From Fibrobacter sp. (GTDB lineage Bacteria > Fibrobacterota > Fibrobacteria > Fibrobacterales > Fibrobacteraceae), in contig JAKSIH010000002.1 in NCBI GenBank assembly GCA_024398935.1, positions 1 through 64,000 on the forward strand: a stretch of 64,000 nt of DNA. The letters are read 5' to 3'. The first letter of the stretch is position 1; each line of letters begins with the position of its first letter. A program made the translations under genes and the position numbers. The notes under the pieces are model-generated. The model made no database searches. It saw only the letters and a list, made by a program, of their open reading frames with translations, and had not been told where the DNA came from. Positions 1 through 64,000 of this stretch are shown piece by piece.

Positions 1-11
1 AGGCTCTTTGG

Positions 12-40
12 AACTACCGGCCTAGCCGGTAGTTTTCTTT
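12..40 (+). terminator. Rho-independent terminator of a gene left of the window
   Basis: A perfect 10-bp stem (12-21 with 25-34) with a 3-nt loop is followed by TTCTTT. It would stop plus-strand transcription entering from outside the window. Confidence 0.75.
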
Positions 41-45
41 ATACC

Positions 46-74
46 AAAAAAACACCTGACATTTATCAGGTGTT
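46..74 (-). terminator. Terminator of the toxin-antitoxin operon
   Basis: A 9-bp stem (51-59 with 66-74) is followed on the minus strand by seven T. It starts 12 nt past the toxin stop codon. A near-identical hairpin lies at 912-942. Confidence 0.8.
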
Positions 75-86
75 CTCTTCCATCCG

Positions 87-350
87 CTAGTCCTCGTAAT
101 GTCCCTTGCAGGAAATCACGTCGATAATGTCTCCGTTGACCCGATAGACCAAGCGGTTGGTATCGTCGATTCGACGACTCCACGCACCGGTAAGATTTCC
201 TTTCAAAGGCTCAGGTTTGCCGATGCCATCTTCGGCGCTTCGCTCCACATCTTTCAAGAGCTGATTGATGCGCTTGAGAGTCTTTTTGTCTTGGGACTGC
301 CAGTACACATAGTCGCTAAAGGCAATTTCAGAAAAAGCAATTTTACTCAT
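87..350 (-). CDS. yoeB: YoeB/Txe family mRNA-interferase toxin
   Basis: This 87-residue protein aligns by eye along its whole length with YoeB, a ribosome-dependent endoribonuclease. Visible family features are the DYVYWQ segment (13-18), GKPEPLKGNLTG (44-55), WSRRI (57-61), RLVY (66-69) and the C-terminal HYED. Glu47, Arg66, His84 and Tyr85 correspond to the catalytic Glu46, Arg65, His83 and Tyr84 of E. coli YoeB. I start at the ATG at 350 rather than the in-frame one at 371, because it overlaps the antitoxin stop by 8 nt, as expected for translational coupling, and gives the normal YoeB N terminus. The cognate antitoxin is upstream and a terminator follows. Confidence 0.93.
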   Translation of the reverse strand: MSKIAFSEIAFSDYVYWQSQDKKTLKRINQLLKDVERSAEDGIGKPEPLKGNLTGAWSRRIDDTNRLVYRVNGDIIDVISCKGHYED

Positions 351-618
351 TCTCCATAGCCTCCAACTCATCCATTGTCTTTACGACAACCTTTCCTGCC
401 TTGATGGCGGCAGCACTTTCTTCCAGGAACTTCATATTGCTCTCGCTGTAGAAGGGATCCGGAGCGGCGACGTCGAAAGGAATGCGGTTCTCTCTCAGGA
501 CCGCCTTGACGAACAAGTTGAGGGCAGAGGATGTGGACAGCCCTACTTCTTTACAGAACTTGTCGAAACGTTCCTTATCCTTGGTTTCGATTCGTGCGGA
601 AATTGTAGAAAGAGCCAT
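343..618 (-). CDS. RelB/DinJ family antitoxin
   Basis: The 91-residue protein has the ribbon-helix-helix N terminus typical of RelB/DinJ antitoxins: a beta strand (STISARIE), then KDKERFDKFCKEVGLSTSSA and the RENRIPFDV segment. The acidic C terminus would neutralise the toxin. The start at 618 is chosen over 711 because GGAGGT lies just upstream and the protein then begins at the conserved strand. It is the first gene of the pair and its 3' end overlaps yoeB. E. coli YoeB pairs instead with a YefM/Phd-type antitoxin, so this is a mixed-family pair. The complex probably autoregulates its promoter. Confidence 0.88.
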   Translation of the reverse strand: MALSTISARIETKDKERFDKFCKEVGLSTSSALNLFVKAVLRENRIPFDVAAPDPFYSESNMKFLEESAAAIKAGKVVVKTMDELEAMENE

Positions 619-745
619 AGCTATACCTCCATTTTCCGACAATGTAATACATTCACTTGCATTTTGCAAGCTATTTTGACACAATACAGCAGATTCTGCC
701 ATTTTTTTCACCTTATTTTGAAGATTTTAATATTCAACGAAACAT

Positions 746-766
746 TCTCTACACGGCGTGTAGAGA
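746..766. promoter_or_regulatory. Inverted repeat upstream of the antitoxin gene
   Basis: The arms TCTCTACAC and GTGTAGAGA are perfect 9-mers separated by GGC. The repeat lies about 130 nt upstream of the antitoxin start and is followed on the plus strand by a T-rich run. It could be an operator for the toxin-antitoxin complex or a plus-strand terminator; the sequence does not decide. Confidence 0.45.
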
Positions 767-911
767 TTTTTCTTGTACAATTCAGCATGATTGATTGGCT
801 TAAGTTACTTTGGGCATAGCATCTCCTTTTTGAAAAAAACAAAAAAACACAAGGTGAGAGCCGCGACAGAACGCTTGCGTTCTGGCATGGCCGAACCGAA
901 GTTTTTTCTGC

Positions 912-942
912 AAAAAAACACCTGAATTTTTCATCAGGTGTT
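912..942 (-). terminator. Terminator downstream of hemB
   Basis: A 9-bp stem (917-925 with 934-942) is followed on the minus strand by seven T. The stem is identical to that of the terminator at 46-74. It is the first strong terminator after hemB, about 180 nt beyond its stop. Confidence 0.7.
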
Positions 943-1122
943 CAGGAGACTATTCGTAACGCTCGGGTGGAATTATAGAATTTATCTAAAATCTGGCAAG
1001 GGTTACTTTGTTAAAGAATTGTAAACTTTTATCTTAAAAAATTTCATGCAAAGAATTCAATTCAGCAAATCCTTAATTCGAATTTACTTCAGCAAACCAC
1101 TCTTTTCAAAATTGAGAATTTG

Positions 1123-2088
1123 CTAGAGCAAATTCTTTTCCAAAATTTCCTTGGCGTGGTAGGTGATGATGATGTCGGCACCGGCGCGCTTGAAGGCGAT
1201 CATGTTTTCGCGGATGATGGCATCTTCGTCGATCCAGCCCAGGGTACCGGCGGCCTTCACCATGGAGTATTCGCCACTGACGTTATAGACGGCCACGGGA
1301 ACGTTGCTGATTTCTGCAGCACCGCGGAGCACATCCAGGAAAGCGAGACCCGGCTTCACCATGACGATATCGGCACCTTCTTCCAGATCCAATTCCACTT
1401 CGTGCATGGCTTCGCGACCATTGCGAACATCCATCTGGTAAGTCTTGCGGTTGCCGAAATGGGGAGCGGAGTCGGCGGCATCGCGGAAGGGGCCGTAGTA
1501 GGCGCTGGCGAACTTGGCGCTGTAACCCATGATCGGTGTATTGGTAAAGCCAGCTTCGTCAAGGGCTTCACGGATAGCGGTAATGTGGCCATCCATCATA
1601 TCGCTGGGGGCAACCATGTCGGCACCGGCAGCCACCTGAGAAACAGCGGTCTTTGCCAAAAGTTCCAGAGTGGAGTCGTTATCCACATCGTGATCCTTGA
1701 TGATACCGCAGTGACCGTGGCTCATGTATTCACAAAGGCACACATCGCAAATGACATAGATTTCCGGGAACTTGGCCTTGATGGCACGAACGGCTCGCTG
1801 GACAATGCTGTTCTCGCCGTAGGCTTCGGAAGCCATTTCGTCCTTATGGTCGGGAATGCCAAAGAGCAGCACAGACTTGAGGCCCAGCGGTCCGAAGGTT
1901 TCAATTTCCTTCAGCAGCTCATCGATGCTGAAACGGAACTGGTTGGGCATGCTGGAGATTTCTTCCTTGACGCCCTCCCCTTCTACAACGAACATGGGGT
2001 AAACGAGGCTATCGGAGCTGACGGAAGTTTCCGCAATCATGTTGCGGATGGTGGCATTCTGACGTAAACGACGAGGACGGAAGAGCAT
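1123..2088 (-). CDS. hemB: Delta-aminolevulinic acid dehydratase (porphobilinogen synthase)
   Basis: HemB condenses two 5-aminolevulinate molecules into porphobilinogen in the cytoplasm. The 321-residue length is normal. The metal site is intact (CDVCLCEYMSHGHC, three Cys plus His), indicating a zinc-type enzyme. The two active-site lysines are present in YSAKFASAYYGPFRDA and in MVKPGLAFLDV. The gene follows the CbiX-SirC fusion across a heptamer-repeat spacer that runs almost to the start codon, and I see no Shine-Dalgarno sequence. A short hairpin (1116-1123 with 1128-1135) covers the stop codon. It belongs with the other tetrapyrrole genes to its right. Confidence 0.97.
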   Translation of the reverse strand: MLFRPRRLRQNATIRNMIAETSVSSDSLVYPMFVVEGEGVKEEISSMPNQFRFSIDELLKEIETFGPLGLKSVLLFGIPDHKDEMASEAYGENSIVQRAVRAIKAKFPEIYVICDVCLCEYMSHGHCGIIKDHDVDNDSTLELLAKTAVSQVAAGADMVAPSDMMDGHITAIREALDEAGFTNTPIMGYSAKFASAYYGPFRDAADSAPHFGNRKTYQMDVRNGREAMHEVELDLEEGADIVMVKPGLAFLDVLRGAAEISNVPVAVYNVSGEYSMVKAAGTLGWIDEDAIIRENMIAFKRAGADIIITYHAKEILEKNLL

Positions 2089-2090
2089 AT

Positions 2091-2208
2091 TAATTGATGA
2101 TTGATGATTGATGATTAAAATTTGCGGATTGATGATTGATAATTTAAATAATCGCGACGAAGTCGCCTTGCTTCTTATTATCCATCATCAATTATCCATT
2201 ATACATTA
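2091..2208. repeat. Heptamer-period repeat island with opposed arms
   Basis: The spacer between the CbiX-SirC gene and hemB reads almost entirely in 7-nt steps: ATTGATG three times, variants such as ATTAAAA and ATTGATA, then on the right ATTATCC, ATCATCA, ATTATCC and ATTATAC. The arms are roughly inverted around a 5-3-5 hairpin (GCGAC GAA GTCGC, 2154-2166). The same design, including AATAATCGC before the hairpin, recurs at 21294-21396. Confidence 0.8.
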
Positions 2209-3108
2209 TTAAGGGGTTGTTGACGGGTCGAGGAAATTCTTTTCAAGTTGTTCAAGTTCTTCGGCCCAGTCGGTCTGGATTTTCTGTTTCAGCTTTTTGG
2301 CGAGACTGGGTGCGCGACCGCGGGTAGAAACGGTGACGGTAATGTTTTCCCCAAAGTCCATGCGGGCGGGAACAATAAAATCTCCATCCAGATAATCGCA
2401 GGCGTTGTTCACCATAATGCGGCGGGCACGGGCATCGTTGCTGACCAGGGCATTTACCGCCGGCTGGTCCGTGCAGATGTACACCATGGAAATGCTACGA
2501 AGATCCGATGTTTCGTAGGGGCGTTCCACCAGATTCAACATGGTCATAGACCCCTCGGGAATCTGCAGACTTGCAAACTCGGGATCGAACTGAGGAGCCA
2601 CCACCGTAATGCGGGCCCCCGTAGGCAACAAGGTCTTTACCTTACGTAAGGCGATGCGGCCACCGCCCACGACCAGGACGCTCTTACCTTCCAACTTAAC
2701 TTCAATCGCCAACATGCTGGAATTAAAATGCGTAGAAGTCTCAGCGGTCTTTCTGGTTTTCTGAGCGCCTTTAACCCCAGCCACCACCATGTCGGCAAAG
2801 CCGTTCCACTCGCCAAGAGGCGGCAACAAGGTCAGCGGAATCTGCGGAAAATCCTTCTGGGCATTCGCAACAATAGCAGGGATGTCACCCTTGGAATGCT
2901 GACCGCTCAAAAGCAGATACGGAAGCAAGGTCACCGACTCCACATCCTCACGCAAAAGGGCGCGCAGGTCATTGTCCAAATCCAGCAGGCTTGTACTTGC
3001 AATGCGGGCGTCAGGCATGTCGTGGCGCAGGCGGTCCAGCACCACTTCGAAGGCGCTGTAGGCTCCCGGACGGATGCAGTTATGGGCAATAATCAGAACG
3101 ACTTTCAT
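2209..3108 (-). CDS. CbiX-type chelatase fused to precorrin-2 dehydrogenase (siroheme synthase)
   Basis: This 299-residue protein joins two steps of siroheme synthesis. Residues 1 to about 115 resemble the short CbiX/SirB chelatase (KVVLIIAHN, LLPYLLLSGQHSKGDI), which inserts iron into sirohydrochlorin. Residues about 133-290 resemble the SirC/CysG N-terminal domain, which oxidises precorrin-2 with NAD; the nucleotide-binding glycines and RK are in SVLVVGGGRIALRKVKTLL. The start ATG overlaps the stop of cobA-hemD (ATGA, 3105-3108), so translation is probably coupled. The product should feed siroheme to AhbAB. Whether both domains are active cannot be told from sequence; SirC-like domains can also chelate iron. 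Confidence 0.88.
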   Translation of the reverse strand: MKVVLIIAHNCIRPGAYSAFEVVLDRLRHDMPDARIASTSLLDLDNDLRALLREDVESVTLLPYLLLSGQHSKGDIPAIVANAQKDFPQIPLTLLPPLGEWNGFADMVVAGVKGAQKTRKTAETSTHFNSSMLAIEVKLEGKSVLVVGGGRIALRKVKTLLPTGARITVVAPQFDPEFASLQIPEGSMTMLNLVERPYETSDLRSISMVYICTDQPAVNALVSNDARARRIMVNNACDYLDGDFIVPARMDFGENITVTVSTRGRAPSLAKKLKQKIQTDWAEELEQLEKNFLDPSTTP

Positions 3109-4892
3109 ACAGAGTAATACTCCGCAATTTTTTTGACCAAGGAGTCCATGGTAGTTTCTTCACTTTCCACAACTTCGAAGCCGTACTTCTTGGCGGTGGC
3201 GGTTGTGAGGCGACCGATGGAGAAAGCGAGGCGAGGGCGCTGCGCGCTGAGGTTTGAGGTCGCACCGTCGGTACTTTGAGGTAAATCCAAAGCACTCACA
3301 AAATTATTAACAGCGCTGGAACTTGCGAACACTACAGCATCGGCTCCGGCGACAGCTTCGCGTTTCCAGTCGGGCATGGATGCTGCAGGCAACGTTTCGT
3401 ATACTACCCAGCGGGTTGCCTTCGGAAGTAACTTCAAGATGGTTTCGTCGGCAAGGTTGCCTTGAAGAAGGAGGATGCGGGATTCGTCAATGCTAGATCC
3501 CCGATCAAGTCGGGGATGACATGGGGAGTCAAGTTCGGGTTGATTCTCGCGCGGTTTCTGCTCAGGACGATTCTCGCGCGGTTTCTGCTCAGGACGATTC
3601 TCGTACGGTTCCTGTTCAGGCTGACACTCAGGCTGTTCTTGTCCGGAATGGCACATGGCGGCAAGCAGCTTGCCCAGGCCTTCGCCGGTATGATCCTCGG
3701 GAACGTAGTCGCAGCGGATGCCTCGTTCCAGCAACTTATTTTCGGTAATCTTTCCGACGGATGCAATTTTCTTGCCGGCAAGAACACGAATGTCAAGGCC
3801 AGCCTTGAAGAGGGATTCAAAGAAGGAATCAACGCCGTTGGTACTGGTGAATGCGAGGACGTCAAAATTTGCGAGGTCTGCGAAATTCACCTTACTAGAT
3901 TCTTCGACTTCGCACTTCGTGCTTCGCTCAGAATGACACACAAATGGACTTTCCAACACGCGAGTTTCGATCATGGGCGTCTCGATAACTTCGGCGCCGA
4001 GGGCGGTCAGGCGGGAAGCAATTCCCCCGGCCTGCTTTGCGGCTCTCGTAATCACCAGGCGCTTGCCGGACAGCGGCAAATCCTTTCGCCAAGCAAGAGT
4101 CTTCCCCAGATCCACCACATCACCCATAATGGTAATGGCGGGCGCGGTCACGTTTTCACGGACAATGGTCTCCCCCGCCGTTTCCAAGGTGCAGGCGACC
4201 GTGCGCTGGTAAGGAGTGGTTCCCTTTTCGATGAATGCCAGAGGAGTCTTGGGATCCTTGCCACATTCCATCAGACGGCGGGCAATAAAATCCATGTTGG
4301 CGATACCCATGTAGAACACTAAAGTTCCCGGGCATTTTGCAAGAGCCGGAAAATCCAAGCCAGAGACACTGGATCCTTCGCTTCGCTCAGGATGACACAT
4401 TACGGACCGATCCTGTTCAGGATGACACGAAGGCGATTCCTGCTTCTCATGTCCGGTAATGATATGCAAACTTGTTGCAACGCCACGATGGGTCACCGGG
4501 ATTCCCGCATAGGCCGGCACAGAAATTCCAGCCGTAACGCCAGGAACCACTTCAAATTCAATTCCAGCCTCTACAAGTTCCAATGCTTCTTCGCCGCCGC
4601 GACCAAAAACAAAAGGATCGCCACCCTTGAGACGAGCGATTACTGCGCCAGGATTTTCTTGGGCAAACTTCACCAGCAGTTTATTGATTTCGGACTGTTT
4701 TACCTTGTGGTGCGTAGGCATCTTACCCACATCCACCATCTGGGCATTTGCATTACAGAACGCAAGAATCGAAGGTGAAACCAGGCGGTCATAAACGACC
4801 ACGTCAGCCTTCTCCAGAATGGACTTGCCCTTCAGGGTGAAAAGTCCCGGATCACCAGGACCTGCGCCGATCAAATAAACTTTACCGTTCAT
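3105..4892 (-). CDS. cobA-hemD: Uroporphyrinogen-III C-methyltransferase / uroporphyrinogen-III synthase fusion
   Basis: Residues 1 to about 265 are an SUMT domain (VYLIGAGPGDPGL, YDRLVSP, LKGGDPFVFGRGGEE, VVPGVTAG), which methylates uroporphyrinogen III to precorrin-2. From about residue 272 a HemD domain follows (LVITRAAKQAGG, LAFTSTNGVDSFF, VVFASSSAVNNF), which closes hydroxymethylbilane to uroporphyrinogen III. At 595 residues it is longer than a plain fusion because of repeat-derived inserts at about 151-179, 325-337 and 412-470, the last with a tandem PRENRPEQK unit. The reading frame stays open throughout. TAGATTTG ends 5 nt before the ATG (4898-4905), so the mRNA may be leaderless. 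The CbiX-SirC gene overlaps by 4 nt downstream. Confidence 0.95.
   Translation of the reverse strand: MNGKVYLIGAGPGDPGLFTLKGKSILEKADVVVYDRLVSPSILAFCNANAQMVDVGKMPTHHKVKQSEINKLLVKFAQENPGAVIARLKGGDPFVFGRGGEEALELVEAGIEFEVVPGVTAGISVPAYAGIPVTHRGVATSLHIITGHEKQESPSCHPEQDRSVMCHPERSEGSSVSGLDFPALAKCPGTLVFYMGIANMDFIARRLMECGKDPKTPLAFIEKGTTPYQRTVACTLETAGETIVRENVTAPAITIMGDVVDLGKTLAWRKDLPLSGKRLVITRAAKQAGGIASRLTALGAEVIETPMIETRVLESPFVCHSERSTKCEVEESSKVNFADLANFDVLAFTSTNGVDSFFESLFKAGLDIRVLAGKKIASVGKITENKLLERGIRCDYVPEDHTGEGLGKLLAAMCHSGQEQPECQPEQEPYENRPEQKPRENRPEQKPRENQPELDSPCHPRLDRGSSIDESRILLLQGNLADETILKLLPKATRWVVYETLPAASMPDWKREAVAGADAVVFASSSAVNNFVSALDLPQSTDGATSNLSAQRPRLAFSIGRLTTATAKKYGFEVVESEETTMDSLVKKIAEYYSV
3483..3660 (-). 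repeat. 27-bp tandem repeat plus dispersed repeat inside cobA-hemD
   Basis: About three 27-bp units (roughly 3540-3620) encode repeated PRENRPEQK. They adjoin a hairpin-forming dispersed element at 3497-3522 (arms ATCCCCGA and TCGGGGAT), translated as CHPRLDRGSS. The insert is in frame within the HemD domain. Confidence 0.8.
3895..3942 (-). repeat. Dispersed repeat insert (CHSER type) in cobA-hemD
   Basis: This copy of the GTCATTCTGAGCGAAG-type repeat on the minus strand is translated in frame as CHSERSTKCEVEESS within the HemD domain. Related copies lie at 4371-4430, 9202-9235, 20731-20762 and 36179-36207. Confidence 0.75.
4371..4430 (-). repeat. Two adjacent dispersed repeats in cobA-hemD
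   Basis: Two copies of the GTCATCCTGA-type element lie side by side and are translated as CHPEQDRSVM and CHPERSEGSSV. They sit in a loop of the SUMT domain after HIITGHEK. Confidence 0.75.
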
Positions 4893-4897
4893 GGAAC

Positions 4898-4905
4898 CAA
4901 ATCTA
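4898..4905 (-). promoter_or_regulatory. Putative -10 element TAGATTTG of cobA-hemD
   Basis: The octamer matches TAnnTTTG. Seven nucleotides separate TAGATT from the ATG at 4892, and there is no Shine-Dalgarno sequence, so transcription would start at or next to the start codon. Confidence 0.55.
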
Positions 4906-4912
4906 GAAAATT

Positions 4913-4937
4913 AAAAAGTCTCGGGACTCCCGAGACT
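4913..4937 (-). terminator. Terminator of the ankyrin lipoprotein pair
   Basis: A perfect 9-bp stem (4917-4925 with 4929-4937) with a 3-nt loop is followed on the minus strand by TTTTT. It lies between the ankyrin gene at 4951 and the putative promoter of cobA-hemD. Confidence 0.85.
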
Positions 4938-4950
4938 CATTTGCTTTCTG

Positions 4951-5880
4951 TTAAGTTCCGCATTCTTCAAATTCAAATGTAGAAGTTCCATCGCTGTAAA
5001 GCAACTTATGAGGAGACACGCAATTCTCCTTATCCAGTTCCCTCAATTTTTTTCGATTCAGCTTGGCAGGCTCACTGGACACCACGCTTCGAGCGCCGCA
5101 TTCCTTCAGAAACGCAGCCAGCTTCTGCATGTTTTTTTCTTCCACATAGTTCAGTTCCGTCTTGGCAATCTTTATACCATCCTTCTCTTCAAAATAAAGC
5201 AAGCCCAACGGTAGCCCCTGTTTTTGATTGACTTTCTGAAGGTAGGAAACAATTAAATCTTCATCCAGAGAGTTGGAAGACTTCATAAGGTCATAAACAT
5301 AGGCAATCGGCGTTTCATCTCCGAGAGAATCCAGAAGCATTGCGATTTTTATGCGATCGTTGGTGTACTCGGTAGGATCTTCCTGGGTGAAGCCGGGATG
5401 AAACACCTTGGACGAAGCGGTCTCGCTCCTGATATAGGAATTGCACTCTGGTTCGCAATACATTCCGCAGTACTTGGATTCAAACATCACATTTGCTCCT
5501 GCGGCAACCAGCGCCTGAACCATTTCAAAGTTACCCTTCCTTACTGCAAGAAACAGAGGGGACAATTCCTCGGCTCCAGATTTGGAACAATCATTCTTGT
5601 GGTTTGGAATTTGGCAGGTATTTTCGGCATCCTGGACTCTGCAAACGGCATTTACGTCCATGCCTTTTTGAATGGCTGTTTTTAACAGAGCAACATCATT
5701 TTTTTCAATAGCCTCAGGAATACTTACCACTGCCGCAGTAGTATCCTCGACCTTCGCCTCAGTAGCGGTTTCGATTTTTTGAGTTTCCAAGACCGTTTCG
5801 GCACTCTTACTCTCCGGCGTTCTTTCGTTGCAGGCAACGAGAGTAGCCATTGAAAATATTAGCAATAACTTCCTGTACAT
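4951..5880 (-). CDS. Ankyrin-repeat lipoprotein (downstream paralog)
   Basis: The protein begins MYRKLLLIFSMATLVACN, a lipoprotein signal with lipobox LVAC, so it should be anchored in the envelope. Two or three ankyrin-like repeats follow: AIEKNDVALLKTAIQKGMDVNA and, after a Cys-containing loop, LSPLFLAVRKGNFEMVQALVAAGANV. A second cysteine-rich patch reads YCGMYCEPEC. The C-terminal half has no family I recognise. The start at 5880 is preferred to 5910 because it starts the signal peptide and clears the upstream gene by 17 nt. The neighbour at 5898-6818 is a tandem paralog sharing the same layout. Function unknown; ankyrin repeats usually bind proteins. Confidence 0.85.
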   Translation of the reverse strand: MYRKLLLIFSMATLVACNERTPESKSAETVLETQKIETATEAKVEDTTAAVVSIPEAIEKNDVALLKTAIQKGMDVNAVCRVQDAENTCQIPNHKNDCSKSGAEELSPLFLAVRKGNFEMVQALVAAGANVMFESKYCGMYCEPECNSYIRSETASSKVFHPGFTQEDPTEYTNDRIKIAMLLDSLGDETPIAYVYDLMKSSNSLDEDLIVSYLQKVNQKQGLPLGLLYFEEKDGIKIAKTELNYVEEKNMQKLAAFLKECGARSVVSSEPAKLNRKKLRELDKENCVSPHKLLYSDGTSTFEFEECGT

Positions 5881-5897
5881 TTTCACCGTTAAAAAAA

Positions 5898-6818
5898 TTA
5901 AGTTCCGCATTCGTCAAGAGACAAATCGGTCGTTCCATCGCTATAGAAAATCTTATGGACATCCTCGCAGGTGCTGATGGTAAAAGCTTCACCATCCTTT
6001 TCAGACAGGGTGTAGGATTCTGCCTTCAGGACCTTTCTTGCGCCGATGGATTTCAGGTATTCCGCCAGTTTCGCCCTCTTGAGATCTTCCGCGTAATTCA
6101 GGGCGGTCTTGAAGACCGGTCCCCCATTTTCAAACTCCATGTTATAGCTGTTGAATTCCAGTTTTTCCTTGGACTTTGCAAACTTGAAATATTCCACCAG
6201 CACATCCTCGGAAGGTTCCGTGAACTTTGCTGCAAAAGAGGCGTCCACCGGAAGCATCGATTCCCCTTTATCCTTATCCATCAGCATAGAAATCCGGATT
6301 CGGTCATCCGTATAGACGCTGGTTGCAGAATCGGAATATCCCGGATAGAAAAGCTTGTTCATGGCCATGTCTTCAATGAGCTGGTAACTGCATTCCGGTT
6401 CACATACGTACACGCAAGGCTTTGAAACGGACATCACATCCGCACCGGCTTCAATCAAGGCCTTTGCAATTTCAAAATTGCCCTTGATCATGGCCAGGTA
6501 GATGGGGTTCATGACTTCGGCACCGTCGCTACTGCATTCGTTCTTGTGATTATCCAGAAAGCAGCTGTTCAGGGAATCGAGAATATTGCAGGTCGCGTTA
6601 ATGTTCTGGCCCTTTGCAATGGCCGCCTTCAGCAAGGCTGCGTCACCACTTGCGATAGCCCTGAAAATAGAGGTTTCATCCACGGGAATATCCTGCACGG
6701 ATGCAGATACCTTTTCCGCACTTGCCTGAGCATTTTCCGTTTTTTCCTTTTCTTGCGTTTTTTCGTTGCAGGCTACCAGGCAAGCCAGTGACAAACCCAT
6801 CAAGACCTTTTTTAACAT
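5898..6818 (-). CDS. Ankyrin-repeat lipoprotein (upstream paralog)
   Basis: It opens with MLKKVLMGLSLACLVACN, a lipoprotein signal with lipobox LVAC. Ankyrin-like repeats are visible at AIASGDAALLKAAIAKGQNINA and MNPIYLAMIKGNFEIAKALIEAGADV, with the same cysteine-rich VYVCEPEC segment as its paralog. The C terminus (IFYSDGTTDLSLDECGT) closely matches the paralog's ending (LLYSDGTSTFEFEECGT). The start at 6818 has GGAG upstream. The two genes are 17 nt apart and probably cotranscribed, ending at the 4913-4937 terminator. Both interrupt the tetrapyrrole genes without an obvious functional link. Confidence 0.85.
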   Translation of the reverse strand: MLKKVLMGLSLACLVACNEKTQEKEKTENAQASAEKVSASVQDIPVDETSIFRAIASGDAALLKAAIAKGQNINATCNILDSLNSCFLDNHKNECSSDGAEVMNPIYLAMIKGNFEIAKALIEAGADVMSVSKPCVYVCEPECSYQLIEDMAMNKLFYPGYSDSATSVYTDDRIRISMLMDKDKGESMLPVDASFAAKFTEPSEDVLVEYFKFAKSKEKLEFNSYNMEFENGGPVFKTALNYAEDLKRAKLAEYLKSIGARKVLKAESYTLSEKDGEAFTISTCEDVHKIFYSDGTTDLSLDECGT

Positions 6819-6901
6819 TGCAAAAATCTCCTTCAAAATTTTTCTAAAATTTACTTTATTCATGTAACTCTTGCAACTAAGTTTTATATTTAGAGCCTCT
6901 C

Positions 6902-8098
6902 ATGAAGCGCATCCTTCCCTACCTGCTGTTTATCCTTTTTTCGGCAACTATTTTTGCCACAGAAATCGTTAAAGAAGACGGTCTCCCAAGGATATACATC
7001 GACACGAAAAACAAGGCGTCCATCGAAAGCAGGGAAAAGGAAATCCCGGGAACTATGACATGGCAGGAAAACGCCGCTGAAAAGGAACGGGAACCTTTGG
7101 CGATCACGGTCCGTTGCCGCGGAAATTCCAGTTTCAACGACATGCCCAAACACAGCTATCGCGTTCACGGCGAAAAAAAGTTTTCTCCACCGGGAATGGC
7201 ACCTCACAAGGACTGGGCTCTCGTCACCAACTACGCGGACCGATCCATGATCCGAGACCGCATTACCTACACCCTGGCAAGGGAACTTGGAGCAGATTTC
7301 GCACCGAAAACTGTGGATGTAGAGCTATTCATCAACGGTAAATACGAAGGCGTCTATTTGCTGGTCGAGACACCCAAGGTTTCCGAAAAGCGCATCAACA
7401 TCAAGAACTCCGAATACCTAGTCGAAGTGGACAACAAATATCATCCAAAGGATGTTGTTGTTTTCGACAGGGAAAAGCGCCCCTTCAACATCAAGTATCC
7501 AAAACATCCCGACGAAAAACAAATTGCCGGCGTAAAGAAGCGTATCGAAAATTTCGAAGCATATCTTTACAATGAATTCCCGTCAGAAAGCACCCTGGAA
7601 AATTTATCCCAGCAAATGGATCTGGAAGACTATTTTCGTTTTTACTGGATTCAGGAAGTCTCCAAAAATCCCGACCTGTTTCTATCCAGCACCTATTTTA
7701 CGCTTCGGGACGACGAAAAAATTCACATGGGACCGGTCTGGGATTTTGACGCCGCCTACGGAATATACCCGAAGAAGACAATTCCCATGGAATGGCACGC
7801 CCGCAAAAGAGGCTGGAACAAGAGGCTTTTCATGAACCCAGCCTTTAAAGCCGCGGCAAGGGAATACTGGAACAATCACCACAAGGTCTTTGAATCCATG
7901 CTGGATTCCATGGAAGTTTTCGCCCGGCAGCTGACTCCTGCCGCAGAAAACAACTACAGGCGCTGGGACATTCTTCAGGACACCACCAACCGCTTTCACT
8001 ACAAGAAATACGGCAACTATGGCGAGACCGTTCTCTCCCTAAAAACCTGGTACCGGCAAAGAATGGAATGGATTGACAAGGCGCTGGACAAGGAATAA
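6902..8098 (+). CDS. CotH-kinase domain protein, secreted
   Basis: A signal peptide (MKRILPYLLFILFSATIFA) leads into a CotH-kinase domain covering most of the 398 residues. Recognisable pieces are TVRCRGNSSF, KHSYRVHGEKKF, KDWALVTNYADRSMIRD, YEGVYLLVETPKVSEKRINI and the metal-binding MGPVWDFDAAYG. CotH proteins are atypical protein kinases in spore coats, and the fold is also common in secreted proteins of cellulose degraders. There is no lipobox. A TATATTT motif lies at 6885-6891, and I see no Shine-Dalgarno sequence. It is convergent with hemC. A paralog lies at 10628-11875. The substrate is unknown. Confidence 0.88.
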   Translation: MKRILPYLLFILFSATIFATEIVKEDGLPRIYIDTKNKASIESREKEIPGTMTWQENAAEKEREPLAITVRCRGNSSFNDMPKHSYRVHGEKKFSPPGMAPHKDWALVTNYADRSMIRDRITYTLARELGADFAPKTVDVELFINGKYEGVYLLVETPKVSEKRINIKNSEYLVEVDNKYHPKDVVVFDREKRPFNIKYPKHPDEKQIAGVKKRIENFEAYLYNEFPSESTLENLSQQMDLEDYFRFYWIQEVSKNPDLFLSSTYFTLRDDEKIHMGPVWDFDAAYGIYPKKTIPMEWHARKRGWNKRLFMNPAFKAAAREYWNNHHKVFESMLDSMEVFARQLTPAAENNYRRWDILQDTTNRFHYKKYGNYGETVLSLKTWYRQRMEWIDKALDKE

Positions 8099-8125
8099 TC
8101 GCGCAGGAAAACCCTGCAGAAAATT

Positions 8126-9184
8126 TTAACACCACATGATGTCTTCAGCCAGCTGGACGCCAAGCTTCCGCGCTTCCGCAAGCAATTCCCCGAAGGATTT
8201 TTCATCCTTCGAAACGTCTGCAATCAGCTTCTCGGAAATCTGGATTTTGCTTTTGGCTTTTCGCAGTTCCTGGGATTCTTCGTCAAAATAGATTCCGCGA
8301 ATTTTCAGGGTGCGAAGGCCTTCTTCTGCAGTTTCCACGAACTCCGCAAAACTTGCCACCGGGAACTGGCAGCCCGCATTCAAGGCCTTCAGGTAGGCCA
8401 TTTCCGCCACGGCAATGCAGAATGTTTCCATGTGATTGACGCGAGAAAGAATCTCATCCAAGGTCGGCGCCCCTCGGCTGGGCTCGGGGTCCCTCAGGGT
8501 TTCAATGGCAAGGATGCCCTGACCGCTGGCCGGCAGCATCTTGTCCGTATCGAAATATTCCGTCACCTGGTCGGCAAGTCCCATACGCTTGAGGCCTGCC
8601 GCAGCAAGCACAACACCATCCAACTCGGCAAGCTTACCGATGCGGGTCTGGATGTTCCCGCGGATAGGCACGTATTCCAGATCCGGACGCAAGGCCTTCA
8701 GCTGGACGACGCGGCGAATGCTTCCCGTTCCCACTTTCGCTCCTGCAGGCAGGTCCATAAAGCGAACGCCGGCGGCACCGCCACGAGCAAGGAAAGCGTC
8801 TCGCGGGTCCTCGCGCTTGAGAACCGCGGCAAGCTTAAATTCGGGCAGGACTTCTGCGGGCATGTCCTTCAGGCTATGGATGGCGATATCGGCGCGACCT
8901 TCCAGCAGGGCAACCTCCAGCTCCTTAATGAATACGCCCTTGCCGCCAAAACTGGCCAGGGACTTGTCCAGACGGCGGTCGCCCTCTGTGGTCATGGAGA
9001 CCAGTTCGTAGTCCAGGTCCGCGCAGTTCGAGCCCGCGACGTTCGAGCCTGCAAAGTTTGGATCGGCGGAACTAGAGCCTTCGCCATCCATGCAGCCACG
9101 ATTTGCTGCAACAATTTCTTCGGCGGCCTGGGTCGTCTGGGCCAGCGCCAAGGCACTCTTACGGGTTGCAATTCTAAGTTTCAT
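8126..9184 (-). CDS. hemC: Porphobilinogen deaminase (hydroxymethylbilane synthase)
   Basis: HemC polymerises four porphobilinogens into hydroxymethylbilane. Landmarks are LRIATRKSALALAQT, FIKELEVALLEGRADIAIHS followed by LKDMP, TGSIRR, PIRGNIQTR, SGQGILAIE and the dipyrromethane-cofactor cysteine in LNAGCQFPVASF. A spacer at about residues 31-57 contains FAGSNVAGSN, encoded by 15-bp repeats (9024-9060). A second short insert, DPEPSRGAP, follows LAIETLR. I start at the ATG at 9184; a GTG lies directly upstream at 9187, and AAGG is about 9 nt upstream. The gene follows hemA by 75 nt, a gap that holds a dispersed repeat. Confidence 0.95.
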   Translation of the reverse strand: MKLRIATRKSALALAQTTQAAEEIVAANRGCMDGEGSSSADPNFAGSNVAGSNCADLDYELVSMTTEGDRRLDKSLASFGGKGVFIKELEVALLEGRADIAIHSLKDMPAEVLPEFKLAAVLKREDPRDAFLARGGAAGVRFMDLPAGAKVGTGSIRRVVQLKALRPDLEYVPIRGNIQTRIGKLAELDGVVLAAAGLKRMGLADQVTEYFDTDKMLPASGQGILAIETLRDPEPSRGAPTLDEILSRVNHMETFCIAVAEMAYLKALNAGCQFPVASFAEFVETAEEGLRTLKIRGIYFDEESQELRKAKSKIQISEKLIADVSKDEKSFGELLAEARKLGVQLAEDIMWC

Positions 9185-9201
9185 CACAAGACCTTCTTGC
9201 T

Positions 9202-9235
9202 GGATCCTTCGCGGCTTCGCCTCTCAGGATGACAC
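9202..9235 (-). repeat. Dispersed repeat between hemA and hemC
   Basis: On the minus strand this is a GTCATCCTGAGAGGCGAAG-type element ending in GGATCC. It is the intergenic form of the repeat that appears translated inside cobA-hemD and the AhbAB gene. Its core GGC TTC GCC can form a small hairpin. Confidence 0.65.
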
Positions 9236-9259
9236 GATGATGGTTCTGCTTGCCTGTCA

Positions 9260-10594
9260 TCAGGAAGACGCCTTCGCTAAACATTCCAAATACTTCTGCA
9301 CATCCTCTGCAGGATTTTTATCCTTGACTTTATACAGGAACTCGCTGGCCATTTTCTTGGCGAAGCGTTCATACATCATGCGGATGCGGGCGGCATCCTC
9401 TTCCGTCACATTTAAGGATCGCAGCAACTTTCCAGATTCCTCATCGGCCATCTGGAGCATTTTTTCCGCCTGGACATTGATAAGCTTCGCCACTTCGTCC
9501 ATGCGGTACCACTGCAGAAAATCCTCAATCCCTTCCTGAAGGATTTTCTGGGCGGCCTCCAGCTCAATCATGCGAAGGCGGCGATTTTCAGAAACAATTT
9601 TCTTCAGGTCGTCCACGCAAACATACTGTACGCCGGGAAGTTCCCCGATGGAAGCTTCCGCATTTCGCGGGCTACCCAGGTCGATGACCAGGCGCGGGGC
9701 GGTACTATCCAGATGGTGAGCGGTTCTATCCAGATGGTAAGCTGTACTATCCTGATGGTGAGCGGTACTATCCAGATGGTGAACTGTACTATCCTGCGTC
9801 CCCTCAGAAACCTTCAGCAATGCTTTAGCGTATTCATCCTTCGTCACGATGGGTTCCTGGCAGGCACTGCAAAGAATCATGACATCAGCCTTACCCATAA
9901 CACTGTAACGGTCTTCAAAGGGAACCGGAGTCAAAACATCGGCAAACTTTTCTGCATTGGCAAAAGTACGGCTAGACGCAAAAATCCGGGTCGTATTTTC
10001 CTGCACATACTTCAACATCAAAGAACCCATTTCACCGAGACCCACGATATAGACAGAACGATTTTCCAAATCGTCAAAAGTCTTCTGCACCTGCTTCATG
10101 GCAAGGAAGGGAATATTGCAGCTCAGCTTGCTGAGATTGGTTTCCGTCTTGATGCGCTTGGTCGTATGAATGGCACTCTGAAAAAGTTTATTCAGGCTGT
10201 TCCCTGTGGCGTTCAGCTGGTGGGCAGTCTCATAGGCGCGCCCAATCTGATGGAGAATCTGGTCCTCCCCCACGGCAACAGAATCAAGGCCCGCACAGAC
10301 ATTCATCACGTGATGGACAACCGCATCCCCCTCGGAACTGTAGAAGAACTGCGCAAAGTCCTCGTACTTCTGGTGGGCAAGGCCGCACACATAGCGAACC
10401 AGCACCCCTTCTTCCAGGGGGCGGTCGCTTGCCACATAGACTTCGGTGCGGTTGCAGGTGGCAAGAATCAACAGTTCGTCGAAGGGACTATTCCTAAGAG
10501 CCTCCGTCTTTACATCCATCGGGATATAGAACTTTTCGCGGATGGCGATTTCTGCCACCTTATGACTCATTCCTGCCATGTAAATCTTACGCAT
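9260..10594 (-). CDS. hemA: Glutamyl-tRNA reductase
   Basis: HemA reduces glutamyl-tRNA to glutamate-1-semialdehyde, the first committed step of C5 tetrapyrrole synthesis. The catalytic cysteine is in ILATCNRTEVYV, the second conserved block is GLDSVAVGEDQILHQI, and the NADPH site is VYIVGLGEMGSLM. The start at 10594 gives the usual HemA N terminus (RKIYMAGMSHK); a further ATG lies at 10624. TACATTTG ends 5 nt before this ATG, suggesting a leaderless mRNA. Residues about 266-297 are a tandem heptapeptide (HHLDSTA variants) from a 21-bp repeat, inserted before the conserved LVIDLGSPRN. A CotH-kinase gene lies 33 nt upstream. Confidence 0.96.
   Translation of the reverse strand: MRKIYMAGMSHKVAEIAIREKFYIPMDVKTEALRNSPFDELLILATCNRTEVYVASDRPLEEGVLVRYVCGLAHQKYEDFAQFFYSSEGDAVVHHVMNVCAGLDSVAVGEDQILHQIGRAYETAHQLNATGNSLNKLFQSAIHTTKRIKTETNLSKLSCNIPFLAMKQVQKTFDDLENRSVYIVGLGEMGSLMLKYVQENTTRIFASSRTFANAEKFADVLTPVPFEDRYSVMGKADVMILCSACQEPIVTKDEYAKALLKVSEGTQDSTVHHLDSTAHHQDSTAYHLDRTAHHLDSTAPRLVIDLGSPRNAEASIGELPGVQYVCVDDLKKIVSENRRLRMIELEAAQKILQEGIEDFLQWYRMDEVAKLINVQAEKMLQMADEESGKLLRSLNVTEEDAARIRMMYERFAKKMASEFLYKVKDKNPAEDVQKYLECLAKASS
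9702..9795 (-). repeat. 21-bp tandem repeat inside hemA
   Basis: About 4.5 copies of a 21-bp unit (plus-strand GTACTATCCAGATGGTGAGC) encode repeats of HHLDSTA. The unit is a multiple of three, so copy-number change would keep the frame. Some units carry TTC or CCTG substitutions. Confidence 0.88.
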
Positions 10595-10599
10595 GGCGC

Positions 10600-10607
10600 C
10601 AAATGTA
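10600..10607 (-). promoter_or_regulatory. Putative -10 element TACATTTG of hemA
   Basis: Matches TAnnTTTG, with 7 nt between TACATT and the ATG at 10594. It gives hemA its own promoter despite the close CotH gene upstream. Confidence 0.55.
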
Positions 10608-10627
10608 GAAAATTCATCCCGCAATTT

Positions 10628-11875
10628 TTACGGATACTGACTGCAGATCCAATCGTAACGTTTTTTCATCCACTGGACCATGGAATCTACCGCGGCGTCA
10701 TAAGACTCGTACGGTTCCTTCAGAGCCCAGTTTTCCGTATTTCCCATGACAGGCCAGCGCCTGTACTCGTTGTGGATAGCCTTCGAAATCATCCTGCGAT
10801 AAACGGGGACGCTGTCGATCAGGTCCCGAAAAACGGTCCTGTTTTCGTTCCAGTAATCCTTTGCTGCAGTCCCCACATGCGCTTTCTTAAAAATATAGCG
10901 GTACCAACGATAGTTGCGAATGTACCAGTCCTCGGCAGACCGATTTTCCTTTCGGGAGGCGTTTCCAAAGCCAAGGTCAAAATCCCACAGGGGGCCAAAA
11001 TGGATGAGGCCGCCCTTTTCCCAGGTCATGAAAGTGCTGCGGGCAAAACCGCCATCTTCATTTTTTGCAAATTCCTGCACCCAGTAATAGAGCAGAAAGT
11101 CATCCATGTCGATCCAGGAATCCGGGGAATCCCGCCACAAAATTCCACCGTTCACAAGATAATTTTCAAATTCCTTCAGGTGGTCCGTCAGCATTTTTCC
11201 GGACTCCTCCGTCATGTCCCTGGGAGACTTCACATGAAAGGTGTAGCCCAGTTCCGAAGTCACATAAGGAGAGTCCAGCTTCTTGGAATCCTCCTTTTCA
11301 AAGAGAAACGACGAATCACTTTTCGCGATGTTCACACGGTTCTTTCCCACCTTCACCGTTTCCGTAAACAGGTAGAGCCCCATGTACTTGCGATTCAGAT
11401 ACAGTTCCACAAAATGCATCTTCGGAGTGTAATCCGCCCCCAGCCATTCCGAAAGACGGAACATCATATAATTTCGCAAGTGAGTCTTGTCCCCGAAATT
11501 TGCCACCAGGGCCCAGTCCCGATTTTTAGGCATGCCAAACATTTCCACCTTGTCCCTGAATTCCAGTTTCAGGCCGTACTTGGGCATCTTCGAACTGGAA
11601 TTTCCACGACCGCGGACCGTCAGTTCATAAACCCCGGTTTCCGGAAGGGAATCCCCATAAACCTGGAGCTGCGCCGGAATTTCCGTCTCGTTGTCCCGAA
11701 TTTCCCTAAAGTCCTCCGTTTCGATGACCACACGGGGCAGGTCCCCATAAGGGTACTCCGAATCATCCATGGGCAGGTAATCCGGACTCTCTTCGGGAGA
11801 TTCCCAGAAACACCCACTCAGGAGCATCACGAGTGAGAAAAGGAGAACCGCTCTTATATTGGACAGCGCAGACAT
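10628..11875 (-). CDS. CotH-kinase domain lipoprotein
   Basis: The N terminus (SNIRAVLLFSLVMLLSGCFW) is a lipoprotein signal with lipobox LSGC, so this 415-residue protein should be membrane-anchored. An acidic spacer precedes the CotH-kinase domain: LTVRGRGNSSSKMPKYGLKL, RDWALVANFGDKTHLRNYMM, YMGLYLFTETVKVGKNRVNI and FGPLWDFDLGFGNA with the metal-binding aspartates. It is a paralog of the secreted CotH protein at 6902-8098, on the opposite strand. The pair flanks hemC-hemA. It ends 33 nt before hemA but hemA appears to have its own promoter. Substrate unknown. Confidence 0.88.
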   Translation of the reverse strand: MSALSNIRAVLLFSLVMLLSGCFWESPEESPDYLPMDDSEYPYGDLPRVVIETEDFREIRDNETEIPAQLQVYGDSLPETGVYELTVRGRGNSSSKMPKYGLKLEFRDKVEMFGMPKNRDWALVANFGDKTHLRNYMMFRLSEWLGADYTPKMHFVELYLNRKYMGLYLFTETVKVGKNRVNIAKSDSSFLFEKEDSKKLDSPYVTSELGYTFHVKSPRDMTEESGKMLTDHLKEFENYLVNGGILWRDSPDSWIDMDDFLLYYWVQEFAKNEDGGFARSTFMTWEKGGLIHFGPLWDFDLGFGNASRKENRSAEDWYIRNYRWYRYIFKKAHVGTAAKDYWNENRTVFRDLIDSVPVYRRMISKAIHNEYRRWPVMGNTENWALKEPYESYDAAVDSMVQWMKKRYDWICSQYP

Positions 11876-11933
11876 AGTACTTCTAAAAAATACAAAACAA
11901 CATCTGGGTCCTCATCCCCAAAAATTTCTTTCG

Positions 11934-11940
11934 TATATTT
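11934..11940 (+). promoter_or_regulatory. Putative -10 element TATATTT
   Basis: TATATT at 11934-11939 lies 7 nt before the ATG at 11947, and no Shine-Dalgarno sequence is present. This fits a leaderless transcript. Confidence 0.5.
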
Positions 11941-11946
11941 AATGCC

Positions 11947-12771
11947 ATGAAAAAGATTCTGGGGACATTCTTTCTGGTGAGCGGCACCCTGGCCTGTGCC
12001 ACGGAAATTCTGCATCCAGTTCTCCCCCCTCAAACCCGGTTCTCCACGGGAGCTGCCGCCGAACTGCGAGACGACGTGTACAGCGCCGACATACAACTCT
12101 CCGCGGAATTCGCCCCCGGTAAAAATTTCAGCATCTACGCCGACGGGTCCTTCCGTTTCCTGAGCTATAGCTACGAATACTCCCGCAAAGGCTATATCCA
12201 TAATTACTGTAACCTTCATGTAAACGGTTTCAACGAGACCTACCTGGGAATAAAAATCGCCCCCTTCCACGAAGGCGCCCTAAGGCCCCTGGGTATAAAC
12301 ATCAGCTGGAGATTTCCTCCCGGCGAGGGAAGCCAGACCGAACGGTTCCACCGTCTGGGAATCGAGCCCTTCTATGCCTACGCCTTCAGCGATTTTTTAA
12401 TGCTTGGTGCGGCCTTCCGTTACAACCGCTTTCTGGAACAGGACCACTACGCTCCCGGCGACGAAATCGGCGCAAGGCTTTCCTTCTCCTGGAAATTCCG
12501 CTGGGACACCCAGACAAAAACCGGCTGGATTTTTGACGAAACCTTTTTGTGGCAGGCCCGCATAGGCGAATCGGAAAACCTGCACCTGGCAAAACCTTAC
12601 CGCAAGATGAAGGACAACTATCAGGGAATCCGGACAAAGTTTGAAGTTGCACGGTACTTCTCCCTTTTCTCAAACCAGCTTGGCTTCGGGCTGAACTACG
12701 AAATCAACCAGGGCACCCTCTTCGGTTTCGAGACCGGCCACCGCCTGGGCCTATTCATCAACATAAGATAA
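11947..12771 (+). CDS. Predicted outer-membrane beta-barrel protein, unknown function
   Basis: A signal peptide (MKKILGTFFLVSGTLACATE) precedes 255 residues rich in alternating aromatic/polar strands, for example FSIYADGSFRFLSYSYEY, LMLGAAFRYNRFLEQ and LGFGLNYEINQGTLFGFETG. This pattern suggests an outer-membrane beta barrel of about ten to twelve strands. The cysteine near the signal end (LAC|A) could form a lipobox, but the downstream barrel pattern argues for a signal-peptidase I protein. I recognise no family. It is the lone plus-strand gene between two minus-strand blocks. Confidence 0.7.
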   Translation: MKKILGTFFLVSGTLACATEILHPVLPPQTRFSTGAAAELRDDVYSADIQLSAEFAPGKNFSIYADGSFRFLSYSYEYSRKGYIHNYCNLHVNGFNETYLGIKIAPFHEGALRPLGINISWRFPPGEGSQTERFHRLGIEPFYAYAFSDFLMLGAAFRYNRFLEQDHYAPGDEIGARLSFSWKFRWDTQTKTGWIFDETFLWQARIGESENLHLAKPYRKMKDNYQGIRTKFEVARYFSLFSNQLGFGLNYEINQGTLFGFETGHRLGLFINIR

Positions 12772-12789
12772 CAGGAAAGATTGACATTC

Positions 12790-12825
12790 AAAAAAAATCC
12801 CGTGCAGCACAGGCTTGCACAGGAT
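12790..12825 (-). terminator. Terminator of the three-module lipoprotein gene
   Basis: The stem 12797-12806 with 12816-12825 has one mismatch and is followed on the minus strand by a T run. The surrounding bases, about 12780-12880, are nearly identical to 17192-17290 after the other large lipoprotein gene. Confidence 0.85.
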
Positions 12826-12845
12826 TATCTAGAGTTTTTCAGAGG

Positions 12846-15416
12846 CTAATTGACAGAACAGGTTCCCAGCCTTCCAATTTCGTAAATTTTAATGTTGTCG
12901 GTAATATACTTAGTAGTAGACTTGAATTTTATATGAGCAACCTTTTGGAGAACATCATCTCGATTTACAGCCTGCCCCCAACCAGGCTCTTGATTGAATC
13001 TTGACCAGTAAAAGTTTTCAACACGCGTTCCACCTGCAGCATGAGCTGCTCCTGCTATAAAGTTATTGTATTGCGTAAAGACAGATTCGTCATCCGTTAC
13101 TAGTTCTACAAGAAATCCAGCAACAGAGGATCCATAAGTGACACAGATACCACCCCAGCTGGATATGTCACCACCCGTGCCATCCCCCTTGATAGAAATG
13201 CCAAAGCCGGCATAGGGATATTCGGCGTCATTGCCGAGGGTAACGCTATAATCAATGACTTCATCCTGAGGAACAAAATTATCCGCCGTTCCTGCGATTG
13301 CGCTATTCAAGGTAACAACAGAGTTACCACCATCAGCACCATCGTCATAGGTGAACATTCTGCCTGCGCCTGCGCCGCTAAAACCAGTATAGGCGGGAGA
13401 ACCAGCGTCTCTTCGTCCACACCAAATGTCGCCGCAAGGCTTCTCTACAAATGTAGATCCATCACAGGTGCCGTAGCGGCCAATGGTAAAGATTTTGAAA
13501 TCACCACTTTCTCTGAACATATACCGAATCCGTGCAGCCGCCTTAACAACTTCGTTAATACTGACGACTGTTGATCCCCATCCTTCCCGTTCTAAGTCGT
13601 TCCACTTAATGTTTACCATTTTGGGAGATTGGGACTTGTTGAGAGTTATCCCGTAGTTATCATAACTGGTTACTGCAGGTTCATTCTCAGGGACGACTTC
13701 TAAACGGAAATCCATATCGGAGGCGTATGCCATGCAGAGGCCTTCCCAGGAGGCAATATCCCCCCCACTTTGTACATCATCAAAGATATTAAAACCAATG
13801 CCAGCATAATTAGCATCATTATCTGCGGTTGTACCGATGGAAGCCGTAGCGGCAAAACCCTTATAGGTCTTAACTAAATTTCCATAGAAATAGTCACTAT
13901 ACGCATTAAACATCTCGACATTTTTAGGAAATTCTATTTTGGAAGTTCCACCTGCAGCAGCATCATCAAAGTCATACCAATATCCACCAGAATATTCCGA
14001 AGTGCTACCCGGAATAATAACGCGTCCATCTACGTCGGTGAGTCCACACCACAGATCACCACATTTATTGTAAGAAGCTTTCATAACAGCAGATCCTTCA
14101 AGAATCGGCGTTACAATACTTGCAAGTGAATTGAAGGTTTTTGCAGGAGGATAGGGGGCATCCGTCGTGCAGGTTCCCTTTCTACCCACAGAAAGCAAGG
14201 CAAAGTCTCCTTCTTTTGAGAATTTGAAACCGACAGCAGCCACTTTTTTCAGGAACTCGTTTTGGCTAACTACTTTACCCCACGACTCCTGTTTGAACTT
14301 GGACCATTCAAGCTCAAGGACCCTAACAGTCGAGGATTTCGGTACTACGGCTGTATAGTTGTCGTAGTTCGTATAGTTTGCCTGATCTTCGGGAATCAGT
14401 TCAACGATGCCAGCAACTTCGGAATAATAGGTAAAGCAGATGCCTCCCCAGTCCGAAATGTCACCACCGGTCATCTTATCATCGACAATCGGGAACTGGA
14501 CTCCAGCAAAAGGATACATATAGGCACGTCCCATCTGGGCGTAGGCCTTAATACCACCGTACGCTTCAATCAAGGGACCATAGAAACTTCCGTACGTGTT
14601 AGTGTCCACATCATTCGGGAAAACAAGTCTAGAATTACCATTTAAATTATCATTATCGTTATATTCCTCCCAATAGCCGGAATAGTCTCCGCTTTGTCCA
14701 GGAATCATAACCTTACCTTCTACATCTTCAGGACCGCACCAAAGGTCACCGCACTTGATGGTCTTGCCCACAGAAGAACTGGACTTCACGGAGCTGCTAC
14801 TGGACCTTGCCTCAGAAGAACTGGACTTTACAGAACTGCTGGACTTAGCCTCGGAGGAGCTAGACAGAACATTCTCGGAGGAACTGGACACTTCCTCGGA
14901 AGGATGCTGGTCTGTTCCCGTAGAGCTGGAAGACTTGCCGCCCTCGACAAACTTAATACCGGCGCATCCAACGCTACGCTTCTTATTATTATACTCCACA
15001 TTCAGGTAAGGGTTGTAAACCCCCGCTGCCAGACCATTTTTTACGGCATCATTCAAGGACAAGGTCAGGAGACCCGATTCAGAATCGTCATCCCACACTA
15101 CGTCCACATCGCCAAAACTGTCTGCAAAGCCGGTTTCATCGTCCGGGTTTTCGTCAATGGAGAAATCCCCCTTACAACCGGAAACGGTCCAGCGAATTTC
15201 GCCAACACCAGAATTCATGTCATAAGCACCGGTAGCATTATTCATCCAGTCCATAGATGCAAAATCGCAGATGCACTCTAGATCTTTTTCTATCTGGGCT
15301 TCCTCAATCTTTGCAACATTGTCATCGTGCTGGTCGTCCAATTCACCAACGTAGTCAGAGCAGGCAACCAAGGCAGTTGCCGCAGAAGCCATTAAGAATA
15401 AATTAAACTTTTTCAT
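12846..15416 (-). CDS. Lipoprotein with serine-rich linker and three CGDLWCG modules
   Basis: The lipoprotein signal MKKFNLFLMASAATALVACS gives lipid-modified Cys19. A unique domain (about 30-160) and a serine-rich linker (about 163-218) lead to three repeats of a roughly 195-residue module at about 221-415, 450-650 and 661-856. Each opens with CGDLWCG (or CGDIWCG), has a mid GICxxY-type cysteine, a W..F.Q..WG-like stretch, and ends GRxGTC, suggesting two disulfides. The aromatic pattern recalls jelly-roll carbohydrate-binding domains such as CBM family 11; that is inference. It starts 8 nt after the membrane-partner gene at 15425 and is surely cotranscribed. Related proteins are at 17257 and 22644. 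Confidence 0.85.
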   Translation of the reverse strand: MKKFNLFLMASAATALVACSDYVGELDDQHDDNVAKIEEAQIEKDLECICDFASMDWMNNATGAYDMNSGVGEIRWTVSGCKGDFSIDENPDDETGFADSFGDVDVVWDDDSESGLLTLSLNDAVKNGLAAGVYNPYLNVEYNNKKRSVGCAGIKFVEGGKSSSSTGTDQHPSEEVSSSSENVLSSSSEAKSSSSVKSSSSEARSSSSSVKSSSSVGKTIKCGDLWCGPEDVEGKVMIPGQSGDYSGYWEEYNDNDNLNGNSRLVFPNDVDTNTYGSFYGPLIEAYGGIKAYAQMGRAYMYPFAGVQFPIVDDKMTGGDISDWGGICFTYYSEVAGIVELIPEDQANYTNYDNYTAVVPKSSTVRVLELEWSKFKQESWGKVVSQNEFLKKVAAVGFKFSKEGDFALLSVGRKGTCTTDAPYPPAKTFNSLASIVTPILEGSAVMKASYNKCGDLWCGLTDVDGRVIIPGSTSEYSGGYWYDFDDAAAGGTSKIEFPKNVEMFNAYSDYFYGNLVKTYKGFAATASIGTTADNDANYAGIGFNIFDDVQSGGDIASWEGLCMAYASDMDFRLEVVPENEPAVTSYDNYGITLNKSQSPKMVNIKWNDLEREGWGSTVVSINEVVKAAARIRYMFRESGDFKIFTIGRYGTCDGSTFVEKPCGDIWCGRRDAGSPAYTGFSGAGAGRMFTYDDGADGGNSVVTLNSAIAGTADNFVPQDEVIDYSVTLGNDAEYPYAGFGISIKGDGTGGDISSWGGICVTYGSSVAGFLVELVTDDESVFTQYNNFIAGAAHAAGGTRVENFYWSRFNQEPGWGQAVNRDDVLQKVAHIKFKSTTKYITDNIKIYEIGRLGTCSVN

Positions 15417-15424
15417 GTTCTACC

Positions 15425-16984
15425 TCAGAATACGAAGGAAAGTCCAACGCCAACAGCACCGACAATGGCGGCACCAATACCCACATTACGCACAGTCTGG
15501 TACTTTTTCACATTATCCTTGTGGGAAGAGTATTCTTCCTTTTCCCTGACATTTGCCAGATCGTCACCAGAAGCAACATGACTCATGTTCTTTTCGTAAT
15601 CATCCACTTCCTTCTTGGCCTTGCCGTCGAACAGGGCCGCAACCACGACACCGCCAATCAGCACTGCACCGGAAATTGCCACAGGAATAATGCGAACCAC
15701 GGGCTTTCCGCCAGTGGCGTCTTCGGCGGCCTTGCGAGCCTGAGCGTCCTTAATGGCCTGGCGTTCTTCGGCAGCCTGGCGTTCCAGTTCGTCCTTCTTG
15801 GAGGCCTCTGCTGCAACCTTAGCCTTTTCCTCGTTCTTGGCGGCTTCTTCGGCGCGGGCCAGTTCCTCGATACCCTGCTTGTAGGTAAGGGAGTCTTCAG
15901 CAGTCATGCTTTCGGATTCTTCCTGGGTAGCAGCAACTTCGTCGGGTAGCTTTTCGGAATCCCACATCCAGCGGCCGATCATCTCGGGCTTCTTCAGCTT
16001 GTTGAAAGCCTGACGGCCATTGAACGCCTCGATGACACCGCTTTCGGGAACGGTCAGGTGGGCCTTCTTGTTCTTGATGTCAAACTTCAGGTGAGAAGCC
16101 TTTCCACTTGCATCCAAAGTCTTTTCGAACATGCGGACGCCGTTCAGGTAATAGGCGCCATTCACCGGGCGGCGCATGTCCACACGCAGTCCCAGGTTCT
16201 TCTGGTCCATCATGAACTTCACGTTGGAGCCGTTCTTCTTCAGGGAGTCGTTTTTTACCTTGAGGGTCGCAATAAACATGGGGGCGAATTCGGAACCGGA
16301 CTGGCGCAGCACGATGGAGCCGCACTTTTCAATCCAGAGGTTCGCAAGACGCTGCTGCTGTTCCAGTCGAGAGGGATCGTAAGACAGCGTATAGCTATAC
16401 TCCGCATCGAAGTCCCCTTCGAAGTTAATGGGTTCCAGGTAGATATTACCACGCAGGCTCAGCAACTGGTCACGGCTAATCACGATACTGGTCAAGGCTT
16501 CGGAACAGCTGGCCAGCTGGCGAGTGCGTTCTTCCAGGGTGGTTGCCATGCGCATGGAGCCCAGTCGGACTTCACCGGTAAGTTCCATGAACTTGTTTTC
16601 GAAGGCGGGCAATTCCACCTGATAGAAGTGTCCGCAAGTGGTATCCAGCAAATCATTCAGGGAAATGGATGCGCACCGGTCGTTCATCTCCGCAATGCGG
16701 TTGGCACGCTTCATCAAGGAATCGATTTCGGGATTGGAACCACCAGCCATGGTCTGCAAGGATTTCAAGTCTTCCTGCAAGGCTCGGATTTCTTCGGGAC
16801 TCTTCACGAACACCGATATGGTAGAACCATTTTCGGAGGAAAGATTCCCCGAGGCAGGTCCAGCCTGGGGTGCAGGTGCGGGAGCGGGTGCAGGTGTCGC
16901 GGGAGCAGGCTCATTCAGAGCCGCCTGGGAAAAAGCCACAGTGGACACAAAAGCCAAGCAGCAGCAAAGTTTCTTTAGGAACAT
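15425..16984 (-). CDS. Membrane-anchored partner protein of the CGDLWCG lipoproteins (copy 1)
   Basis: A signal peptide (FLKKLCCCLAFVSTVAFSQA) and a Pro/Ala-rich stretch precede a soluble region with conserved cysteines (DRCASISLNDLLDTTCG, LASCSEAL, WIEKCGSIV). A charged coiled coil (about 370-430) follows, then two predicted membrane segments near the C terminus (IIPVAISGAVLIGGVVVAAL and NVGIGAAIVGAVGVGLSFVF). The bulk should face the periplasm. GAGG lies upstream of the ATG. A paralog at 23470-25206 is likewise followed within about 10 nt by a CGDLWCG lipoprotein, so the two proteins probably work together. I recognise no described family. Confidence 0.82.
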   Translation of the reverse strand: MFLKKLCCCLAFVSTVAFSQAALNEPAPATPAPAPAPAPQAGPASGNLSSENGSTISVFVKSPEEIRALQEDLKSLQTMAGGSNPEIDSLMKRANRIAEMNDRCASISLNDLLDTTCGHFYQVELPAFENKFMELTGEVRLGSMRMATTLEERTRQLASCSEALTSIVISRDQLLSLRGNIYLEPINFEGDFDAEYSYTLSYDPSRLEQQQRLANLWIEKCGSIVLRQSGSEFAPMFIATLKVKNDSLKKNGSNVKFMMDQKNLGLRVDMRRPVNGAYYLNGVRMFEKTLDASGKASHLKFDIKNKKAHLTVPESGVIEAFNGRQAFNKLKKPEMIGRWMWDSEKLPDEVAATQEESESMTAEDSLTYKQGIEELARAEEAAKNEEKAKVAAEASKKDELERQAAEERQAIKDAQARKAAEDATGGKPVVRIIPVAISGAVLIGGVVVAALFDGKAKKEVDDYEKNMSHVASGDDLANVREKEEYSSHKDNVKKYQTVRNVGIGAAIVGAVGVGLSFVF

Positions 16985-17083
16985 AAAATCCTCATTAAAT
17001 TCTCACAAAAAATACATTTTTTGCTTCGACCCGCAGGAGGACTCCGCTAAAAAAATAACCCATTATGGCAGGTCCTCCTACAG

Positions 17084-17111
17084 AAAAAGTCCCCTCGAAA
17101 ACCGAGGGGAC
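17084..17111 (-). terminator. Second terminator between two lipoprotein genes
   Basis: A perfect 9-bp stem (17089-17097 with 17103-17111) is followed on the minus strand by five T. It lies about 90 nt beyond the terminator at 17200-17236 and may be the older end of the transcription unit before the tail duplication. Confidence 0.8.
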
Positions 17112-17199
17112 CTTAGCTTCATCTTCCGGAGTAAGAACCAATTCAAAGTCAGCGGACGTCAGGAATCCACAACTATCAGGGAATCAGGAGATTGACATT

Positions 17200-17236
17200 C
17201 AAAAAAAATCCCGTGCAGCACAGGCTTGCACGGGAT
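17200..17236 (-). terminator. Terminator of the four-module lipoprotein gene
   Basis: A perfect 10-bp stem (17208-17217 with 17227-17236) is followed on the minus strand by eight T. It is a near copy of 12790-12825; here the mismatch is repaired. Confidence 0.88.
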
Positions 17237-17256
17237 TATCTAGAGTTTTTCAGAGG

Positions 17257-20133
17257 CTAATTGACAGAACAGGTTCCCGCCCTTCCTATTTGGTAGATCT
17301 TGAAGTCGCCACTAGTGGTGGATTTAAATCTTACTTGGTCAATCTTTCTAAGGACGTCATCCATACTTACAGTTAAACCCCAGCCTGAGTCCTGCCTAAA
17401 TTTAGTGGTCCAAGGATAGTTTACAACACTCTTAGTTGTAGCTTTCGGAACAGAAGCTTTAAAGTTGTTGTATTGAGTAAAGGTACTTTCATCATCTGTC
17501 ACCAGTTCTATTTCAAATGAAGTAGAAGCTTCATAGGTGACGCAAATGCCATACCAGTCGTGAAGATCCCCACCTGTGCCGTCCCCCTTGATAGAAAAAC
17601 CTATGCCGGCAAAGGGAAATTCTGAAGCTAGACCGAGAGCTACGTTATAGTCAATGACTTCATCCTGAGGAACAAAATTATCCGCCGTTCCTGCAATTGC
17701 GCTATTCAAGGTAACAACAGAGTTACCATCAACATCACCATCGTCATAGGTGTACATTCTGCCAGCGCCGGAGTTGCTAAACCCTGTATAGGCAGGGGAA
17801 CCGGCGTCAACTCTTCCACACCAAATGTCGCTGCAAGGTTTAAAACTAGAGCCATCGCAGGTGCCGTAGCGGCCAATGGTAAAGATTTTGAAATCACCAC
17901 TTTTTCTGAACATATACTGAATCCGTGCAGCCGCCTTAACAACTTCGTTAATACTGACGACAGTTGATCCCCATCCTTCCCGTTCTAAGTCGTTCCACTT
18001 AATGTTTACCATTTTGGGAGATTGGGACTTGTTGAGAGTTATCCCGTAGTTATCATAACTGGTTACTGCCGGTTCATTCTCAGGGATGACTGCTAAACGG
18101 AAATCCATATCGGAGGCGTATGCCATACAGAGGCCTTTCCAGTAGGCAATATCCTCCCCACTACTTTCTACATCATCAACGATATTAAAACCGATGCCAG
18201 CGTAATTAGCGTTATTTGAAGCGTTTTTACCGATGGATGCCGTTGCGGTAAAGCCCTTATAGGTGCTAATTAAATTTCCAAAGAAACGGACATCATACTC
18301 ATCAGTCATATTGACATTTTTGGGAAATTCCAATTTGGACGTTCCGCCTTCAACAGCATCATCAAAGTCATACCAATATCCAGATAATTCCGAAGTGGTA
18401 AACGGAATATTAACACGGCCTTTAACATCCGTTTTTCCACACCACAAATCACCGCAGGTAGCGTAGGTAGAATTCATAAGAGCAGATCCTTCAGGAATCG
18501 GCGTTACAATACTTGCAAGTGAATTGAAGGTTTTTGCAGGAGGATAGGGGGCATCCGTCGTGCAGGTTCCCTTTCTACCCACAGAAAGCAAGGCAAAGTC
18601 ACCGTCTTTTGAGAATCTGAAACCGACAGCAGCCACTTTTTTCAAAGCAGCTTCGCGACTTACGGCATTACCCCAGCCCGATTCCTGTTTGAACCTGGAC
18701 CATTCAAAGTCAGCAACGGTTACCTGAGCAGCTTTCGGAACATCAACTTTGTAATTATTGTATCCCGTATAATTTTTTTCGTCTTCAGAAATCAGTTCAA
18801 TTTGGAGTGAATTTGTAGAATAATAGGTAAGGCAGATACCTTCCCAGTCAGAAATGTCTCCCCCGGTCTTTTTGTTATCTACAATCGGAAACTGGACTCC
18901 AGCAAAAGGATACATATAGGCACGTCCCATCTGGGCGTAGGCCTTAATACCACCGTACGCTTCAATCAAGGGACCATAGAAATTTCCGTACATGTTAGTG
19001 TCCACATCCTTCGGGAAAACAAGTCTAGAATTACCATTTAAATCATCATTATCGTTATATTCCTCCCAATAGCCGGAAAAGTCTCCACTTTGTCCAGGAA
19101 TCATAACCCTCCCTTCTGCATCTTCAGGACCGCACCAGAGGTCACCGCATACGGAAGGTTCTTCGTGAATGACCTGGTTGGAAATGGAATTGTAAGCCTT
19201 CTTGGGGATATCCAGGGTACCCCCACAAGTTCCATAGCGACCCACCGTAAACAGGGCGAAATCTCCACCAGGTCGATCAAACCTAAAGCGGATGGAAGCG
19301 ACCTGCTTCAGGGCCTTTTCAATGTCAAGGGACTTGCCCCAACCGGTATTCTGCTTGAACCTGGTCCAAGGAAGGTCAATCACGTTCAACTTGGAAGCCT
19401 TGGGAACACTGGCTATGTGATTATTGTACTGGGTCGTGGTTTCTTCGTTTTCGGGAGCGAGTTCCACACTGAATCCCGCACCGGAATAGTAAGCAAGGCA
19501 AAGGCCTTCCCAGTCAGAAATATCGGCACCCTTCTTGGATTCGCCCACGATATCAAAAGCGACACCGGTGTAAGCGTAATTATACTTGTAACCGATTTCG
19601 GCATAGGCCTTGAGAGCGCTGTACTCCTTGGCTACGGCACCATAAATGTTCTGATCGGACCCCACGGTAACATCATTAGGGAAGAACAGTTTGGAATTGC
19701 CCTTCAGTTCCGGCGTGTTGTCATTATATTCGTACCAGTAGCCGGAAGTCTTATCTTCCTGGCCTTCGATCAGCACACGACCTTCGTGACCGGAGGCCTT
19801 GTCATTTCCGCACCAGAGGTCGCCGCAGCCGTTCTTTACTTCGGAGGAGCTGGATTCATCCTTGGAATCGCTAGATTCTGCGTCTTCAGAAGAGCTGGAC
19901 TCATCCTTGGAATCGCTAGATTCTGCGTCTTCAGAAGAGCCGGACTCATCCTTTTCGGACGAACTGGACTCAATCTCGTCACCCGGTTCCTCACTGGAAT
20001 CGGAAGATTCCGGATCGTCAACAATATCTACGGGATTTGAAGGATCCTCGTTGCCGCCATTCGTCGCATCGCCGCAACCGAACAGCATGGAAGCAACCAG
20101 AGGCGCTGCCAGGAGTAGGTATTTCTTGTTCAT
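17257..20133 (-). CDS. Lipoprotein with acidic serine linker and four CGDLWCG modules
   Basis: The start at 20133 gives a clean lipoprotein signal (NKKYLLLAAPLVASMLFGCG, Cys20); GAGAGA lies upstream. An acidic Ser/Asp/Glu linker (about 25-95) includes a 45-bp DNA repeat in two copies. Four modules follow at about 101-301, 328-522, 558-757 and 766-958. The first three open with CGDLWCG and the fourth with CSDIWCG; all end GRxGTC. Modules 2-4 closely match modules 1-3 of the protein at 12846, in places at the DNA level, indicating duplication or gene conversion. Unlike the other two lipoproteins it has no membrane-partner gene directly upstream; the AhbAB gene lies there instead. Confidence 0.84.
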   Translation of the reverse strand: MNKKYLLLAAPLVASMLFGCGDATNGGNEDPSNPVDIVDDPESSDSSEEPGDEIESSSSEKDESGSSEDAESSDSKDESSSSEDAESSDSKDESSSSEVKNGCGDLWCGNDKASGHEGRVLIEGQEDKTSGYWYEYNDNTPELKGNSKLFFPNDVTVGSDQNIYGAVAKEYSALKAYAEIGYKYNYAYTGVAFDIVGESKKGADISDWEGLCLAYYSGAGFSVELAPENEETTTQYNNHIASVPKASKLNVIDLPWTRFKQNTGWGKSLDIEKALKQVASIRFRFDRPGGDFALFTVGRYGTCGGTLDIPKKAYNSISNQVIHEEPSVCGDLWCGPEDAEGRVMIPGQSGDFSGYWEEYNDNDDLNGNSRLVFPKDVDTNMYGNFYGPLIEAYGGIKAYAQMGRAYMYPFAGVQFPIVDNKKTGGDISDWEGICLTYYSTNSLQIELISEDEKNYTGYNNYKVDVPKAAQVTVADFEWSRFKQESGWGNAVSREAALKKVAAVGFRFSKDGDFALLSVGRKGTCTTDAPYPPAKTFNSLASIVTPIPEGSALMNSTYATCGDLWCGKTDVKGRVNIPFTTSELSGYWYDFDDAVEGGTSKLEFPKNVNMTDEYDVRFFGNLISTYKGFTATASIGKNASNNANYAGIGFNIVDDVESSGEDIAYWKGLCMAYASDMDFRLAVIPENEPAVTSYDNYGITLNKSQSPKMVNIKWNDLEREGWGSTVVSINEVVKAAARIQYMFRKSGDFKIFTIGRYGTCDGSSFKPCSDIWCGRVDAGSPAYTGFSNSGAGRMYTYDDGDVDGNSVVTLNSAIAGTADNFVPQDEVIDYNVALGLASEFPFAGIGFSIKGDGTGGDLHDWYGICVTYEASTSFEIELVTDDESTFTQYNNFKASVPKATTKSVVNYPWTTKFRQDSGWGLTVSMDDVLRKIDQVRFKSTTSGDFKIYQIGRAGTCSVN
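19840..19950 (-). repeat. 45-bp tandem repeat in a serine-rich linker
   Basis: Two near-perfect 45-bp units encode SSSSEDAESSDSKDE-like sequence in the linker of the four-module lipoprotein. Copy-number change would alter linker length in frame. Confidence 0.75.
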
Positions 20134-20256
20134 AGTATCTCTCGGAAAAACTAAAATAAACTTACGTAAAAGATATGAAAATTTCATATTTCTGTAAACG
20201 GGACCAGCGAATACAACTTTCCAACATGGAAAAGAGTTCTTTCAAGGCCAGTAAAA

Positions 20257-21288
20257 CTAAACCTCGAAGCGGAAACTGGTTTTCTTCAATTCCCTTTCAG
20301 AACGGAGAACCGCATATTCCGGATTTTCCAGTTTTTTTACCAGCGACTCTATTTTTGCGCTTAAATCCTCGGGGGAATTCCCATGGACCATGGCATAGAC
20401 ATTGTAGGGGAAAGGCCCAAAGGCATCCCGTTCGTAACAGTGGGAAACAAAAGGTTCCGCGGCAAGGAGTGCCCCGGCCTGGTCAACGCAAAGGGTGCCC
20501 GCTGAAAAAGGTTCGGAACCGGGGATTACAAAGCAGACCATGGCATTTTCGGAGAAGCCGGCCTGCTGGTGGCGAAGAACCGCCCCAAAGCGACGCATGC
20601 GCTTTGTGGCAAGATCCGCCTGGATACCTGCAATAAGATCTTCGGTAAAGGGCGTCAGGGAATGGGACAAGTCCCCACTCAGCATACGAATGCGGTCCCG
20701 GTCCGAAGCTTTCAAGACCGGAGCCTCACGGCTAGATTCTTCGCGTTGCTCAGAATGACACTTGGTGGCCACTCGGCGTTGCTCGGGGACCTTTGTGGCC
20801 TCGGGGACCCTAGGGTGTCTACGGGTCATTACCGTATTGATCTTGAACATCTTTTTGGCATTCAGGATATGGGTATCGCACAAGGCTGTACGCTGTTCCA
20901 GGCCGTGAACCACTTCCTGGATTTCCTGTTCAGAATGTCCGATGACCGTGAACCACACATTGTAACGGTGGCTGCGCACGTAGTTGTGGGTAATGGCGGG
21001 AATCTCATTCACCGCTGCCGCAAACTGTTCTATGGGCGACTCTCCCCCATCTTCGGCAGACTCCGGCACAATGCCGCAGCAGAGCCGGGAAGTATACCCC
21101 AGCTTCTTGGAATCGTAAACGCCGCCAATGCGCCGGATGACACCCGAGGCGCGCAAGTTTTCTACAGCATCAAAGACCTGCTGCTCAGTAATGCCGCCAA
21201 GCTGTTCAGCAATAGCAGCATAGGGGCGTTCCACAACAGGGAAACCGTCCTGAACGATATCAAGAATTCGCTGTTCTAAATCAGTCAT
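20257..21288 (-). CDS. Siroheme decarboxylase, AhbA-AhbB-like fusion
   Basis: Two Lrp/AsnC-like siroheme decarboxylase units sit in one 343-residue chain. The first (about 1-165) has the helix-turn-helix region, VIRRIGGVYDSKKLGYTSR and THNYVRSHRYNVWFTVIG. The second (about 200-343) has MRRFGAVLRHQQAGFSENAM and FVSHCYER, PYNVYAMVHG; its N-terminal helix-turn-helix looks shortened. AhbA and AhbB normally form a heterodimer that converts siroheme to 12,18-didecarboxysiroheme. The linker (about 165-195) is repeat-derived (KCHSEQREESSRE). AhbC is upstream across a heptamer-repeat spacer. NirDLGH proteins of heme d1 synthesis are the alternative, but no other heme d1 genes are seen. Confidence 0.88.
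   Translation of the reverse strand: MTDLEQRILDIVQDGFPVVERPYAAIAEQLGGITEQQVFDAVENLRASGVIRRIGGVYDSKKLGYTSRLCCGIVPESAEDGGESPIEQFAAAVNEIPAITHNYVRSHRYNVWFTVIGHSEQEIQEVVHGLEQRTALCDTHILNAKKMFKINTVMTRRHPRVPEATKVPEQRRVATKCHSEQREESSREAPVLKASDRDRIRMLSGDLSHSLTPFTEDLIAGIQADLATKRMRRFGAVLRHQQAGFSENAMVCFVIPGSEPFSAGTLCVDQAGALLAAEPFVSHCYERDAFGPFPYNVYAMVHGNSPEDLSAKIESLVKKLENPEYAVLRSERELKKTSFRFEV
20731..20762 (-). repeat. Dispersed repeat insert in the AhbAB linker
   Basis: The minus strand reads as the GTCATTCTGAGCAACGCGAAG-type element, translated CHSEQREESS. Adjacent sequence (20770-20812) holds two GGTCCCCGAG-like units translated as VPEATKVPEQRR. Confidence 0.7.
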
Positions 21289-21293
21289 GACAA

Positions 21294-21396
21294 TTTAATT
21301 GATGATTGAAAATTGAGAATTGACGATTATTAATAATCGCAGCTCCGCTGCCTAGTTTTATAATTATCAATCATCCATCATCAATCATTCATTAAT
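21294..21396. repeat. Heptamer-period repeat island between ahbC and ahbAB
   Basis: Seven-nucleotide steps run ATTGATG, ATTGAAA, ATTGAGA, ATTGACG, then TAATAATCGC and a 5-3-5 hairpin (GCAGC TCC GCTGC, 21339-21351), then CAATCAT, CCATCAT, CAATCAT, TCATTAA. The right arm includes the last codons and stop of ahbC. Same architecture as 2091-2208. Confidence 0.8.
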
Positions 21397-22557
21397 TTCT
21401 TCGTCGGTCAGGTAGCAGGCCGGGTCCATTTCCCAGAAGTCGCCCGTCACAGCCTCGGCGCGGGTACGGAAGTTGCCGTTGCAAAGGTTCAGGAAGGCGC
21501 ACTTGGGGCAGCGTCCCTTCAGCAGGGGCTTGCGGTCCTTGAGACCAGCCATGATCGGGTTGGAAACGTCAGTCCAGATGTCGCCGAACTTGCGTTCACG
21601 AACGTTACCCAGGGTAATGTACTGGGTGAACTGGTCGGGATGAACATTGCCAATGCTATCGATGTTACCGAAGGCCATGCCACTGCGGTTTCCGCCATTG
21701 CTCTGGATCAATTCCAGAATTTTCTTGGCGCGTTCAGGATCTTCACGTTTCATGCGCTGGTACAGGTACACGGCGTCGGCGTGGTTATCCACCGTCAGGA
21801 TTTCCTTGTTCAGGCCACGCTTCTTGAAGTCCAGAACGCGGTCGATAATCAGGTCCATGACCTGGCGGCTTTCTTCGTGAGAAAGATCGTGGTCCACAAT
21901 GCCACTGCCGCGGCCGCTGTACACCAAATGGTAGAAGCAGGCGCGGTCGATGTTTTCGGACTCGATAAGGTCGAAAATGGAGTTCAAGTCCCGATAGTTG
22001 TCCTTGGTAATGGTAAAGCGGAGTCCCACCTTCTGGCCGGTTGCAACGCAGTTGCGGATACCGCGGATAGCCAGCTTGTAGGCACCTTCCTTACCGCGGA
22101 ACTTGTCGTGAGTCTCTTCGTTACCGTCCAGGCTAATGCCCACGTAGCCAACGCCCATGGCCTTCAGCTTTTCTGCCACTTCGGGAGTAATGCAGGTGCC
22201 GTTGGTAGAAATCGTCGGGCGGATACCCTTGCTAGCCGCATAGTTCGCCAGCTCAAAGAAGTCGGGGCGCAGCAGAGGCTCGCCACCGCTGAACAGGATC
22301 ACCGGAACCTTGAATTCAGCCAGCTGGTCAATCAAGGCCAAGCCTTCTTCGTGAGTCAACTCGTTCTGGTACTTGATGGCCTCGGAGCGGGCGTAGCAAT
22401 GTACGCACTTCAGGTTACAGGTCTTGGTGCAGTTCCACACCACCACCGGGCCGCGACCCTCTGAAACGCCGTTCTTAGCCTCGTGAGCCTTGGGAGTGTA
22501 ACGAAGTTGGTCTCCGTAATTCGGAGCATCCATCAAAAGCTTGGTAATACTGATCAT
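21385..22557 (-). CDS. ahbC: AhbC-type radical SAM 12,18-didecarboxysiroheme deacetylase
   Basis: The 390-residue protein has the radical SAM motif CNLKCVHC within VWNCTKTCNLKCVHCYARS, the SAM-binding LFSGGEPLLRPDF, and a C-terminal cysteine-rich cluster region (CPKCAFLNLCNGN ... DPACYL). Together with the N terminus ISITKLL this matches AhbC/NirJ. AhbC removes two acetate side chains from 12,18-didecarboxysiroheme to give iron-coproporphyrin III. The neighbouring decarboxylase gene supports the heme rather than heme d1 branch. The putative promoter TATCTTTG (22591-22598) gives a leader of under 30 nt. A 97-nt repeat spacer separates it from AhbAB. Confidence 0.9.
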   Translation of the reverse strand: MISITKLLMDAPNYGDQLRYTPKAHEAKNGVSEGRGPVVVWNCTKTCNLKCVHCYARSEAIKYQNELTHEEGLALIDQLAEFKVPVILFSGGEPLLRPDFFELANYAASKGIRPTISTNGTCITPEVAEKLKAMGVGYVGISLDGNEETHDKFRGKEGAYKLAIRGIRNCVATGQKVGLRFTITKDNYRDLNSIFDLIESENIDRACFYHLVYSGRGSGIVDHDLSHEESRQVMDLIIDRVLDFKKRGLNKEILTVDNHADAVYLYQRMKREDPERAKKILELIQSNGGNRSGMAFGNIDSIGNVHPDQFTQYITLGNVRERKFGDIWTDVSNPIMAGLKDRKPLLKGRCPKCAFLNLCNGNFRTRAEAVTGDFWEMDPACYLTDEEINE

Positions 22558-22590
22558 CTATAACTCGTTTTTCTTCTTACTTGAACGGGG

Positions 22591-22598
22591 CAAAGATA
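22591..22598 (-). promoter_or_regulatory. Putative -10 element TATCTTTG of ahbC
   Basis: A full match to TAnnTTTG. It lies inside the T tract of the terminator at 22600-22623 that ends the upstream operon. Confidence 0.55.
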
Positions 22599-22599
22599 A

Positions 22600-22623
22600 A
22601 AAAAAGAGTCCGCAAGGACTCTT
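22600..22623 (-). terminator. Terminator of lipoprotein cassette 2
   Basis: A perfect 8-bp stem (22604-22611 with 22616-22623) with GCAA loop is followed on the minus strand by a T run. It has T-rich flanks on both strands. Confidence 0.85.
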
Positions 22624-22643
22624 CTTTTTTATACAACAGACAC

Positions 22644-23459
22644 CTATTTACAGGTTCCGTAGCGACCGATGGAATAGATGTGGAAATCGCCCGGCGTCTG
22701 GAATTTCAACCTGATATTCGCGACCTGGGAAAGGACATCAGAAAGAGCAACCTTATTTCCCCACCCCGTATCCTGCTTGAATTTAGCCCAGGGGAGTTCG
22801 GCTACGGATTTTGAAGTAGCCTTTGCTACATTGACCTTATAATCATTATATTCAACAAACATTTCGTCTTGGAGCCCCAACTCCACTACGAAGCTAGTCG
22901 TAGAGGAATACTGCAAACAAATTCCATTCCAATCCGTAATGTCTGCCGGATCTTGTTTCGAATTCACCAGATCAAAGCCTATGCCGACATAGGGGAAATC
23001 AACAGAAGTGCCCGTAACCACAGAAGCAGTACCTTTTATTCCGCCATACACTTCTGCCATAGGTCCAAAGAAATTTCCATACTCATCTTCTTTCACATCA
23101 GAAGGCCATACAAACTTCGAGTCGCCGCCTTCGAGTTTATCATTGTAATCATACCAATATCCTCCCGTTTCCTCCATAAAGGGAAGCATAGAGGCATCAA
23201 TACGGCCTTCAGTGTCCGTTGCACCGCACCAGAGGTCCCCGCAGCCCGATGCATCATGACTACCACTATTCCCACCACTCGGTAAAGAATTCACACCGCC
23301 TTGCAAAGAAGCGATGTAATCGTTGGACTCCTGTTCCCATTGGTCCAGACCAGGTTCTACATCCTCTTTATAGACATCCGTAATCTGACCTTCGTAATCG
23401 GTACAGGCAAGCAACATCAAGGAGGCAGAAGCAATAGCAAACAAATTAATCTTTCTCAT
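22644..23459 (-). CDS. Lipoprotein with a single CGDLWCG module
   Basis: The signal MRKINLFAIASASLMLLACT places lipid-modified Cys19. A short acidic and glycine-rich linker leads to one module from about residue 73 to the end: GCGDLWCG, GGYWYDYNDKLEGGDSKF, YVGIGFDLV, NGICLQYSSTTSFVVELG, LPWAKFKQDTGWGNKV and the terminal IGRYGTCK. The layout of four cysteines and the WxxFxQxxGWG stretch match the modules of the two larger lipoproteins. It starts 10 nt after its membrane-partner gene (23470-25206). As the minimal form it is the best representative of the module for structure prediction. Confidence 0.85.
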   Translation of the reverse strand: MRKINLFAIASASLMLLACTDYEGQITDVYKEDVEPGLDQWEQESNDYIASLQGGVNSLPSGGNSGSHDASGCGDLWCGATDTEGRIDASMLPFMEETGGYWYDYNDKLEGGDSKFVWPSDVKEDEYGNFFGPMAEVYGGIKGTASVVTGTSVDFPYVGIGFDLVNSKQDPADITDWNGICLQYSSTTSFVVELGLQDEMFVEYNDYKVNVAKATSKSVAELPWAKFKQDTGWGNKVALSDVLSQVANIRLKFQTPGDFHIYSIGRYGTCK

Positions 23460-23469
23460 ATAAACCCCA

Positions 23470-25206
23470 CTAGAAGACGATAAAGAAGCCTACACCAACA
23501 AGACCTGCAGCCCCGAGACCGATACCCACATTGCGAAGGGTCTGATGTCTTTCAACCAATTTCTTGCGATCTTCATAGTATTCCTTCGAACTGGATTCCT
23601 TTTTCGTAAAAGGATTGCCAGAATACCCTTTGTCCACCCAAGAATACCCATTGTTCACCCAATGTTGGTCCATAGAGAGATGGAAACCTATACCATCCTT
23701 GTATTCCTGAACAACATCCTTCGCCTTCTTGTCGTACCAGAAGGCCATGACACCGCCACCAATGGCTAGGGCACCAGAAATGGCAACCGGCAACCAACGG
23801 AGGAAGGTGGACTTGCCGCTAGAAGAACTTGCTTCGGCAGCAGCGGCAGCGGCGGCCTCGTCGGCCATAGCCTGTTCTTCCAGCTGCTTACGGAGTTTTT
23901 CCGCTGCGGCAATGGAATCCTGCTTGTCTGCCATCGCCTGTTCAAGCTCAGCCTGCCCCTGCTTGTAGGCCAGGGAGTCTTCCTTGGTCATGGTTTCGGA
24001 TTCATCCGTAGTATTGGCAACAGCCACCTGTTCCGGAAGTTTTTCGCTATCCCAGACCCAGCGACCAATCATTTCAGCCTGTTTCAGCTTCTTGAAAACC
24101 TGACGACCCTTGAAGGACTTCAACTCCATATTCTTAGGAGTATTCAAGGAAGCCTTTTTCTCCTTAATCTGGAAGTGCAGCAAGGAATTGTCGGTACTTG
24201 CGTCCAGGGTATTTTCAAACATGCGGATACCGTTCATGTAGTAGGCACCGTGCATGGGGCGACGCATATCCACTCGCAGGGAGAGGCCCTTCTTGCTCAT
24301 CATGAACTTCACATTGGAGCCGGCCTTCTTCAGGGAGTCGTTCTTCATCTTCAGGGTTGCAACGAACATGGGAGCGAATTCTTCCCCGGACTGGCGTAGC
24401 ACGATAGACCCGCACTTTTCAATCCACAGGTCGGCAAGGCGCTTCTGCTGGTCCAGACGGGTCTGGTCATAGGTCAGGGAGAACCTATATTCCGCGTCGA
24501 AATCGCCAGCGAAGTTAATGGGTTCCAGGAAAACATTACCATGGAGGCGAAGCATCTGTTCACGGCCCATCACAATACTGGTAAGCGCTTCGGAGCAGCT
24601 TGCCAACTGGCGGGTGCGTTCTTCCAGGGTAGTAGCCATGCGCATGGAGCCCAGTCGGATTTCACCGGTAAGTTCCATGAATTCGTTTTCGAAGGCAGGC
24701 AATTCAACTTCGTAGAAGCGTCCGCAAGTGGAGTCCAGCAGATCGTTCAGGGAGATGGAAGCGCATCGGTCGTTCATCTCGGCAATGCGGTTGGCTCGCT
24801 TCATCAAGGCTTCGATTTCCGGATTGGAACCGCCGGCCATGACCTGCAAGTTTCTCAAGTCTTCCTGCAAGGCCTTGATTTCGGCAGGATTCTTCACGAA
24901 CACAGAAACCGTAGAGGACTTGTCCCCCGGTTCATTCAGGGAAGTAGGAGCCTTTGCAGTTTCTATAACCGGAGTCTCTCGGCTAGGCTCGGGCGCCTTG
25001 GCAGGCTCGGCGGCCTTCGCTGTTTCCAAGGCAGGAGCCTCTTGACTGGGCGCGGGTACCTGAATAGGCTCGGGTGCCTTGGCGGGTTCAACCTCCTGGC
25101 TGGTCGCGGGGACCTGAGTAGGCTCGGGACCCTGGGTAGGCTCGGGGGTCTGGGCAAATGTAAATGCCGCAAAAAACAGAGACAGCAAAGATAAACGCTT
25201 AAACAT
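23470..25206 (-). CDS. Membrane-anchored partner protein of the CGDLWCG lipoproteins (copy 2)
   Basis: This 578-residue paralog of the protein at 15425 shares the whole central region, including DRCASISLNDLLDSTCG, LASCSEAL, IEKCGSIVLRQSG and GRWVWDSEKLPEQV, a coiled coil, and two C-terminal membrane segments (WLPVAISGALAIGGGVMAF and VGIGLGAAGLVGVGFFIVF). Its N-terminal Pro/Glu/Ala-rich stretch (about 20-90) is longer and repetitive (PEPTQ, PEPSRE, ETAKA). GGAG lies 11 nt before the ATG. The single-module lipoprotein follows at once. The loop between the membrane segments differs from copy 1 and contains NNGYSWVDKGYSGN. Confidence 0.82.
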   Translation of the reverse strand: MFKRLSLLSLFFAAFTFAQTPEPTQGPEPTQVPATSQEVEPAKAPEPIQVPAPSQEAPALETAKAAEPAKAPEPSRETPVIETAKAPTSLNEPGDKSSTVSVFVKNPAEIKALQEDLRNLQVMAGGSNPEIEALMKRANRIAEMNDRCASISLNDLLDSTCGRFYEVELPAFENEFMELTGEIRLGSMRMATTLEERTRQLASCSEALTSIVMGREQMLRLHGNVFLEPINFAGDFDAEYRFSLTYDQTRLDQQKRLADLWIEKCGSIVLRQSGEEFAPMFVATLKMKNDSLKKAGSNVKFMMSKKGLSLRVDMRRPMHGAYYMNGIRMFENTLDASTDNSLLHFQIKEKKASLNTPKNMELKSFKGRQVFKKLKQAEMIGRWVWDSEKLPEQVAVANTTDESETMTKEDSLAYKQGQAELEQAMADKQDSIAAAEKLRKQLEEQAMADEAAAAAAAEASSSSGKSTFLRWLPVAISGALAIGGGVMAFWYDKKAKDVVQEYKDGIGFHLSMDQHWVNNGYSWVDKGYSGNPFTKKESSSKEYYEDRKKLVERHQTLRNVGIGLGAAGLVGVGFFIVF

Positions 25207-25290
25207 AGGATTTTGAGCTCCTCTAAATACGACGCAAAATATAATAAATTCGTAAGATTCTTTCTAGTGCTGCAAAAAATGACCCACGAA

Positions 25291-25312
25291 AAAAGCACCG
25301 GATCACCGGTGC
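25291..25312 (-). terminator. Terminator of the LpoB-like gene
   Basis: A perfect 7-bp stem (25295-25301 with 25306-25312) with loop ATCA is followed on the minus strand by a T run. Confidence 0.85.
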
Positions 25313-25364
25313 CTCTCAGTTTAATTCCTTTTTCGGAATGCCCAACCAGGGCGTTTCATATAAA

Positions 25365-25967
25365 TTAAAGCTTTACAGAATCCTTGGAAACAAACTTCTT
25401 GATCTTCTTGTCGCCAATCCAGATCTTCTTGTGGCTCTGGAGGTCGGTGAGTTCAAGGTCAATCTGGTAGAAGATCACAGACTTGCCACCTTCCTGGTCG
25501 ATGATGGTGTTGATGGAGCCGGTAAGCATCCAGTCGGCGCCAGTTTCCATGCCCAGTTCCTTGGTGGTTTCGTCGGTAGCGTTACCACGCTGGTTCATGA
25601 CTTCTTCGCGAAGGGCGTCCCGTTCCTTGCCGGAAGCGACAAAGTCCAGGGAGCCATCGTTAATGATGACGCGTTCCATGTCCTTGATAAAGGTTTCGAC
25701 GCTGATGTGTTCGTGGCTCTTGTTGCGGACCTTGCCGATAACCACAGTGGGAGTCTTGCCCATTTCGGCAGCCATCTTCTTGATCTTGCCGCTGTTAAGG
25801 CAGTCCGTAATCATTTCCTCGGCAACCAGACGGGAGTCGGTGTCGTTCCACTTGCCGGAAAGGTCGGTGGTGGAATTTTCGTCAATACGCTTTACGCCGC
25901 TGCTGCTACCGCAGGCAACCATGCAGAGGCTAAGGCCAAGAGCCAGAAGGCAGAAAAGTTTACGCAT
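25365..25967 (-). CDS. LpoB-like penicillin-binding protein activator lipoprotein
   Basis: The lipoprotein signal (RKLFCLLALGLSLCMVACGS) is followed by a domain matching the LpoB-like family: RIDENSTTDLSGKWNDTDSR, LVAEEMITDCL, VVIGKVRNKSHEHI, VETFIKDMERVIINDG and WMLTGSINTIIDQ. LpoB is an outer-membrane lipoprotein that stimulates penicillin-binding protein 1B. AAGGAG precedes the ATG and TATCTTTA (25999-26006) is a likely -10 element. A terminator follows, so it is probably a single-gene unit. Whether it activates a PBP here is inference from family. Confidence 0.85.
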   Translation of the reverse strand: MRKLFCLLALGLSLCMVACGSSSGVKRIDENSTTDLSGKWNDTDSRLVAEEMITDCLNSGKIKKMAAEMGKTPTVVIGKVRNKSHEHISVETFIKDMERVIINDGSLDFVASGKERDALREEVMNQRGNATDETTKELGMETGADWMLTGSINTIIDQEGGKSVIFYQIDLELTDLQSHKKIWIGDKKIKKFVSKDSVKL

Positions 25968-25998
25968 AGAAAATCTCCTTTTTGGATTCTAACTTCGG

Positions 25999-26006
25999 TA
26001 AAGATA
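25999..26006 (-). promoter_or_regulatory. Putative -10 element TATCTTTA of the LpoB-like gene
   Basis: Matches TAnnTTT with A in the last place. It would give a leader of about 25 nt containing AAGGAG. Confidence 0.5.
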
Positions 26007-26021
26007 AAAAAAACAGAATAA

Positions 26022-26055
26022 AAAAAGACCGCCGACTTAACACGGAGGTCTTTTT
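26022..26055. terminator. Bidirectional terminator hairpin
   Basis: AAAAAGACC (26022-26030) pairs with GGTCTTTTT (26047-26055) across a 16-nt loop, with T runs on both strands. It separates the small basic protein gene from the LpoB-like gene. Confidence 0.65.
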
Positions 26056-26112
26056 AACAAGATAAGTCTACTTTGCAGAAAGAACTGCAGGGTCTAGACC
26101 GAGCAGTCTATC

Positions 26113-26463
26113 TTACTTATCGGCGAACTTCTTGGAGGCGGCAGCGACCTTCGGGTCCTTCTGGGCGTCCTTGATCTTCTGCTTGATACCGTCTTCGATC
26201 TGCTTCTTGAGCTTTGCAGCCAGAGCGGGGAAACGATCTTCCAGGGAATCGCTAAAGACAGCCGGCTTCTTTGCTGCGGGAGCGCCAAACTTGCCACCCT
26301 TGGGGCCACGCTTGTTGAAGGGGCGCTTGCCACCCTTACGGGGAGCCTTCTTCTTGTCGCCGGCCTTGACTTCGGCCTTCACTTCCTTGGACTGAGCTTC
26401 CTGAGGCTTAACTTCTTCGGTTTTTACTTCTTCTTTAACTTCTTCTTTTACTTCTTCTGCCAT
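26113..26463 (-). CDS. Small Lys/Ala-rich protein with acidic head and basic middle
   Basis: The 116-residue protein has three zones: an acidic-basic N terminus of EEVKEEVK-type repeats (1-34), a strongly basic Gly/Lys/Arg region (KKAPRKGGKRPFNKRGPKGG, about 38-57), and a C-terminal helical part (LEDRFPALAAKLKKQIEDGI, KQKIKDAQKD). There is no signal peptide, so it is cytoplasmic. AGAGGT lies before the ATG, and TATTTTTG at 26517-26524 is a likely -10 element. The composition suggests nucleic-acid or ribosome binding, as in histone-like proteins, but I recognise no family. Confidence 0.75.
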   Translation of the reverse strand: MAEEVKEEVKEEVKTEEVKPQEAQSKEVKAEVKAGDKKKAPRKGGKRPFNKRGPKGGKFGAPAAKKPAVFSDSLEDRFPALAAKLKKQIEDGIKQKIKDAQKDPKVAAASKKFADK

Positions 26464-26516
26464 AATAGACCTCTTGGAAAAATTGTGAATTTAATAACAT
26501 CAATAATTTGACGGCG

Positions 26517-26524
26517 CAAAAATA
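26517..26524 (-). promoter_or_regulatory. Putative -10 element TATTTTTG
   Basis: Full TAnnTTTG match, about 55 nt upstream of the small basic protein. Confidence 0.45.
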
Positions 26525-26544
26525 GTAAAAAAGCGGGGGGTTGT

Positions 26545-28458
26545 CTATGTACGATTTTCAAGCCAGTGAGCCAAAACCGTAATATCCGCAGGGCGAACCC
26601 CCGGAATACGACTAGCCTGCCCCAATGTCAGGGGCTTCTGGGCATTAAGGCGCTGACGGCTCTCGATACTGATGGCGGAAATGGCCATGTAGTCCAGGTC
26701 GGGAGACAGCTTCACGGATTCCATCTTCTTCTGGTCGTCGATTTCCCTTGCCTGACGGTCGAAGAATCCGGCGTAAATTTCCTCGGCGTACATGTTCCAC
26801 TGGTCCCTGCGGGAAATATTCTCTTCGGGGAGCGCCACCTTGAAGAACACCTCCGGGTCGATTCCCGGACGGCGGAGAACGTTCATCCAGCGGGTGCGTT
26901 CCGTGGCCAGAGCCTGACCGCCCGCTTCCAGCACCTTGTTGGCTTCCTCCGGAAGGGCCGATGTTTCGGAAAGGCGAACCTTCAGGTCTTCCATCTGCTT
27001 TTTACGGCGGATCCAGTCATTGTAATCCACATCCGTCAGCATGCCGATACGGCGTGCATGTTCCTTCAGGCGGGCGTCCGCGTTATCACTACGGAGGAAC
27101 AGGCGATATTCCGCACGGCTGGTGAACATGCGGTAAGGTTCATCCAGAAGCACGTTCACCAGGTCGTCCACCATGACGCCCAGATAGCTTTCGGAGCGTC
27201 CAAGAATCAGGGGTTCCTCCCCCTTCACCTTGAGAGCCGCATTGATGCCAGCCATCAGGCCCTGACCCGCGGCCTCTTCGTAACCGCTGGTGCCGCAGAC
27301 CTGGCCTGCAAAGTACAGGCCTGGAACGTTCTTGCATTCAAAGGTAGGATAAAGCTGGGTGGCATCTACGGAATCGTATTCCACCGCGTAACCGATCTGG
27401 AGGACGCGGGCACGAGTCAAACCAGGAATGGTATGAATAGCGGCCAGCTGGATATCTGCAGGCAGGCTAGAACTAAAGCCGTTAATGTACACGCGGCCAA
27501 TGTCGGCCTGTTCCGGCTCCAGGAACAGCTGGTGACCGTCCCTATCCCCAAAGCGGTTAATCTTGTCCTCGATGCTTGGGCAGTAACGGGGGCCCTTGCC
27601 ATGAATACGACCGCTGAACATAGGGCTATCCTTAAAGCCACTGCGCAGAATGTCGTGAGTCTTGATGTTGGTACGGGTAATCCAGCAGACGCAATCGTTA
27701 CGGACAAAGTGATTTGCCGGGTCACCCCAGAAATAATCCTTGTCACGGCCCAGTCCCAGGTTGTCCAGATGGCGGTCGCTCATGGGCCAGGGGCAGTCAT
27801 CTCCCCGCTGGACTTCGCATTCACCAAAATCAATGGAATCCGGGTCCAGGCGGCTGGGAGTGCCCGTCTTCAGACGGCGAAGGCGGACCCCTTCCCGGGC
27901 AAGGCATTCCGAAAGTCTGTCGGAGCTGGGCTCCCCCACTCGCCCGCCAATGGAAGTTTCCAGACCGGTAAACATCCTGGATGCAAGGAAGGTGCCGCTG
28001 GTAACAACGATGCTCTTGGTTATATAGCGCTTCCCATCCAGCAAGGTAATTTCAAGGCGACCGTCCTTCAACCGTTCGAAGGCCGCAAGTTCCCCCTGAA
28101 TCACATCCAGGCCAGGCAGGCTCGTTATGACTTCGCGAGCCACCTCGCTATAATACTTCATGTCGCACTGGGCACGGGGGCCCCAGACTGCAGGTCCCTT
28201 GCTCATGTTCAGCATCCTGAACTGAATGCCCGCCTTGTCGGTCAACAGCCCCATGAGGCCGCCCAGAGCATCGATATCGCGAACGATCTGGCCCTTGGCC
28301 ACACCGCCAACAGCGGGGTTACAGCTCATGCGCCCAATGGCATCAATATCCATGGTGAGCATGGCAGTCTTCACGCCCATTTTCCAGGCGGCGTGGGTCG
28401 CCTCGATACCGGCGTGACCACCGCCTACAACAACGACATCATATTCAGCAAGAATCAT
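26545..28458 (-). CDS. mnmG: tRNA uridine 5-carboxymethylaminomethyl modification enzyme MnmG
   Basis: MnmG, with MnmE, modifies the wobble uridine of several tRNAs using FAD and glycine. The FAD-binding N terminus is VVVVGGGHAGIEA, followed by the family signature MSCNPAVGGVAKGQIVRDID, GPAVWGPRAQCD, the FAD-contact CGTSGYEEAAGQGLMAGINA and the C-terminal helical domain ending with PGVRPADITVLAHWL. The 637-residue length is typical. No MnmE or RsmG is adjacent. I see no Shine-Dalgarno sequence or TAnnTTTG close to the start. Confidence 0.97.
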   Translation of the reverse strand: MILAEYDVVVVGGGHAGIEATHAAWKMGVKTAMLTMDIDAIGRMSCNPAVGGVAKGQIVRDIDALGGLMGLLTDKAGIQFRMLNMSKGPAVWGPRAQCDMKYYSEVAREVITSLPGLDVIQGELAAFERLKDGRLEITLLDGKRYITKSIVVTSGTFLASRMFTGLETSIGGRVGEPSSDRLSECLAREGVRLRRLKTGTPSRLDPDSIDFGECEVQRGDDCPWPMSDRHLDNLGLGRDKDYFWGDPANHFVRNDCVCWITRTNIKTHDILRSGFKDSPMFSGRIHGKGPRYCPSIEDKINRFGDRDGHQLFLEPEQADIGRVYINGFSSSLPADIQLAAIHTIPGLTRARVLQIGYAVEYDSVDATQLYPTFECKNVPGLYFAGQVCGTSGYEEAAGQGLMAGINAALKVKGEEPLILGRSESYLGVMVDDLVNVLLDEPYRMFTSRAEYRLFLRSDNADARLKEHARRIGMLTDVDYNDWIRRKKQMEDLKVRLSETSALPEEANKVLEAGGQALATERTRWMNVLRRPGIDPEVFFKVALPEENISRRDQWNMYAEEIYAGFFDRQAREIDDQKKMESVKLSPDLDYMAISAISIESRQRLNAQKPLTLGQASRIPGVRPADITVLAHWLENRT

Positions 28459-28517
28459 AGCTTGGCTTCGGGATTAGAAGAAGGTCGAATTTGCGACCGG
28501 CGTTAAAAAGTCATACG

Positions 28518-28557
28518 AAAAATAATGGCGGGCCAGGCGACCCGCGACATTATTTTC
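28518..28557 (-). terminator. Hairpin terminator downstream of the FKBP_N/TlpA gene
   Basis: An outer A/T stem (AAATAATG with CATTATTTT) and an inner GCGGG/CCCGC stem form a long interrupted hairpin with T-rich ends on both strands, 12 nt after the stop codon. Confidence 0.65.
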
Positions 28558-28568
28558 CCAGCGTAGGA

Positions 28569-29888
28569 TTACTTTCCAGCCTTCTTGGCAGGGGCTGCGG
28601 CAGGTGCTGCAGCCGGGGCTTCCTGAATATCAAACTTGGCAGGTTCAGGATTCCATTCAACCTTCTTGCCATCGAGAAGGGCTGCGATTTCGGTCTTCAG
28701 GGTTTCCTTTTCGGATTCGAAGGCGGCATACAGCTTGTAGGTTCCGTCGGGGTTCACCAGGTAAACCTTGGGAACATAGCCGTCGCTATAGAGTTCGCCG
28801 AACTGGCGGGATTCGTCCCAGACCACGTTCATGACATCATCCCACTTGGCGTTGTCCATGAACTTGCGGATACCGGACTTGTTGTTTCCACCGCTGGCCA
28901 CAGCAACCGTGGTCAGGCCCTTGGCAGAGAAGCTCTTTGCGATTTCGAAAATCTGGGGAGCGGCGTGCTGGCAGTGTCCGCAGGTAGAAGAGAAATAGAA
29001 TACGAAGAGAGGCTTGCCAGCATAGGAAGCCAAGTCGGTATTCTTGTTGGTGATGCCCGTAACCTTGACATTGTAGTTCATGAGCTTCGGCATGCCGTTT
29101 GCAAGGGTATCGCCCTTGAGACCAGCCACTTCAGCCTTCAGCTTAGCTTCTTCCTCTTCGAACTTCTTACGGGCGGCTTCACGCTTTTCGGTTTCGACTT
29201 CGCTCAGGCGCTTGCCCACCGCTTCCAGGGAATCCTTGGGGAGCTGCATCACGAAGGTGGAGTCCTTCACATTGGCAAAGGATTCGCGAACGCCCAGGAT
29301 GAAGTAATCCGCAGGCATGTCGATATCCAGGCGGGCACGAATCTGGATGAACTGGCTATCGAACTGAAGTCCCAGCAGGTAAGACATCTTCAGGTTCTCG
29401 CTGGACTCGTTGGTAATGGTCATGGGGTTACCGGAAGCGGGATCCGCAGGGTTCATCGGCAAGGTCTTGACGATGGAATCCATATAGGCGGACACCTTGG
29501 CATAGTCACCGTTGAAGGAGGCCATGGTGGCGCTATCCGGCTGGATGGACTGTGCACGCTGGCGGGACTTTGCATAGAGGCGGTCGTTCAGGCTGCGGAG
29601 AGAATCGGTAGGAAGTTGCAGCTTCTGGGCGGTATCGCCAAGAGTCTTTTCGTTATCAAGGATGCCCTGGACCAGGCCATCCACATTGACTTCCTCGCCC
29701 ATGGAAGCGGGAATGTTCTTTGCACTCTGACCACCGAACTGGGCGCCCAGCATATAGGCGAACTTCTGGTTGTCCGTAGAGGAGGCGGTAATCGCAGCCT
29801 TGGGGGCGGCCGTTACGGCAGGACTATCATCGTTACAAGCAACAAGAGCAAGGGCAGCGGATGCCAGTGCAATCTTCTTGATATTCAT
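28569..29888 (-). CDS. Lipoprotein with two FKBP_N-type domains and a TlpA-like thioredoxin domain
   Basis: The signal MNIKKIALASAALALVACND (Cys18) marks a lipoprotein. Two regions resemble the dimerisation domain found at the N terminus of FKBP-type prolyl isomerases: KFAYMLGAQFGGQSAKNI (about 40-115) and LKMSYLLGLQFDSQF (about 165-250); no FKBP catalytic domain follows. Instead a thioredoxin-like domain (about 275-410) carries FYFSSTCGHCQHAAPQI with a CGHC redox pair. A Pro/Ala tail ends the protein. AAGGAG lies before the ATG. It is probably a periplasmic thiol-disulfide protein; the FKBP_N/thioredoxin combination is unusual. Confidence 0.85.
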   Translation of the reverse strand: MNIKKIALASAALALVACNDDSPAVTAAPKAAITASSTDNQKFAYMLGAQFGGQSAKNIPASMGEEVNVDGLVQGILDNEKTLGDTAQKLQLPTDSLRSLNDRLYAKSRQRAQSIQPDSATMASFNGDYAKVSAYMDSIVKTLPMNPADPASGNPMTITNESSENLKMSYLLGLQFDSQFIQIRARLDIDMPADYFILGVRESFANVKDSTFVMQLPKDSLEAVGKRLSEVETEKREAARKKFEEEEAKLKAEVAGLKGDTLANGMPKLMNYNVKVTGITNKNTDLASYAGKPLFVFYFSSTCGHCQHAAPQIFEIAKSFSAKGLTTVAVASGGNNKSGIRKFMDNAKWDDVMNVVWDESRQFGELYSDGYVPKVYLVNPDGTYKLYAAFESEKETLKTEIAALLDGKKVEWNPEPAKFDIQEAPAAAPAAAPAKKAGK

Positions 29889-30144
29889 TCTTGACTCCTT
29901 CTGTCAATTAGACTGATAGGCTCAATTAAGCCTTGTTTTTTCGTAGGGAAATATACAAAAAATTGATATGGCTATCCTTGGCAGCCCCGTTTTTGCAACA
30001 AAATGCAGTAAAATACCTTCAGGAACCGTAAAATAAATTCAATAGAGATACGCGAAAAAAAAGATTTTCTTATATTCTGGTCAAATAGCGCACGGAAGGA
30101 TATTCCGCCGTCCGTTGCCATCATTCAGTTTTTTGAGGTTGAAT

Positions 30145-30726
30145 ATGAAGAAGATTACAAAGATGCTCGCCTTCGCAAGCCTTGCCTCCCTGGCAATCCT
30201 CTCCGGCTGTAGCGATTCCGAGGAACCGGACCCGACCAAGGCAGAACTCTGCGCCGCCGGCGTTTCCCGCGACTGCCTGATGGGCGTGTGGAACTTTAAC
30301 GGCGTCAAGGTCAAGGAAACCGGCGCATTCGCCCAGGGTCTCGACTTTTCTGCAGTTCCTGGCTCGCTGGAATTCTACGTAAGCAAGGAAAAGAAGTCCA
30401 CCGGCGCCGTGGAAAAGACCGACATGTTCAAGCTGTCCCTGTCCTCCAGCGACATCAACAGCGTAAACACCGACTGTAACCCCATCGAAGGTCCCTTCGA
30501 AGTGATCGGCTCCACCGTCAAGCTCACCATCTGGAAGGGCGGCATGTGCGTAGGCAAGAAGACCATTTCCTTCGACCCCACCATGACCAACGACGGTCTA
30601 AAGGTCAACATGGACGTGGGCCGCGTCTGGCTCACCGGCAACCAGGTTACCAGTTCCCTGGGCATCAAGGAAGAATCCCTCTCCTACTACACCGAAGTCT
30701 ATTCTATCGATGCCAACGCAAAGTAA
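30145..30726 (+). CDS. Small lipoprotein, unknown function
   Basis: The start at 30145 has GAGG upstream and opens a lipoprotein signal (MKKITKMLAFASLASLAILS, then GCSDSEEPD). The mature part begins AELCAAGVSRDCLMGVWNFN and is mostly beta strand by composition, with four further cysteines (AELC, RDC, DC, GGMC), which could form two disulfides. The MGVWNFNGVKV opening recalls lipocalin-like folds, but I do not recognise a family. A strong terminator follows 23 nt after the stop. It is divergent from the FKBP_N/TlpA gene. Confidence 0.8.
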   Translation: MKKITKMLAFASLASLAILSGCSDSEEPDPTKAELCAAGVSRDCLMGVWNFNGVKVKETGAFAQGLDFSAVPGSLEFYVSKEKKSTGAVEKTDMFKLSLSSSDINSVNTDCNPIEGPFEVIGSTVKLTIWKGGMCVGKKTISFDPTMTNDGLKVNMDVGRVWLTGNQVTSSLGIKEESLSYYTEVYSIDANAK

Positions 30727-30749
30727 GACTTGCGGAAAAAAATAAAACG

Positions 30750-30773
30750 GCGGGCGCAAGCCCGCTTTTTTTT
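30750..30773 (+). terminator. Rho-independent terminator
   Basis: GCGGGC (30750-30755), loop GCAA, GCCCGC (30760-30765), then eight T. Confidence 0.92.
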
Positions 30774-30844
30774 GTATCCGCAAAATCCTGCATCTAAAAA
30801 AATGCCACCAGAAGAACAGCCGCAGCCATGCCGTAGACTATCTT

Positions 30845-32812
30845 CTAAAGAGTCCAGCGGACCTTTTCGTACTCCTCCAGGACATTTCGGGCGGAGGCGG
30901 ACTTTCCCTCCAGGGGTTCCTTACGGATGCGGGCAAGGAAATGCCCGACCGTCTCTCCGGGAGTGCGTTCCAACCCCACGCGGGACAGCTGGTACTCCGC
31001 CAGGGAAAGTTTCTTAGCCAGTTCCTTCGCCAGTCTGGAATTGGGCGAGATGTTCCTTGACCTGCGACGGCGATTTACCACAAGGCGACGACCCGCAAAG
31101 CCTCCCGCGAGAAGCAGAAGGGCGACATAGGTCCAGGGGCTGTCCGACGCATGTTCCAGAACCGCCTGCCAAGAATCCAGGGAACTGCGCCATTCCCCAT
31201 CCTTCAGGTAATGCATCCATTTTGCAAATCGGGCCTGGGTCCCTTCCCAGAAATTCGCAAGCCAGGAAGGACTTGCTTCGCCCATATTGACGACCACAGG
31301 CGTCGGGTCAAAGCGGACCCAGCGATTGTCCATGTAAACTTCAACCCAAGAGTGAGCATTCTTCCGCCTAAAGAGTCCGTAGGGGCTACCGGGCGTAACT
31401 TCGGGATTGTAAAAGCCGGACACATACCGGGTAGGATAACCCAGGCGGCGTAGCGTAAGCGCTGAAAGTGTCGCAAAATATTCGCAGTAACCCCGGCGGG
31501 TCCGCCAGAACACATGGACAGGATCTTCCCGAGTCTTGATGTTTCGCTTGTCCAGCTCCGGCACCTGCAGGGAATAGGTAAAGTTCCTATTGAAGTAATT
31601 CTGGATTTTATCGAGAATTACAAGTCCAGACTTCAAATCCTTTTTCGGCAATTCTTCTTCCCGCAATTTCATCGCCTCGATAACGCTATCTAAAAGGCCC
31701 TCGTAAATGGAGAACAGCTGAAGATCCGTAGAGTCCGGCAATGAAAGCTCGGCAGGAATCTCACAGGGCTGCTCGGTGCAGACAAAATAATTCCAGTCGG
31801 AGCGATTCCCGTTCTTGTTCATCCCGGAAACCATGCCCCCGGAAAAATACTGCAGCGAATCCACGTCCTTGACGGAAAAGCCCACCGCATTGGACGGGGC
31901 AAAGGCAAAGCCGAAATTATCCAGCACGGACTGGACCCACACCCGTTTCGACCGGTTTCGGGTAACGGAATCCATCACTTCCATGACGGCGTAATCCACC
32001 TGGTAATAGGCGGGAGTCAAGTTCCTTACGGGGGTCTTCGGCAGTTTCCAGGCGCCACCTGCATAAGTCACATATCGGGCACCCACCATATAGCGGGGCG
32101 GTTTATCATCCCAGATACGGAGGACGACCTGATTGTTGAACTTGGAATTGAAATTCGAATTGAAGGAGCCCAGGGCATTGACCGGGTCAAAGCCCATGAC
32201 CTGATTTTTGAACTGATTTTCGCGGGCCCAGCTGCCACCTCCATAGCGATGGGATTTCCAGTACTGCCAGCCCCCATAGGAAGCGGCGCCCAGGGCGGCA
32301 GACAGAACGAGGAACAGGATGTACTTGTACCACGATGTCCCGCGGCGGCTGTTGCAGAAAAGCAGGAGCAGCATGGCCGCGATAAAGAAACCGAAGGAAC
32401 CCCGGGGAGCCTGGTACATGCTGGCGAGAAGGACCACCGTGCTGTTGAAGTTCACGAAGGCGTCATAGCCGCCGTTGCCACGGCTCCGCTCCTGCAGTGC
32501 TGTCAAAAAGAGCAGGTAAATTCCAGGCAGGAAAACCATGGTCGGGTTCACCCCGTTCTCTACACCGGGAGTGATCATCCAGTATAGCGCAAGGGGAACA
32601 ATGGCCAGGTAGGCGGGCAGCTTCCTGTACCTGGGACGCCTGGAAAAATCCCTACGCCGGGAAGAATTCAGGCAGCCGATTACGAGAAAATACAGGGCAA
32701 AGAGTATTCCAAGCCAGTTGCATCCGTAGGTATTCCCGAACAGGTAGGACGTGAGGCAGAGAAAGATTACCTTAGTGATGTAGCGGACATCCACAACCTC
32801 ATAGCGAGTCAT
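30845..32812 (-). CDS. Membrane transglutaminase-like protein (TgpA family)
   Basis: About five N-terminal membrane segments are followed by a large extracytoplasmic region with a transglutaminase-like core: the catalytic Cys in RRGYCEYFATLSALTLRRLG, then the His in NAHSWVEVYMDNRWV and the Asp in RFDPTP. One more membrane segment (YVALLLLAGGFAGRRLVV) and a cytoplasmic tail like DUF4129 close the 655-residue protein. This is the TgpA layout. Its start overlaps the DUF58 stop (ATGA, 32809-32812). With MoxR and DUF58 it forms a conserved envelope operon whose substrate is generally unknown. Confidence 0.9.
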   Translation of the reverse strand: MTRYEVVDVRYITKVIFLCLTSYLFGNTYGCNWLGILFALYFLVIGCLNSSRRRDFSRRPRYRKLPAYLAIVPLALYWMITPGVENGVNPTMVFLPGIYLLFLTALQERSRGNGGYDAFVNFNSTVVLLASMYQAPRGSFGFFIAAMLLLLFCNSRRGTSWYKYILFLVLSAALGAASYGGWQYWKSHRYGGGSWARENQFKNQVMGFDPVNALGSFNSNFNSKFNNQVVLRIWDDKPPRYMVGARYVTYAGGAWKLPKTPVRNLTPAYYQVDYAVMEVMDSVTRNRSKRVWVQSVLDNFGFAFAPSNAVGFSVKDVDSLQYFSGGMVSGMNKNGNRSDWNYFVCTEQPCEIPAELSLPDSTDLQLFSIYEGLLDSVIEAMKLREEELPKKDLKSGLVILDKIQNYFNRNFTYSLQVPELDKRNIKTREDPVHVFWRTRRGYCEYFATLSALTLRRLGYPTRYVSGFYNPEVTPGSPYGLFRRKNAHSWVEVYMDNRWVRFDPTPVVVNMGEASPSWLANFWEGTQARFAKWMHYLKDGEWRSSLDSWQAVLEHASDSPWTYVALLLLAGGFAGRRLVVNRRRRSRNISPNSRLAKELAKKLSLAEYQLSRVGLERTPGETVGHFLARIRKEPLEGKSASARNVLEEYEKVRWTL

Positions 32813-34077
32813 AGGCGGACCTCCACTTCACGGGAAGAACCCTGGGCACCCATCCGCGCCTCACGCAAGGAGGCGACGTCAACCCACAAGGTATTATCGG
32901 AAACTGTAGTTGTCGAGGGATTCCCCAAACCGGATTTTGCAAGGGCGCCCACCACTACATGCTTGTGAATCAGGCTTTCATCCTTTGCAAAAAGTCCGAC
33001 CCGCAAAACGGGGTCCATGGGACGGGCCGCAGGAGACCAGACCGCAGGTTTCTTTCCTCCGGTAATTTTCGCGGAAGGAATCCGGGCAAGGGCTTCCAAC
33101 ATGCAGGTGCGAAGATCCCGGCTGTTCAAGCCCTGCAGGGGAATTTCCTCGTCATCGATAAAGAACCTGCCCAGGATGTTTCTTTCAAGAAGCCACTGGC
33201 CTATTCCCGCCGTTAGCCGGATCGCGTCCTCCAGGTGGGAACGGCTGACGACCGTGGGAGTTGCCGTATCCAGAAGGAGAATGGCGCCGGCACCCCGTTC
33301 CGTCTCGAACTCCTTGGTGAAGGGGCGGCCATAGCGGGCAAAGGCCTTATGGTGCAAGTCCCTGAGGGAATCGCCCTCCCGATATTCCCGGACACCCACA
33401 AAGTTCATCCCTCGGGTAAGGCTCGGCATTAGAAGCGGGGCAAAGACGGCGCCACTCGCTCCCGAAGTAAGAAAGGGAAACTCCCCCACCTTGACGGGAC
33501 GGGGATACACCAGAAGTTCCGAGGAGCCCCTGAAGGGGAAAGGGAAACGGAGAAGCCCCATGATCTCAGAGACATTGGCCGCAACCTTCTTCAGCGGAAA
33601 TGCGCCCCGTCTCCGGGTTTGAATGCGGCATTCCAGAACCTTTCCGCCGGATTTTGAAGAAATTTTCGCCGGGTCCGACTCCTCGCACTTTAAGGAAGAA
33701 TCCATCCGGTAGACCCCCAGGACCACCGAATCCACCTGGGATTTATGGACCGAGACAAGGGCCGATACCGTTGCCGGCTCGCCTTCAAAAACAGGCGTGA
33801 CGGCCACATTCTCTATGCTTATTTTACTCAGCTTGCTTGTAGCAAACAGGGAAAGGATCAGCCCCAAAAAAAGAAGAAAATCCAGGCCGCAGAAAACCCA
33901 GGCCGCCCAGAAATTGGGAACCGAGCCTGCAAAAATCGCCGTAGGGAAAAGGGCGGCGGCGGCATGACCTGCCGGAGTGAAACATTCCTGCCAAAGGTAG
34001 TAGAGACGCATCAGAAGCCCCGGCCGCCTAGGCGCCCGAGGGATGGAATCTGTAAACCATTTCAGGAATGAATTCAT
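32809..34077 (-). CDS. DUF58 domain membrane protein
   Basis: Two membrane segments (AAAALFPTAIFAGSVP and FCGLDFLLFLGLILSLFA) precede a beta-rich region and then the DUF58/von Willebrand-like part: MNFVGVREYREGDSLRDLHH, KAFARYGRPFTKEFETERG, AILLLDTATP. DUF58 proteins are usual partners of MoxR ATPases and probably act as metal-binding adaptors. It lies 43 nt after moxR and overlaps the transglutaminase gene by 4 nt. Confidence 0.9.
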   Translation of the reverse strand: MNSFLKWFTDSIPRAPRRPGLLMRLYYLWQECFTPAGHAAAALFPTAIFAGSVPNFWAAWVFCGLDFLLFLGLILSLFATSKLSKISIENVAVTPVFEGEPATVSALVSVHKSQVDSVVLGVYRMDSSLKCEESDPAKISSKSGGKVLECRIQTRRRGAFPLKKVAANVSEIMGLLRFPFPFRGSSELLVYPRPVKVGEFPFLTSGASGAVFAPLLMPSLTRGMNFVGVREYREGDSLRDLHHKAFARYGRPFTKEFETERGAGAILLLDTATPTVVSRSHLEDAIRLTAGIGQWLLERNILGRFFIDDEEIPLQGLNSRDLRTCMLEALARIPSAKITGGKKPAVWSPAARPMDPVLRVGLFAKDESLIHKHVVVGALAKSGLGNPSTTTVSDNTLWVDVASLREARMGAQGSSREVEVRL

Positions 34078-34120
34078 TTTCCGGATCTTTCGCGATGTTT
34101 AGGACTTAGGGCTTTCCCTT

Positions 34121-35032
34121 CTATTTCGGGACGTTTACTTTCTTCAGAATGCCCTGCAGAATATTTCGGGACGCGTCGGGAGTTGCGCTATCTTTCGCGA
34201 AAACACGATGTTCCATCACAGGGAAAAACACCCGCTGGATGTCGTCGGGATTTACGAAGTCCCTTCCCTGGATATAGGCCGAGGCCTGTGCCATGCGAAC
34301 CAGATTTAGACCCGCACGGGGACTTGCCGCCAGACGGACGCCCCCATCGTTTCGGGTGGCCTGCACCAGCGCCACGATGTAACGCTCCAGGGATTCCTCG
34401 ATATGGACTGCAGAAACCTTCTTTCGGGCGGCAAGAATTTCGTCGGGAGTCGTTACCGCAGTAACCTTGTCGATGGGGCGGCCTTCCCGATGGGAGCGTA
34501 AAATATCCAGCTCCGTCTCCGCAGTGGGATACCCCACGGAAATGCGGACCATGAAACGGTCCATCTGGGCTTCCGGCAGAGGGAACACCCCATGAAATTC
34601 CACCGGATTTTCCGTAGCGAGAACCATGAAAAGGTCAGGCAACTTGTAGCGTTCCCCTTCCAGGGAAACCTGACGTTCTTCCATGGCTTCCAGCAGGGAA
34701 CTCTGGGTTCTGGGAGATGCGCGGTTGATTTCGTCCGCCAGTAGGATCTGCGTAAAGACAGGCCCCTTCTTGATTTCAAAATCGCCTGTATTGGCCTTGA
34801 AGACAGCCCCACCCGTCACATCGGCGGGAAGCAGGTCCGGAGTAAACTGAATTCGTGAAAAATCCGCACCGCAGGCGGCAGCAAGGGCCTTGCTCAAGGT
34901 TGTCTTTCCCGTTCCCGGGACATCCTCGATCAGCACATGTCCATCTGCAAGAAGTGCCATGACCAGAAGTTCAACCGTATCGTCCTTGCCCAACAGGACA
35001 TTATTCAGGGAATTCATCAAAGACTTAATCAT
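34121..35032 (-). CDS. MoxR family AAA+ ATPase
   Basis: The 303-residue protein has Walker A (EDVPGTGKTTLSKAL), Walker B (LLADEINRASPRTQSSLLEA), the MoxR signature MEERQVSLEGERY, sensor 1 (MVLATENPVEFHG) and the C-terminal lid (SPRAGLNLVRMAQASA). MoxR ATPases act as chaperones that mature membrane or periplasmic complexes. TATATTTA ends 4 nt before the ATG with no Shine-Dalgarno sequence, so the operon mRNA may be leaderless. DUF58 and transglutaminase genes follow. Confidence 0.95.
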   Translation of the reverse strand: MIKSLMNSLNNVLLGKDDTVELLVMALLADGHVLIEDVPGTGKTTLSKALAAACGADFSRIQFTPDLLPADVTGGAVFKANTGDFEIKKGPVFTQILLADEINRASPRTQSSLLEAMEERQVSLEGERYKLPDLFMVLATENPVEFHGVFPLPEAQMDRFMVRISVGYPTAETELDILRSHREGRPIDKVTAVTTPDEILAARKKVSAVHIEESLERYIVALVQATRNDGGVRLAASPRAGLNLVRMAQASAYIQGRDFVNPDDIQRVFFPVMEHRVFAKDSATPDASRNILQGILKKVNVPK

Positions 35033-35036
35033 GCCC

Positions 35037-35044
35037 TAAATATA
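35037..35044 (-). promoter_or_regulatory. Putative -10 element TATATTTA of the moxR operon
   Basis: Six nucleotides separate TATATT from the ATG at 35032. Confidence 0.5.
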
Positions 35045-35111
35045 TGCTTTTTTTAGGCAACGCAAATATCTAGAGTAGGCTCTAGCTTGTAAAGATTTTG
35101 CCCTGGCAGGA

Positions 35112-36023
35112 CTATTTCCTGTTTTGCTTCTTGATGGCAAGCAAGGTCACCGCCACAAGGATCAGGACAATACCAGCCACCAGTCGCCCCGTAAGGATTT
35201 CCCCAAAGACCATCACCCCGATGATTACGGCAGTTAGAGGTTCCAGGGCTCCCATAATCGCGGTAGGCGTGGAGCCCACCAGCTTTACCGCCTTGGCCAT
35301 GAACACTAAAGACATCACGGAAGGAACAAGCCCCAGCATAAATCCCCAGCCCAGCTGAGCGAGATTGGCGGGCATGGGCGGAAAACCCGAGCCTAAAGTT
35401 GCCGAATACACAAGCAAGGTCATGAGGCAGAAAAGCATCACATAGAAGGTCAACTTGACAGCGCCCATGGCAGGATTAAAACGATTAACCACCACGATGT
35501 AAATAGCGTAGGCCAACGACGAAAAAAACACCAGGACAACGCCAACAGTACTGAGAGGAATCCCCCCATCGCCACCGCGGTAAAGTAAAGCCACTCCCCC
35601 CAAGGAAAGAGCAATGGAAACCACCGTCTTTGCTGAAATCTTTTCCCTAAAGAAAATTCCCATAATGAGGGCCACTTCCATAGGGTAAAGGAACAGCAAG
35701 GTACTGGCAAGACCTGCGCTCATGTAATTGAAGGAGGCGAAAAGAGTCAATGCGCAAGCGGCAAACAAAACGCCTAGGACGATCAATACCGGAAGTTCCT
35801 TTTTTTTGATGCGGAACTTGTCCAGCACTGTATAATTAGAAAGAGCTGGTTTAGGCTTGCTGAAAAACAATATAAGGGCAAGGAGCAATACCGCCCAGCC
35901 AAAACGGTAGCAAAGAACCGTTTCGGGAGTCAAGCCCTCCCTATACAGGTGAAGGGCTCCCAGAGGATTTGTGCCGTAGCTAATGCCCGCCAGGCAACCG
36001 AAAACAAAACCCTTCAAGGACAT
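35112..36023 (-). CDS. EamA/DMT family transporter
   Basis: About ten hydrophobic segments form two EamA repeats, as in 10-TM drug/metabolite transporters: first SLKGFVFGCLAGISYGTNPL, second VVLVFFSSLAYAIYIVVVNR, ending TAIMGALEPLTAVIIGVMVF and IVLILVAVTLLAIKK. The start at 36023 has AAAGGG upstream and begins directly at the first membrane segment; the ATG at 36062 adds a charged leader and I reject it. Substrate unknown. The gene stands alone upstream of the MoxR operon. Confidence 0.9.
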   Translation of the reverse strand: MSLKGFVFGCLAGISYGTNPLGALHLYREGLTPETVLCYRFGWAVLLLALILFFSKPKPALSNYTVLDKFRIKKKELPVLIVLGVLFAACALTLFASFNYMSAGLASTLLFLYPMEVALIMGIFFREKISAKTVVSIALSLGGVALLYRGGDGGIPLSTVGVVLVFFSSLAYAIYIVVVNRFNPAMGAVKLTFYVMLFCLMTLLVYSATLGSGFPPMPANLAQLGWGFMLGLVPSVMSLVFMAKAVKLVGSTPTAIMGALEPLTAVIIGVMVFGEILTGRLVAGIVLILVAVTLLAIKKQNRK

Positions 36024-36062
36024 TGAATCCCTTTCACGATTTTCCGTTGCGCGCAACTCCAT

Positions 36063-36369
36063 TTTTTAACAATGAACAATTAACAATGAAGAATGAAAGA
36101 TGAAAGATGAAAGATGAAAGATGAAGGATGAATAATGAACAGTGAACAATGGACAATTAATAGTGAACAGTTTTTTTTGTGTCATTCTGAGCGAAGCGAA
36201 GAATCTAGAGGCAGGAATCTAGAGACTAGAAATTAGAAACTAGAGATTAGGGATTTCACGAATACACCTTCGGGATATTTAAAGATGTAACCTCCTCGAA
36301 ATCGCAGGTACTTGCATTCCGCGGCCCTAGCCCCTAACCCCTAGACCCTAACCCCTATCCCCTAAACTA
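36063..36369. repeat. Composite repeat region: heptamer arrays, dispersed repeat and shared core
   Basis: No gene is seen. From left: about fourteen 7-nt units of the AATGAAC/GATGAAA type (36068-36170), a dispersed GTCATTCTGAGCGAAG-type repeat (36181-36207), TAGAGAC/TAGAAAT-type heptamers (36210-36255), a core of about 75 bp (36254-36328), then CCCTAAC/CCCTAGA-type heptamers (36325-36366) up to the smc stop. The core recurs inverted at 43474-43552 and, diverged, at 57010-57080. Confidence 0.85.
36179..36207 (+). repeat. Dispersed repeat, intergenic copy
   Basis: This is the clearest copy of the element: GTCATTCTGAGCGAAGCGAA followed by GAATC. Related copies are translated in frame inside cobA-hemD and the AhbAB gene. 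Confidence 0.75.
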
Positions 36370-39300
36370 CTACATCGCAAACTTCGTCGCATCGGCCAGC
36401 TGGACGCTAGCAATGCGGGAAATGCCCTTGATTTCCTGGGTCACACCGTAAAGCATATCGGCTTCCGCCATGGTACGCTTGTTATGGGTCACCACGATGA
36501 ACAAGGTCTGCTTGCTGAATTCGCGGAGAAGGGCCATGAAACGACCCACGTTGGCGTCGTCCAGAGGACCATCCACTTCGTCCAGCACGCAGTACGGAGA
36601 GGGTTTTTCCATGTAGATGGCGAACAGCAGGGCCGTAGCGGTCAGGGCATGTTCACCACCGGACAAAGCCTTGATGCCACGCATCTTCTTGCCGGTAGGA
36701 CGAACATTAATTTCGATGTCTGCATCCAGGATGTCCATGGGCTTTCCCATTTCGTCTACCTTTTCCACCAGGCTCATCTTGGTTTCGCCATTGAGGAACA
36801 GCTTACTGAACACAAACTGGAAATTCTTCTGAATGCGGTTGAAGGTATCCAGATAACGCTGACGGGCAATATCATCCAGCTTGGTGATGGTGCGGTCAAG
36901 ACTTGCGCGGGCGCGGTCCAGATCGTCGAACTGCTTTTCCACTTCTTCCAGACGTTTCTTTTCGTCTTCGTAGTCTTCCATCACGTTTACGTTAATGGGG
37001 CCCAGTTCCTTGATCTTTCCGCGGAGTTCGCGAATTTCGCGGTCCGCCTCGGGCTGGGTATATTCAACACGCTCCACATCATCGGGATTGGCAAGATCCA
37101 CGGACCACTCGTTGGTAATGCGTTCCACCAGGCGGTCCAGATTGCTCTGGGTTGCTTCCTGGCGGCGGCCCACGTCATTCAGGTCCTTCATCTTCTCGAT
37201 CATGTCATCGCGAAGGCGGTTCACTTCATTACGCCAGTCTTCCAGGTCACCGGAAACCAGCTCATACTTTTCCTTGGCCAAATCGCGCTGATTTTCCAGT
37301 TCGCGAAGGGCGGAATCCTTGGACTGGATATCGCCAGCAAGAGTCTGCTCGTCCGCATTATTCTTCTCGATGGAAACCGTATTGTTTTCAATTTCACCGG
37401 AACGGGTCTGGATGGAATTTTCCAGAAGCTCGATCTGGTCGTGAATACTGCGGAGGCGGTTGGTATTCTGGGTCAGCTTGGCGTTCTTGTCCTGGGCAGC
37501 GCGTTCCAGCTCGCGGACATCATTTTCCTTTTCGCGGAACATGGTATCCTGCTCGGAAAGCTGGTCATTGACCGCAGCATACTGGCCCTCCACCCGTTCT
37601 ACGGCGGCGTTGGCCTCGTTCAGTTCCACATCGCTATTCTTGGATTCAGCAGCCGTCTGGATTTTCGCTTCCGCATTGCGGATGTCCATCTCCAGCTGAC
37701 TGATGCGACGGTCACAGCCGGCAATGATGTTGTTCTGGATCGAAACCTGGGCGGCGCTTCCGCGAACCACATCCTGTTTCTCACGAATTTCATCCACCAG
37801 GGATTCTAGCATCTGGACATCTTCGTCCACCAGATCCTGTATCCGTGCAATTTCCTCGTTCTGGGCCTCAATTTCAGAAAGGACGCCTTCCAGAAGGGTA
37901 TTCGCCTCGGCAATTTCATTCTTGCGGGAAAGGGCACCCGAAGTTGCCGCCCCGCTGGAAACCAGCCCGCTAGTACGGACAATGGCGTCGGGGCAGACAA
38001 AGCAAAGGTCCTCACCACGCAGACGCTTGGCAAGGGACAACGCCGTTTCCAGGGAATCCACCACAAAGTAGCGGGAAAGAATTCCGGAAAGCCATCCGGA
38101 AATCTGGGCATCCGCCTTGACAAACTGGTTCAGGCATCCCACCACGCCAACTCCATCCACGGAACCGGAATAGGCAGGCGCACTCTCCTCCACCAGGGCA
38201 AGGAGAGCCTGTCCCACATTGTAACCCTTCATGGAATTTACAATGTCAGAAACCGCACCTTCGTTGGAAACAATCACGGCATCCATCAGGTCGCCAAGGG
38301 CCGCCTCCACATAGGAAGCATATTCGGGAGTGGCCTCGATCCGTTCAGAAAGAATGCCACCGATCAGTTCAGCCTTATTTTCCACAAGCCAGCGGCTGGC
38401 GTCCGTTCCTTCGTTGGCCACGCTCTGCAGCACGTCGATTCGGGACTGGAGGCGGGTCTTCTCGTTGGTCAGTTCCTGGAGCTTCTTCTGGACTTCCGTC
38501 AGATCGGCCCGTTCGCTATCCAGGCGTTCCTCGCGGGTGGCCTTCTGTTCGTTCAGGCGTTCCGCATCCTGGTTGGATTCCTCTACTTCGTGCTGAATAT
38601 CCTGGAGTTTTTCCTGTGCATCGGACTTCTGGCTATTCAGACCGTCCAGTTCGACAGTCCACTTTTCCAGATTGCCCTGCAAAAGGGCTGCTTCCGCATC
38701 CATGCGTTCAAAACGGCTCTTGAGGCTGTTGGCTCGGTTGGTCGCCTGAACTCGCTCATTGGCCAGTTCCCTAGACTGGGTACGGAGGTCATCCAGCTTA
38801 TCACGCATGACCTGAAGAACTTCCCGTTCCCGTTCCAGCAGGGCGTTCATCTCTTCCATATCGCTGTCGGAACCGAGAACCGCATTTTCCTCTTCAAGCC
38901 TACCCTGTTCCTCGGTAAGTTCCTGAACCTTCTGCTGGCTGCGGTTAATTTCGTCCTGTGCCTTCTCGTTGGCGGCTTCCAGGGCGGAAATGGCGTCACG
39001 AATACGAGCGATACTGTTATTCAAATCGTTCAGTTCAAGGGTTGCCTTATTGACGTCCCTTTCCAGGTCTCGATAGGCAGTTTCATCCTCGCTAATGAGA
39101 AGCTTCTTCTCGTCAATTTTTGCCTGAAGGACGGTCGCATTGGTCTTTGCGGTCTCCACCTCGTGATTCATTCGCTTGGAAGCGGATTCCAAGGTGGCAA
39201 GCCCCTGCTTCATGTCCTCGAACTTGTCGATACTTACAGAAAGGTCCAGTTCACGAAGACGCTTACTCAGGCGCTTATACTCGTTCACCTTTTCTGCCTG

Positions 39301-39924
39301 GGTCTCGTACTGACGGACAGAACGGCGGACAGAACGCAGATTATCTTCCACGCGTTCCATATCCATCTGGACGCGTTCCAGCTGGCGGCGGGTTTCCTTG
39401 CGCTGCTGCTTATACTTGCTCACGCCCGCAGCCTCTTCGAACAGCACGCGACGGTCATCAGCCTTATCCGAAAGGACAGCCTTGATCATGTCGGCGTTCA
39501 TCTGGGAATAGGTACTGGAACCAAGACCCGAGTCAAACAGCAAGGCATGCACGTCGCGGAGACGGCATTCCTGGTTATTGATCAGGTATTCACCGGAACC
39601 ATCGCGATGGACGCGGCGAGTCACGATCACTTCGGAATATTCGGAGTTCAAGGTACCGTCACTATTGTCGATGACAATAGAAACCTCGGCAAGACTCATG
39701 GCGGCGCGTTCTTCCGTACCGCTAAAGATCACATCCTGCATCTTGCCCATACGCAGCGCCGCGGCCTTCTGTTCGCCCAGCACCCAGCGGATTGCATCCG
39801 TAATATTGGACTTACCGCAACCATTGGGACCCACCACAGCGGTAAGACCCTTCGTCGGGAAGTTCACTTCGGTCCTTTGAGCAAAGGACTTAAAACCAAA
39901 AATCTTTAATTTTGTAATCTGCAC
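36370..39924 (-). CDS. smc: Chromosome segregation protein SMC
   Basis: The 1184-residue protein shows the whole SMC plan. Walker A is VVGPNGCGKSNITDAI (about 31-46). Two long coiled coils flank a hinge (about 515-670, with GGILSERIEATPEYASYVEA). The C-terminal head has the signature ALSGGEHALTATALLFAIYM and Walker B CVLDEVDGPLDDANV. SMC dimers with ScpA/ScpB organise and help segregate the chromosome. The start codon is GTG, and TATCTTTG lies 7 nt before it with no Shine-Dalgarno sequence. The LSGGEH signature has His where Lys is common. Confidence 0.98.
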   Translation of the reverse strand: MQITKLKIFGFKSFAQRTEVNFPTKGLTAVVGPNGCGKSNITDAIRWVLGEQKAAALRMGKMQDVIFSGTEERAAMSLAEVSIVIDNSDGTLNSEYSEVIVTRRVHRDGSGEYLINNQECRLRDVHALLFDSGLGSSTYSQMNADMIKAVLSDKADDRRVLFEEAAGVSKYKQQRKETRRQLERVQMDMERVEDNLRSVRRSVRQYETQAEKVNEYKRLSKRLRELDLSVSIDKFEDMKQGLATLESASKRMNHEVETAKTNATVLQAKIDEKKLLISEDETAYRDLERDVNKATLELNDLNNSIARIRDAISALEAANEKAQDEINRSQQKVQELTEEQGRLEEENAVLGSDSDMEEMNALLEREREVLQVMRDKLDDLRTQSRELANERVQATNRANSLKSRFERMDAEAALLQGNLEKWTVELDGLNSQKSDAQEKLQDIQHEVEESNQDAERLNEQKATREERLDSERADLTEVQKKLQELTNEKTRLQSRIDVLQSVANEGTDASRWLVENKAELIGGILSERIEATPEYASYVEAALGDLMDAVIVSNEGAVSDIVNSMKGYNVGQALLALVEESAPAYSGSVDGVGVVGCLNQFVKADAQISGWLSGILSRYFVVDSLETALSLAKRLRGEDLCFVCPDAIVRTSGLVSSGAATSGALSRKNEIAEANTLLEGVLSEIEAQNEEIARIQDLVDEDVQMLESLVDEIREKQDVVRGSAAQVSIQNNIIAGCDRRISQLEMDIRNAEAKIQTAAESKNSDVELNEANAAVERVEGQYAAVNDQLSEQDTMFREKENDVRELERAAQDKNAKLTQNTNRLRSIHDQIELLENSIQTRSGEIENNTVSIEKNNADEQTLAGDIQSKDSALRELENQRDLAKEKYELVSGDLEDWRNEVNRLRDDMIEKMKDLNDVGRRQEATQSNLDRLVERITNEWSVDLANPDDVERVEYTQPEADREIRELRGKIKELGPINVNVMEDYEDEKKRLEEVEKQFDDLDRARASLDRTITKLDDIARQRYLDTFNRIQKNFQFVFSKLFLNGETKMSLVEKVDEMGKPMDILDADIEINVRPTGKKMRGIKALSGGEHALTATALLFAIYMEKPSPYCVLDEVDGPLDDANVGRFMALLREFSKQTLFIVVTHNKRTMAEADMLYGVTQEIKGISRIASVQLADATKFAM

Positions 39925-39931
39925 AGCGGTG

Positions 39932-39939
39932 CAAAGATA
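39932..39939 (-). promoter_or_regulatory. Putative -10 element TATCTTTG of smc
   Basis: Full TAnnTTTG match; 9 nt lie between TATCTT and the GTG at 39924, giving a leader of at most a few nucleotides. Confidence 0.55.
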
Positions 39940-40007
39940 AAAATTTTAGGACGCCTCCATAAACTCGGCGGCCTTGTTTTAGGCCAATTCGGCAAGCCTT
40001 ATCCGGG

Positions 40008-40385
40008 CTATTTGAATGTGTAGACAAGGGTATCGTCCTGGGCGGTAATCCTCAGGAACAGACTTCCACCATCAATGTCCAGGGCCCTGATACTTTTCAG
40101 CGTATCTTCCCCTTCCCTGCCATACCGAATACGAACCCGGAATTCACCGACCCAGTCAGCCTCCGCTACATGGCTACGCTCCCCCGGCAAGATGGTTTCA
40201 TCAATCCACTTTTCGTAGTTCACGCTATCTTCCGCCAGGACATCCACTCCATACAAAGTAATGTCTTCTGTGGCATTTTCCACCTGGAGGCGGGATTCCG
40301 TCTCGATGAACCAGTGGGAAAGGCACCCCGTTAGACCAAGGGACAAGACTGCAAGCAGCAAAAAAGCAAGGTAACGCCTATTCAT
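40008..40385 (-). CDS. Small lipoprotein, unknown function
   Basis: A lipoprotein signal (NRRYLAFLLLAVLSLGLTGC, lipobox LTGC) leads a 105-residue mature domain of mainly beta character (LQVENATEDITLYGVDVL, EFRVRIRYGREG, LFLRITAQDDTLVYTFK). GGGAGGT precedes the ATG, which overlaps the stop of the upstream gene by one base (TAATG). It is thus coupled to the outer-membrane candidate at 40385-41596 and may be its partner. I recognise no family. Confidence 0.82.
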   Translation of the reverse strand: MNRRYLAFLLLAVLSLGLTGCLSHWFIETESRLQVENATEDITLYGVDVLAEDSVNYEKWIDETILPGERSHVAEADWVGEFRVRIRYGREGEDTLKSIRALDIDGGSLFLRITAQDDTLVYTFK

Positions 40386-41596
40386 TACTTACCTCCCTTA
40401 TTTTCATAGCGGATTCCCCGAGCCTCGATAACCTTGGGCTCCGGAGAGCTTGCCGAAGGTAGTGAAAGTCCAGAGCTTTCGGGTGCCTTGTCCTTGTTCT
40501 TTTCCTTGATGACGGAATTTTCCATGGGGCTAGCCTGAGGTGCGCCACGGCCAAAGATCATGCCGTCCAGGGAAGCAAGGTCCACCTTGAATTCCACCAG
40601 GAAAGTTCCCTTGGCGCCAAAGAAATTTTCATAGTCATAGGCGGCATTATAGGCAAGGCGCACAAACAGCAGGTCAATGGCACCGCCCCACAGCAGATCC
40701 TTGGCGCCACTGCGAACACCTCGGCGAAGGCAGGTCGCCTCAAAGCCAATCATCCGGGACGGATGGGGATAGTACTTCAGCGCCGCAGAACGGAATTCCA
40801 CTTCCGGCAAGAAGTCGTAAGCTATCTCTCCGTAAAGATTCTGCCTATAGAGATTCTGGTTCCAGATGACCCGCAGGGAATTGTCCTCGTCACCGCCATT
40901 GTAGTAGCCAATGTCGATATTGGGCAGGTAATCCATCCAGCCTTCGTAGCGGACCATCTTGTCCTCGTAAACAGAACGATGTTCCAGGTCCAGGGAAAGA
41001 TGTACGCTGGACCAGTCCGCGCCATTGAAGTTTCCAATGAGACTGGCCTTTCCGTAACGCAGGTAGGCCCAGCTTCCGAGCAGGGAATCCCGCTCGTGTT
41101 CGTAGACATGGCCCACATGTTCCAGGTTCTGGTGCTGCATACCGAGTGCGGCGGCAAAATGATTTTTCTCATCCGTGTAAGTCAGGCCCCAGGTGATAAT
41201 AGTGCGCTGCACGGAAAAGTCGTTATACTTCGGGAAAAACAGAAAATCCTCCCCATCCCAACCGGCACGGTCCAGCCAGAGAAGGCCGCCAACATACTTG
41301 CCGGGGGCGAAGCTACCTGCGCCAAATCCGCCAAAGTGCTGCCTGAAGGCAAAGCCCTCGTGTTCACCGAAAGGACTTTTCAGGGGAAGCTGTTCAGGAC
41401 TGGGCGTATAGTAGAAACCCAGGTTCATATAGCCACCGCGGCCCCCCAGCATCACATCGCTAATTTCCATCAGCTGGCGATTGCGGGTAAGGTTTCCATC
41501 CCTGGAAAGGGCGTCGACACCCACTCCATCGGCAAAAGCCAGGGACGAACCTAACAAGACCGGTCCTAAACATTTCATTATTTTCTGCCATTGCAT
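40385..41596 (-). CDS. Predicted outer-membrane protein, unknown function
   Basis: A signal peptide (from QWQKIMKCLGPVLLGSSLAFA) precedes strands rich in Tyr/Phe/Trp and glycine (YMNLGFYYTPSPEQ, IITWGLTYTDEKNHFAAALG, GSWAYLRYGKASLIGNF, LYGEIAYDFLPEVEFRSAAL), typical of a beta barrel. The C terminus is a charged Ser/Pro/Lys tail. I choose the ATG at 41596 because TACATTTC ends 4 nt before it; ATGs at 41629 and 41578 are alternatives. The small lipoprotein gene follows with a one-base overlap. No family recognised. Confidence 0.72.
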   Translation of the reverse strand: MQWQKIMKCLGPVLLGSSLAFADGVGVDALSRDGNLTRNRQLMEISDVMLGGRGGYMNLGFYYTPSPEQLPLKSPFGEHEGFAFRQHFGGFGAGSFAPGKYVGGLLWLDRAGWDGEDFLFFPKYNDFSVQRTIITWGLTYTDEKNHFAAALGMQHQNLEHVGHVYEHERDSLLGSWAYLRYGKASLIGNFNGADWSSVHLSLDLEHRSVYEDKMVRYEGWMDYLPNIDIGYYNGGDEDNSLRVIWNQNLYRQNLYGEIAYDFLPEVEFRSAALKYYPHPSRMIGFEATCLRRGVRSGAKDLLWGGAIDLLFVRLAYNAAYDYENFFGAKGTFLVEFKVDLASLDGMIFGRGAPQASPMENSVIKEKNKDKAPESSGLSLPSASSPEPKVIEARGIRYENKGGK

Positions 41597-41600
41597 ACCC

Positions 41601-41608
41601 GAAATGTA
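41601..41608 (-). promoter_or_regulatory. Putative -10 element TACATTTC
   Basis: Six nucleotides separate TACATT from the ATG at 41596. The divergent radical SAM gene has its own motif at 41684. Confidence 0.45.
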
Positions 41609-41683
41609 GAAAATAAGAAAACCATCCAAAAAAAGTGGTTTACTAATTCTGTAGGGAATGGGTAAAACCTACCAAAATGATTC

Positions 41684-41691
41684 TATATTTT
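41684..41691 (+). promoter_or_regulatory. Putative -10 element TATATTTT
   Basis: Seven nucleotides separate TATATT from the ATG at 41697, and no Shine-Dalgarno sequence is present. Confidence 0.5.
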
Positions 41692-41696
41692 CGTCC

Positions 41697-42599
41697 ATGA
41701 CAGAACAAGAAAAAGCATTAGTTGCAGCATGGAGCGACCACTCCCGCATGTGGAAAGACAACAAGTGGGTCTACCCCGTCATTAGCCGGCGCGCCGGCGG
41801 ACTTTCCATCGGCGTGAACCTGAATCCGGATCACAAGTGTTCCTTCGCCTGCGCCTACTGCCAGAGCGGCCCTCAGGACGGTCACCCGTCTGTACCCATC
41901 GATGTTGACGAAGTAGAAAAGGAACTTCGCAACTTCGTCGAATTTTACGAGTCCGGTGAATTCGCCAAATGCGACTTTTTCGGTAAAGTTGCAGAAGACA
42001 AGAAAATCATCAAGGACCTCTGCCTTTCCGGCGATGGCGAATCCACCATCGTAAAGGAGTTTCCCGAAGTCTGCAGGCGCATGCGCCAAATCCAGAAGGA
42101 ATACCAGGCCCGCCACGAAGGTTCCTCCGACCCGCAAAATCCCGCTAGTTTTAAGCTGCGCCTCATTACCAATGCTAGCCAGCTGGGCCGGGACTCCGTA
42201 GAAGACGCCCTCTCCACCTTGCTGGAAAACGACGGCGAAATCTGGGCAAAGCTGGACGCCGGCACCGAGGAATGGTACCGAAAAATAAACCGTTCCCCCG
42301 TGAAGTTCGAAACCATCCTCGCCAATCTGAAAAAGGCAATTTCCTGCCACCCCATCTGCATCCAGACCATGCTCTGTTCCATCAGGGGAGAAATTCCCGG
42401 CGAAACGGAAATCCTGCACTATCTGGAAAATCTGGAACAGGTTTACAGGACTCGCCCGGAACATTTCGTGGAAGTACAGCTCTACACCGTCATCCGCCAG
42501 ACCGCAACTCCCGACGTGTTTCCCCTGGAAAAAGAATTCATGGAACAGGTGGCAAAAAAAATCACCGACTCGTTGCCGGTGAAAGTACGAATTTTCTAG
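41697..42599 (+). CDS. Radical SAM protein, wybutosine-synthesis-like
   Basis: The 300-residue protein has a radical SAM cluster motif CSFACAYC following SIGVNLNPDHK, a glycine-containing LCLSGDGESTIVKEF, and RLITNASQLG. This combination resembles stand-alone radical SAM Fe-S oxidoreductases distantly related to the wybutosine enzyme. The reaction is unknown. I start at the ATG at 41697 because TATATTT lies 7 nt upstream; an ATG at 41658, with TAGGGA directly before it, would add 13 residues without family character. A terminator shared with ppa follows. Confidence 0.82.
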   Translation: MTEQEKALVAAWSDHSRMWKDNKWVYPVISRRAGGLSIGVNLNPDHKCSFACAYCQSGPQDGHPSVPIDVDEVEKELRNFVEFYESGEFAKCDFFGKVAEDKKIIKDLCLSGDGESTIVKEFPEVCRRMRQIQKEYQARHEGSSDPQNPASFKLRLITNASQLGRDSVEDALSTLLENDGEIWAKLDAGTEEWYRKINRSPVKFETILANLKKAISCHPICIQTMLCSIRGEIPGETEILHYLENLEQVYRTRPEHFVEVQLYTVIRQTATPDVFPLEKEFMEQVAKKITDSLPVKVRIF

Positions 42600-42615
42600 T
42601 CAGGCATTCCCAAAA

Positions 42616-42648
42616 CAAAAAAACGACCTTTCCAAGAAGGCCGTTTTT
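42616..42648. terminator. Bidirectional terminator between the radical SAM gene and ppa
   Basis: ACGACCTT pairs with AAGGCCGT with one mismatch, with A and T runs on either side, between two convergent genes. Confidence 0.75.
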
Positions 42649-42669
42649 CGTATAAATCAATCAACCAGT

Positions 42670-43260
42670 CTAGATCAGTTCTTCCGGGGGAAGCGTTTCG
42701 GAAACTTCCGGTTCCTGGTAGCAGGTTTCAGGAATCTGCACCTGGTTCTGATAGTAGGCACGGTGAGCCACAATCACCTTTTCCCGGGCGAATTCAGCAT
42801 TTTTCCATTCGCCAATCTGAACGTCCTTGCCTTCCAGTTCCTTGTAGTTCTGGAAGAAGTTCTTGGTGATGCGCAGGAACATCTGGTCCACATCGGTAAT
42901 GTCCTTGATGGGACGGGGGTTGAATGTCGGCACGCCGAGAACCTTGTAGTCCTTCTTGCCGCCGTCGGTCATATCCAGGGCGCCAATGACGCGGCAAGTA
43001 CACACGGTGCCTGTCATCATGGAGGCGGGGCTATAGATCAGCATATCCAGGGCGTCGCCATCGTCAGCCTTTGTGCTGGGAATAAAGCCATAGGTACAGG
43101 GGTAGCTCATGGAGCTGAGCAGGCAGCGGTCCAGGCGGAACACATGCAAACGTTCATCGTATTCGTACTTGAGGTTCGTATCCTTACCGATTTCAACGAC
43201 ACAATCCACTTCGAAGGGATACTTCTTGCCAATAGGCAGGTCCAAGTAGTTAATTGACAT
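42670..43260 (-). CDS. ppa: Inorganic pyrophosphatase, family I
   Basis: The soluble family I enzyme hydrolyses pyrophosphate with Mg2+. The signature with metal-binding aspartates is ADDGDALDMLIYSP, and YPCTYGFIPST is the other conserved block. Further support comes from VIGALDMTDGGKKDYKVLGV and DITDVDQMFLRITKNFFQNYK. At 196 residues it is slightly longer than the common 175, with an acidic C-terminal extension. A good Shine-Dalgarno (GAGGAG) precedes the ATG. Confidence 0.93.
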   Translation of the reverse strand: MSINYLDLPIGKKYPFEVDCVVEIGKDTNLKYEYDERLHVFRLDRCLLSSMSYPCTYGFIPSTKADDGDALDMLIYSPASMMTGTVCTCRVIGALDMTDGGKKDYKVLGVPTFNPRPIKDITDVDQMFLRITKNFFQNYKELEGKDVQIGEWKNAEFAREKVIVAHRAYYQNQVQIPETCYQEPEVSETLPPEELI

Positions 43261-43598
43261 TAGGTCTCCTCGAGCTCACCACGAGCCCGCATTTTTATGT
43301 TTTTCAGTATATGTAACGAAAATTTAGCATTTATTCTGAAAAAGTCAAGTAGAACGCAAATTCTAAAAACAATGAAATCATCCTTCATTGTTCACTATTC
43401 ACTATTCACTAGTTCAGGGGGGACGCTTCGCTTGAGGTATGAGGTCGGAGCTTCGCTCCTAGAGGATTTAGGGGCTAGGGCCGCGGTATGCATGTGCTTG
43501 CGATTTCGAGGATGTTACATCTTTAAATGTCCCGAAGAAGTATTCCAGAAACAATCTTTCATCCTTCATCCTTCATCTTTCATTGTTCATTCTTCACT
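43261..43598. repeat. Composite repeat region with inverted copy of the 36.3-kb core
   Basis: No gene is supported. After the ppa leader come heptamers of the TTCACTA type (43384-43415), two small TTC-loop hairpins including GGAGC TTC GCTCC (43447-43459), TTTAGGGGCTAGGG, a core of about 75 bp (43474-43552) that is the reverse complement of 36254-36328 with scattered changes, and TTCATCC/TTCATCT heptamers (43558-43598) up to the stop of the next gene. Confidence 0.82.
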
Positions 43599-44930
43599 CT
43601 ACCGGTTCCGCCATCTTGCGGATGTTGTCTTGTCAAACAACCCGAAGTAGAACACCGGTTCCTTGCGGTCGGGGCTGTATCCAACCTCAAATCGTACACG
43701 GTCCAAGGCGGGAATGACCAGATGGAGGCCGCCATAGACGGCACCTTCGTAATTATCCCAGCCGGGGCGTCCCTTGTCCCACAGGAGACTGCCGTCTAGA
43801 CCAGCTACAAGCTGCAGACCATAGAAGAAGTTGATTCCCCAGAGGGAGGCCGCCTTCCGTTCCCGAAGGACAAAGCGTTCTTCCAAAGTCAGGAGCAGCT
43901 CGTTCTTGCCAAGGCTTAGGGAATCCGCCTCATGACCACGGAAGGTATTTGCACCTCCATGATACAGGTAGTCATAGCGTTCCACATCACCTGCCCGATA
44001 GCGGGCAAGAGCCGTTGCCCCCGTTACGAAGCGTCCCAGGGAATAGTATCCGCGGACATCAGCCAGAAGTTCCCAGTAGCGTTCGCCCCCCAGATGTTCC
44101 GAATCTTTTCTATAATGCCCGGCCCCCACATGGGTCAACATATATTCCAGGTAAACACCCTTACGAGTATCCAAAGCCGCATCGCGAAAATCAAAGGCAA
44201 AGCCCAGTCCCACCTCGGGAAGGTGCCCCGGGCCGTCCTCGATATAGCGATAGGCACCCGAAAGAAGCAGAGAAAGATGCTCCGTCACATTCAAGTCCAG
44301 ATCCAGGTCCAAAAGCCAGCTGGCATCGTTAAAGCGTCGCAGGTCATCCCAGCTGTCCGTCCGCAGGAATTCAAAATTCCAGCCCAAGGGGATGCCGAAC
44401 AAGTACGGAGAACTTGCATAGAAAGCATATTCATTATTCTCAAGAAAGGGGTCCAGCGCCGTGCGATACTGCACTTCCGCCCGGATGTCTTCGCCAAGAA
44501 TGTTAAGGTTCGCAAGCGCAAGGCCAACCATAAGGCCGTCGCGGTCCGTCTTCTTACCTGCAGGGGCAGGAATCCAGCGGAAAATTTCCTTCAGGCGATA
44601 AGTCAGCACCGCCGAGGAACTTGCGCTATCGGTCCTGCAGTCCGCCTCGATTTCCGTGAACAGGTCCAGGTCCTGAAGGCGGCGTCTCTCTGCAGAATAT
44701 TTTTCAGCAGAAAACTTCTCGCCAGGTCGATGAATCAGTTCCCGCTGGACAACACGAGGATTAGTCTGTTCCAGTCCATCAAGTTCAATACGGGACAACA
44801 CCATTCCGTCGACGCAACTTCCCGTCTCCTTCCGGTCGGCAACTGTTTCCGCATGCAGCGAAACCAGGGCAAGCAGGATTGCCGCGCCTAAACATTTCAA
44901 GTGGCCATTTTTCCAGATATTGAAAAACAA
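43599..44930 (-). CDS. Omp85-like outer-membrane protein with a short periplasmic part
   Basis: A POTRA-like domain (LSRIELDGLEQTNPRVVQRE, LIHRPGEKFSAEKYSAERRR, LQDLDLFTEIEADC) is followed by a 16-strand-type barrel containing the Omp85 landmark GGANTFRGHEADSLSLGKNE and ending near YSPDRKEPVFYFGLF. The protein resembles a minimal BamA/TamA-family or surface-antigen protein with one POTRA. I place the start at the TTG at 44930: GGAGG lies 4 nt upstream, TATTTTTG (44949-44956) lies before that, and the result is a normal signal peptide ending SLHA. An ATG at 44990 lacks these signals. Role unknown. Confidence 0.8.
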   Translation of the reverse strand: MFFNIWKNGHLKCLGAAILLALVSLHAETVADRKETGSCVDGMVLSRIELDGLEQTNPRVVQRELIHRPGEKFSAEKYSAERRRLQDLDLFTEIEADCRTDSASSSAVLTYRLKEIFRWIPAPAGKKTDRDGLMVGLALANLNILGEDIRAEVQYRTALDPFLENNEYAFYASSPYLFGIPLGWNFEFLRTDSWDDLRRFNDASWLLDLDLDLNVTEHLSLLLSGAYRYIEDGPGHLPEVGLGFAFDFRDAALDTRKGVYLEYMLTHVGAGHYRKDSEHLGGERYWELLADVRGYYSLGRFVTGATALARYRAGDVERYDYLYHGGANTFRGHEADSLSLGKNELLLTLEERFVLRERKAASLWGINFFYGLQLVAGLDGSLLWDKGRPGWDNYEGAVYGGLHLVIPALDRVRFEVGYSPDRKEPVFYFGLFDKTTSARWRNR

Positions 44931-44948
44931 GGAACCTCCGGGACATTC

Positions 44949-44956
44949 CAAAAATA
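44949..44956 (-). promoter_or_regulatory. Putative -10 element TATTTTTG of the Omp85-like gene
   Basis: Full TAnnTTTG match upstream of GGAGG and the TTG start at 44930; it lies inside the longer reading frame from 44990, which argues against that start. Confidence 0.5.
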
Positions 44957-45040
44957 GAAAACATATTCCCCCCTTCCAAATATTCTCCATATTTTACTCT
45001 AGATGAAGGATTTTTCATCATAAAAATCCAGTCTTTTTTC

Positions 45041-45048
45041 TATCTTTG
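45041..45048 (+). promoter_or_regulatory. Putative -10 element TATCTTTG
   Basis: Full TAnnTTTG match, 32 nt upstream of the ATG at 45081; the leader holds GAGG. Confidence 0.55.
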
Positions 45049-45080
45049 ACGGCGCAAACAGCGAAAAACGCGAGGTTTTT

Positions 45081-45548
45081 ATGTTAGACTTTCTTTCCAG
45101 CTACTGGTGGGTCATTCTCATCGTAGTAGTTCTTGTATTGTTGTTCTTTGTCATTCGGGGTGTCCGCAAGGCCCTGAAGGAAGGCGGTGGCGCTTTCAAT
45201 CTGGAAACCATCCAGAAGAATACCGAACCGAACTTCGCCGCCCTGAAGCAGAAATCCCAGGCCCTGCTGGTCGATGCAGACATGCTCTGTGAAGTTCAGC
45301 CCGGTCGCAACTTTGTCATTCCCAAGAAGGAAGACATCAAGTTCTTCCGTCGCGCCGTTTCCCAGAAGTACAAGCTGGCCATGTTCCTGGTCCCTGGCAC
45401 CAACAAGGTGGCCTACTTCTTCTGCAAGACAGAACAGGGACTGCGCCGCCGTATCGACAACCTGGTCATTAACCAGAAGTTCCGCGAAGGCAAGAAACCC
45501 TATAACGACATCGCCACCGGCGAAAAGCTCCGCTACCCCAAGGCCTAG
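45081..45548 (+). CDS. Small membrane-anchored protein, unknown function
   Basis: An N-terminal membrane segment (WWVILIVVVLVLLFFVIRGV, about 9-28) anchors a 125-residue basic cytoplasmic domain: NTEPNFAALKQKSQALLVDA, DIKFFRRAVSQKYKLAMFLV, FFCKTEQGLRRRIDNLV. The domain has a regular alpha/beta look but no family I recognise. GAGG precedes the ATG, a TATCTTTG promoter lies upstream and a strong terminator downstream, so it is an independent single-gene unit. Confidence 0.82.
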   Translation: MLDFLSSYWWVILIVVVLVLLFFVIRGVRKALKEGGGAFNLETIQKNTEPNFAALKQKSQALLVDADMLCEVQPGRNFVIPKKEDIKFFRRAVSQKYKLAMFLVPGTNKVAYFFCKTEQGLRRRIDNLVINQKFREGKKPYNDIATGEKLRYPKA

Positions 45549-45579
45549 TGGTGTAGAGTTTAAAGGTAAATGGAAAAAG

Positions 45580-45604
45580 GCGCGAAAGAATTCGCGCTTT
45601 TTTT
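45580..45604 (+). terminator. Rho-independent terminator
   Basis: GCGCGAA (45580-45586), loop AGAA, TTCGCGC (45591-45597), then seven T. Confidence 0.92.
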
Positions 45605-45709
45605 AATGAAAAGTGAAAGATGAAATATGAAAAGTGAAAAATGAAAAGCGACTCACCCTTCACCCTTCATCCTTAATCCTTCATTCTTAATCCTTCATTG
45701 TTAACAGTC
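45605..45709. repeat. Heptamer-period repeat island before hrpB
   Basis: Left arm units AATGAAA, AGTGAAA, GATGAAA, TATGAAA, AGTGAAA and AATGAAA switch at AGCGACT to right-arm units CACCCTT, CATCCTT, AATCCTT and CATTCTT. The arms are roughly inverted. The island ends at the hrpB start codon, so the mRNA leader of hrpB would consist of it. Confidence 0.82.
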
Positions 45710-48256
45710 ATGCGTCAATACAACGATCTTGCCATTGCCGAAGAAGAAGGAAAACTGGAACAGGCCTTAACAGCAAGCACCAACCTGCTTGTAGAAGCAC
45801 CTACCGGTTCCGGCAAATCCCTGTACATTCCCTGGTTCCTTTCCAGACATTGCGAAGGCCGGGTGGTTGTGCTGCAGCCTCGCCGTATCGCGGCAATCTC
45901 CCTGGCCCAGTATTCCGCAAAACTACATGGGGAGAACTGCGGAAGGACCGTGGGTTACCAGGTTCGCCAGGACAGCAGCAAATCCGCAGAGACACGAATT
46001 CTTTTCCAGACCTACGGAAACTTCCTCCAGGAACTGCTCCACGGCAAGATGGAAGCGGACTGGGTTGTCTTTGATGAATACCATGAACGCAAGGCGGACA
46101 TGGATTTATTGTTCAGCCATCTTTTGGCATTGCAGGAGAAACGCCGCATAGAAAAGAATGGAGCCGCCCCCCGTATCGCCGTCATGTCTGCAAAGCTAAA
46201 TCGGGACGAAATGGAAAATGCCCTTGGCGTCAAATGCCTGGAGCTAGGCCATCCTCTTTACCCCGTGCAGATTCTCCACCAGAACCCAACTACGGGAAAC
46301 ACTCTCGAAGGAGAAGTGGTCAAGGCGCTCCGTACCCTAAAGTTAAATGGCGTCTGGAAAACAACATTGGTTTTCTTGCCGGGTAAAGGCGAAATCACAC
46401 GTTGCCATACCGCAGCGGAAGAAGCCCTAGGGAATAGCGCCGCGGAATACCTGGACCTGTTTGGCGGGCAGGAACGAAACATCCAGGACCGAATTTTTGA
46501 GGAAACGGAAAACCCACGGGTCATCTTTACCACAAACATTGCAGAAACTTCCATTACCGTTCCTAATGTCAGCGGCGTGGTCGATTCCGGCGTAGAACGG
46601 GTCAGCGAATTTGACGACAGCGAAAAAGTCAATGTCCTGCGAACTGTATCCATCTCATTGCAAAACGCCATCCAGCGTTCGGGCCGTTCCGGTAGAACGC
46701 AGAACGGATGCGCCATACGCCTCTGGAGCGAAGAATCCGAAAAGCGCATGCCCCAGGGAATCGTCCCCGAAGTGACCCAGATCGATCCTGCAGAATTCAT
46801 TTTGCAGAAGGCCGCCCTGGAGGAAAATCTCGGACAGTTAAATCTTCCCACCCCCATTCCCGCAAACAGGGAAACCGTCGCCCTAAGGCAACTGGAAAGT
46901 CTTCAGCTTCTGTCTAGTGGCCGTATCACGGAATTGGGAAAGAAGGCCATCCAGGCTCCGGTAACAAACATTCCCCTAGCCTACATTCTCGCTACTGCAG
47001 AAAAGGCCGAGGACCTTTCCGACCTGACTTTGGCTGCCATGGCCTGGATTCACTCCGGAACGGAATATGTGCAGAAGTCGAAACAGCCTTTGAATCTCTT
47101 GACGTTAGCGACAGACTCCGTTTCCAAAAACATCAATGTACCTCGGGAAGTTTCATTTACACTACATCAACTGGAAGACTATCGCAAGCAGCATTTTGGA
47201 ATCGTCAAACGCAGTTATACAGGCAAGGACGAAGAACGGGTCCTGCTAAGGCTTCTCATGACGGCTTTTTCGGATTCCATCGCCTCTCCGACCGCATCCC
47301 AGAACGGCGGTGTCTATAAGCTGGAAAACGGAAACATCATTCGCCTGCAGGCAGCCGAACCTCCCTACGCCATCTTGGCTTTAACCATGCTGCGCACCGG
47401 CGGCGGTTCAAAATCGGAACTTCGGGTCAATCTCTATGTACCGCTCCCTAGGGAGCTGCTGGTGCAAAGCGACGAACCGATCCGTTACGAACTGTTATGG
47501 CGTAGTGGTCAGGAACGCTTTATCGGCAAGGAAATCCAGGGGGCGTCTGAACGGGAAATTCTCCCGCAGGAAGCTTCTCCCGAAGTGTTATCCAAACTGA
47601 AGGAACTGACCGTAGACGCCTGGAAGGAAAAACTGGAGAAGGAAAACTGGGACGGTCGCTACCTTACAGAAGATTTGCAGACGCTTCTCATCAAGATGCG
47701 CCTTGCCGCAAAGCTCTATCCGGAATTCGGCCTGCCGGAATTCAACGAAGAGGATATGGAATTGATCTTCAATGAATTTACGGACGGAGTATTCCTATTG
47801 CGGGACATTAACGAGGACCGTTACCGGGCCATCATCGAAGATTACTTTGGCAAGGGAATGCTGCAGTGGCTATTCAAGACTTTCCCGGATCATTTCGTTC
47901 TCCCCAACGGGAAAAAAGCCCGCTATAGTTATCAGGAGGTCGATGTTCCTGAACCGGGAACGCCGGGCAGTAACCTCATGACTCAAAGTGCAGAAGGCGT
48001 TCTCATTGAAGTTTCCGCCCGCATCGAGGACTTTATGCAGGTGGACCGCGCCTCTGGAAAGGCGACCCCAATTACAGGCGAACACTGGATTGCAGACAAG
48101 AAACTGCGAGTCCGTTACGATATCCTCGCGCCAAATTTCCGCAGCATGCAAAAGACCTGGGATCTTACGGGATTCTGGAAAAACACCTACCCAGAATTGC
48201 GCAAGGAATTAAGAGGACGCTACCCCAAACACCCATGGCCGGAGGCCGTTATTTAG
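45710..48256 (+). CDS. hrpB: HrpB-type DExH ATP-dependent RNA helicase
   Basis: Helicase motifs in order are LVEAPTGSGKSLYIPW (I), LQPRRIAAISLAQ (Ia), VVFDEYHERKADMDLL (II, DEYH instead of DEAH), VMSAKL (III), TTNIAETSITVPNV (V) and QRSGRSGRTQNG (VI). The HrpB C-terminal domain is clear: TWDLTGFWKNTYPELRKELR and GRYPKHPWPE. The 849-residue length is typical. The cellular role of HrpB is poorly known. I start at the ATG at 45710; a TTG lies 12 nt upstream. The leader is a heptamer-repeat island and no Shine-Dalgarno sequence is visible. Its 3' end shares a 14-bp direct repeat with the next gene. Confidence 0.95.
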   Translation: MRQYNDLAIAEEEGKLEQALTASTNLLVEAPTGSGKSLYIPWFLSRHCEGRVVVLQPRRIAAISLAQYSAKLHGENCGRTVGYQVRQDSSKSAETRILFQTYGNFLQELLHGKMEADWVVFDEYHERKADMDLLFSHLLALQEKRRIEKNGAAPRIAVMSAKLNRDEMENALGVKCLELGHPLYPVQILHQNPTTGNTLEGEVVKALRTLKLNGVWKTTLVFLPGKGEITRCHTAAEEALGNSAAEYLDLFGGQERNIQDRIFEETENPRVIFTTNIAETSITVPNVSGVVDSGVERVSEFDDSEKVNVLRTVSISLQNAIQRSGRSGRTQNGCAIRLWSEESEKRMPQGIVPEVTQIDPAEFILQKAALEENLGQLNLPTPIPANRETVALRQLESLQLLSSGRITELGKKAIQAPVTNIPLAYILATAEKAEDLSDLTLAAMAWIHSGTEYVQKSKQPLNLLTLATDSVSKNINVPREVSFTLHQLEDYRKQHFGIVKRSYTGKDEERVLLRLLMTAFSDSIASPTASQNGGVYKLENGNIIRLQAAEPPYAILALTMLRTGGGSKSELRVNLYVPLPRELLVQSDEPIRYELLWRSGQERFIGKEIQGASEREILPQEASPEVLSKLKELTVDAWKEKLEKENWDGRYLTEDLQTLLIKMRLAAKLYPEFGLPEFNEEDMELIFNEFTDGVFLLRDINEDRYRAIIEDYFGKGMLQWLFKTFPDHFVLPNGKKARYSYQEVDVPEPGTPGSNLMTQSAEGVLIEVSARIEDFMQVDRASGKATPITGEHWIADKKLRVRYDILAPNFRSMQKTWDLTGFWKNTYPELRKELRGRYPKHPWPEAVI

Positions 48257-48353
48257 CTATTGTACGTCGAGAAGTATCTCTGCGCCAAGGATATTGATTC
48301 TCCGTTCGGCTCCATCGCTTCGCTCAGTCACCCGGCTTCGCCGGAGGCCGTTA
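48238..48353. repeat. 14-bp direct repeats flanking a small insertion
   Basis: GCCGGAGGCCGTTA occurs at 48238-48251, inside the end of hrpB, and again at 48340-48353, inside the end of the convergent gene. Between them lie about 88 bp with a TCGCTTCGCTCAGTCA segment and a CCGGC TTC GCCGG hairpin resembling the dispersed repeats elsewhere. Confidence 0.7.
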
Positions 48354-49769
48354 CTTCACTTTATAAATCACAAGGGTCTTGCTGTATTCGTAGCCGACTA
48401 CCAGCAGTGCGGTTCCGGGTTCAGGGCTTTGCTCGGCATCAATAAAAAGCACACCTTCGGGACCGCGATCCTTGGGATCCATGTAGTAGCCAACCAACAT
48501 CGGCATCTTGCCGTTGACTCCAATATCGGTAAAGTCAAAGGTGGCGATGCCGCTCATTCTTTCAAGACCCACGAAACCCAGCAAGCGATTTCCTACTTTA
48601 CCTACAGTGACGTTTTCCGGTTCGCAGCCCTTGTCATCACTGCGGGAATCCGTCCATTTCTCTAAATTCACTTTTCCTTTTTTGGAATTCCAGTTAAAGT
48701 ATAGGGGAGCAACTTCCGCAAAAGTTTTTTCAAGAATTTCTCCGGAATCCCAGACAAGTTCTCCAGTAAGGCCATCAAAGAGAGAAATGGAACGGGTACC
48801 ATTTATAAGTTTGCAATCCTTATCGTCACCGCAAGCAATTTTTACAAACCGGGGATCCGTCTTTTCCATGTCATCCCCCTCGTTGGCGGTTGCCACAAAG
48901 GTTCTGCCATTCACTTCAAAGGCCTTGATTCCATCGGGCTGGCGAAGGCTTCGGATGTTCGCATTTTCGATGCGGATTTTGCCATCCTTTACCGCATCCA
49001 GGGCAAACCCCTTCTGGGTATGATCCACGAAGCCCAGGTCAAATATCGTATCCACATAGGCGTGTTCCACATCCACGCGAACAAGTGCATTGTTTTCTTG
49101 CAGGCTAACCCAGGCAATCTTCGAATCCTTTGAAACCGTAATATATTCCGGTTCAAAATCAGCTTCGTGAAGTGGAATCGTTATCACGGGATTTTTTCCC
49201 TGAGAAATCAAGTCCATATCCAGAATGGCAATGCCCCCCTCGGGATCGTGCAGCTTGTCTTCGCTGGGTTCGCCTTCGCAGGCAACCAGAATTTTCTTGC
49301 CATCGGGAGTAAAGGTCAGCATGTCGGGATGGTAGCAGACACCGTACACCCCCACCTTACGGATCGATCCTTTTGAAACTTCCAGCAATTCAACATTACC
49401 CCGTTCCCAGGCAGGGTCTGCAAGCAGGCTCACCGCCACGAAATTTCCGTGGGCCGTAACGCTGGTAGCTTCCCCTTCCAGCATAAAGGACTCCGTACGT
49501 TTCGGCTTTCTGGGATTGGACAAGTCCACCACTTCCATCACATTTTCATCCCCCACCACGAACAGCTTTTTCGTGGCAGGCATATAGGCGGCAATTTCTG
49601 CGGTCTTTAATTCAATGCGGGAGAACTCTTCAAGAACATCCCCTTTGACAAAGGGACCTTGCAATACGTTCGCCTTTTCAAAAGACTCATTCTTCGCTTT
49701 TTTCGCAAAAGTAGTTGCGCCGCAGGCGAGCAGCACCATTAGCGCCATTTGAACCGTTCCAAGTCTCAT
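48351..49769 (-). CDS. Secreted beta-propeller protein, choice-of-anchor I type
   Basis: A signal peptide (RLGTVQMALMVLLACGATTF) precedes a repeated beta-propeller: VGDENVMEVVDLSNPRKPKR, YHPDMLTFTPDGKKILVACE, GEPSEDKLHDPEGGIAILDM, QPDGIKAFEVNGRTFVATAN, EGDD, and SRSDDKGCEPENVTVGKVGN. These phrases are characteristic of the choice-of-anchor I domain found in surface and alkaline-phosphatase-associated proteins. LLAC could be a lipobox, but FAKK could also be a signal-peptidase I site. GGGG precedes the ATG. Function unknown. Confidence 0.85.
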   Translation of the reverse strand: MRLGTVQMALMVLLACGATTFAKKAKNESFEKANVLQGPFVKGDVLEEFSRIELKTAEIAAYMPATKKLFVVGDENVMEVVDLSNPRKPKRTESFMLEGEATSVTAHGNFVAVSLLADPAWERGNVELLEVSKGSIRKVGVYGVCYHPDMLTFTPDGKKILVACEGEPSEDKLHDPEGGIAILDMDLISQGKNPVITIPLHEADFEPEYITVSKDSKIAWVSLQENNALVRVDVEHAYVDTIFDLGFVDHTQKGFALDAVKDGKIRIENANIRSLRQPDGIKAFEVNGRTFVATANEGDDMEKTDPRFVKIACGDDKDCKLINGTRSISLFDGLTGELVWDSGEILEKTFAEVAPLYFNWNSKKGKVNLEKWTDSRSDDKGCEPENVTVGKVGNRLLGFVGLERMSGIATFDFTDIGVNGKMPMLVGYYMDPKDRGPEGVLFIDAEQSPEPGTALLVVGYEYSKTLVIYKVK

Positions 49770-49790
49770 CTTAACCCCGCAAAATCCTAT

Positions 49791-50225
49791 TCAAAAAAAC
49801 AGCCAGAACAGAAGCATGCCAATACCAAGGCCCCCCAGAAAAGTACTGGTCGGCACAATCACCGAGGAACTATTGGATTTTTCTGCTTCATTTACCTTAT
49901 TTTCATTTTCTTCCCTAGCAGTTCTCAAGGCTTGAGTACAAGCCTCACCATCCTTTCTCATAGTTTCGTAACTTTGCTGCCAGTTTTGACTAATAGCCCG
50001 CTCCATTGTCAAGGCAAATCGCATAGAATCCTTTTCAGCCACGCAGGAACTATCCCGCACCGCCATGAGACTATCCCGGAGCGCAATTTCAGCCAGAAGT
50101 TCTTTCGTCTGGTCTGGCAAGGCTTGAACAGAATCCATACCCGCGGGAGAAGTTTCTGCTGCAAAAACAAAAACAGCGAGGAAGGCTATCAAGGAAAAAA
50201 TCTTTTTGAATAAGGCGACTTTCAT
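49791..50225 (-). CDS. Small coiled-coil protein with C-terminal membrane anchor
   Basis: The start at 50225 opens a signal peptide (KVALFKKIFSLIAFLAVFVF, AAE). The mature part is a predicted helix/coiled coil with two cysteines (SSCVAEKDSMRFALTMERAI, MRKDGEACTQALRTAREENE) and a C-terminal hydrophobic segment (TFLGGLGIGMLLFWLFF). It should lie in the periplasm, tail-anchored to a membrane. TATATTGG lies 7 nt upstream, so the mRNA may be leaderless. It ends 21 nt before the beta-propeller gene and may share its transcript. No family recognised. Confidence 0.75.
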   Translation of the reverse strand: MKVALFKKIFSLIAFLAVFVFAAETSPAGMDSVQALPDQTKELLAEIALRDSLMAVRDSSCVAEKDSMRFALTMERAISQNWQQSYETMRKDGEACTQALRTAREENENKVNEAEKSNSSSVIVPTSTFLGGLGIGMLLFWLFF

Positions 50226-50231
50226 AATTTC

Positions 50232-50238
50232 CAATATA
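50232..50238 (-). promoter_or_regulatory. Putative -10 element TATATTG
   Basis: Seven nucleotides separate TATATT from the ATG at 50225. It directly abuts the terminator at 50242-50268. Confidence 0.45.
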
Positions 50239-50241
50239 GCA

Positions 50242-50268
50242 AAAAGGCGACTTTTGAAGTCGCCTTTT
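50242..50268. terminator. Terminator hairpin after the PfkB kinase gene
   Basis: A perfect 12-bp stem (50242-50253 with 50257-50268) with loop TTG and A/T-rich ends; works in either direction. Confidence 0.85.
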
Positions 50269-50303
50269 CTTCATTTAGGGATTTTGGGACGCACCGCCAG
50301 ATT

Positions 50304-51266
50304 CTACACACCGGCTGCAAGAATACGTTTCCAGCCTTCTTCCGGAATCTGGGCGCCCATGACCTGCACCACTTCGTTGGAAACGACGCTACCCAGGTTA
50401 CCGGCCCGTTCCATATCCCAGCCGTTCATGTAACCGTAAATGAAACCCGAAGCCCACAGGTCGCCTGCGCCTGTAGTATCGATGGCCTTTGCAGGGCCTG
50501 CCTGTACGCGGGTCACCACTCCGTTCTTGGAAATCAGGGCACCGCGCTTACCGATCTTTACCACGGCAACCTTGGCCTTCTTGGCAAGAACTTCCAGAGC
50601 GGCCTCTTCCTTGACGCCAGCATAAGCAAAAGCTTCGTCTTCATTGGCGATAATGATATCAATCATCTTGTTTTCGAACAGTTCGTCGAAAGTCTTGCGG
50701 CAGGCTTCCACCACACCGAAGGAGCTAAAGTCCAGGGCAGTCTCTACGCCCAAAGAACGAGCGAGAGTAAAGGACTTCTTGAAGCAATCGGCGTTAAAGG
50801 CGCGATAACCTTCTGCATAGAGCAAAGCCACGTCGTCAAAGAGTGCGGGAACAAAGTCTTCGGAAACCAGGAAGTCGGATGCGCCGAGGAATGTCCACAT
50901 GGAGCGTTGTGCATCGGGAGTCACTGCAGAGAAAACGCAACCCGTCGCCACATCGGAAATTCCCATCTTGGATTCCACACCGGAGTTCTTCAGATGTTCC
51001 TGGAACAGGTGACCCAGTTCATCGTCTGCCACCTTGCTGATGAAAGCGGCACGACCGCCCAGCTTCGCAACGCCAACCATGGTATTGCAGGTAGAGCCGC
51101 CAGGAACACGAATCGGCTTATCAAGACTACCCAGGAACTTTTCCATCTGGGGCCAGTCCACCATATTCATGCCACCCTTCTGTACACCCTGGGAAGCAAT
51201 CCATTCATCGCTTACATTGGCAAGAACATCCACAAGGGCTGCGCCCATACCGAGAACTTTCTTCAT
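50304..51266 (-). CDS. PfkB family carbohydrate/nucleoside kinase, adenosine-kinase-like
   Basis: The 320-residue protein carries both PfkB signatures: the N-terminal GGSTCNTMVGVAKLGGRAAF and the C-terminal DTTGAGDLWASGFIYGYM, whose Asp is the catalytic base. KVLGMGAALVDVLANVSDEW is the substrate-site start. The overall pattern is closest to adenosine-kinase-like sugar kinases, but the substrate cannot be told. GGAGGT precedes the ATG, which overlaps the stop of the rhomboid gene by one base (TAATG), indicating coupling. Confidence 0.9.
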   Translation of the reverse strand: MKKVLGMGAALVDVLANVSDEWIASQGVQKGGMNMVDWPQMEKFLGSLDKPIRVPGGSTCNTMVGVAKLGGRAAFISKVADDELGHLFQEHLKNSGVESKMGISDVATGCVFSAVTPDAQRSMWTFLGASDFLVSEDFVPALFDDVALLYAEGYRAFNADCFKKSFTLARSLGVETALDFSSFGVVEACRKTFDELFENKMIDIIIANEDEAFAYAGVKEEAALEVLAKKAKVAVVKIGKRGALISKNGVVTRVQAGPAKAIDTTGAGDLWASGFIYGYMNGWDMERAGNLGSVVSNEVVQVMGAQIPEEGWKRILAAGV

Positions 51267-52138
51267 TACATACCTCCGCGACGGCGACGGATACGATCGC
51301 CCGCTTTTAATAGAAATTGTCTTTCCGAATCCGTGAGGGAATTGAGCCCCTCGCGGTTAACCTTTTTCAGAATTTCATCCATGCGCCTGTTCTCATCCAT
51401 ATCGAAAACTTCGCCTTCAATAGGTTCACTTGAAGTTCTCGAACGAGGTGTCTCATAAGAACGACCGCCCTCTTCCACACGAACCTTGGGGCCCTTGCGG
51501 CGAGAAAGGGATTTAAAGGTATTGTTGTACAAGTACATATAGATAAATCCACCAACGACACCGCCCAGGTGAGCCAAGTGAGCAACGCCATCTCCGGAAG
51601 GCGCCATAAACACATCAATAGCCACCATGAACCACATGGCATACTTGATACGCATGGGGAAAAAGAAGAACATCAGAAGCATCCGGTCCGGGAAGAACTT
51701 GTAATAGGCAACGAAAATTCCCATCAGGGCACCAGACGCACCGATAATGGGATTGTAGGACAGGCCGAGCACGCACATGATCAGGCTGAACACCGCTGCA
51801 AAGATTCCGCAGAAGAAATACATTCCCGTAAAATGTTTGGAGCCCATCATTTCCGCGACTTCACTACCAAACATCCAGAGCATCAACATATTGAAAAGGA
51901 AATGCCAGAACTCGATATGGACAAACATGTATGTCACATAGCGCCATGCCTGCAGGGGAGCCGTCGGAACGTACATTCCCAAACCGGCAATAAAGTCGCG
52001 GATGTTTCCGTAACCGAGGCCAGGAATATTCAAGTGCAGGCCAAGAAGTTCACCTGCAAAAAAGGCCGTGCCAAAGACGACTGCATTGGCGATGAGAAGA
52101 ACTTTAAGGCATGTCGGTAAATATCTAAAAGGTCTCAT
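51266..52138 (-). CDS. Rhomboid family intramembrane serine protease
   Basis: Six or so membrane segments include the rhomboid core: WRYVTYMFVHIEFWHFLFNM (conserved HxxxN region), the catalytic serine in NPIIGASGALMGIFVAYYKF, and the catalytic His in GVAHLAHLGGVVGGFIYMYL. A basic cytoplasmic tail of about 85 residues follows, with DSERQFLLKAGDRIRRRRGG at its end. The gene starts 4 nt after coaD and overlaps the kinase gene by one base. Substrates unknown. Confidence 0.93.
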   Translation of the reverse strand: MRPFRYLPTCLKVLLIANAVVFGTAFFAGELLGLHLNIPGLGYGNIRDFIAGLGMYVPTAPLQAWRYVTYMFVHIEFWHFLFNMLMLWMFGSEVAEMMGSKHFTGMYFFCGIFAAVFSLIMCVLGLSYNPIIGASGALMGIFVAYYKFFPDRMLLMFFFFPMRIKYAMWFMVAIDVFMAPSGDGVAHLAHLGGVVGGFIYMYLYNNTFKSLSRRKGPKVRVEEGGRSYETPRSRTSSEPIEGEVFDMDENRRMDEILKKVNREGLNSLTDSERQFLLKAGDRIRRRRGGM

Positions 52139-52142
52139 AAAG

Positions 52143-52664
52143 CTACTTATTCTTTTTTAATTCGTTAATCAGATCGTCCAGGATACTTGCAGGCACATAG
52201 GATTTCAGCTTTTTCCGTCCTTCGGAGGATGCTGCAAGACCGCACTTCAGAAGTTCGCGCACGACGCTGCTACTCACCATCAAGTGTTCCCTGGAAGAAG
52301 AAAGGTAAACCGTCTCGCACTCCGGATATAGCAATTTGTTGTTCCAGTCCACAGACAATTCGTAATCCATGTCGGAACCATTGCGCACACCGCGGAGAAG
52401 GAACCTTGCCCCCACCTTCTTCATGAAATCCACCGTAAGCCCTTCAAAGGAGGCGACCTTCACATTGTCCATGCCGGCGCAGGCTTTTTTTATAAGTTCC
52501 AACCGGCGATCCATGGAAAGCATGCATTTTTTTGAGGCGTTTACCGCCACCAGAATATAAAGTTCGTCAAAGAGCGTCGACCCGCGACTTACCAGGTCCA
52601 GGTGGCCCACCGTAAACGGGTCAAATGACCCTGCAAAGACAGCTATTTTCTTTTCGGAATTCAC
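52143..52664 (-). CDS. coaD: Phosphopantetheine adenylyltransferase
   Basis: CoaD transfers AMP to 4'-phosphopantetheine in coenzyme A synthesis. The nucleotidyltransferase motif is AVFAGSFDPFTVGHLDLVSR; further markers are RFLLRGVRNGSDMDYEL, TVYLSSSREHLMVSSSVVRE. I start at the GTG at 52664, giving VNSEKKIAVFAG; TATTTTG ends 5 nt before it, matching the leaderless pattern. An ATG at 52688 would add eight residues (MHFCYFVV) unlike the family. The rhomboid gene follows after 4 nt. Confidence 0.93.
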   Translation of the reverse strand: MNSEKKIAVFAGSFDPFTVGHLDLVSRGSTLFDELYILVAVNASKKCMLSMDRRLELIKKACAGMDNVKVASFEGLTVDFMKKVGARFLLRGVRNGSDMDYELSVDWNNKLLYPECETVYLSSSREHLMVSSSVVRELLKCGLAASSEGRKKLKSYVPASILDDLINELKKNK

Positions 52665-52669
52665 GACCA

Positions 52670-52676
52670 CAAAATA
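52670..52676 (-). promoter_or_regulatory. Putative -10 element TATTTTG of coaD
   Basis: Six nucleotides separate TATTTT from the GTG at 52664. Confidence 0.45.
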
Positions 52677-52744
52677 GCAAAAATGCATTCCGGCTTTTTG
52701 TACCAGAACGCATTTTCAACGAAAACATCAAAACATACGATCCG

Positions 52745-53293
52745 CTATTTGCGGTAAATCAGCAAGGAGGATTCCCCATACTTTCGAATACGAAGTTCTC
52801 CCGCTTCTTCAGATGCCTTGGCCCATACAGGCAGGTTCTTGCTGGGGGCTTCAAATACGGCAACGCCACCAGGATTCAACCATTCCCAGAAAGGGCGGAG
52901 GTCCGGGTATTCCATATCCTTGAAGGGAGGGTCTGCGTAAATTAGGTCAAAGCCCTCGTCCTTGCAGAGCTGTTCCCTGGAAAGGGTCAAGGCGTTAGTT
53001 ACCAACAAATTAACTTTCGAGTCCAGCTTGAGAGAGGAATAGGCCTGCTGTACCAGATTGGCCTGAACCTTAGCCATCTCCACTGCGACAACAGACGAAG
53101 CACCGCGGCTAATGGCCTCGATGCCCATAATACCCGTACCAGCAAAAAGGTCCAGCACACGAAAGCCCTCAACCCCCTGAAGGATGTTGAACAGAGCTTC
53201 ACGGGTACGAGATGCTGTGGGTCTTGTCTTGGATGTATCGGGAGAAGGAACGTTCCTTCCCCTAAGAGTACCGCCAGTAATTCGAATGGACAT
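52745..53293 (-). CDS. rsmD: 16S rRNA (guanine-N2)-methyltransferase RsmD
   Basis: RsmD methylates G966 of 16S rRNA. The start IRITGGTLRGRNVPSP and RPTASRTREALFNIL are family-specific; the SAM site is VLDLFAGTGIMGIEAISRGA; the catalytic motif is LIYADPPFKDMEY. The 182-residue length is normal. It starts 9 nt after pilN-like, and coaD follows 80 nt downstream with its own putative promoter. RsmD-CoaD adjacency is common in bacteria. Confidence 0.96.
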   Translation of the reverse strand: MSIRITGGTLRGRNVPSPDTSKTRPTASRTREALFNILQGVEGFRVLDLFAGTGIMGIEAISRGASSVVAVEMAKVQANLVQQAYSSLKLDSKVNLLVTNALTLSREQLCKDEGFDLIYADPPFKDMEYPDLRPFWEWLNPGGVAVFEAPSKNLPVWAKASEEAGELRIRKYGESSLLIYRK

Positions 53294-53302
53294 CGGAAAT
53301 TA

Positions 53303-54313
53303 CTACGGAACGACAAACATTTCGAAGCGGATGGTAGAAACCAGATCCTTCTTGGCCTGCTTCATTTCCACCTGCTGAACACCCATCTTTACAGGAGATG
53401 CAGCGTATGCGGCGACGAAAGCCTGAAGATCACTAAAGTCAGCAGAAGTGGTAGCCTTGAAGGAGTAGCGCTTGTACACACCGAAATCTTCGATGGCAGG
53501 CTTATCCAGGCCATTCAGCTGAACCTTGCTGGAAGAAGCAAGAGACTTCAAGGTCTTCACCTCGTTTGCAGCCTCTGCGCTCGTAACAAACTTGTTTACG
53601 GAGCCGAGGTCAACCTTGCTTACGGTATACTGACCAAAGGCGGTAATGTCCGTTGCAGGAGCGTTTTCGGGCAGAGGCGGAGTTCTAAAGTCCACACTTA
53701 CAGCCTTTACACGATCCAGGAAGCTGCGCTGGGAAACAGGCTTTGCAGCGACGCCGCGAATATAGAAGAAGTTAGGAGCGGAGTACACGCAGTCGGAGAA
53801 GCCAACATCGTCGGGAGTCGCCGCAGTCAGGAATGCAAAGAACTGACCGAAGGAGGCCTTCTGGTAGGACATCTTTTCCAGGGGCAGGTAGGAGTTGTAA
53901 TCCGTACGTTTGTTGTTGTACAAGGCCTGGGGATTGATTTCACCCACAATCTGCTTGGTCGTCATCGCTTCACGCTGACGGGCAACAGCGGCAGCGTTAG
54001 CTGCCTGGGCTTCCAGCGAACCACCGGCAGAAGTCCGCTGTCCCGCCTGCAAGCGAACTTCCTTCAGGGAAGGATCTTCTGCACCGATCAGGTTCAGATA
54101 GCTTGCGGGGAAAATTCCCTGCAGCGGTTCGGGAACGCCACAGACACTGAGGAAGCAGCTGAAACCGACAACAGCAAAGAGAGCCGCCACCAGGACCGTA
54201 GCGAACTTCCTACGGGACTTCTTGCTCCGTTCCGCAAGACTTACGCGAACCGGGGCAACCGTTTCGACGGTAGAAAGACGTTCTGCAGCATCAATCAAGT
54301 TCAGGTGAATCAT
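53303..54313 (-). CDS. PilN-like pilus assembly protein, possibly PilN-PilO fusion
   Basis: The N terminus MIHLNLIDAAERLS and a single membrane segment (FATVLVAALFAVVGFSCFLS, about 37-57) are PilN-like. At 336 residues it is far longer than PilN alone. The C-terminal part (KRYSFKATTSADFSDLQAFV, AAYAASPVKMGVQQVEMKQA) resembles the ferredoxin-like domain of PilO, so it may combine both roles. Its ATG overlaps the stop of the pilM-like gene (ATGA). PilN and PilO link the cytoplasmic PilM to the pilus secretin. The assignment rests on context and short motifs. Confidence 0.62.
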   Translation of the reverse strand: MIHLNLIDAAERLSTVETVAPVRVSLAERSKKSRRKFATVLVAALFAVVGFSCFLSVCGVPEPLQGIFPASYLNLIGAEDPSLKEVRLQAGQRTSAGGSLEAQAANAAAVARQREAMTTKQIVGEINPQALYNNKRTDYNSYLPLEKMSYQKASFGQFFAFLTAATPDDVGFSDCVYSAPNFFYIRGVAAKPVSQRSFLDRVKAVSVDFRTPPLPENAPATDITAFGQYTVSKVDLGSVNKFVTSAEAANEVKTLKSLASSSKVQLNGLDKPAIEDFGVYKRYSFKATTSADFSDLQAFVAAYAASPVKMGVQQVEMKQAKKDLVSTIRFEMFVVP

Positions 54314-55224
54314 ACACCCTCCATCACATTAAGAGCGGCACCAATAGCGCCGGAGCAGCAAAGCACCGCGGCGGCATCTTCGGCTTCCACCGGCAGTCGG
54401 AGATTGGAGAAGGAATCCAGCAGGTTCAGCTGGCAATCCGGAAGTTTCTGGCGCAGGTTTTCAACGAACAGAAGGTCGCTGGCCATTTCACCGCAGAGAC
54501 GGACCTGTCTGGTCACGATAGAGGCGTCCTCTTCCTGGGCAATGCGAATCTGTTCCGCAATTCCGTCGGCAAGGATCTGATAAGCTTCCTCTCGGGACTT
54601 ATTCACAAGAGCGAGGGTGGAGACGCAGCGGAGAGCCTGCAGGTTGTCCTTCGTAAGCCACACCATGGTAACGCCTGCGTAATCAGCCTTGACCACGCAT
54701 TCCAGACCAGAGATCTGACCCGCCACATCCATCAGGTTCATGAGGGAAAGGACATCCACATCCAGGGACTTCGGAGTAAGAGCCTTATTGCGGAAGCCCT
54801 TACGGAGATTGTCCACCCATTCTCGACGGACAGCGATCAGCATTACCGTATAGCCAAGGGAATCGTCGCCCTTGAGAATCTGATAGTCAATGACATAGAC
54901 ACCATCATCAGCATTGGTAATCAGGGAGACATACCACTTGACATAGTCATCCAGGGACTTGGAAGCCTCCGCCGGAACATAGATCTGTCGGATAATCGAC
55001 CTGAATGCGGGAATGGATACGGAGACCGATTCAACCGCCTCCACGTTAATGAACTTCATCCATTCCTGAAGCACAGCCTCAAAGGCATAGACATCCACCA
55101 GGGGACTGGTTTCCGTTTCCAGGATAGCAGTCTTCAAGACTCGGCGTTCAGCACTATCCAGAAGAGCGACCTTGAGAGAGGCGTCCGCAACTTCAATACC
55201 TAGGTAAAATTTCGTATCACTCAT
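54310..55224 (-). CDS. pilM: PilM-like actin-fold ATPase (type IV pilus assembly)
   Basis: The protein opens with FYLGIEVADASLKVALLDSA, the phosphate-1 region of the actin/HSP70 fold, and continues with PAFRSIIRQIYVPAE and the central LTPKSLDVDVLSLMNLM, typical of PilM. The final part (LCCSGAIGAALNVMEGV) matches the adenosine region and end. PilM is a cytoplasmic ring component of type IV pili and type II secretion systems. It lies directly upstream of the PilN-like gene with a 4-nt overlap. No pilin, secretin or ATPase genes are present in this window. Confidence 0.75.
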   Translation of the reverse strand: MSDTKFYLGIEVADASLKVALLDSAERRVLKTAILETETSPLVDVYAFEAVLQEWMKFINVEAVESVSVSIPAFRSIIRQIYVPAEASKSLDDYVKWYVSLITNADDGVYVIDYQILKGDDSLGYTVMLIAVRREWVDNLRKGFRNKALTPKSLDVDVLSLMNLMDVAGQISGLECVVKADYAGVTMVWLTKDNLQALRCVSTLALVNKSREEAYQILADGIAEQIRIAQEEDASIVTRQVRLCGEMASDLLFVENLRQKLPDCQLNLLDSFSNLRLPVEAEDAAAVLCCSGAIGAALNVMEGV

Positions 55225-55261
55225 ATACTCAACGACTTATGAAAGATTTTACCTCCCAAAA

Positions 55262-55774
55262 CTAATCAAAAATCACCCCTGGAAGGATACTCTCCAACTT
55301 TTTTGCCCCAATTCCGGGCACTTTTTTGAGATCTCCGGCATTTTTGATGGGACCTTTCTGCTCCCGGTAGGCCACAATTTTCTCGGCGAGTTTGGGACCG
55401 ACTCCATTCAGGGCGCATAAATCCTCGACAGAAGCGGTGTTGATATGAAGGGGCAGTTTCACCACCTTCTTCGTTTTTTTCGCTTTTTTGCCCTTTTTCT
55501 GAGATTCTTCTTGAGCAAAGCCCATGGAAAGATCCGGAACGGAACCTTTTATTAATTTATCTACATTGTCATCTGGAACAGCCGAAAAAGATTCGGAACT
55601 TTCCGGATGAACCGCTACGGGCCCATATTCCAAGTTGGACAAAAAACCATCAAGTCCTGCCTCGACCTGAAAGTGGTCTATGGTCGGCAACCCCCAGGGA
55701 ATCACCCGGACCACAACGCCCAGGACCCACAGGGAAAACGCCAGGTAGAGGATTTTTTTCTCAGGTCCGTTCAT
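55262..55774 (-). CDS. ComEA-like helix-hairpin-helix protein, membrane-anchored
   Basis: The start at 55774 has GGAG upstream; a TTG lies 21 nt earlier. One membrane segment (ILYLAFSLWVLGVVVRVIPW, about 8-27) is followed by a variable region, a lysine-rich stretch (KKGKKAKKTKKVVKL) and a ComEA-type double helix-hairpin-helix: LHINTASVEDLCALNGVGPK and GDLKKVPGIGAKKLESILPG. ComEA binds incoming DNA at the cell surface; the fold also occurs in GspK-like proteins. Neighbouring pil genes fit a DNA-uptake or pilus role, by inference. Confidence 0.85.
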   Translation of the reverse strand: MNGPEKKILYLAFSLWVLGVVVRVIPWGLPTIDHFQVEAGLDGFLSNLEYGPVAVHPESSESFSAVPDDNVDKLIKGSVPDLSMGFAQEESQKKGKKAKKTKKVVKLPLHINTASVEDLCALNGVGPKLAEKIVAYREQKGPIKNAGDLKKVPGIGAKKLESILPGVIFD

Positions 55775-55840
55775 GGGTTTCTCTCCACTGTTCAAGGAAG
55801 AGAGAAACCGGATATACTAAGGAAATACTGGGGAAAAAGC

Positions 55841-56551
55841 TCATTTAACCTTTCCCCCTTTCTTAAGCAGTCTTTCAACCGCAAAAACATCGGACGGCAC
55901 ATCCACCGATACCGACATATAGGGGCTTCGCACGATGCGGATGGGACGACGCCCGAGAATTCGCATCTGTTCCAGGGAGCGTTCCAGCTCTATGTTGCTT
56001 TGGGGAAGTGCAGAAAACTCCTCGCGAGCCACTCTGGAATAGGCGTAGATTCCCTGATGCTGGAACCACAGGTGAGCCTCCGCTTCGGAAACTTCGCGAG
56101 TGAAATCAACCGCGTAGTCCCCTTCCACACGGACTTTCACCACAGTCTTCGCCATGGATTCCGCAGGATTCAAGGGGCAGGCCACCGTCACCCAGCAGTC
56201 CGGATGGCGCTCCAGTTCCCGGGCAACATCCGCCAGAAGGTCAGGTTCCACCAGAGGTTCGTCCCCCTGAAGATTGACCACTAGGTCCAAATCAAGAGCA
56301 CGTGCGGCCTCCGCCACCCGGTCAGAACCTGTACTGGCAGGACCGGTCAGGATAAATTCAAAACCCGCCCGAGACACGACTTCAGCAATTTTTTCGTCGT
56401 CTGTAGCACAGACAATACGTTCAAAGCACTCCGCCAGAAGGGCTCGTTCCAACGTACGGACAATCATTTCCTTGCCGGCAATCTTCACCAAAGGCTTCCC
56501 GGGATAGCGGGAAGAACCCATGCGGGCAGGAACGATACAATGTACAGCCAT
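55841..56551 (-). CDS. kdsB: 3-deoxy-manno-octulosonate cytidylyltransferase
   Basis: KdsB activates KDO with CTP for lipopolysaccharide synthesis, which supports a Gram-negative envelope. Landmarks are CIVPARMGSSRYPGKPLVKI, VCATDDEKIAEV, TGPASTGSDRVAEAA, VVNLQGDEPLVEPDLLADVA and FQHQGIYAYSR. The 236-residue length is close to normal. The conserved Asp of LQGDEP coordinates metal. It lies in a run of minus-strand genes 32 nt after gatC and 66 nt before the ComEA-like gene. Confidence 0.96.
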   Translation of the reverse strand: MAVHCIVPARMGSSRYPGKPLVKIAGKEMIVRTLERALLAECFERIVCATDDEKIAEVVSRAGFEFILTGPASTGSDRVAEAARALDLDLVVNLQGDEPLVEPDLLADVARELERHPDCWVTVACPLNPAESMAKTVVKVRVEGDYAVDFTREVSEAEAHLWFQHQGIYAYSRVAREEFSALPQSNIELERSLEQMRILGRRPIRIVRSPYMSVSVDVPSDVFAVERLLKKGGKVK

Positions 56552-56583
56552 AACACTCCGAAAAGGCTATAGCAGGCTAGAGA

Positions 56584-56871
56584 TTAGCCGCCAATCACCT
56601 TGGGAATGGCAAAGTGGTCATTTTCCACTGCCGGGGCATTCGCAAAAGCCTGATCTAAAGAAAATCCCTGAACGGGAACATCCTCACGGAGGATGGTAGA
56701 ACCGTTATCTACACCGGTCATGGGTTCCACATGGGAAAGGTCCAGAGCCTTGAGGGCGTCCAGATGGGCAAGCATCTTGTCCAGATGTCCCTTGAGTGCG
56801 GGAATTTCCTCTTCGGAAACACTGAGACGGGACAGCTTTGCCAATTTCAAAACTTCACTATTTTCCAGCAT
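56584..56871 (-). CDS. gatC: Aspartyl/glutamyl-tRNA amidotransferase subunit C
   Basis: The 95-residue protein matches GatC: EVLKLAKLSRLSVSEEEIPA, HLDKMLAHLDALKALDLSHV, EPMTG, then REDVPVQGF. GatC stabilises the GatA-GatB complex that makes Gln-tRNA or Asn-tRNA by transamidation. gatA and gatB are not in the window. GAGG precedes the ATG, and TACATTGG at 56899-56906 may be the -10 element. It heads the kdsB-comEA-pilM-pilN run. Confidence 0.93.
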   Translation of the reverse strand: MLENSEVLKLAKLSRLSVSEEEIPALKGHLDKMLAHLDALKALDLSHVEPMTGVDNGSTILREDVPVQGFSLDQAFANAPAVENDHFAIPKVIGG

Positions 56872-56898
56872 AAAGCCTCTTTATCTTTCTTTTCAGGA

Positions 56899-56906
56899 CC
56901 AATGTA
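56899..56906 (-). promoter_or_regulatory. Putative -10 element TACATTGG of gatC
   Basis: One mismatch to TAnnTTTG. It would give a leader of about 20-25 nt with a Shine-Dalgarno sequence. Confidence 0.4.
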
Positions 56907-56942
56907 GCAAAAAAATCACGGTAAAATGTCAACACCTGTTTG

Positions 56943-57116
56943 CAAAATAGTGGTTAGTGAACAGTGGTCAGTGGTCAGTGGTTAGTGGTTAGGGGTTAGG
57001 GGTTAGGGATATTGGGAAGACTTCGTATGGAAAAATGAGGATGAACCATCCCGAAATCAAAAGCGCATGCATCTAGACGCCCTAGACCCTAGCCTCTAGA
57101 CCCTAGACCCTAAATT
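56943..57116. repeat. Heptamer-period repeat region with diverged core
   Basis: Units GTGGTCA, GTGGTTA and GGGGTTA repeat in 7-nt steps (56950-57005), then a core (57010-57080) distantly similar to the 36254-36328 element, then CCCTAGA/CCCTAGC-type heptamers (57080-57113) ending at the stop codon of the helicase gene. The TTAGGG runs look telomere-like by chance only. Confidence 0.78.
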
Positions 57117-59648
57117 CTACTTCACAATTTGCAGGGCGGCATACTTCAGGATGATGGTTCGGGTCACATTATCCCCGAAGACAACATCCACGCGGGCGTT
57201 ATCCCCCGTGCCATAGCACTTCAGAATAGTGCCGACGCCATATTTAGTATGACGGACCTTGACCCCATTCTGGAACGGATTCTCGCTAAATTCGTCAAAA
57301 ACCACACGAGGTCCGGAATTCTTCGCCGGATTGGGAACAGACACGGGATTCTTGAAGACTATACGCCGATCATTCTTCCTGATAGAGGCGGGCACGGAAG
57401 CAGGACGGTTAAATCCGTTATTGAAGCCTCCACTGGAGCTACCGGAATTGAAACTCCGGCCACCGGTAAACCCGCTGGACCGAGAAAAACTTCCACCGCC
57501 GGGAGCCACGGGTCTTCTTGCAAACTGGGGCGGCAAGTTGGGGCGGGAAGGTCTCGAGAATGCACCTGGACCGCCGAAATCCTGGTTGAAGTCGTCAAAG
57601 TCTTCCCTACTGCCGCCATAGCTGTTTTCCACTTCGATAACGGAAGGATCCAGTTCCTTAATAAAGCGGGACAAGGCGAAGGGACGGATATTTCCCTGGA
57701 AGAATCGGCGTTCCGCATGATACAGGTACAAAATCTTTTCCGCACGGGTACAACCTACATAGAACAAACGGCGTTCTTCCTCCATCTGTTCGTTCCGTTC
57801 CTGGGAAGAGGTCAGCATGCCGCCACGGACCAGAGGGAAAATTTCCTCGTCGCAACCGGCGATATGGACCGTATTGAATTCCAGTCCCTTTGCCATGTGA
57901 ATGGTCATGAGGGTCACAAGCCCCTTGGAAGTATCCACTTTCTTATCGCCATCGGTCAGGAGGGAGATATCCTGAAGGAATGCTTCCAGGGTGGCACCGG
58001 GATGGTCTTCGTCAAATTCGCGGATGGCGTTCACCATTTCGTCCAGGTTGCCGATGCGTTCATCGGCGGTAACCTCATCTTCCTTGCGGAGAAATTCCTT
58101 ATAGCCAATGTCATTAATGATTCGCTCCGTAAGAATCGGCAGCGGGGTTTCGCCAGCGGCAATCAGCGCCTTCCAGGACAGGACCAGGTCCGTAAAGCCG
58201 CGAAGTTTCGGGGCAGTGCGCCCAAGGCCGTTCGCCTCCGCCAGAAGATTTTCCCAGAAGGTTCCTTCACCATTCCGTTCCTTTTCCAGAATGTTTTCAA
58301 CGGTAGTCTTGCCGATGGCGCGAGGCGGGGTGTTAATGACACGGAGATAGGCCGCATCATCCCGTTCGTTGGCGAGAAGACGCAGGTACGCCAGAACATC
58401 CTTAATTTCCTTGCGGTCCCAGAACCTTGTTCCGCCAAAGATGACACAGGGGATTCGCTTATCGTTCAAGGCTTTTTCCAGAGCCCGGGACTGTGCATTC
58501 GTTCTATAGAAAACGGCTGTTTTAGAATAAAAGTCAGGACCAGCCTTTGCAATCGTATTGGCAATGGCGGTGGCCTCACCACGATCATCCATAAAGTTGC
58601 GGACATGGATAGGTTCACCAGCTTCTTCCTTGGAAAACACCACCTTTTCCATGCCCTCCGGGCGAACATTGTGGGCAATGACAGAGCCTGCCCCCTGCAC
58701 GATGTTGGAAGTGGAACGGTAATTCCGTTCTAGCTTAACAACGGTCACCGGAGCAAAGTCATTGTGGAAGTTGCGGATAATCTTGATGTTGGCTCCACGC
58801 CAGCCATAAATGCTCTGGTCATCATCCCCCACCACAGTCACGTTCTTCTGGTCGTTAATGAGAAGTTTCAGAAGTTCGTACTGGACATCGTTGGTATCCT
58901 GGTATTCGTCCACCACCACATACTTGAATCGCTGGGCCAGCTGGTCCGCCAGATGGGGCAGCTTCTGCAGCATGTAGACCGTATTGAACAGCAGGTCATC
59001 GAAGTCCATCGCATTGGACTCCTTTAGCTTCTTCTGGTACTCCTCGTAGAAATGAGCGCGCTGGACTTCATCGGGGTAATCTGCCCGTTCCCTAGCCACT
59101 TCCGGCGTCTGCAGTTGGGCTATCCCGCCCTTGTACAAAACCGTATTCTTGTAGCGGGAGATCGCTCCGTGAACCTTCTTTACGTCAGACGCCTCAAAGT
59201 TATCCCCAAGGTCCGCCTTCATGATTTCCTTCAGGGTACGCTTCTGGTCATCGTCGTCATAGATGGAAAAATTTCCGTCAAACCACTTGCCACCGGGCCC
59301 CGCCATGGCAGCAACTACGGATTCCTTGGATAGGCAAAGCTTCAGAAGCTTGAGGCAAACAGAGTGAAACGTTCCCATCCAGCTGAAATTCATCTTGCAG
59401 TCCAGCAACCTCTGGATACGTTCCTTCATTTCCCGGGCAGCCTTGTTGGTAAATGTCACCGCAAGAACCCGGTCGGACTCCACATTGTGGCAGGAGACAA
59501 TGTGAGCGATCTTGTAAGTGATGGCACGGGTCTTTCCCGAACCTGCACCGGCAAGAATCAGCATAGGACCGTCAATTTTCTTGGCGGCAGCCGCCTGTTC
59601 CCCGTTCAGCTCCCGATCCAAAACGTCACAATCCACAATGTTCGACAT
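57117..59648 (-). CDS. pcrA: UvrD/PcrA-family DNA helicase
   Basis: Superfamily 1 motifs are all present: LNGEQAAA (Q motif), LILAGAGSGKTRAIT (I), AVTFTNKAAREMKERI (Ia), VVVDEYQDTNDVQYELL (II), VVGDDDQSIYGWRGANIKII (III), LERNYRSTSNI (IV), VTLMTIHMAKGLEFNTVHIA (V) and RRLFYVGCTRAE (VI). These helicases act in repair and clear proteins from DNA. The C terminus keeps the PcrA-type Tudor-like domain (VRHTKYGVGTILKCYGTG). Before it lies a roughly 85-residue low-complexity Gly/Ser/Arg/Phe/Asn region (about 685-770), unusual in length. GAGGAG precedes the ATG. Confidence 0.95.
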   Translation of the reverse strand: MSNIVDCDVLDRELNGEQAAAAKKIDGPMLILAGAGSGKTRAITYKIAHIVSCHNVESDRVLAVTFTNKAAREMKERIQRLLDCKMNFSWMGTFHSVCLKLLKLCLSKESVVAAMAGPGGKWFDGNFSIYDDDDQKRTLKEIMKADLGDNFEASDVKKVHGAISRYKNTVLYKGGIAQLQTPEVARERADYPDEVQRAHFYEEYQKKLKESNAMDFDDLLFNTVYMLQKLPHLADQLAQRFKYVVVDEYQDTNDVQYELLKLLINDQKNVTVVGDDDQSIYGWRGANIKIIRNFHNDFAPVTVVKLERNYRSTSNIVQGAGSVIAHNVRPEGMEKVVFSKEEAGEPIHVRNFMDDRGEATAIANTIAKAGPDFYSKTAVFYRTNAQSRALEKALNDKRIPCVIFGGTRFWDRKEIKDVLAYLRLLANERDDAAYLRVINTPPRAIGKTTVENILEKERNGEGTFWENLLAEANGLGRTAPKLRGFTDLVLSWKALIAAGETPLPILTERIINDIGYKEFLRKEDEVTADERIGNLDEMVNAIREFDEDHPGATLEAFLQDISLLTDGDKKVDTSKGLVTLMTIHMAKGLEFNTVHIAGCDEEIFPLVRGGMLTSSQERNEQMEEERRLFYVGCTRAEKILYLYHAERRFFQGNIRPFALSRFIKELDPSVIEVENSYGGSREDFDDFNQDFGGPGAFSRPSRPNLPPQFARRPVAPGGGSFSRSSGFTGGRSFNSGSSSGGFNNGFNRPASVPASIRKNDRRIVFKNPVSVPNPAKNSGPRVVFDEFSENPFQNGVKVRHTKYGVGTILKCYGTGDNARVDVVFGDNVTRTIILKYAALQIVK

Positions 59649-59850
59649 TAAAAATGCTCCTCATCTTTTTCGAAGGCACAAAATAGAAAAGTACCCCGCT
59701 CTTTTTTTGATTTTTTGAAAAAGAATTCCCAGAAATGCATCATCCGTCTTATTTCCGCGGCAAAGGACCAGACAAATTAATTTTTTCTATGCTTTTTCAT
59801 TTTGCAAAGGGGTTCAACAAAAACATATTCTTCCCGCTGTTATTTTTTTG

Positions 59851-59856
59851 TATAAT
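59851..59856 (+). promoter_or_regulatory. Putative -10 element TATAAT
   Basis: TATAAT is followed by TTGG, so the segment also reads TAATTTGG. No clear -35 hexamer. It lies about 30 nt upstream of the ATG at 59887. Confidence 0.4.
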
Positions 59857-59886
59857 TTGGCAAGACTTTCAAGGAAGATGTCGATT

Positions 59887-61206
59887 ATGAAAAAACTCAT
59901 TCTTACCTCGGCCTTCGCTGCAGCCACGCTGCTCTGTTCCTGCACCGACGAAAAGCCCAAAGACCCGGATTCCACCGCAGTAACAAAGACTGCAGAGGCA
60001 CCCAAACCCGAAGTGGTTGAAATAGCGGCAACGGACACCTCGCCCGCTCTCTGGAGTATTGACGGCGTAAAATGGCTCAAGGAAGAAAGGGAAGAATTCT
60101 TCACCTGGTCCCAGGCAAATTTTTCAGCCTGCCCGGATGACTACCGCCTTCCCACTATGGAAGAATTCAAGCAGCTTGCGGCAATACTCCCCGAATTGTC
60201 ACAAAAGCTTTCCGGTCTTTCCCAGACCTTGACGCTAGAAGACATGTCCACCAGGGACACCGTCATAAACCAAGGTGAAGAAGGCTACTGGTGGACAACC
60301 AACATATCTCCCATGGGATCAGATTCCGCCCGTCCCCAGGTTGTTGCGGCAAAACTGACAAGGAACAGTCAAGCCATTCAATTTGTCGACATGCCTTTTG
60401 ACATTTCCATGAAAGTCCGCTGCATCCAGGACTCGAGCAACACTCCCGTTTTCGTTAACCCAACCCCCGTCACGACCGATGGAGTAAAAGGCTATATTTC
60501 GGAAGTATCCCTGGAGCCCTACTATGAAAATTCCTTTGAGAACATGGGATGCGCAGACTGTTGTTGCGAAGAGGGTAACGGTGGACGTCTGACTGTATCC
60601 GTCAACACGGAAAACGGAGAAAGGAAAGATTTTGAAGTCATGGAACTGAGCGGAGAATTCTGCGGGACGGTGGCAAAGGAAGTCAAGGGTGTTGCAACCC
60701 CCATCGTTGACCGCAAGAACAACTGCAAACTTGCCGAAATGGAAAACTTTTCCTTCCTGCAGCTATTCCAGCCAGGCGTAAAAGTCAAGCAGACGACCTG
60801 CCAGAGCCGGATTTTCATCAAGTCCGAAGTCGGGGACGGTTATGAAACCGCCAGCTGCGGAGACTCCATCGCACTAAGCTTTGCGGCAACTGTCAAGGAA
60901 ATCGCCCTGATACAATCAGAAAATCCCGATGACGAAAAAGTCTGCAGCTACACGCTAAAGATGCTGGACAGCGGCAAGGATGTACATACAATAGCCCCCT
61001 GTAGCAATGCCAATGCAAACACCGACTATAATGTTGAAGCAACCATTATCCTGGAGCCTATCGCGGGCAACAACATAAACCCCATCCTGGAATCACCTTA
61101 CCCCTGCTGTTACGGCGAGGTAAGAAGCTTCCAGCTCATCAACATCAGCTTCACGGAATACGAAGGGAAGATAGAGAAAAAGGCCATCGCGGTAGCAGCC
61201 CGCTAG
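59887..61206 (+). CDS. FISUMP-like lipoprotein with cysteine-rich C-terminal domain
   Basis: The start at 59887 opens a lipoprotein signal (MKKLILTSAFAAATLLCSCT). Residues about 55-185 resemble the FISUMP (Fibrobacter succinogenes major paralogous) domain: WSIDGVKWLKEE, CPDDYRLPTMEEFKQLAAIL, GYWWTTN and MKVRCIQD. The remaining 250 residues are different, with cysteine clusters GCADCCCEEG and YPCCYGE and several beta-rich stretches. GGAAG lies about 10 nt upstream. I recognise no family for the C-terminal part. The gene is divergent from the helicase gene and ends at a clear terminator. Confidence 0.8.
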   Translation: MKKLILTSAFAAATLLCSCTDEKPKDPDSTAVTKTAEAPKPEVVEIAATDTSPALWSIDGVKWLKEEREEFFTWSQANFSACPDDYRLPTMEEFKQLAAILPELSQKLSGLSQTLTLEDMSTRDTVINQGEEGYWWTTNISPMGSDSARPQVVAAKLTRNSQAIQFVDMPFDISMKVRCIQDSSNTPVFVNPTPVTTDGVKGYISEVSLEPYYENSFENMGCADCCCEEGNGGRLTVSVNTENGERKDFEVMELSGEFCGTVAKEVKGVATPIVDRKNNCKLAEMENFSFLQLFQPGVKVKQTTCQSRIFIKSEVGDGYETASCGDSIALSFAATVKEIALIQSENPDDEKVCSYTLKMLDSGKDVHTIAPCSNANANTDYNVEATIILEPIAGNNINPILESPYPCCYGEVRSFQLINISFTEYEGKIEKKAIAVAAR

Positions 61207-61242
61207 TAAACCATAATGCAAATTGGCACAATTTTTGCATTC

Positions 61243-61272
61243 AATCGGTCGGATAATCCCGGCCGATTTTTT
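61243..61272 (+). terminator. Rho-independent terminator
   Basis: A 10-bp stem with one G-T pair (61243-61252 with 61259-61268) is followed by a T-rich run, 36 nt after the lipoprotein stop. Confidence 0.88.
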
Positions 61273-61311
61273 GATTTTTCTAAATTAATTTCGAAAAACT
61301 TAAATATGGTC

Positions 61312-61345
61312 TAACCACTAAACACTAACCACCAACCACTGGTAT
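61312..61345. repeat. Short heptamer-period array before the aconitase gene
   Basis: CTAACCA, CTAAACA, CTAACCA, CCAACCA, CTGGT runs up to a few bases before the ATG at 61349. It is the complement of the GTGGTTA-type units at 56950. Confidence 0.7.
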
Positions 61346-61348
61346 CCT

Positions 61349-63622
61349 ATGCTTTTTAATTTCGACATGATTCAGGCTACTTACGCCCGTATTCCTGGTC
61401 GCGTGGCAGAAGCTCGCAAGCAGCTTGGCCGCCCCCTCACCCTGGCCGAAAAGATTCTGTACAGCCACTTGATCGCTGGCACCGAATCCAAGACCTACGT
61501 TCGTGGCACTGACTTTGCCGAATTTAACCCGGACCGCGTTGCCATGCAGGACGCTACCGCCCAGATGGCCCTCCTCCAGTTTACAACTGCTGGAAAATCC
61601 AAGGTCGCTGTTCCAAGTTCTGTACATTGCGACCACTTGATTATCGCCAAGGAAGGTGTTGAAGTTGACCTTCCCAAGGCAAAGACCGACAGCAAGGAAG
61701 TTTACGACTTCCTCCAGTCCGTTTCTGCAAAGTACGGCATTGACTGCTGGCTCCCGGGCGCAGGCATTATTCACCAGGTGGTTCTCGAAAACTACGCCTT
61801 CCCCGGTGGCATGATGATCGGTACCGACTCCCACACTGTGAACGCAGGTGGTCTCGGTATGTTGGCTATCGGCGTTGGCGGTGCTGACGCTGTGGACGCC
61901 ATGGTTGGCCTCCCCTGGGAACTCAAGTACCCGAAGTTGATCGGTGTAAAGCTCACCGGCAAGCTCCAAGGCTTCGCAACTGCTAAGGACATTATCCTGA
62001 AGCTGGCTGGCATCCTGACTGTTAAGGGTGGCACCAACGCTATTATCGAATACTTCGGCGAAGGCGCTCGCAGCCTCTCCGCCACCGGCAAGGCAACCAT
62101 CGCCAACATGGGTGCAGAAGTGGGCGCAACCTGCTCTACCTTCAGCTACGATGATTCCATGAGCCGCTACCTGAAGGTTACCGGCCGCGCAGACGTTGCT
62201 GCCGCTGCCGACAAGATCGCAGAACACCTGAAGGCAGACCCGGAAGTTGAAGCTGAACCGGAAAAATACTTTGACCGCGTCGTGGAAATCGACCTTTCCA
62301 CTCTCGTTCCCCATTACAATGGCCCCTTCAGCCCGGACCGTGCCTACGCCGTTACCGACATGGCTGAATCCATCAAGGCTACTGAAGCCAAGCCGGAATC
62401 TACCCCGGTGGTTTCCGCAGCTCTCATCGGTTCCTGCACCAACTCCAGCTACGAAGATTTGTTCATGGCTGCTAGCATGATCAAGCAGGCTCTGGCCAAG
62501 GGTCTTACCCCCAAGTGCCCGCTCATCATCAACCCGGGTTCCGAACAGGTCCGCTACACTGCAGAACGCGATGGCCTCATCGACCTGTTCAAGCAGTTCG
62601 GCGCAACCATCATGACCAACGCCTGCGGTCCTTGCATTGGCCGTTGGGACCGTGCCGGTGCCGAGAAGAAGGAACTGAACACCATCGTTCACTCCTTCAA
62701 CCGTAACTTTGCAAAGCGCGCCGATGGCAACCCCAACACTCACGCATTCGTGGCTTCTCCGCTGATGGCTGTGATCGCCGCCCTTTCTGGCGACATCCGC
62801 TTCAACCCCATGACCGACACCCTCGTGAACATGGAAGGCAAGGCTGTTAAGCTGGATCCTCCTGAACAGTGCGAACTGCCGCCGAAGGGCTTCGAAGTGA
62901 AGGACGCCGGCTACCAGGCTCCTGCAGAAGACGGTTCCTCCATCACCGTTTCCATCAACCCCGAAAGCAAGCGCCTCCAGGTTCTGGCTCCCTTCGCAGC
63001 ATGGGACGGCAAGGACATCATGGGCGCCCCGATCCTCATCAAGGCCAAGGGCAAGTGCACCACCGACCACATCTCCATGGCTGGTCCGTGGCTCAACTAC
63101 CGCGGTCACTTGGAAAACATTTCCAACAACATGCTCATCGGTGCTGTAAACGCATTCAACGGCGAAACCAACAAGGTTCTCTGCCAGTGCGGCGAATACA
63201 AGGAAGTTCCGGAACTGGCCAAGGTCTACAAGGCCAAGGGTGTAGGCTCCATCGTGATCGGTGACGAAAACTACGGTGAAGGCTCCAGCCGCGAACACGC
63301 CGCTATGGAACCCCGCTTCCTGGGCGTCAAGGCCGTGATCGTGAAGAGCTTCGCCCGCATTCACGAAACCAACCTGAAGAAGCAGGGCATGCTGGCCCTC
63401 ACCTTCGCAAATCCTGCCGACTACGACAAGATTCAGGAACAGGACGTGTTCGACATTCTCGGCCTCACCGAGTTTGCACCGGGCAAGCCCCTGACTCTCG
63501 CTATCCACCACAAGGATGGCTCTGAAGAAAAGATCCAGCTGAACCACACCTACAACGAACAGCAATGGGCATGGTTCAAGGCCGGCTCCGCCCTGAATCT
63601 GATTAAGCAGATGAACAAGTAG
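61349..63622 (+). CDS. acn: Aconitate hydratase, mitochondrial-type
   Basis: The 757-residue enzyme interconverts citrate and isocitrate through a [4Fe-4S] cluster. The three cluster cysteines are in [12 protein letters not shown] and [10 protein letters not shown]. Other landmarks are [58 protein letters not shown] and [18 protein letters not shown] with its substrate-binding Ser and Arg. The layout is that of the mitochondrial-type AcnA branch. A heptamer array replaces the usual leader and no Shine-Dalgarno sequence is visible, although the codon use looks like a highly expressed gene. A strong terminator follows. Confidence 0.96.
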
Positions 63623-63666
63623 AAACATTCTGGTCCGTCAGGACGAGCCGCTTGTTGAACACATTG

Positions 63667-63696
63667 GACCGCAGGTTGCAGCCTGCGGTCTTTTTT
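63667..63696 (+). terminator. Terminator of the aconitase gene
   Basis: A perfect 9-bp stem (63667-63675 with 63682-63690), then six T. Confidence 0.93.
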
Positions 63697-63758
63697 ATAG
63701 TGATTTAACGCAAATTGTAAGAAAATTCACAAACGCCCCACGTTTTTCCCATTTGCAC

Positions 63759-63789
63759 TTGACTTTTTTCTTACAATATCGTATTTTTG
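63759..63789 (+). promoter_or_regulatory. Promoter of the right-edge lipoprotein gene
   Basis: TTGACT (63759-63764), a 17-nt spacer and TATTTTTG (63782-63789). The -10 part matches TAnnTTTG and the -35 part is close to the sigma-70 hexamer. The leader is about 50 nt and contains AAGGAG. Confidence 0.65.
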
Positions 63790-63843
63790 AACAAAACAAG
63801 GCGTTCTTCTCGCCTAACGATTCTTAAAACAAGGAGAAAAAAA

Positions 63844-64000
63844 ATGAAGAAGATTATGGCAGTTATTGCTTTTGCTATGGCAGCTCTTTTCATGGTCGGT
63901 TGCGGTGGCACCCAGACCCCTCAGGAAAAGTCCATTAGCGCACTGCTCAAGATGCAGAACGTCAAGAAGAACTACTGGAACAACAGCGTTGCTGCCGGTA
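63844..64000 (+). CDS. Lipoprotein, truncated by the window edge
   Basis: AAGGAG lies 8 nt before the ATG. The first 52 residues are a lipoprotein signal (MKKIMAVIAFAMAALFMVGC, lipobox MVGC) followed by GGTQTPQEKSISALLKMQNV and the start of the mature domain. The reading frame is open to the window end. Too little is present for a function. The strong promoter and Shine-Dalgarno sequence suggest good expression. Confidence 0.8.
   Translation, partial: MKKIMAVIAFAMAALFMVGCGGTQTPQEKSISALLKMQNVKKNYWNNSVAAG

Follow-up and report, generated by a model that had tools for sequence, protein, structure and literature searches.

The window, a 64,000-nucleotide stretch of Fibrobacter sp. DNA, lies on contig C12 of a 2.9 Mb assembly (G000) that comprises 76 contigs and is 83% complete. 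On its minus strand we found, in this order, genes for an LpoB-type lipoprotein, ptB, lpB1, a radical-SAM protein and an ahbAB fusion, followed by lpC4, ptA, lpA3, a CotH gene, hemA and hemC (Table 1). The ahbAB fusion and the NirJ1/AhbC-like radical-SAM gene inside this interval had been absent from the sequence-only reading of the same DNA. That reading had described ptA and ptB as paralogues with a signal peptide, a shared Cys-containing domain, a coiled coil and two C-terminal membrane segments, and this held up: both are real open reading frames whose products, here called partners, are 63% identical, and in both we recognised a signal peptide, the Cys core, a predicted helical or coiled region and two C-terminal hydrophobic segments. 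Each partner gene is followed, at the short distance proposed, by a lipoprotein gene, and the third lipoprotein, lpC4, does carry four modules.

Table 1 Features of the locus, with positions numbered from the first letter of the window
Feature	Position	Strand	Remarks
LpoB-type lipoprotein gene	25365-25967	(-)	directly upstream of ptB; PF13036, 1.1e-37
ptB, partner, 578 aa	23470-25206	(-)	signal peptide, Pro/Ala-rich linker, core, helical region, C-terminal membrane hairpin
ptB core domain (aa 98-388)	24043-24915	(-)	four Cys invariant, 59 homologues
ptB C-terminal hydrophobic hairpin, terminal Phe	23473-23793	(-)	
lpB1, lipoprotein, box CTDYEGQITDVY, one module	22644-23459	(-)	10 nt gap from ptB
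CTDY box of lpB1 (lipidated Cys +1 to +4)	23394-23405	(-)	
Module lpB1_m1 (CGDLWCG...GRYGTC)	22650-23243	(-)	AlphaFold pLDDT 93.9, predicted CBM11-like jelly roll
Radical-SAM gene	21385-22557	(-)	NirJ1 above its cut-off; AhbC-like below cut-off
ahbAB fusion	20257-21288	(-)	
lpC4, lipoprotein, four modules	17257-20187	(-)	no upstream partner, no box (CGDATNGG)
Module lpC4_m1	19225-19827	(-)	
Module lpC4_m2	18562-19149	(-)	79% aa identity to lpA3_m1
Module lpC4_m3	17857-18456	(-)	83% to lpA3_m2
Module lpC4_m4, opens CSDIWCG	17269-17835	(-)	68% to lpA3_m3
ptA, second partner, 519 aa, ptB paralogue	15425-16984	(-)	
ptA core domain (approx. aa 54-343)	15956-16825	(-)	
ptA C-terminal hydrophobic hairpin, terminal Phe	15428-15691	(-)	
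lpA3, lipoprotein, box CSDYVGELDDQH, Ser-rich linker, three modules	12846-15416	(-)	8 nt gap from ptA
CSDY box of lpA3	15351-15362	(-)	
Module lpA3_m1	14169-14753	(-)	
Module lpA3_m2	13464-14063	(-)	
Module lpA3_m3, opens CGDIWCG	12858-13436	(-)	

The count of eight modules (1 + 3 + 4) in the three lipoproteins was also correct, each module having four invariant Cys; the CGDLWCG opening given for all of them applies to most, but one opens CSDIWCG and another CGDIWCG. The modules are 189-201 aa long, their alignment has 25 invariant columns, 4 of them Cys, and a profile built from them recovers all eight in their own genome at E <= 2e-72, so that the set lies far beyond chance. lpA3 and lpC4 have three modules in common, in the same order and with 82% DNA identity across 1.9 kb, and their sequences indicate that these modules arose by duplication. 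The N-termini of the two proteins, in contrast, are unrelated, reading CSDY in lpA3, which lies behind a partner, and CGDATNGG in lpC4, which has none; the annotated start of lpC4 is probably 18 codons too early. A scan for promoters and terminators stayed at chance level overall.

Given the neighbouring ahbC, ahbAB, hemA and hemC genes, the cassettes formed by partner and lipoprotein might serve tetrapyrrole or iron metabolism, and related cassettes do occur in the same hem neighbourhood in five other genomes (loci L057, L058, L063, L065 and L066), in one case 1 nt before hemA. However the hem block is cassette-free in four genomes (G013, G021, G035 and G055), the cassettes use three different gaps in it (between LpoB and ahbC, between ahbAB and omp, and between CotH and hemA), and partners of other clades are found at unrelated loci, where other neighbours are conserved. 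The cassette forms a self-contained pair of genes that some genomes have at the hem sites and others lack, and it is not a heme gene. Since the heme locus is intact elsewhere without cassettes no heme role is implied, and we rejected a heme function read from synteny, which is largely refuted and the least probable of the explanations considered here.

A profile made from ptA and ptB had matches in 49 of 151 Fibrobacterota genomes, and one made from 59 partner homologues in 58 of the 151, with many copies per genome, some of these matches covering the hairpin tail only. When the genomes of 84,980 species were scanned with short conserved peptides, an approach that distant partner relatives could escape, every partner locus returned was labelled Fibrobacter, apart from a single 4.6-kb contig with the label Treponema. 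Partners form a family with many copies, found mainly in Fibrobacter. Four Cys of the partner core (C148, C161, C204 and C265 in ptB numbering) are invariant among the 59 homologues, and AlphaFold modelled residues 190-370 of ptB, as helices plus a beta region, with pLDDT mostly >90. No Pfam family matched the window partners, no usable match to the partner sequence was found in the PDB, and a fold search of the PDB with the partner gave nothing at E<=0.001; its top matches, to MHC-II, had a TM of 0.05 and were dismissed as meaningless. NCBIfam matches to FosA, TolA and others lay far below cut-off and were disregarded. Because the core matches no known fold it leaves the function of the partner unconstrained. 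There is a fair chance that the way the partner works is itself new.

All 66 hairpin partners, 44 with this core and 22 tail-only proteins, end in Phe (F-COOH). The hydropathy of the hairpin is that of a helix, and the fixed terminal Phe is like the end of outer-membrane barrel strands. The hairpin resembles an alpha-helical inner-membrane anchor, which would leave the periplasm between the partner and a lipoprotein at the surface. In type II partners about 150 residues of beta-amphipathic sequence take the place of the hairpin; judged from amphipathicity and last-strand pattern only, this C-terminus is probably an outer-membrane barrel, and it had no match among PDB sequences. A second partner type joins a different N-terminal domain (VAVLET...LTNVLREQAV), often with PEGA, to the same C-terminal hairpin. 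This domain had no Pfam match and to our eye resembles CsgG/LpoB-type domains. The VAVLET family has matches in 77 of 151 Fibrobacterota genomes, and since a sizeable minority of the genus has neither of these two partner types the cassettes are dispensable.

Several VAVLET-type partners are thereby like known PEGA proteins with a C-terminal membrane hairpin, whereas the partner type of the window has no PEGA and a core without a family. Such PEGA and CsgG/LpoB-like partners, together with the LpoB gene directly upstream of ptB, could point to an envelope or peptidoglycan maintenance factor with a periplasmic payload. In other genomes, however, LpoB and ahbC stay adjacent without any cassette, so this neighbour belongs to the old locus, and the payloads described below are carbohydrate-binding-like, including even a cellulase, and are in places hypermutated in a manner that suits external ligands. 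We consider a maintenance role quite improbable.

The partner is closely associated with a lipoprotein. With loci picked by partner match alone, a lipoprotein gene lay within 25 nt after 75 of 80 sampled partner genes (70 by an automatic rule and 5 by eye); for the other genes of these loci that have a close neighbour on the same strand the figure was 50 of 164 (odds ratio 34, Fisher 9e-23, a value that overstates independence because the rows are related). Of the five unpaired genes, three encode divergent partners and two second-type partners; most VAVLET-type hairpin partners also precede boxed lipoproteins. This search for partner-lipoprotein pairs across Fibrobacterota genomes, which the sequence-only reading had proposed, bears out its idea of an undescribed system made of a partner and a lipoprotein, and shows the system to be much broader than the window.

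The lipoproteins behind hairpin partners share a box that starts at the lipidated Cys, C-[TS]-D-Y-x-x-E-[FYI]-x-D-x-Y, in which the Tyr is present in 39 and the Asp in 37 of 39 distinct examples. Behind type II partners the box reads C-[TS]-[LV]-Y-D-N-Y-D-I-D-L-M, so that the box subtype tracks the partner type. Tyr at +4 was found in 67 of 71 partner-linked but in 6 of 161 other lipoproteins, and the strict form C-[TSAG]-[DN]-Y in 58 of 71 versus 3 of 161 (6e-38, with independence overstated as above, the rows being related). One of these three exceptions is a tandem second lipoprotein behind a partner pair, and the other two are encoded beside tail matches overlooked by the gene caller. Ordinary Fibrobacter lipoproteins of the FISUMP family open CGDD, CSDD or CGGD without the box, and in the regions sampled from one near-complete genome all 32 FISUMP genes lacked both box and partner. 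None of the 71 partner-linked lipoproteins has Asp at +2, which makes them outer-membrane type by the +2 rule, although this rule may not hold in Fibrobacter.

The modules of the window had been guessed to be CBM11-like jelly rolls, for which a comparison of predicted structures with CBM folds had been suggested. AlphaFold modelled the module from 39 module sequences with a pTM of 0.91 (pLDDT in Table 1), and the best four Foldseek matches in the PDB were all CBM11 of Clostridium thermocellum (6r3m, 1v0a, 6r31 and 2lro; E 8.7e-7 to 1e-5, TM about 0.5-0.58, 13-15% identity), followed by NDUFAF1/CIA30 and then CBM30 among others. Pfam CIA30 (PF08547) scored above cut-off in lpC4 (2e-7) and lpA3 (1e-5) but not in lpB1; the Pfam CBM11 profile had no match in the window lipoproteins, and the module profile no usable match among PDB sequences. 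Elsewhere in the same genome the module profile matched a secreted protein on contig C14 (E 1.5e-63) that has a weak secretion-tail match, and, more weakly, GH5 cellulases and another secretion-tail protein.

As a fold the guess therefore stands: the models support well a beta-sandwich jelly roll of CBM11/CIA30 type, of which the modules are predicted to be new members. They share the galactose-binding-like jelly roll with CBM11 (of Lic26A-Cel5E) and CIA30, from which they differ in their four conserved Cys, in their tandem arrangement on lipoproteins and in the low identity given above. Fibrobacter cellulases are known to carry CBM11 (PMC6851124, PMC3079729). Because of the module fold and the cellulase context the ligand in the window is most likely a plant beta-glucan.

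The module is, however, not what the cassettes have in common. Among 58 downstream proteins Pfam recognised 36 with Fib_succ_major (the FISUMP domain), 12 with Lcl_C, and one each with a GH5 cellulase, Carb_bind, a cadherin and CIA30. With our local profiles, the proteins downstream of 58 partners placed on a tree carried modules only in 16 cases, FISUMP only in 24, both in 10, another payload in 6 and none in 2. On the tree of partners these classes are clustered, with 16 changes versus 29.5 in shuffles, which indicates that payload classes track partner clades yet have been swapped several times; in the clade of the window partners (97/100 support) the module is present in 14 of 14 members. 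The definition of the system as a partner plus a CGDLWCG-module lipoprotein thus had to be dropped, the partner being constant and the payload varying between partner clades. The sequence-only reading had held that partners occurring mostly without a module lipoprotein would count against it; we found the lipoprotein nearly always there, and the module not always, so that half of this objection applies.

A constant partner with a variable binding domain is also the layout expected for a receptor family, and the periplasmic domain, helical region and membrane hairpin of the partner would suit an envelope-spanning sensor, in which ligand binding by the lipoprotein on the outside would be relayed by the box to the partner, and by the partner across the periplasm to the inner membrane. 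But the partners carry no cytoplasmic signalling domain, no kinase or regulator lies consistently beside the cassettes, and type II partners have a beta-rich, probably outer-membrane domain instead of the hairpin. We regard a sensor as rather improbable.

In Bacteroidota the SusC/SusD systems combine an adjacent membrane partner with a glycan-binding lipoprotein, with many paralogous pairs per genome and a diversified payload. The Fibrobacter cassettes are like them in their adjacent membrane-partner/lipoprotein pairs, their many paralogues and their payload diversification. However the Pfam family of SusC, a TonB-dependent transporter, matched neither the window partners nor their 59 homologues, and that of SusD matched none of the lipoproteins, whose payloads are CIA30/CBM11-like, Fib_succ_major, GH5 and Carb_bind; the partner is not a TonB-dependent barrel, and its core has no recognised fold. 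By analogy the pairing resembles a Sus-type partner and lipoprotein in its organisation, yet neither protein is Sus. The box likewise recalls the lipoprotein export signal (LES) of Bacteroidota, a short acidic signal immediately after the lipidated Cys (K-(D/E)2 or Q-A-(D/E)2; PMC5080379), but it reads C-T/S-D-Y-x-x-E, has a conserved Tyr, is tied to a partner gene and does not match the LES motif. Our searches of open-licence full-text papers yielded no description of such a partner-lipoprotein pair.

The FISUMP payload, present in 36 of 58 cassettes, belongs to a family (Fib_succ_major; TIGR02145, PF09603) that is a known target of diversity-generating retroelements (DGRs; PMC4159848), and in Legionella a lipoprotein varied by a DGR is displayed at the surface, according to a paper cited in PMC4159848; for FISUMP and DGR families we found no description of a dedicated adjacent partner or a matched N-terminal box. 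The source genome has two reverse transcriptase (RT) genes, on contigs C67 and C36, both in DGRs that target FISUMP domains. The C67 locus opens with a type II partner and its boxed FISUMP lipoprotein and continues through a second FISUMP lipoprotein to an accessory gene, the template repeat (TR) and the RT, and 21 of 22 mismatches between the TR and the variable repeat (VR) fall at template A (1.5e-10); the C36 element has two VRs, with 32/32 and 34/36 mismatches at template A. Three cassettes in G007 and one in G041 have a downstream same-strand RT and a VR in FISUMP (20/20, 27/27, 28/28 and 27/28 mismatches at template A), and in one of those in G007 (L217) the target is a CSDY-boxed lipoprotein 8 nt behind its partner. 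FISUMP domains are thus hypermutated by DGRs at five cassettes in three genomes, against a roughly estimated 0.3 expected among 27 RT matches. Several further RTs are directed at FISUMP or phage-type proteins that lie apart from any cassette. A DGR acting on the window modules was rejected, there being no RT on contig C12.

These DGRs, one of which targets the boxed lipoprotein directly behind its partner, raise the alternative that the cassettes display variable receptors for cells or phages (self/non-self recognition, epibionts, other bacteria) and not for fibre, with the CBM11-like module as one binder scaffold among several. DGR targets are commonly ligand binders of C-type-lectin fold (PMC6328139), and FISUMP is massively expanded, with 90-137 matches per genome. 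Yet the modules of the window are CBM11-like and their contig is free of DGRs, one cassette has a GH5 cellulase for its payload, and RT matches are confined to 18 of 80 Fibrobacter genomes, and so we think this reading unlikely, though the likeliest of the rivals.

For the pairing of the two genes, their matched box, the exchange of payloads and the FISUMP hypermutation seen in some cassettes, the explanation we favour is that of modular surface ligand-binding cassettes, in which the partner docks or anchors a boxed lipoprotein with an exchangeable binder, and we put it at slightly better than even. Against it weigh the likeness of the hairpin to an inner-membrane anchor, the partner core without a known fold and the lack of both partner types in a sizeable minority of the genus. 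The first gene would encode a Sec-exported, membrane-anchored partner, and the second a lipoprotein whose box is matched to it, C-T/S-D-Y going with the hairpin and CxxYDNYDIDLM with the barrel-like C-terminus. A flexible Ser-rich linker and the exchangeable binding domain would follow. The partner would bind the box and hold or escort the lipoprotein, which would then present its payload on the outer surface. In the window this payload consists of CBM11-like jelly rolls, with plant polysaccharide of beta-glucan type as the most likely ligand; in other cassettes it is a C-type-lectin-like FISUMP domain for other ligands. The roles suggested in the sequence-only reading, binding of plant polysaccharide by the modules and anchoring or export of the lipoprotein by the partner, are plausible. 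A bolder version, which we advance tentatively as possible but distinctly less probable, is that Fibrobacter has a lipoprotein display apparatus of its own, whose new-fold partners recognise a C-x-x-Y box and carry or hold their cognate lipoproteins at the surface. If true, carbohydrate-binding modules, cellulases and retroelement-hypermutated lectin domains would share one display platform, giving an adjustable repertoire for adhesion and recognition.

Fibrobacter is a leading rumen fibre degrader, and its attachment to and recognition of plant material is a long-standing question; to our knowledge it has neither a cellulosome nor a classical Sus system. The cassettes offer a concrete handle on fibre attachment, with a defined partner, a box of 4-12 residues and interchangeable binding domains. 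They also link FISUMP, a very large and functionally obscure family, with a partner gene, and in some strains with a device for hypermutation. In one protein (L197) the VAVLET-type N-terminal domain and PEGA are fused directly to a FISUMP domain.

Two diversity-generating retroelements (DGRs) are present in the window's own genome, one of them directly downstream of a cassette with a type II partner, whose C-terminus was read as a probable outer-membrane barrel. In this DGR, 21 of the 22 mismatches lie at template A, and in the second the proportions are 32/32 and 34/36 for its two variable repeats. In another Fibrobacter genome, the target of the DGR (L217:6850-11923, G007:C5; 27 of 28 mismatches at template A) is the CSDY-boxed FISUMP (Fib_succ_major) lipoprotein itself, which starts 8 nt after its hairpin partner. 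Three further DGRs in other Fibrobacter genomes (L221, L223 and L225), with 16/16, 19/20 and 17/17 template-variable mismatches at template A, have phage-like tail genes nearby.

Fib_succ_major, a family of unknown function, is extremely expanded in the own genome, G055 and G053 (90, 94 and 137 matches, respectively), where most of its lipoproteins start with CGDD, CSDD or CGGD. Payloads of boxed, partner-linked lipoproteins also include a GH5 cellulase (2.2e-42; L094:6997-8673, G071:C4).

As regards the partners, the C-terminal Phe is strictly conserved in all hairpin partners (for example GLSFVF or GVTFLF) and resembles outer-membrane beta-signals, although the segment is alpha-helical in appearance. 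A natural fusion (L197:4186-5886) joins the N-terminal domain of the second partner type, together with PEGA, to a FISUMP domain, without the hairpin. A partner homologue also occurs on a 4.6-kb contig (L120, DGGQ01000035.1) binned as Treponema sp. UBA3870, which is probably a mis-binned Fibrobacter contig.

In the window, hemA and hemC lie close to a fused ahbA-ahbB gene and to a radical SAM gene of the NirJ1/AhbC-like type; the cassettes interrupt this heme block, which other genomes have without cassettes. The neighbouring CotH-kinase lipoprotein gene and a divergent gene, which probably encodes an outer-membrane protein, keep their position in relatives, cassettes present or absent. The stems after lpA3 and lpC4, the lipoproteins with three and four CBM11-like modules, are identical and belong to the lpA3/lpC4 duplication.

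Features of the two own-genome DGRs and of the window
Feature	Location	Remark
First DGR	L215:6057-14008 (G000 contig C67:36056-44007)	
Its reverse transcriptase	L215:6057-7196	
Its template repeat	L215:7129-7309	
Its variable repeat	L215:8366-8546	inside FISUMP lipoprotein
Second DGR	L216:7102-10398 (G000 contig C36)	one template, two variable repeats, tandem FISUMP domains
Siroheme-type heme genes	window 8126-10624 and 20257-22557	
CotH-kinase lipoprotein	window 10628-11875	
Divergent gene	window 11947-12771	of unknown kind
Terminator-like stem	window 12799-12813 (after lpA3) and 17210-17224 (after lpC4)	CCTGTGCTGCACGGG plus T run
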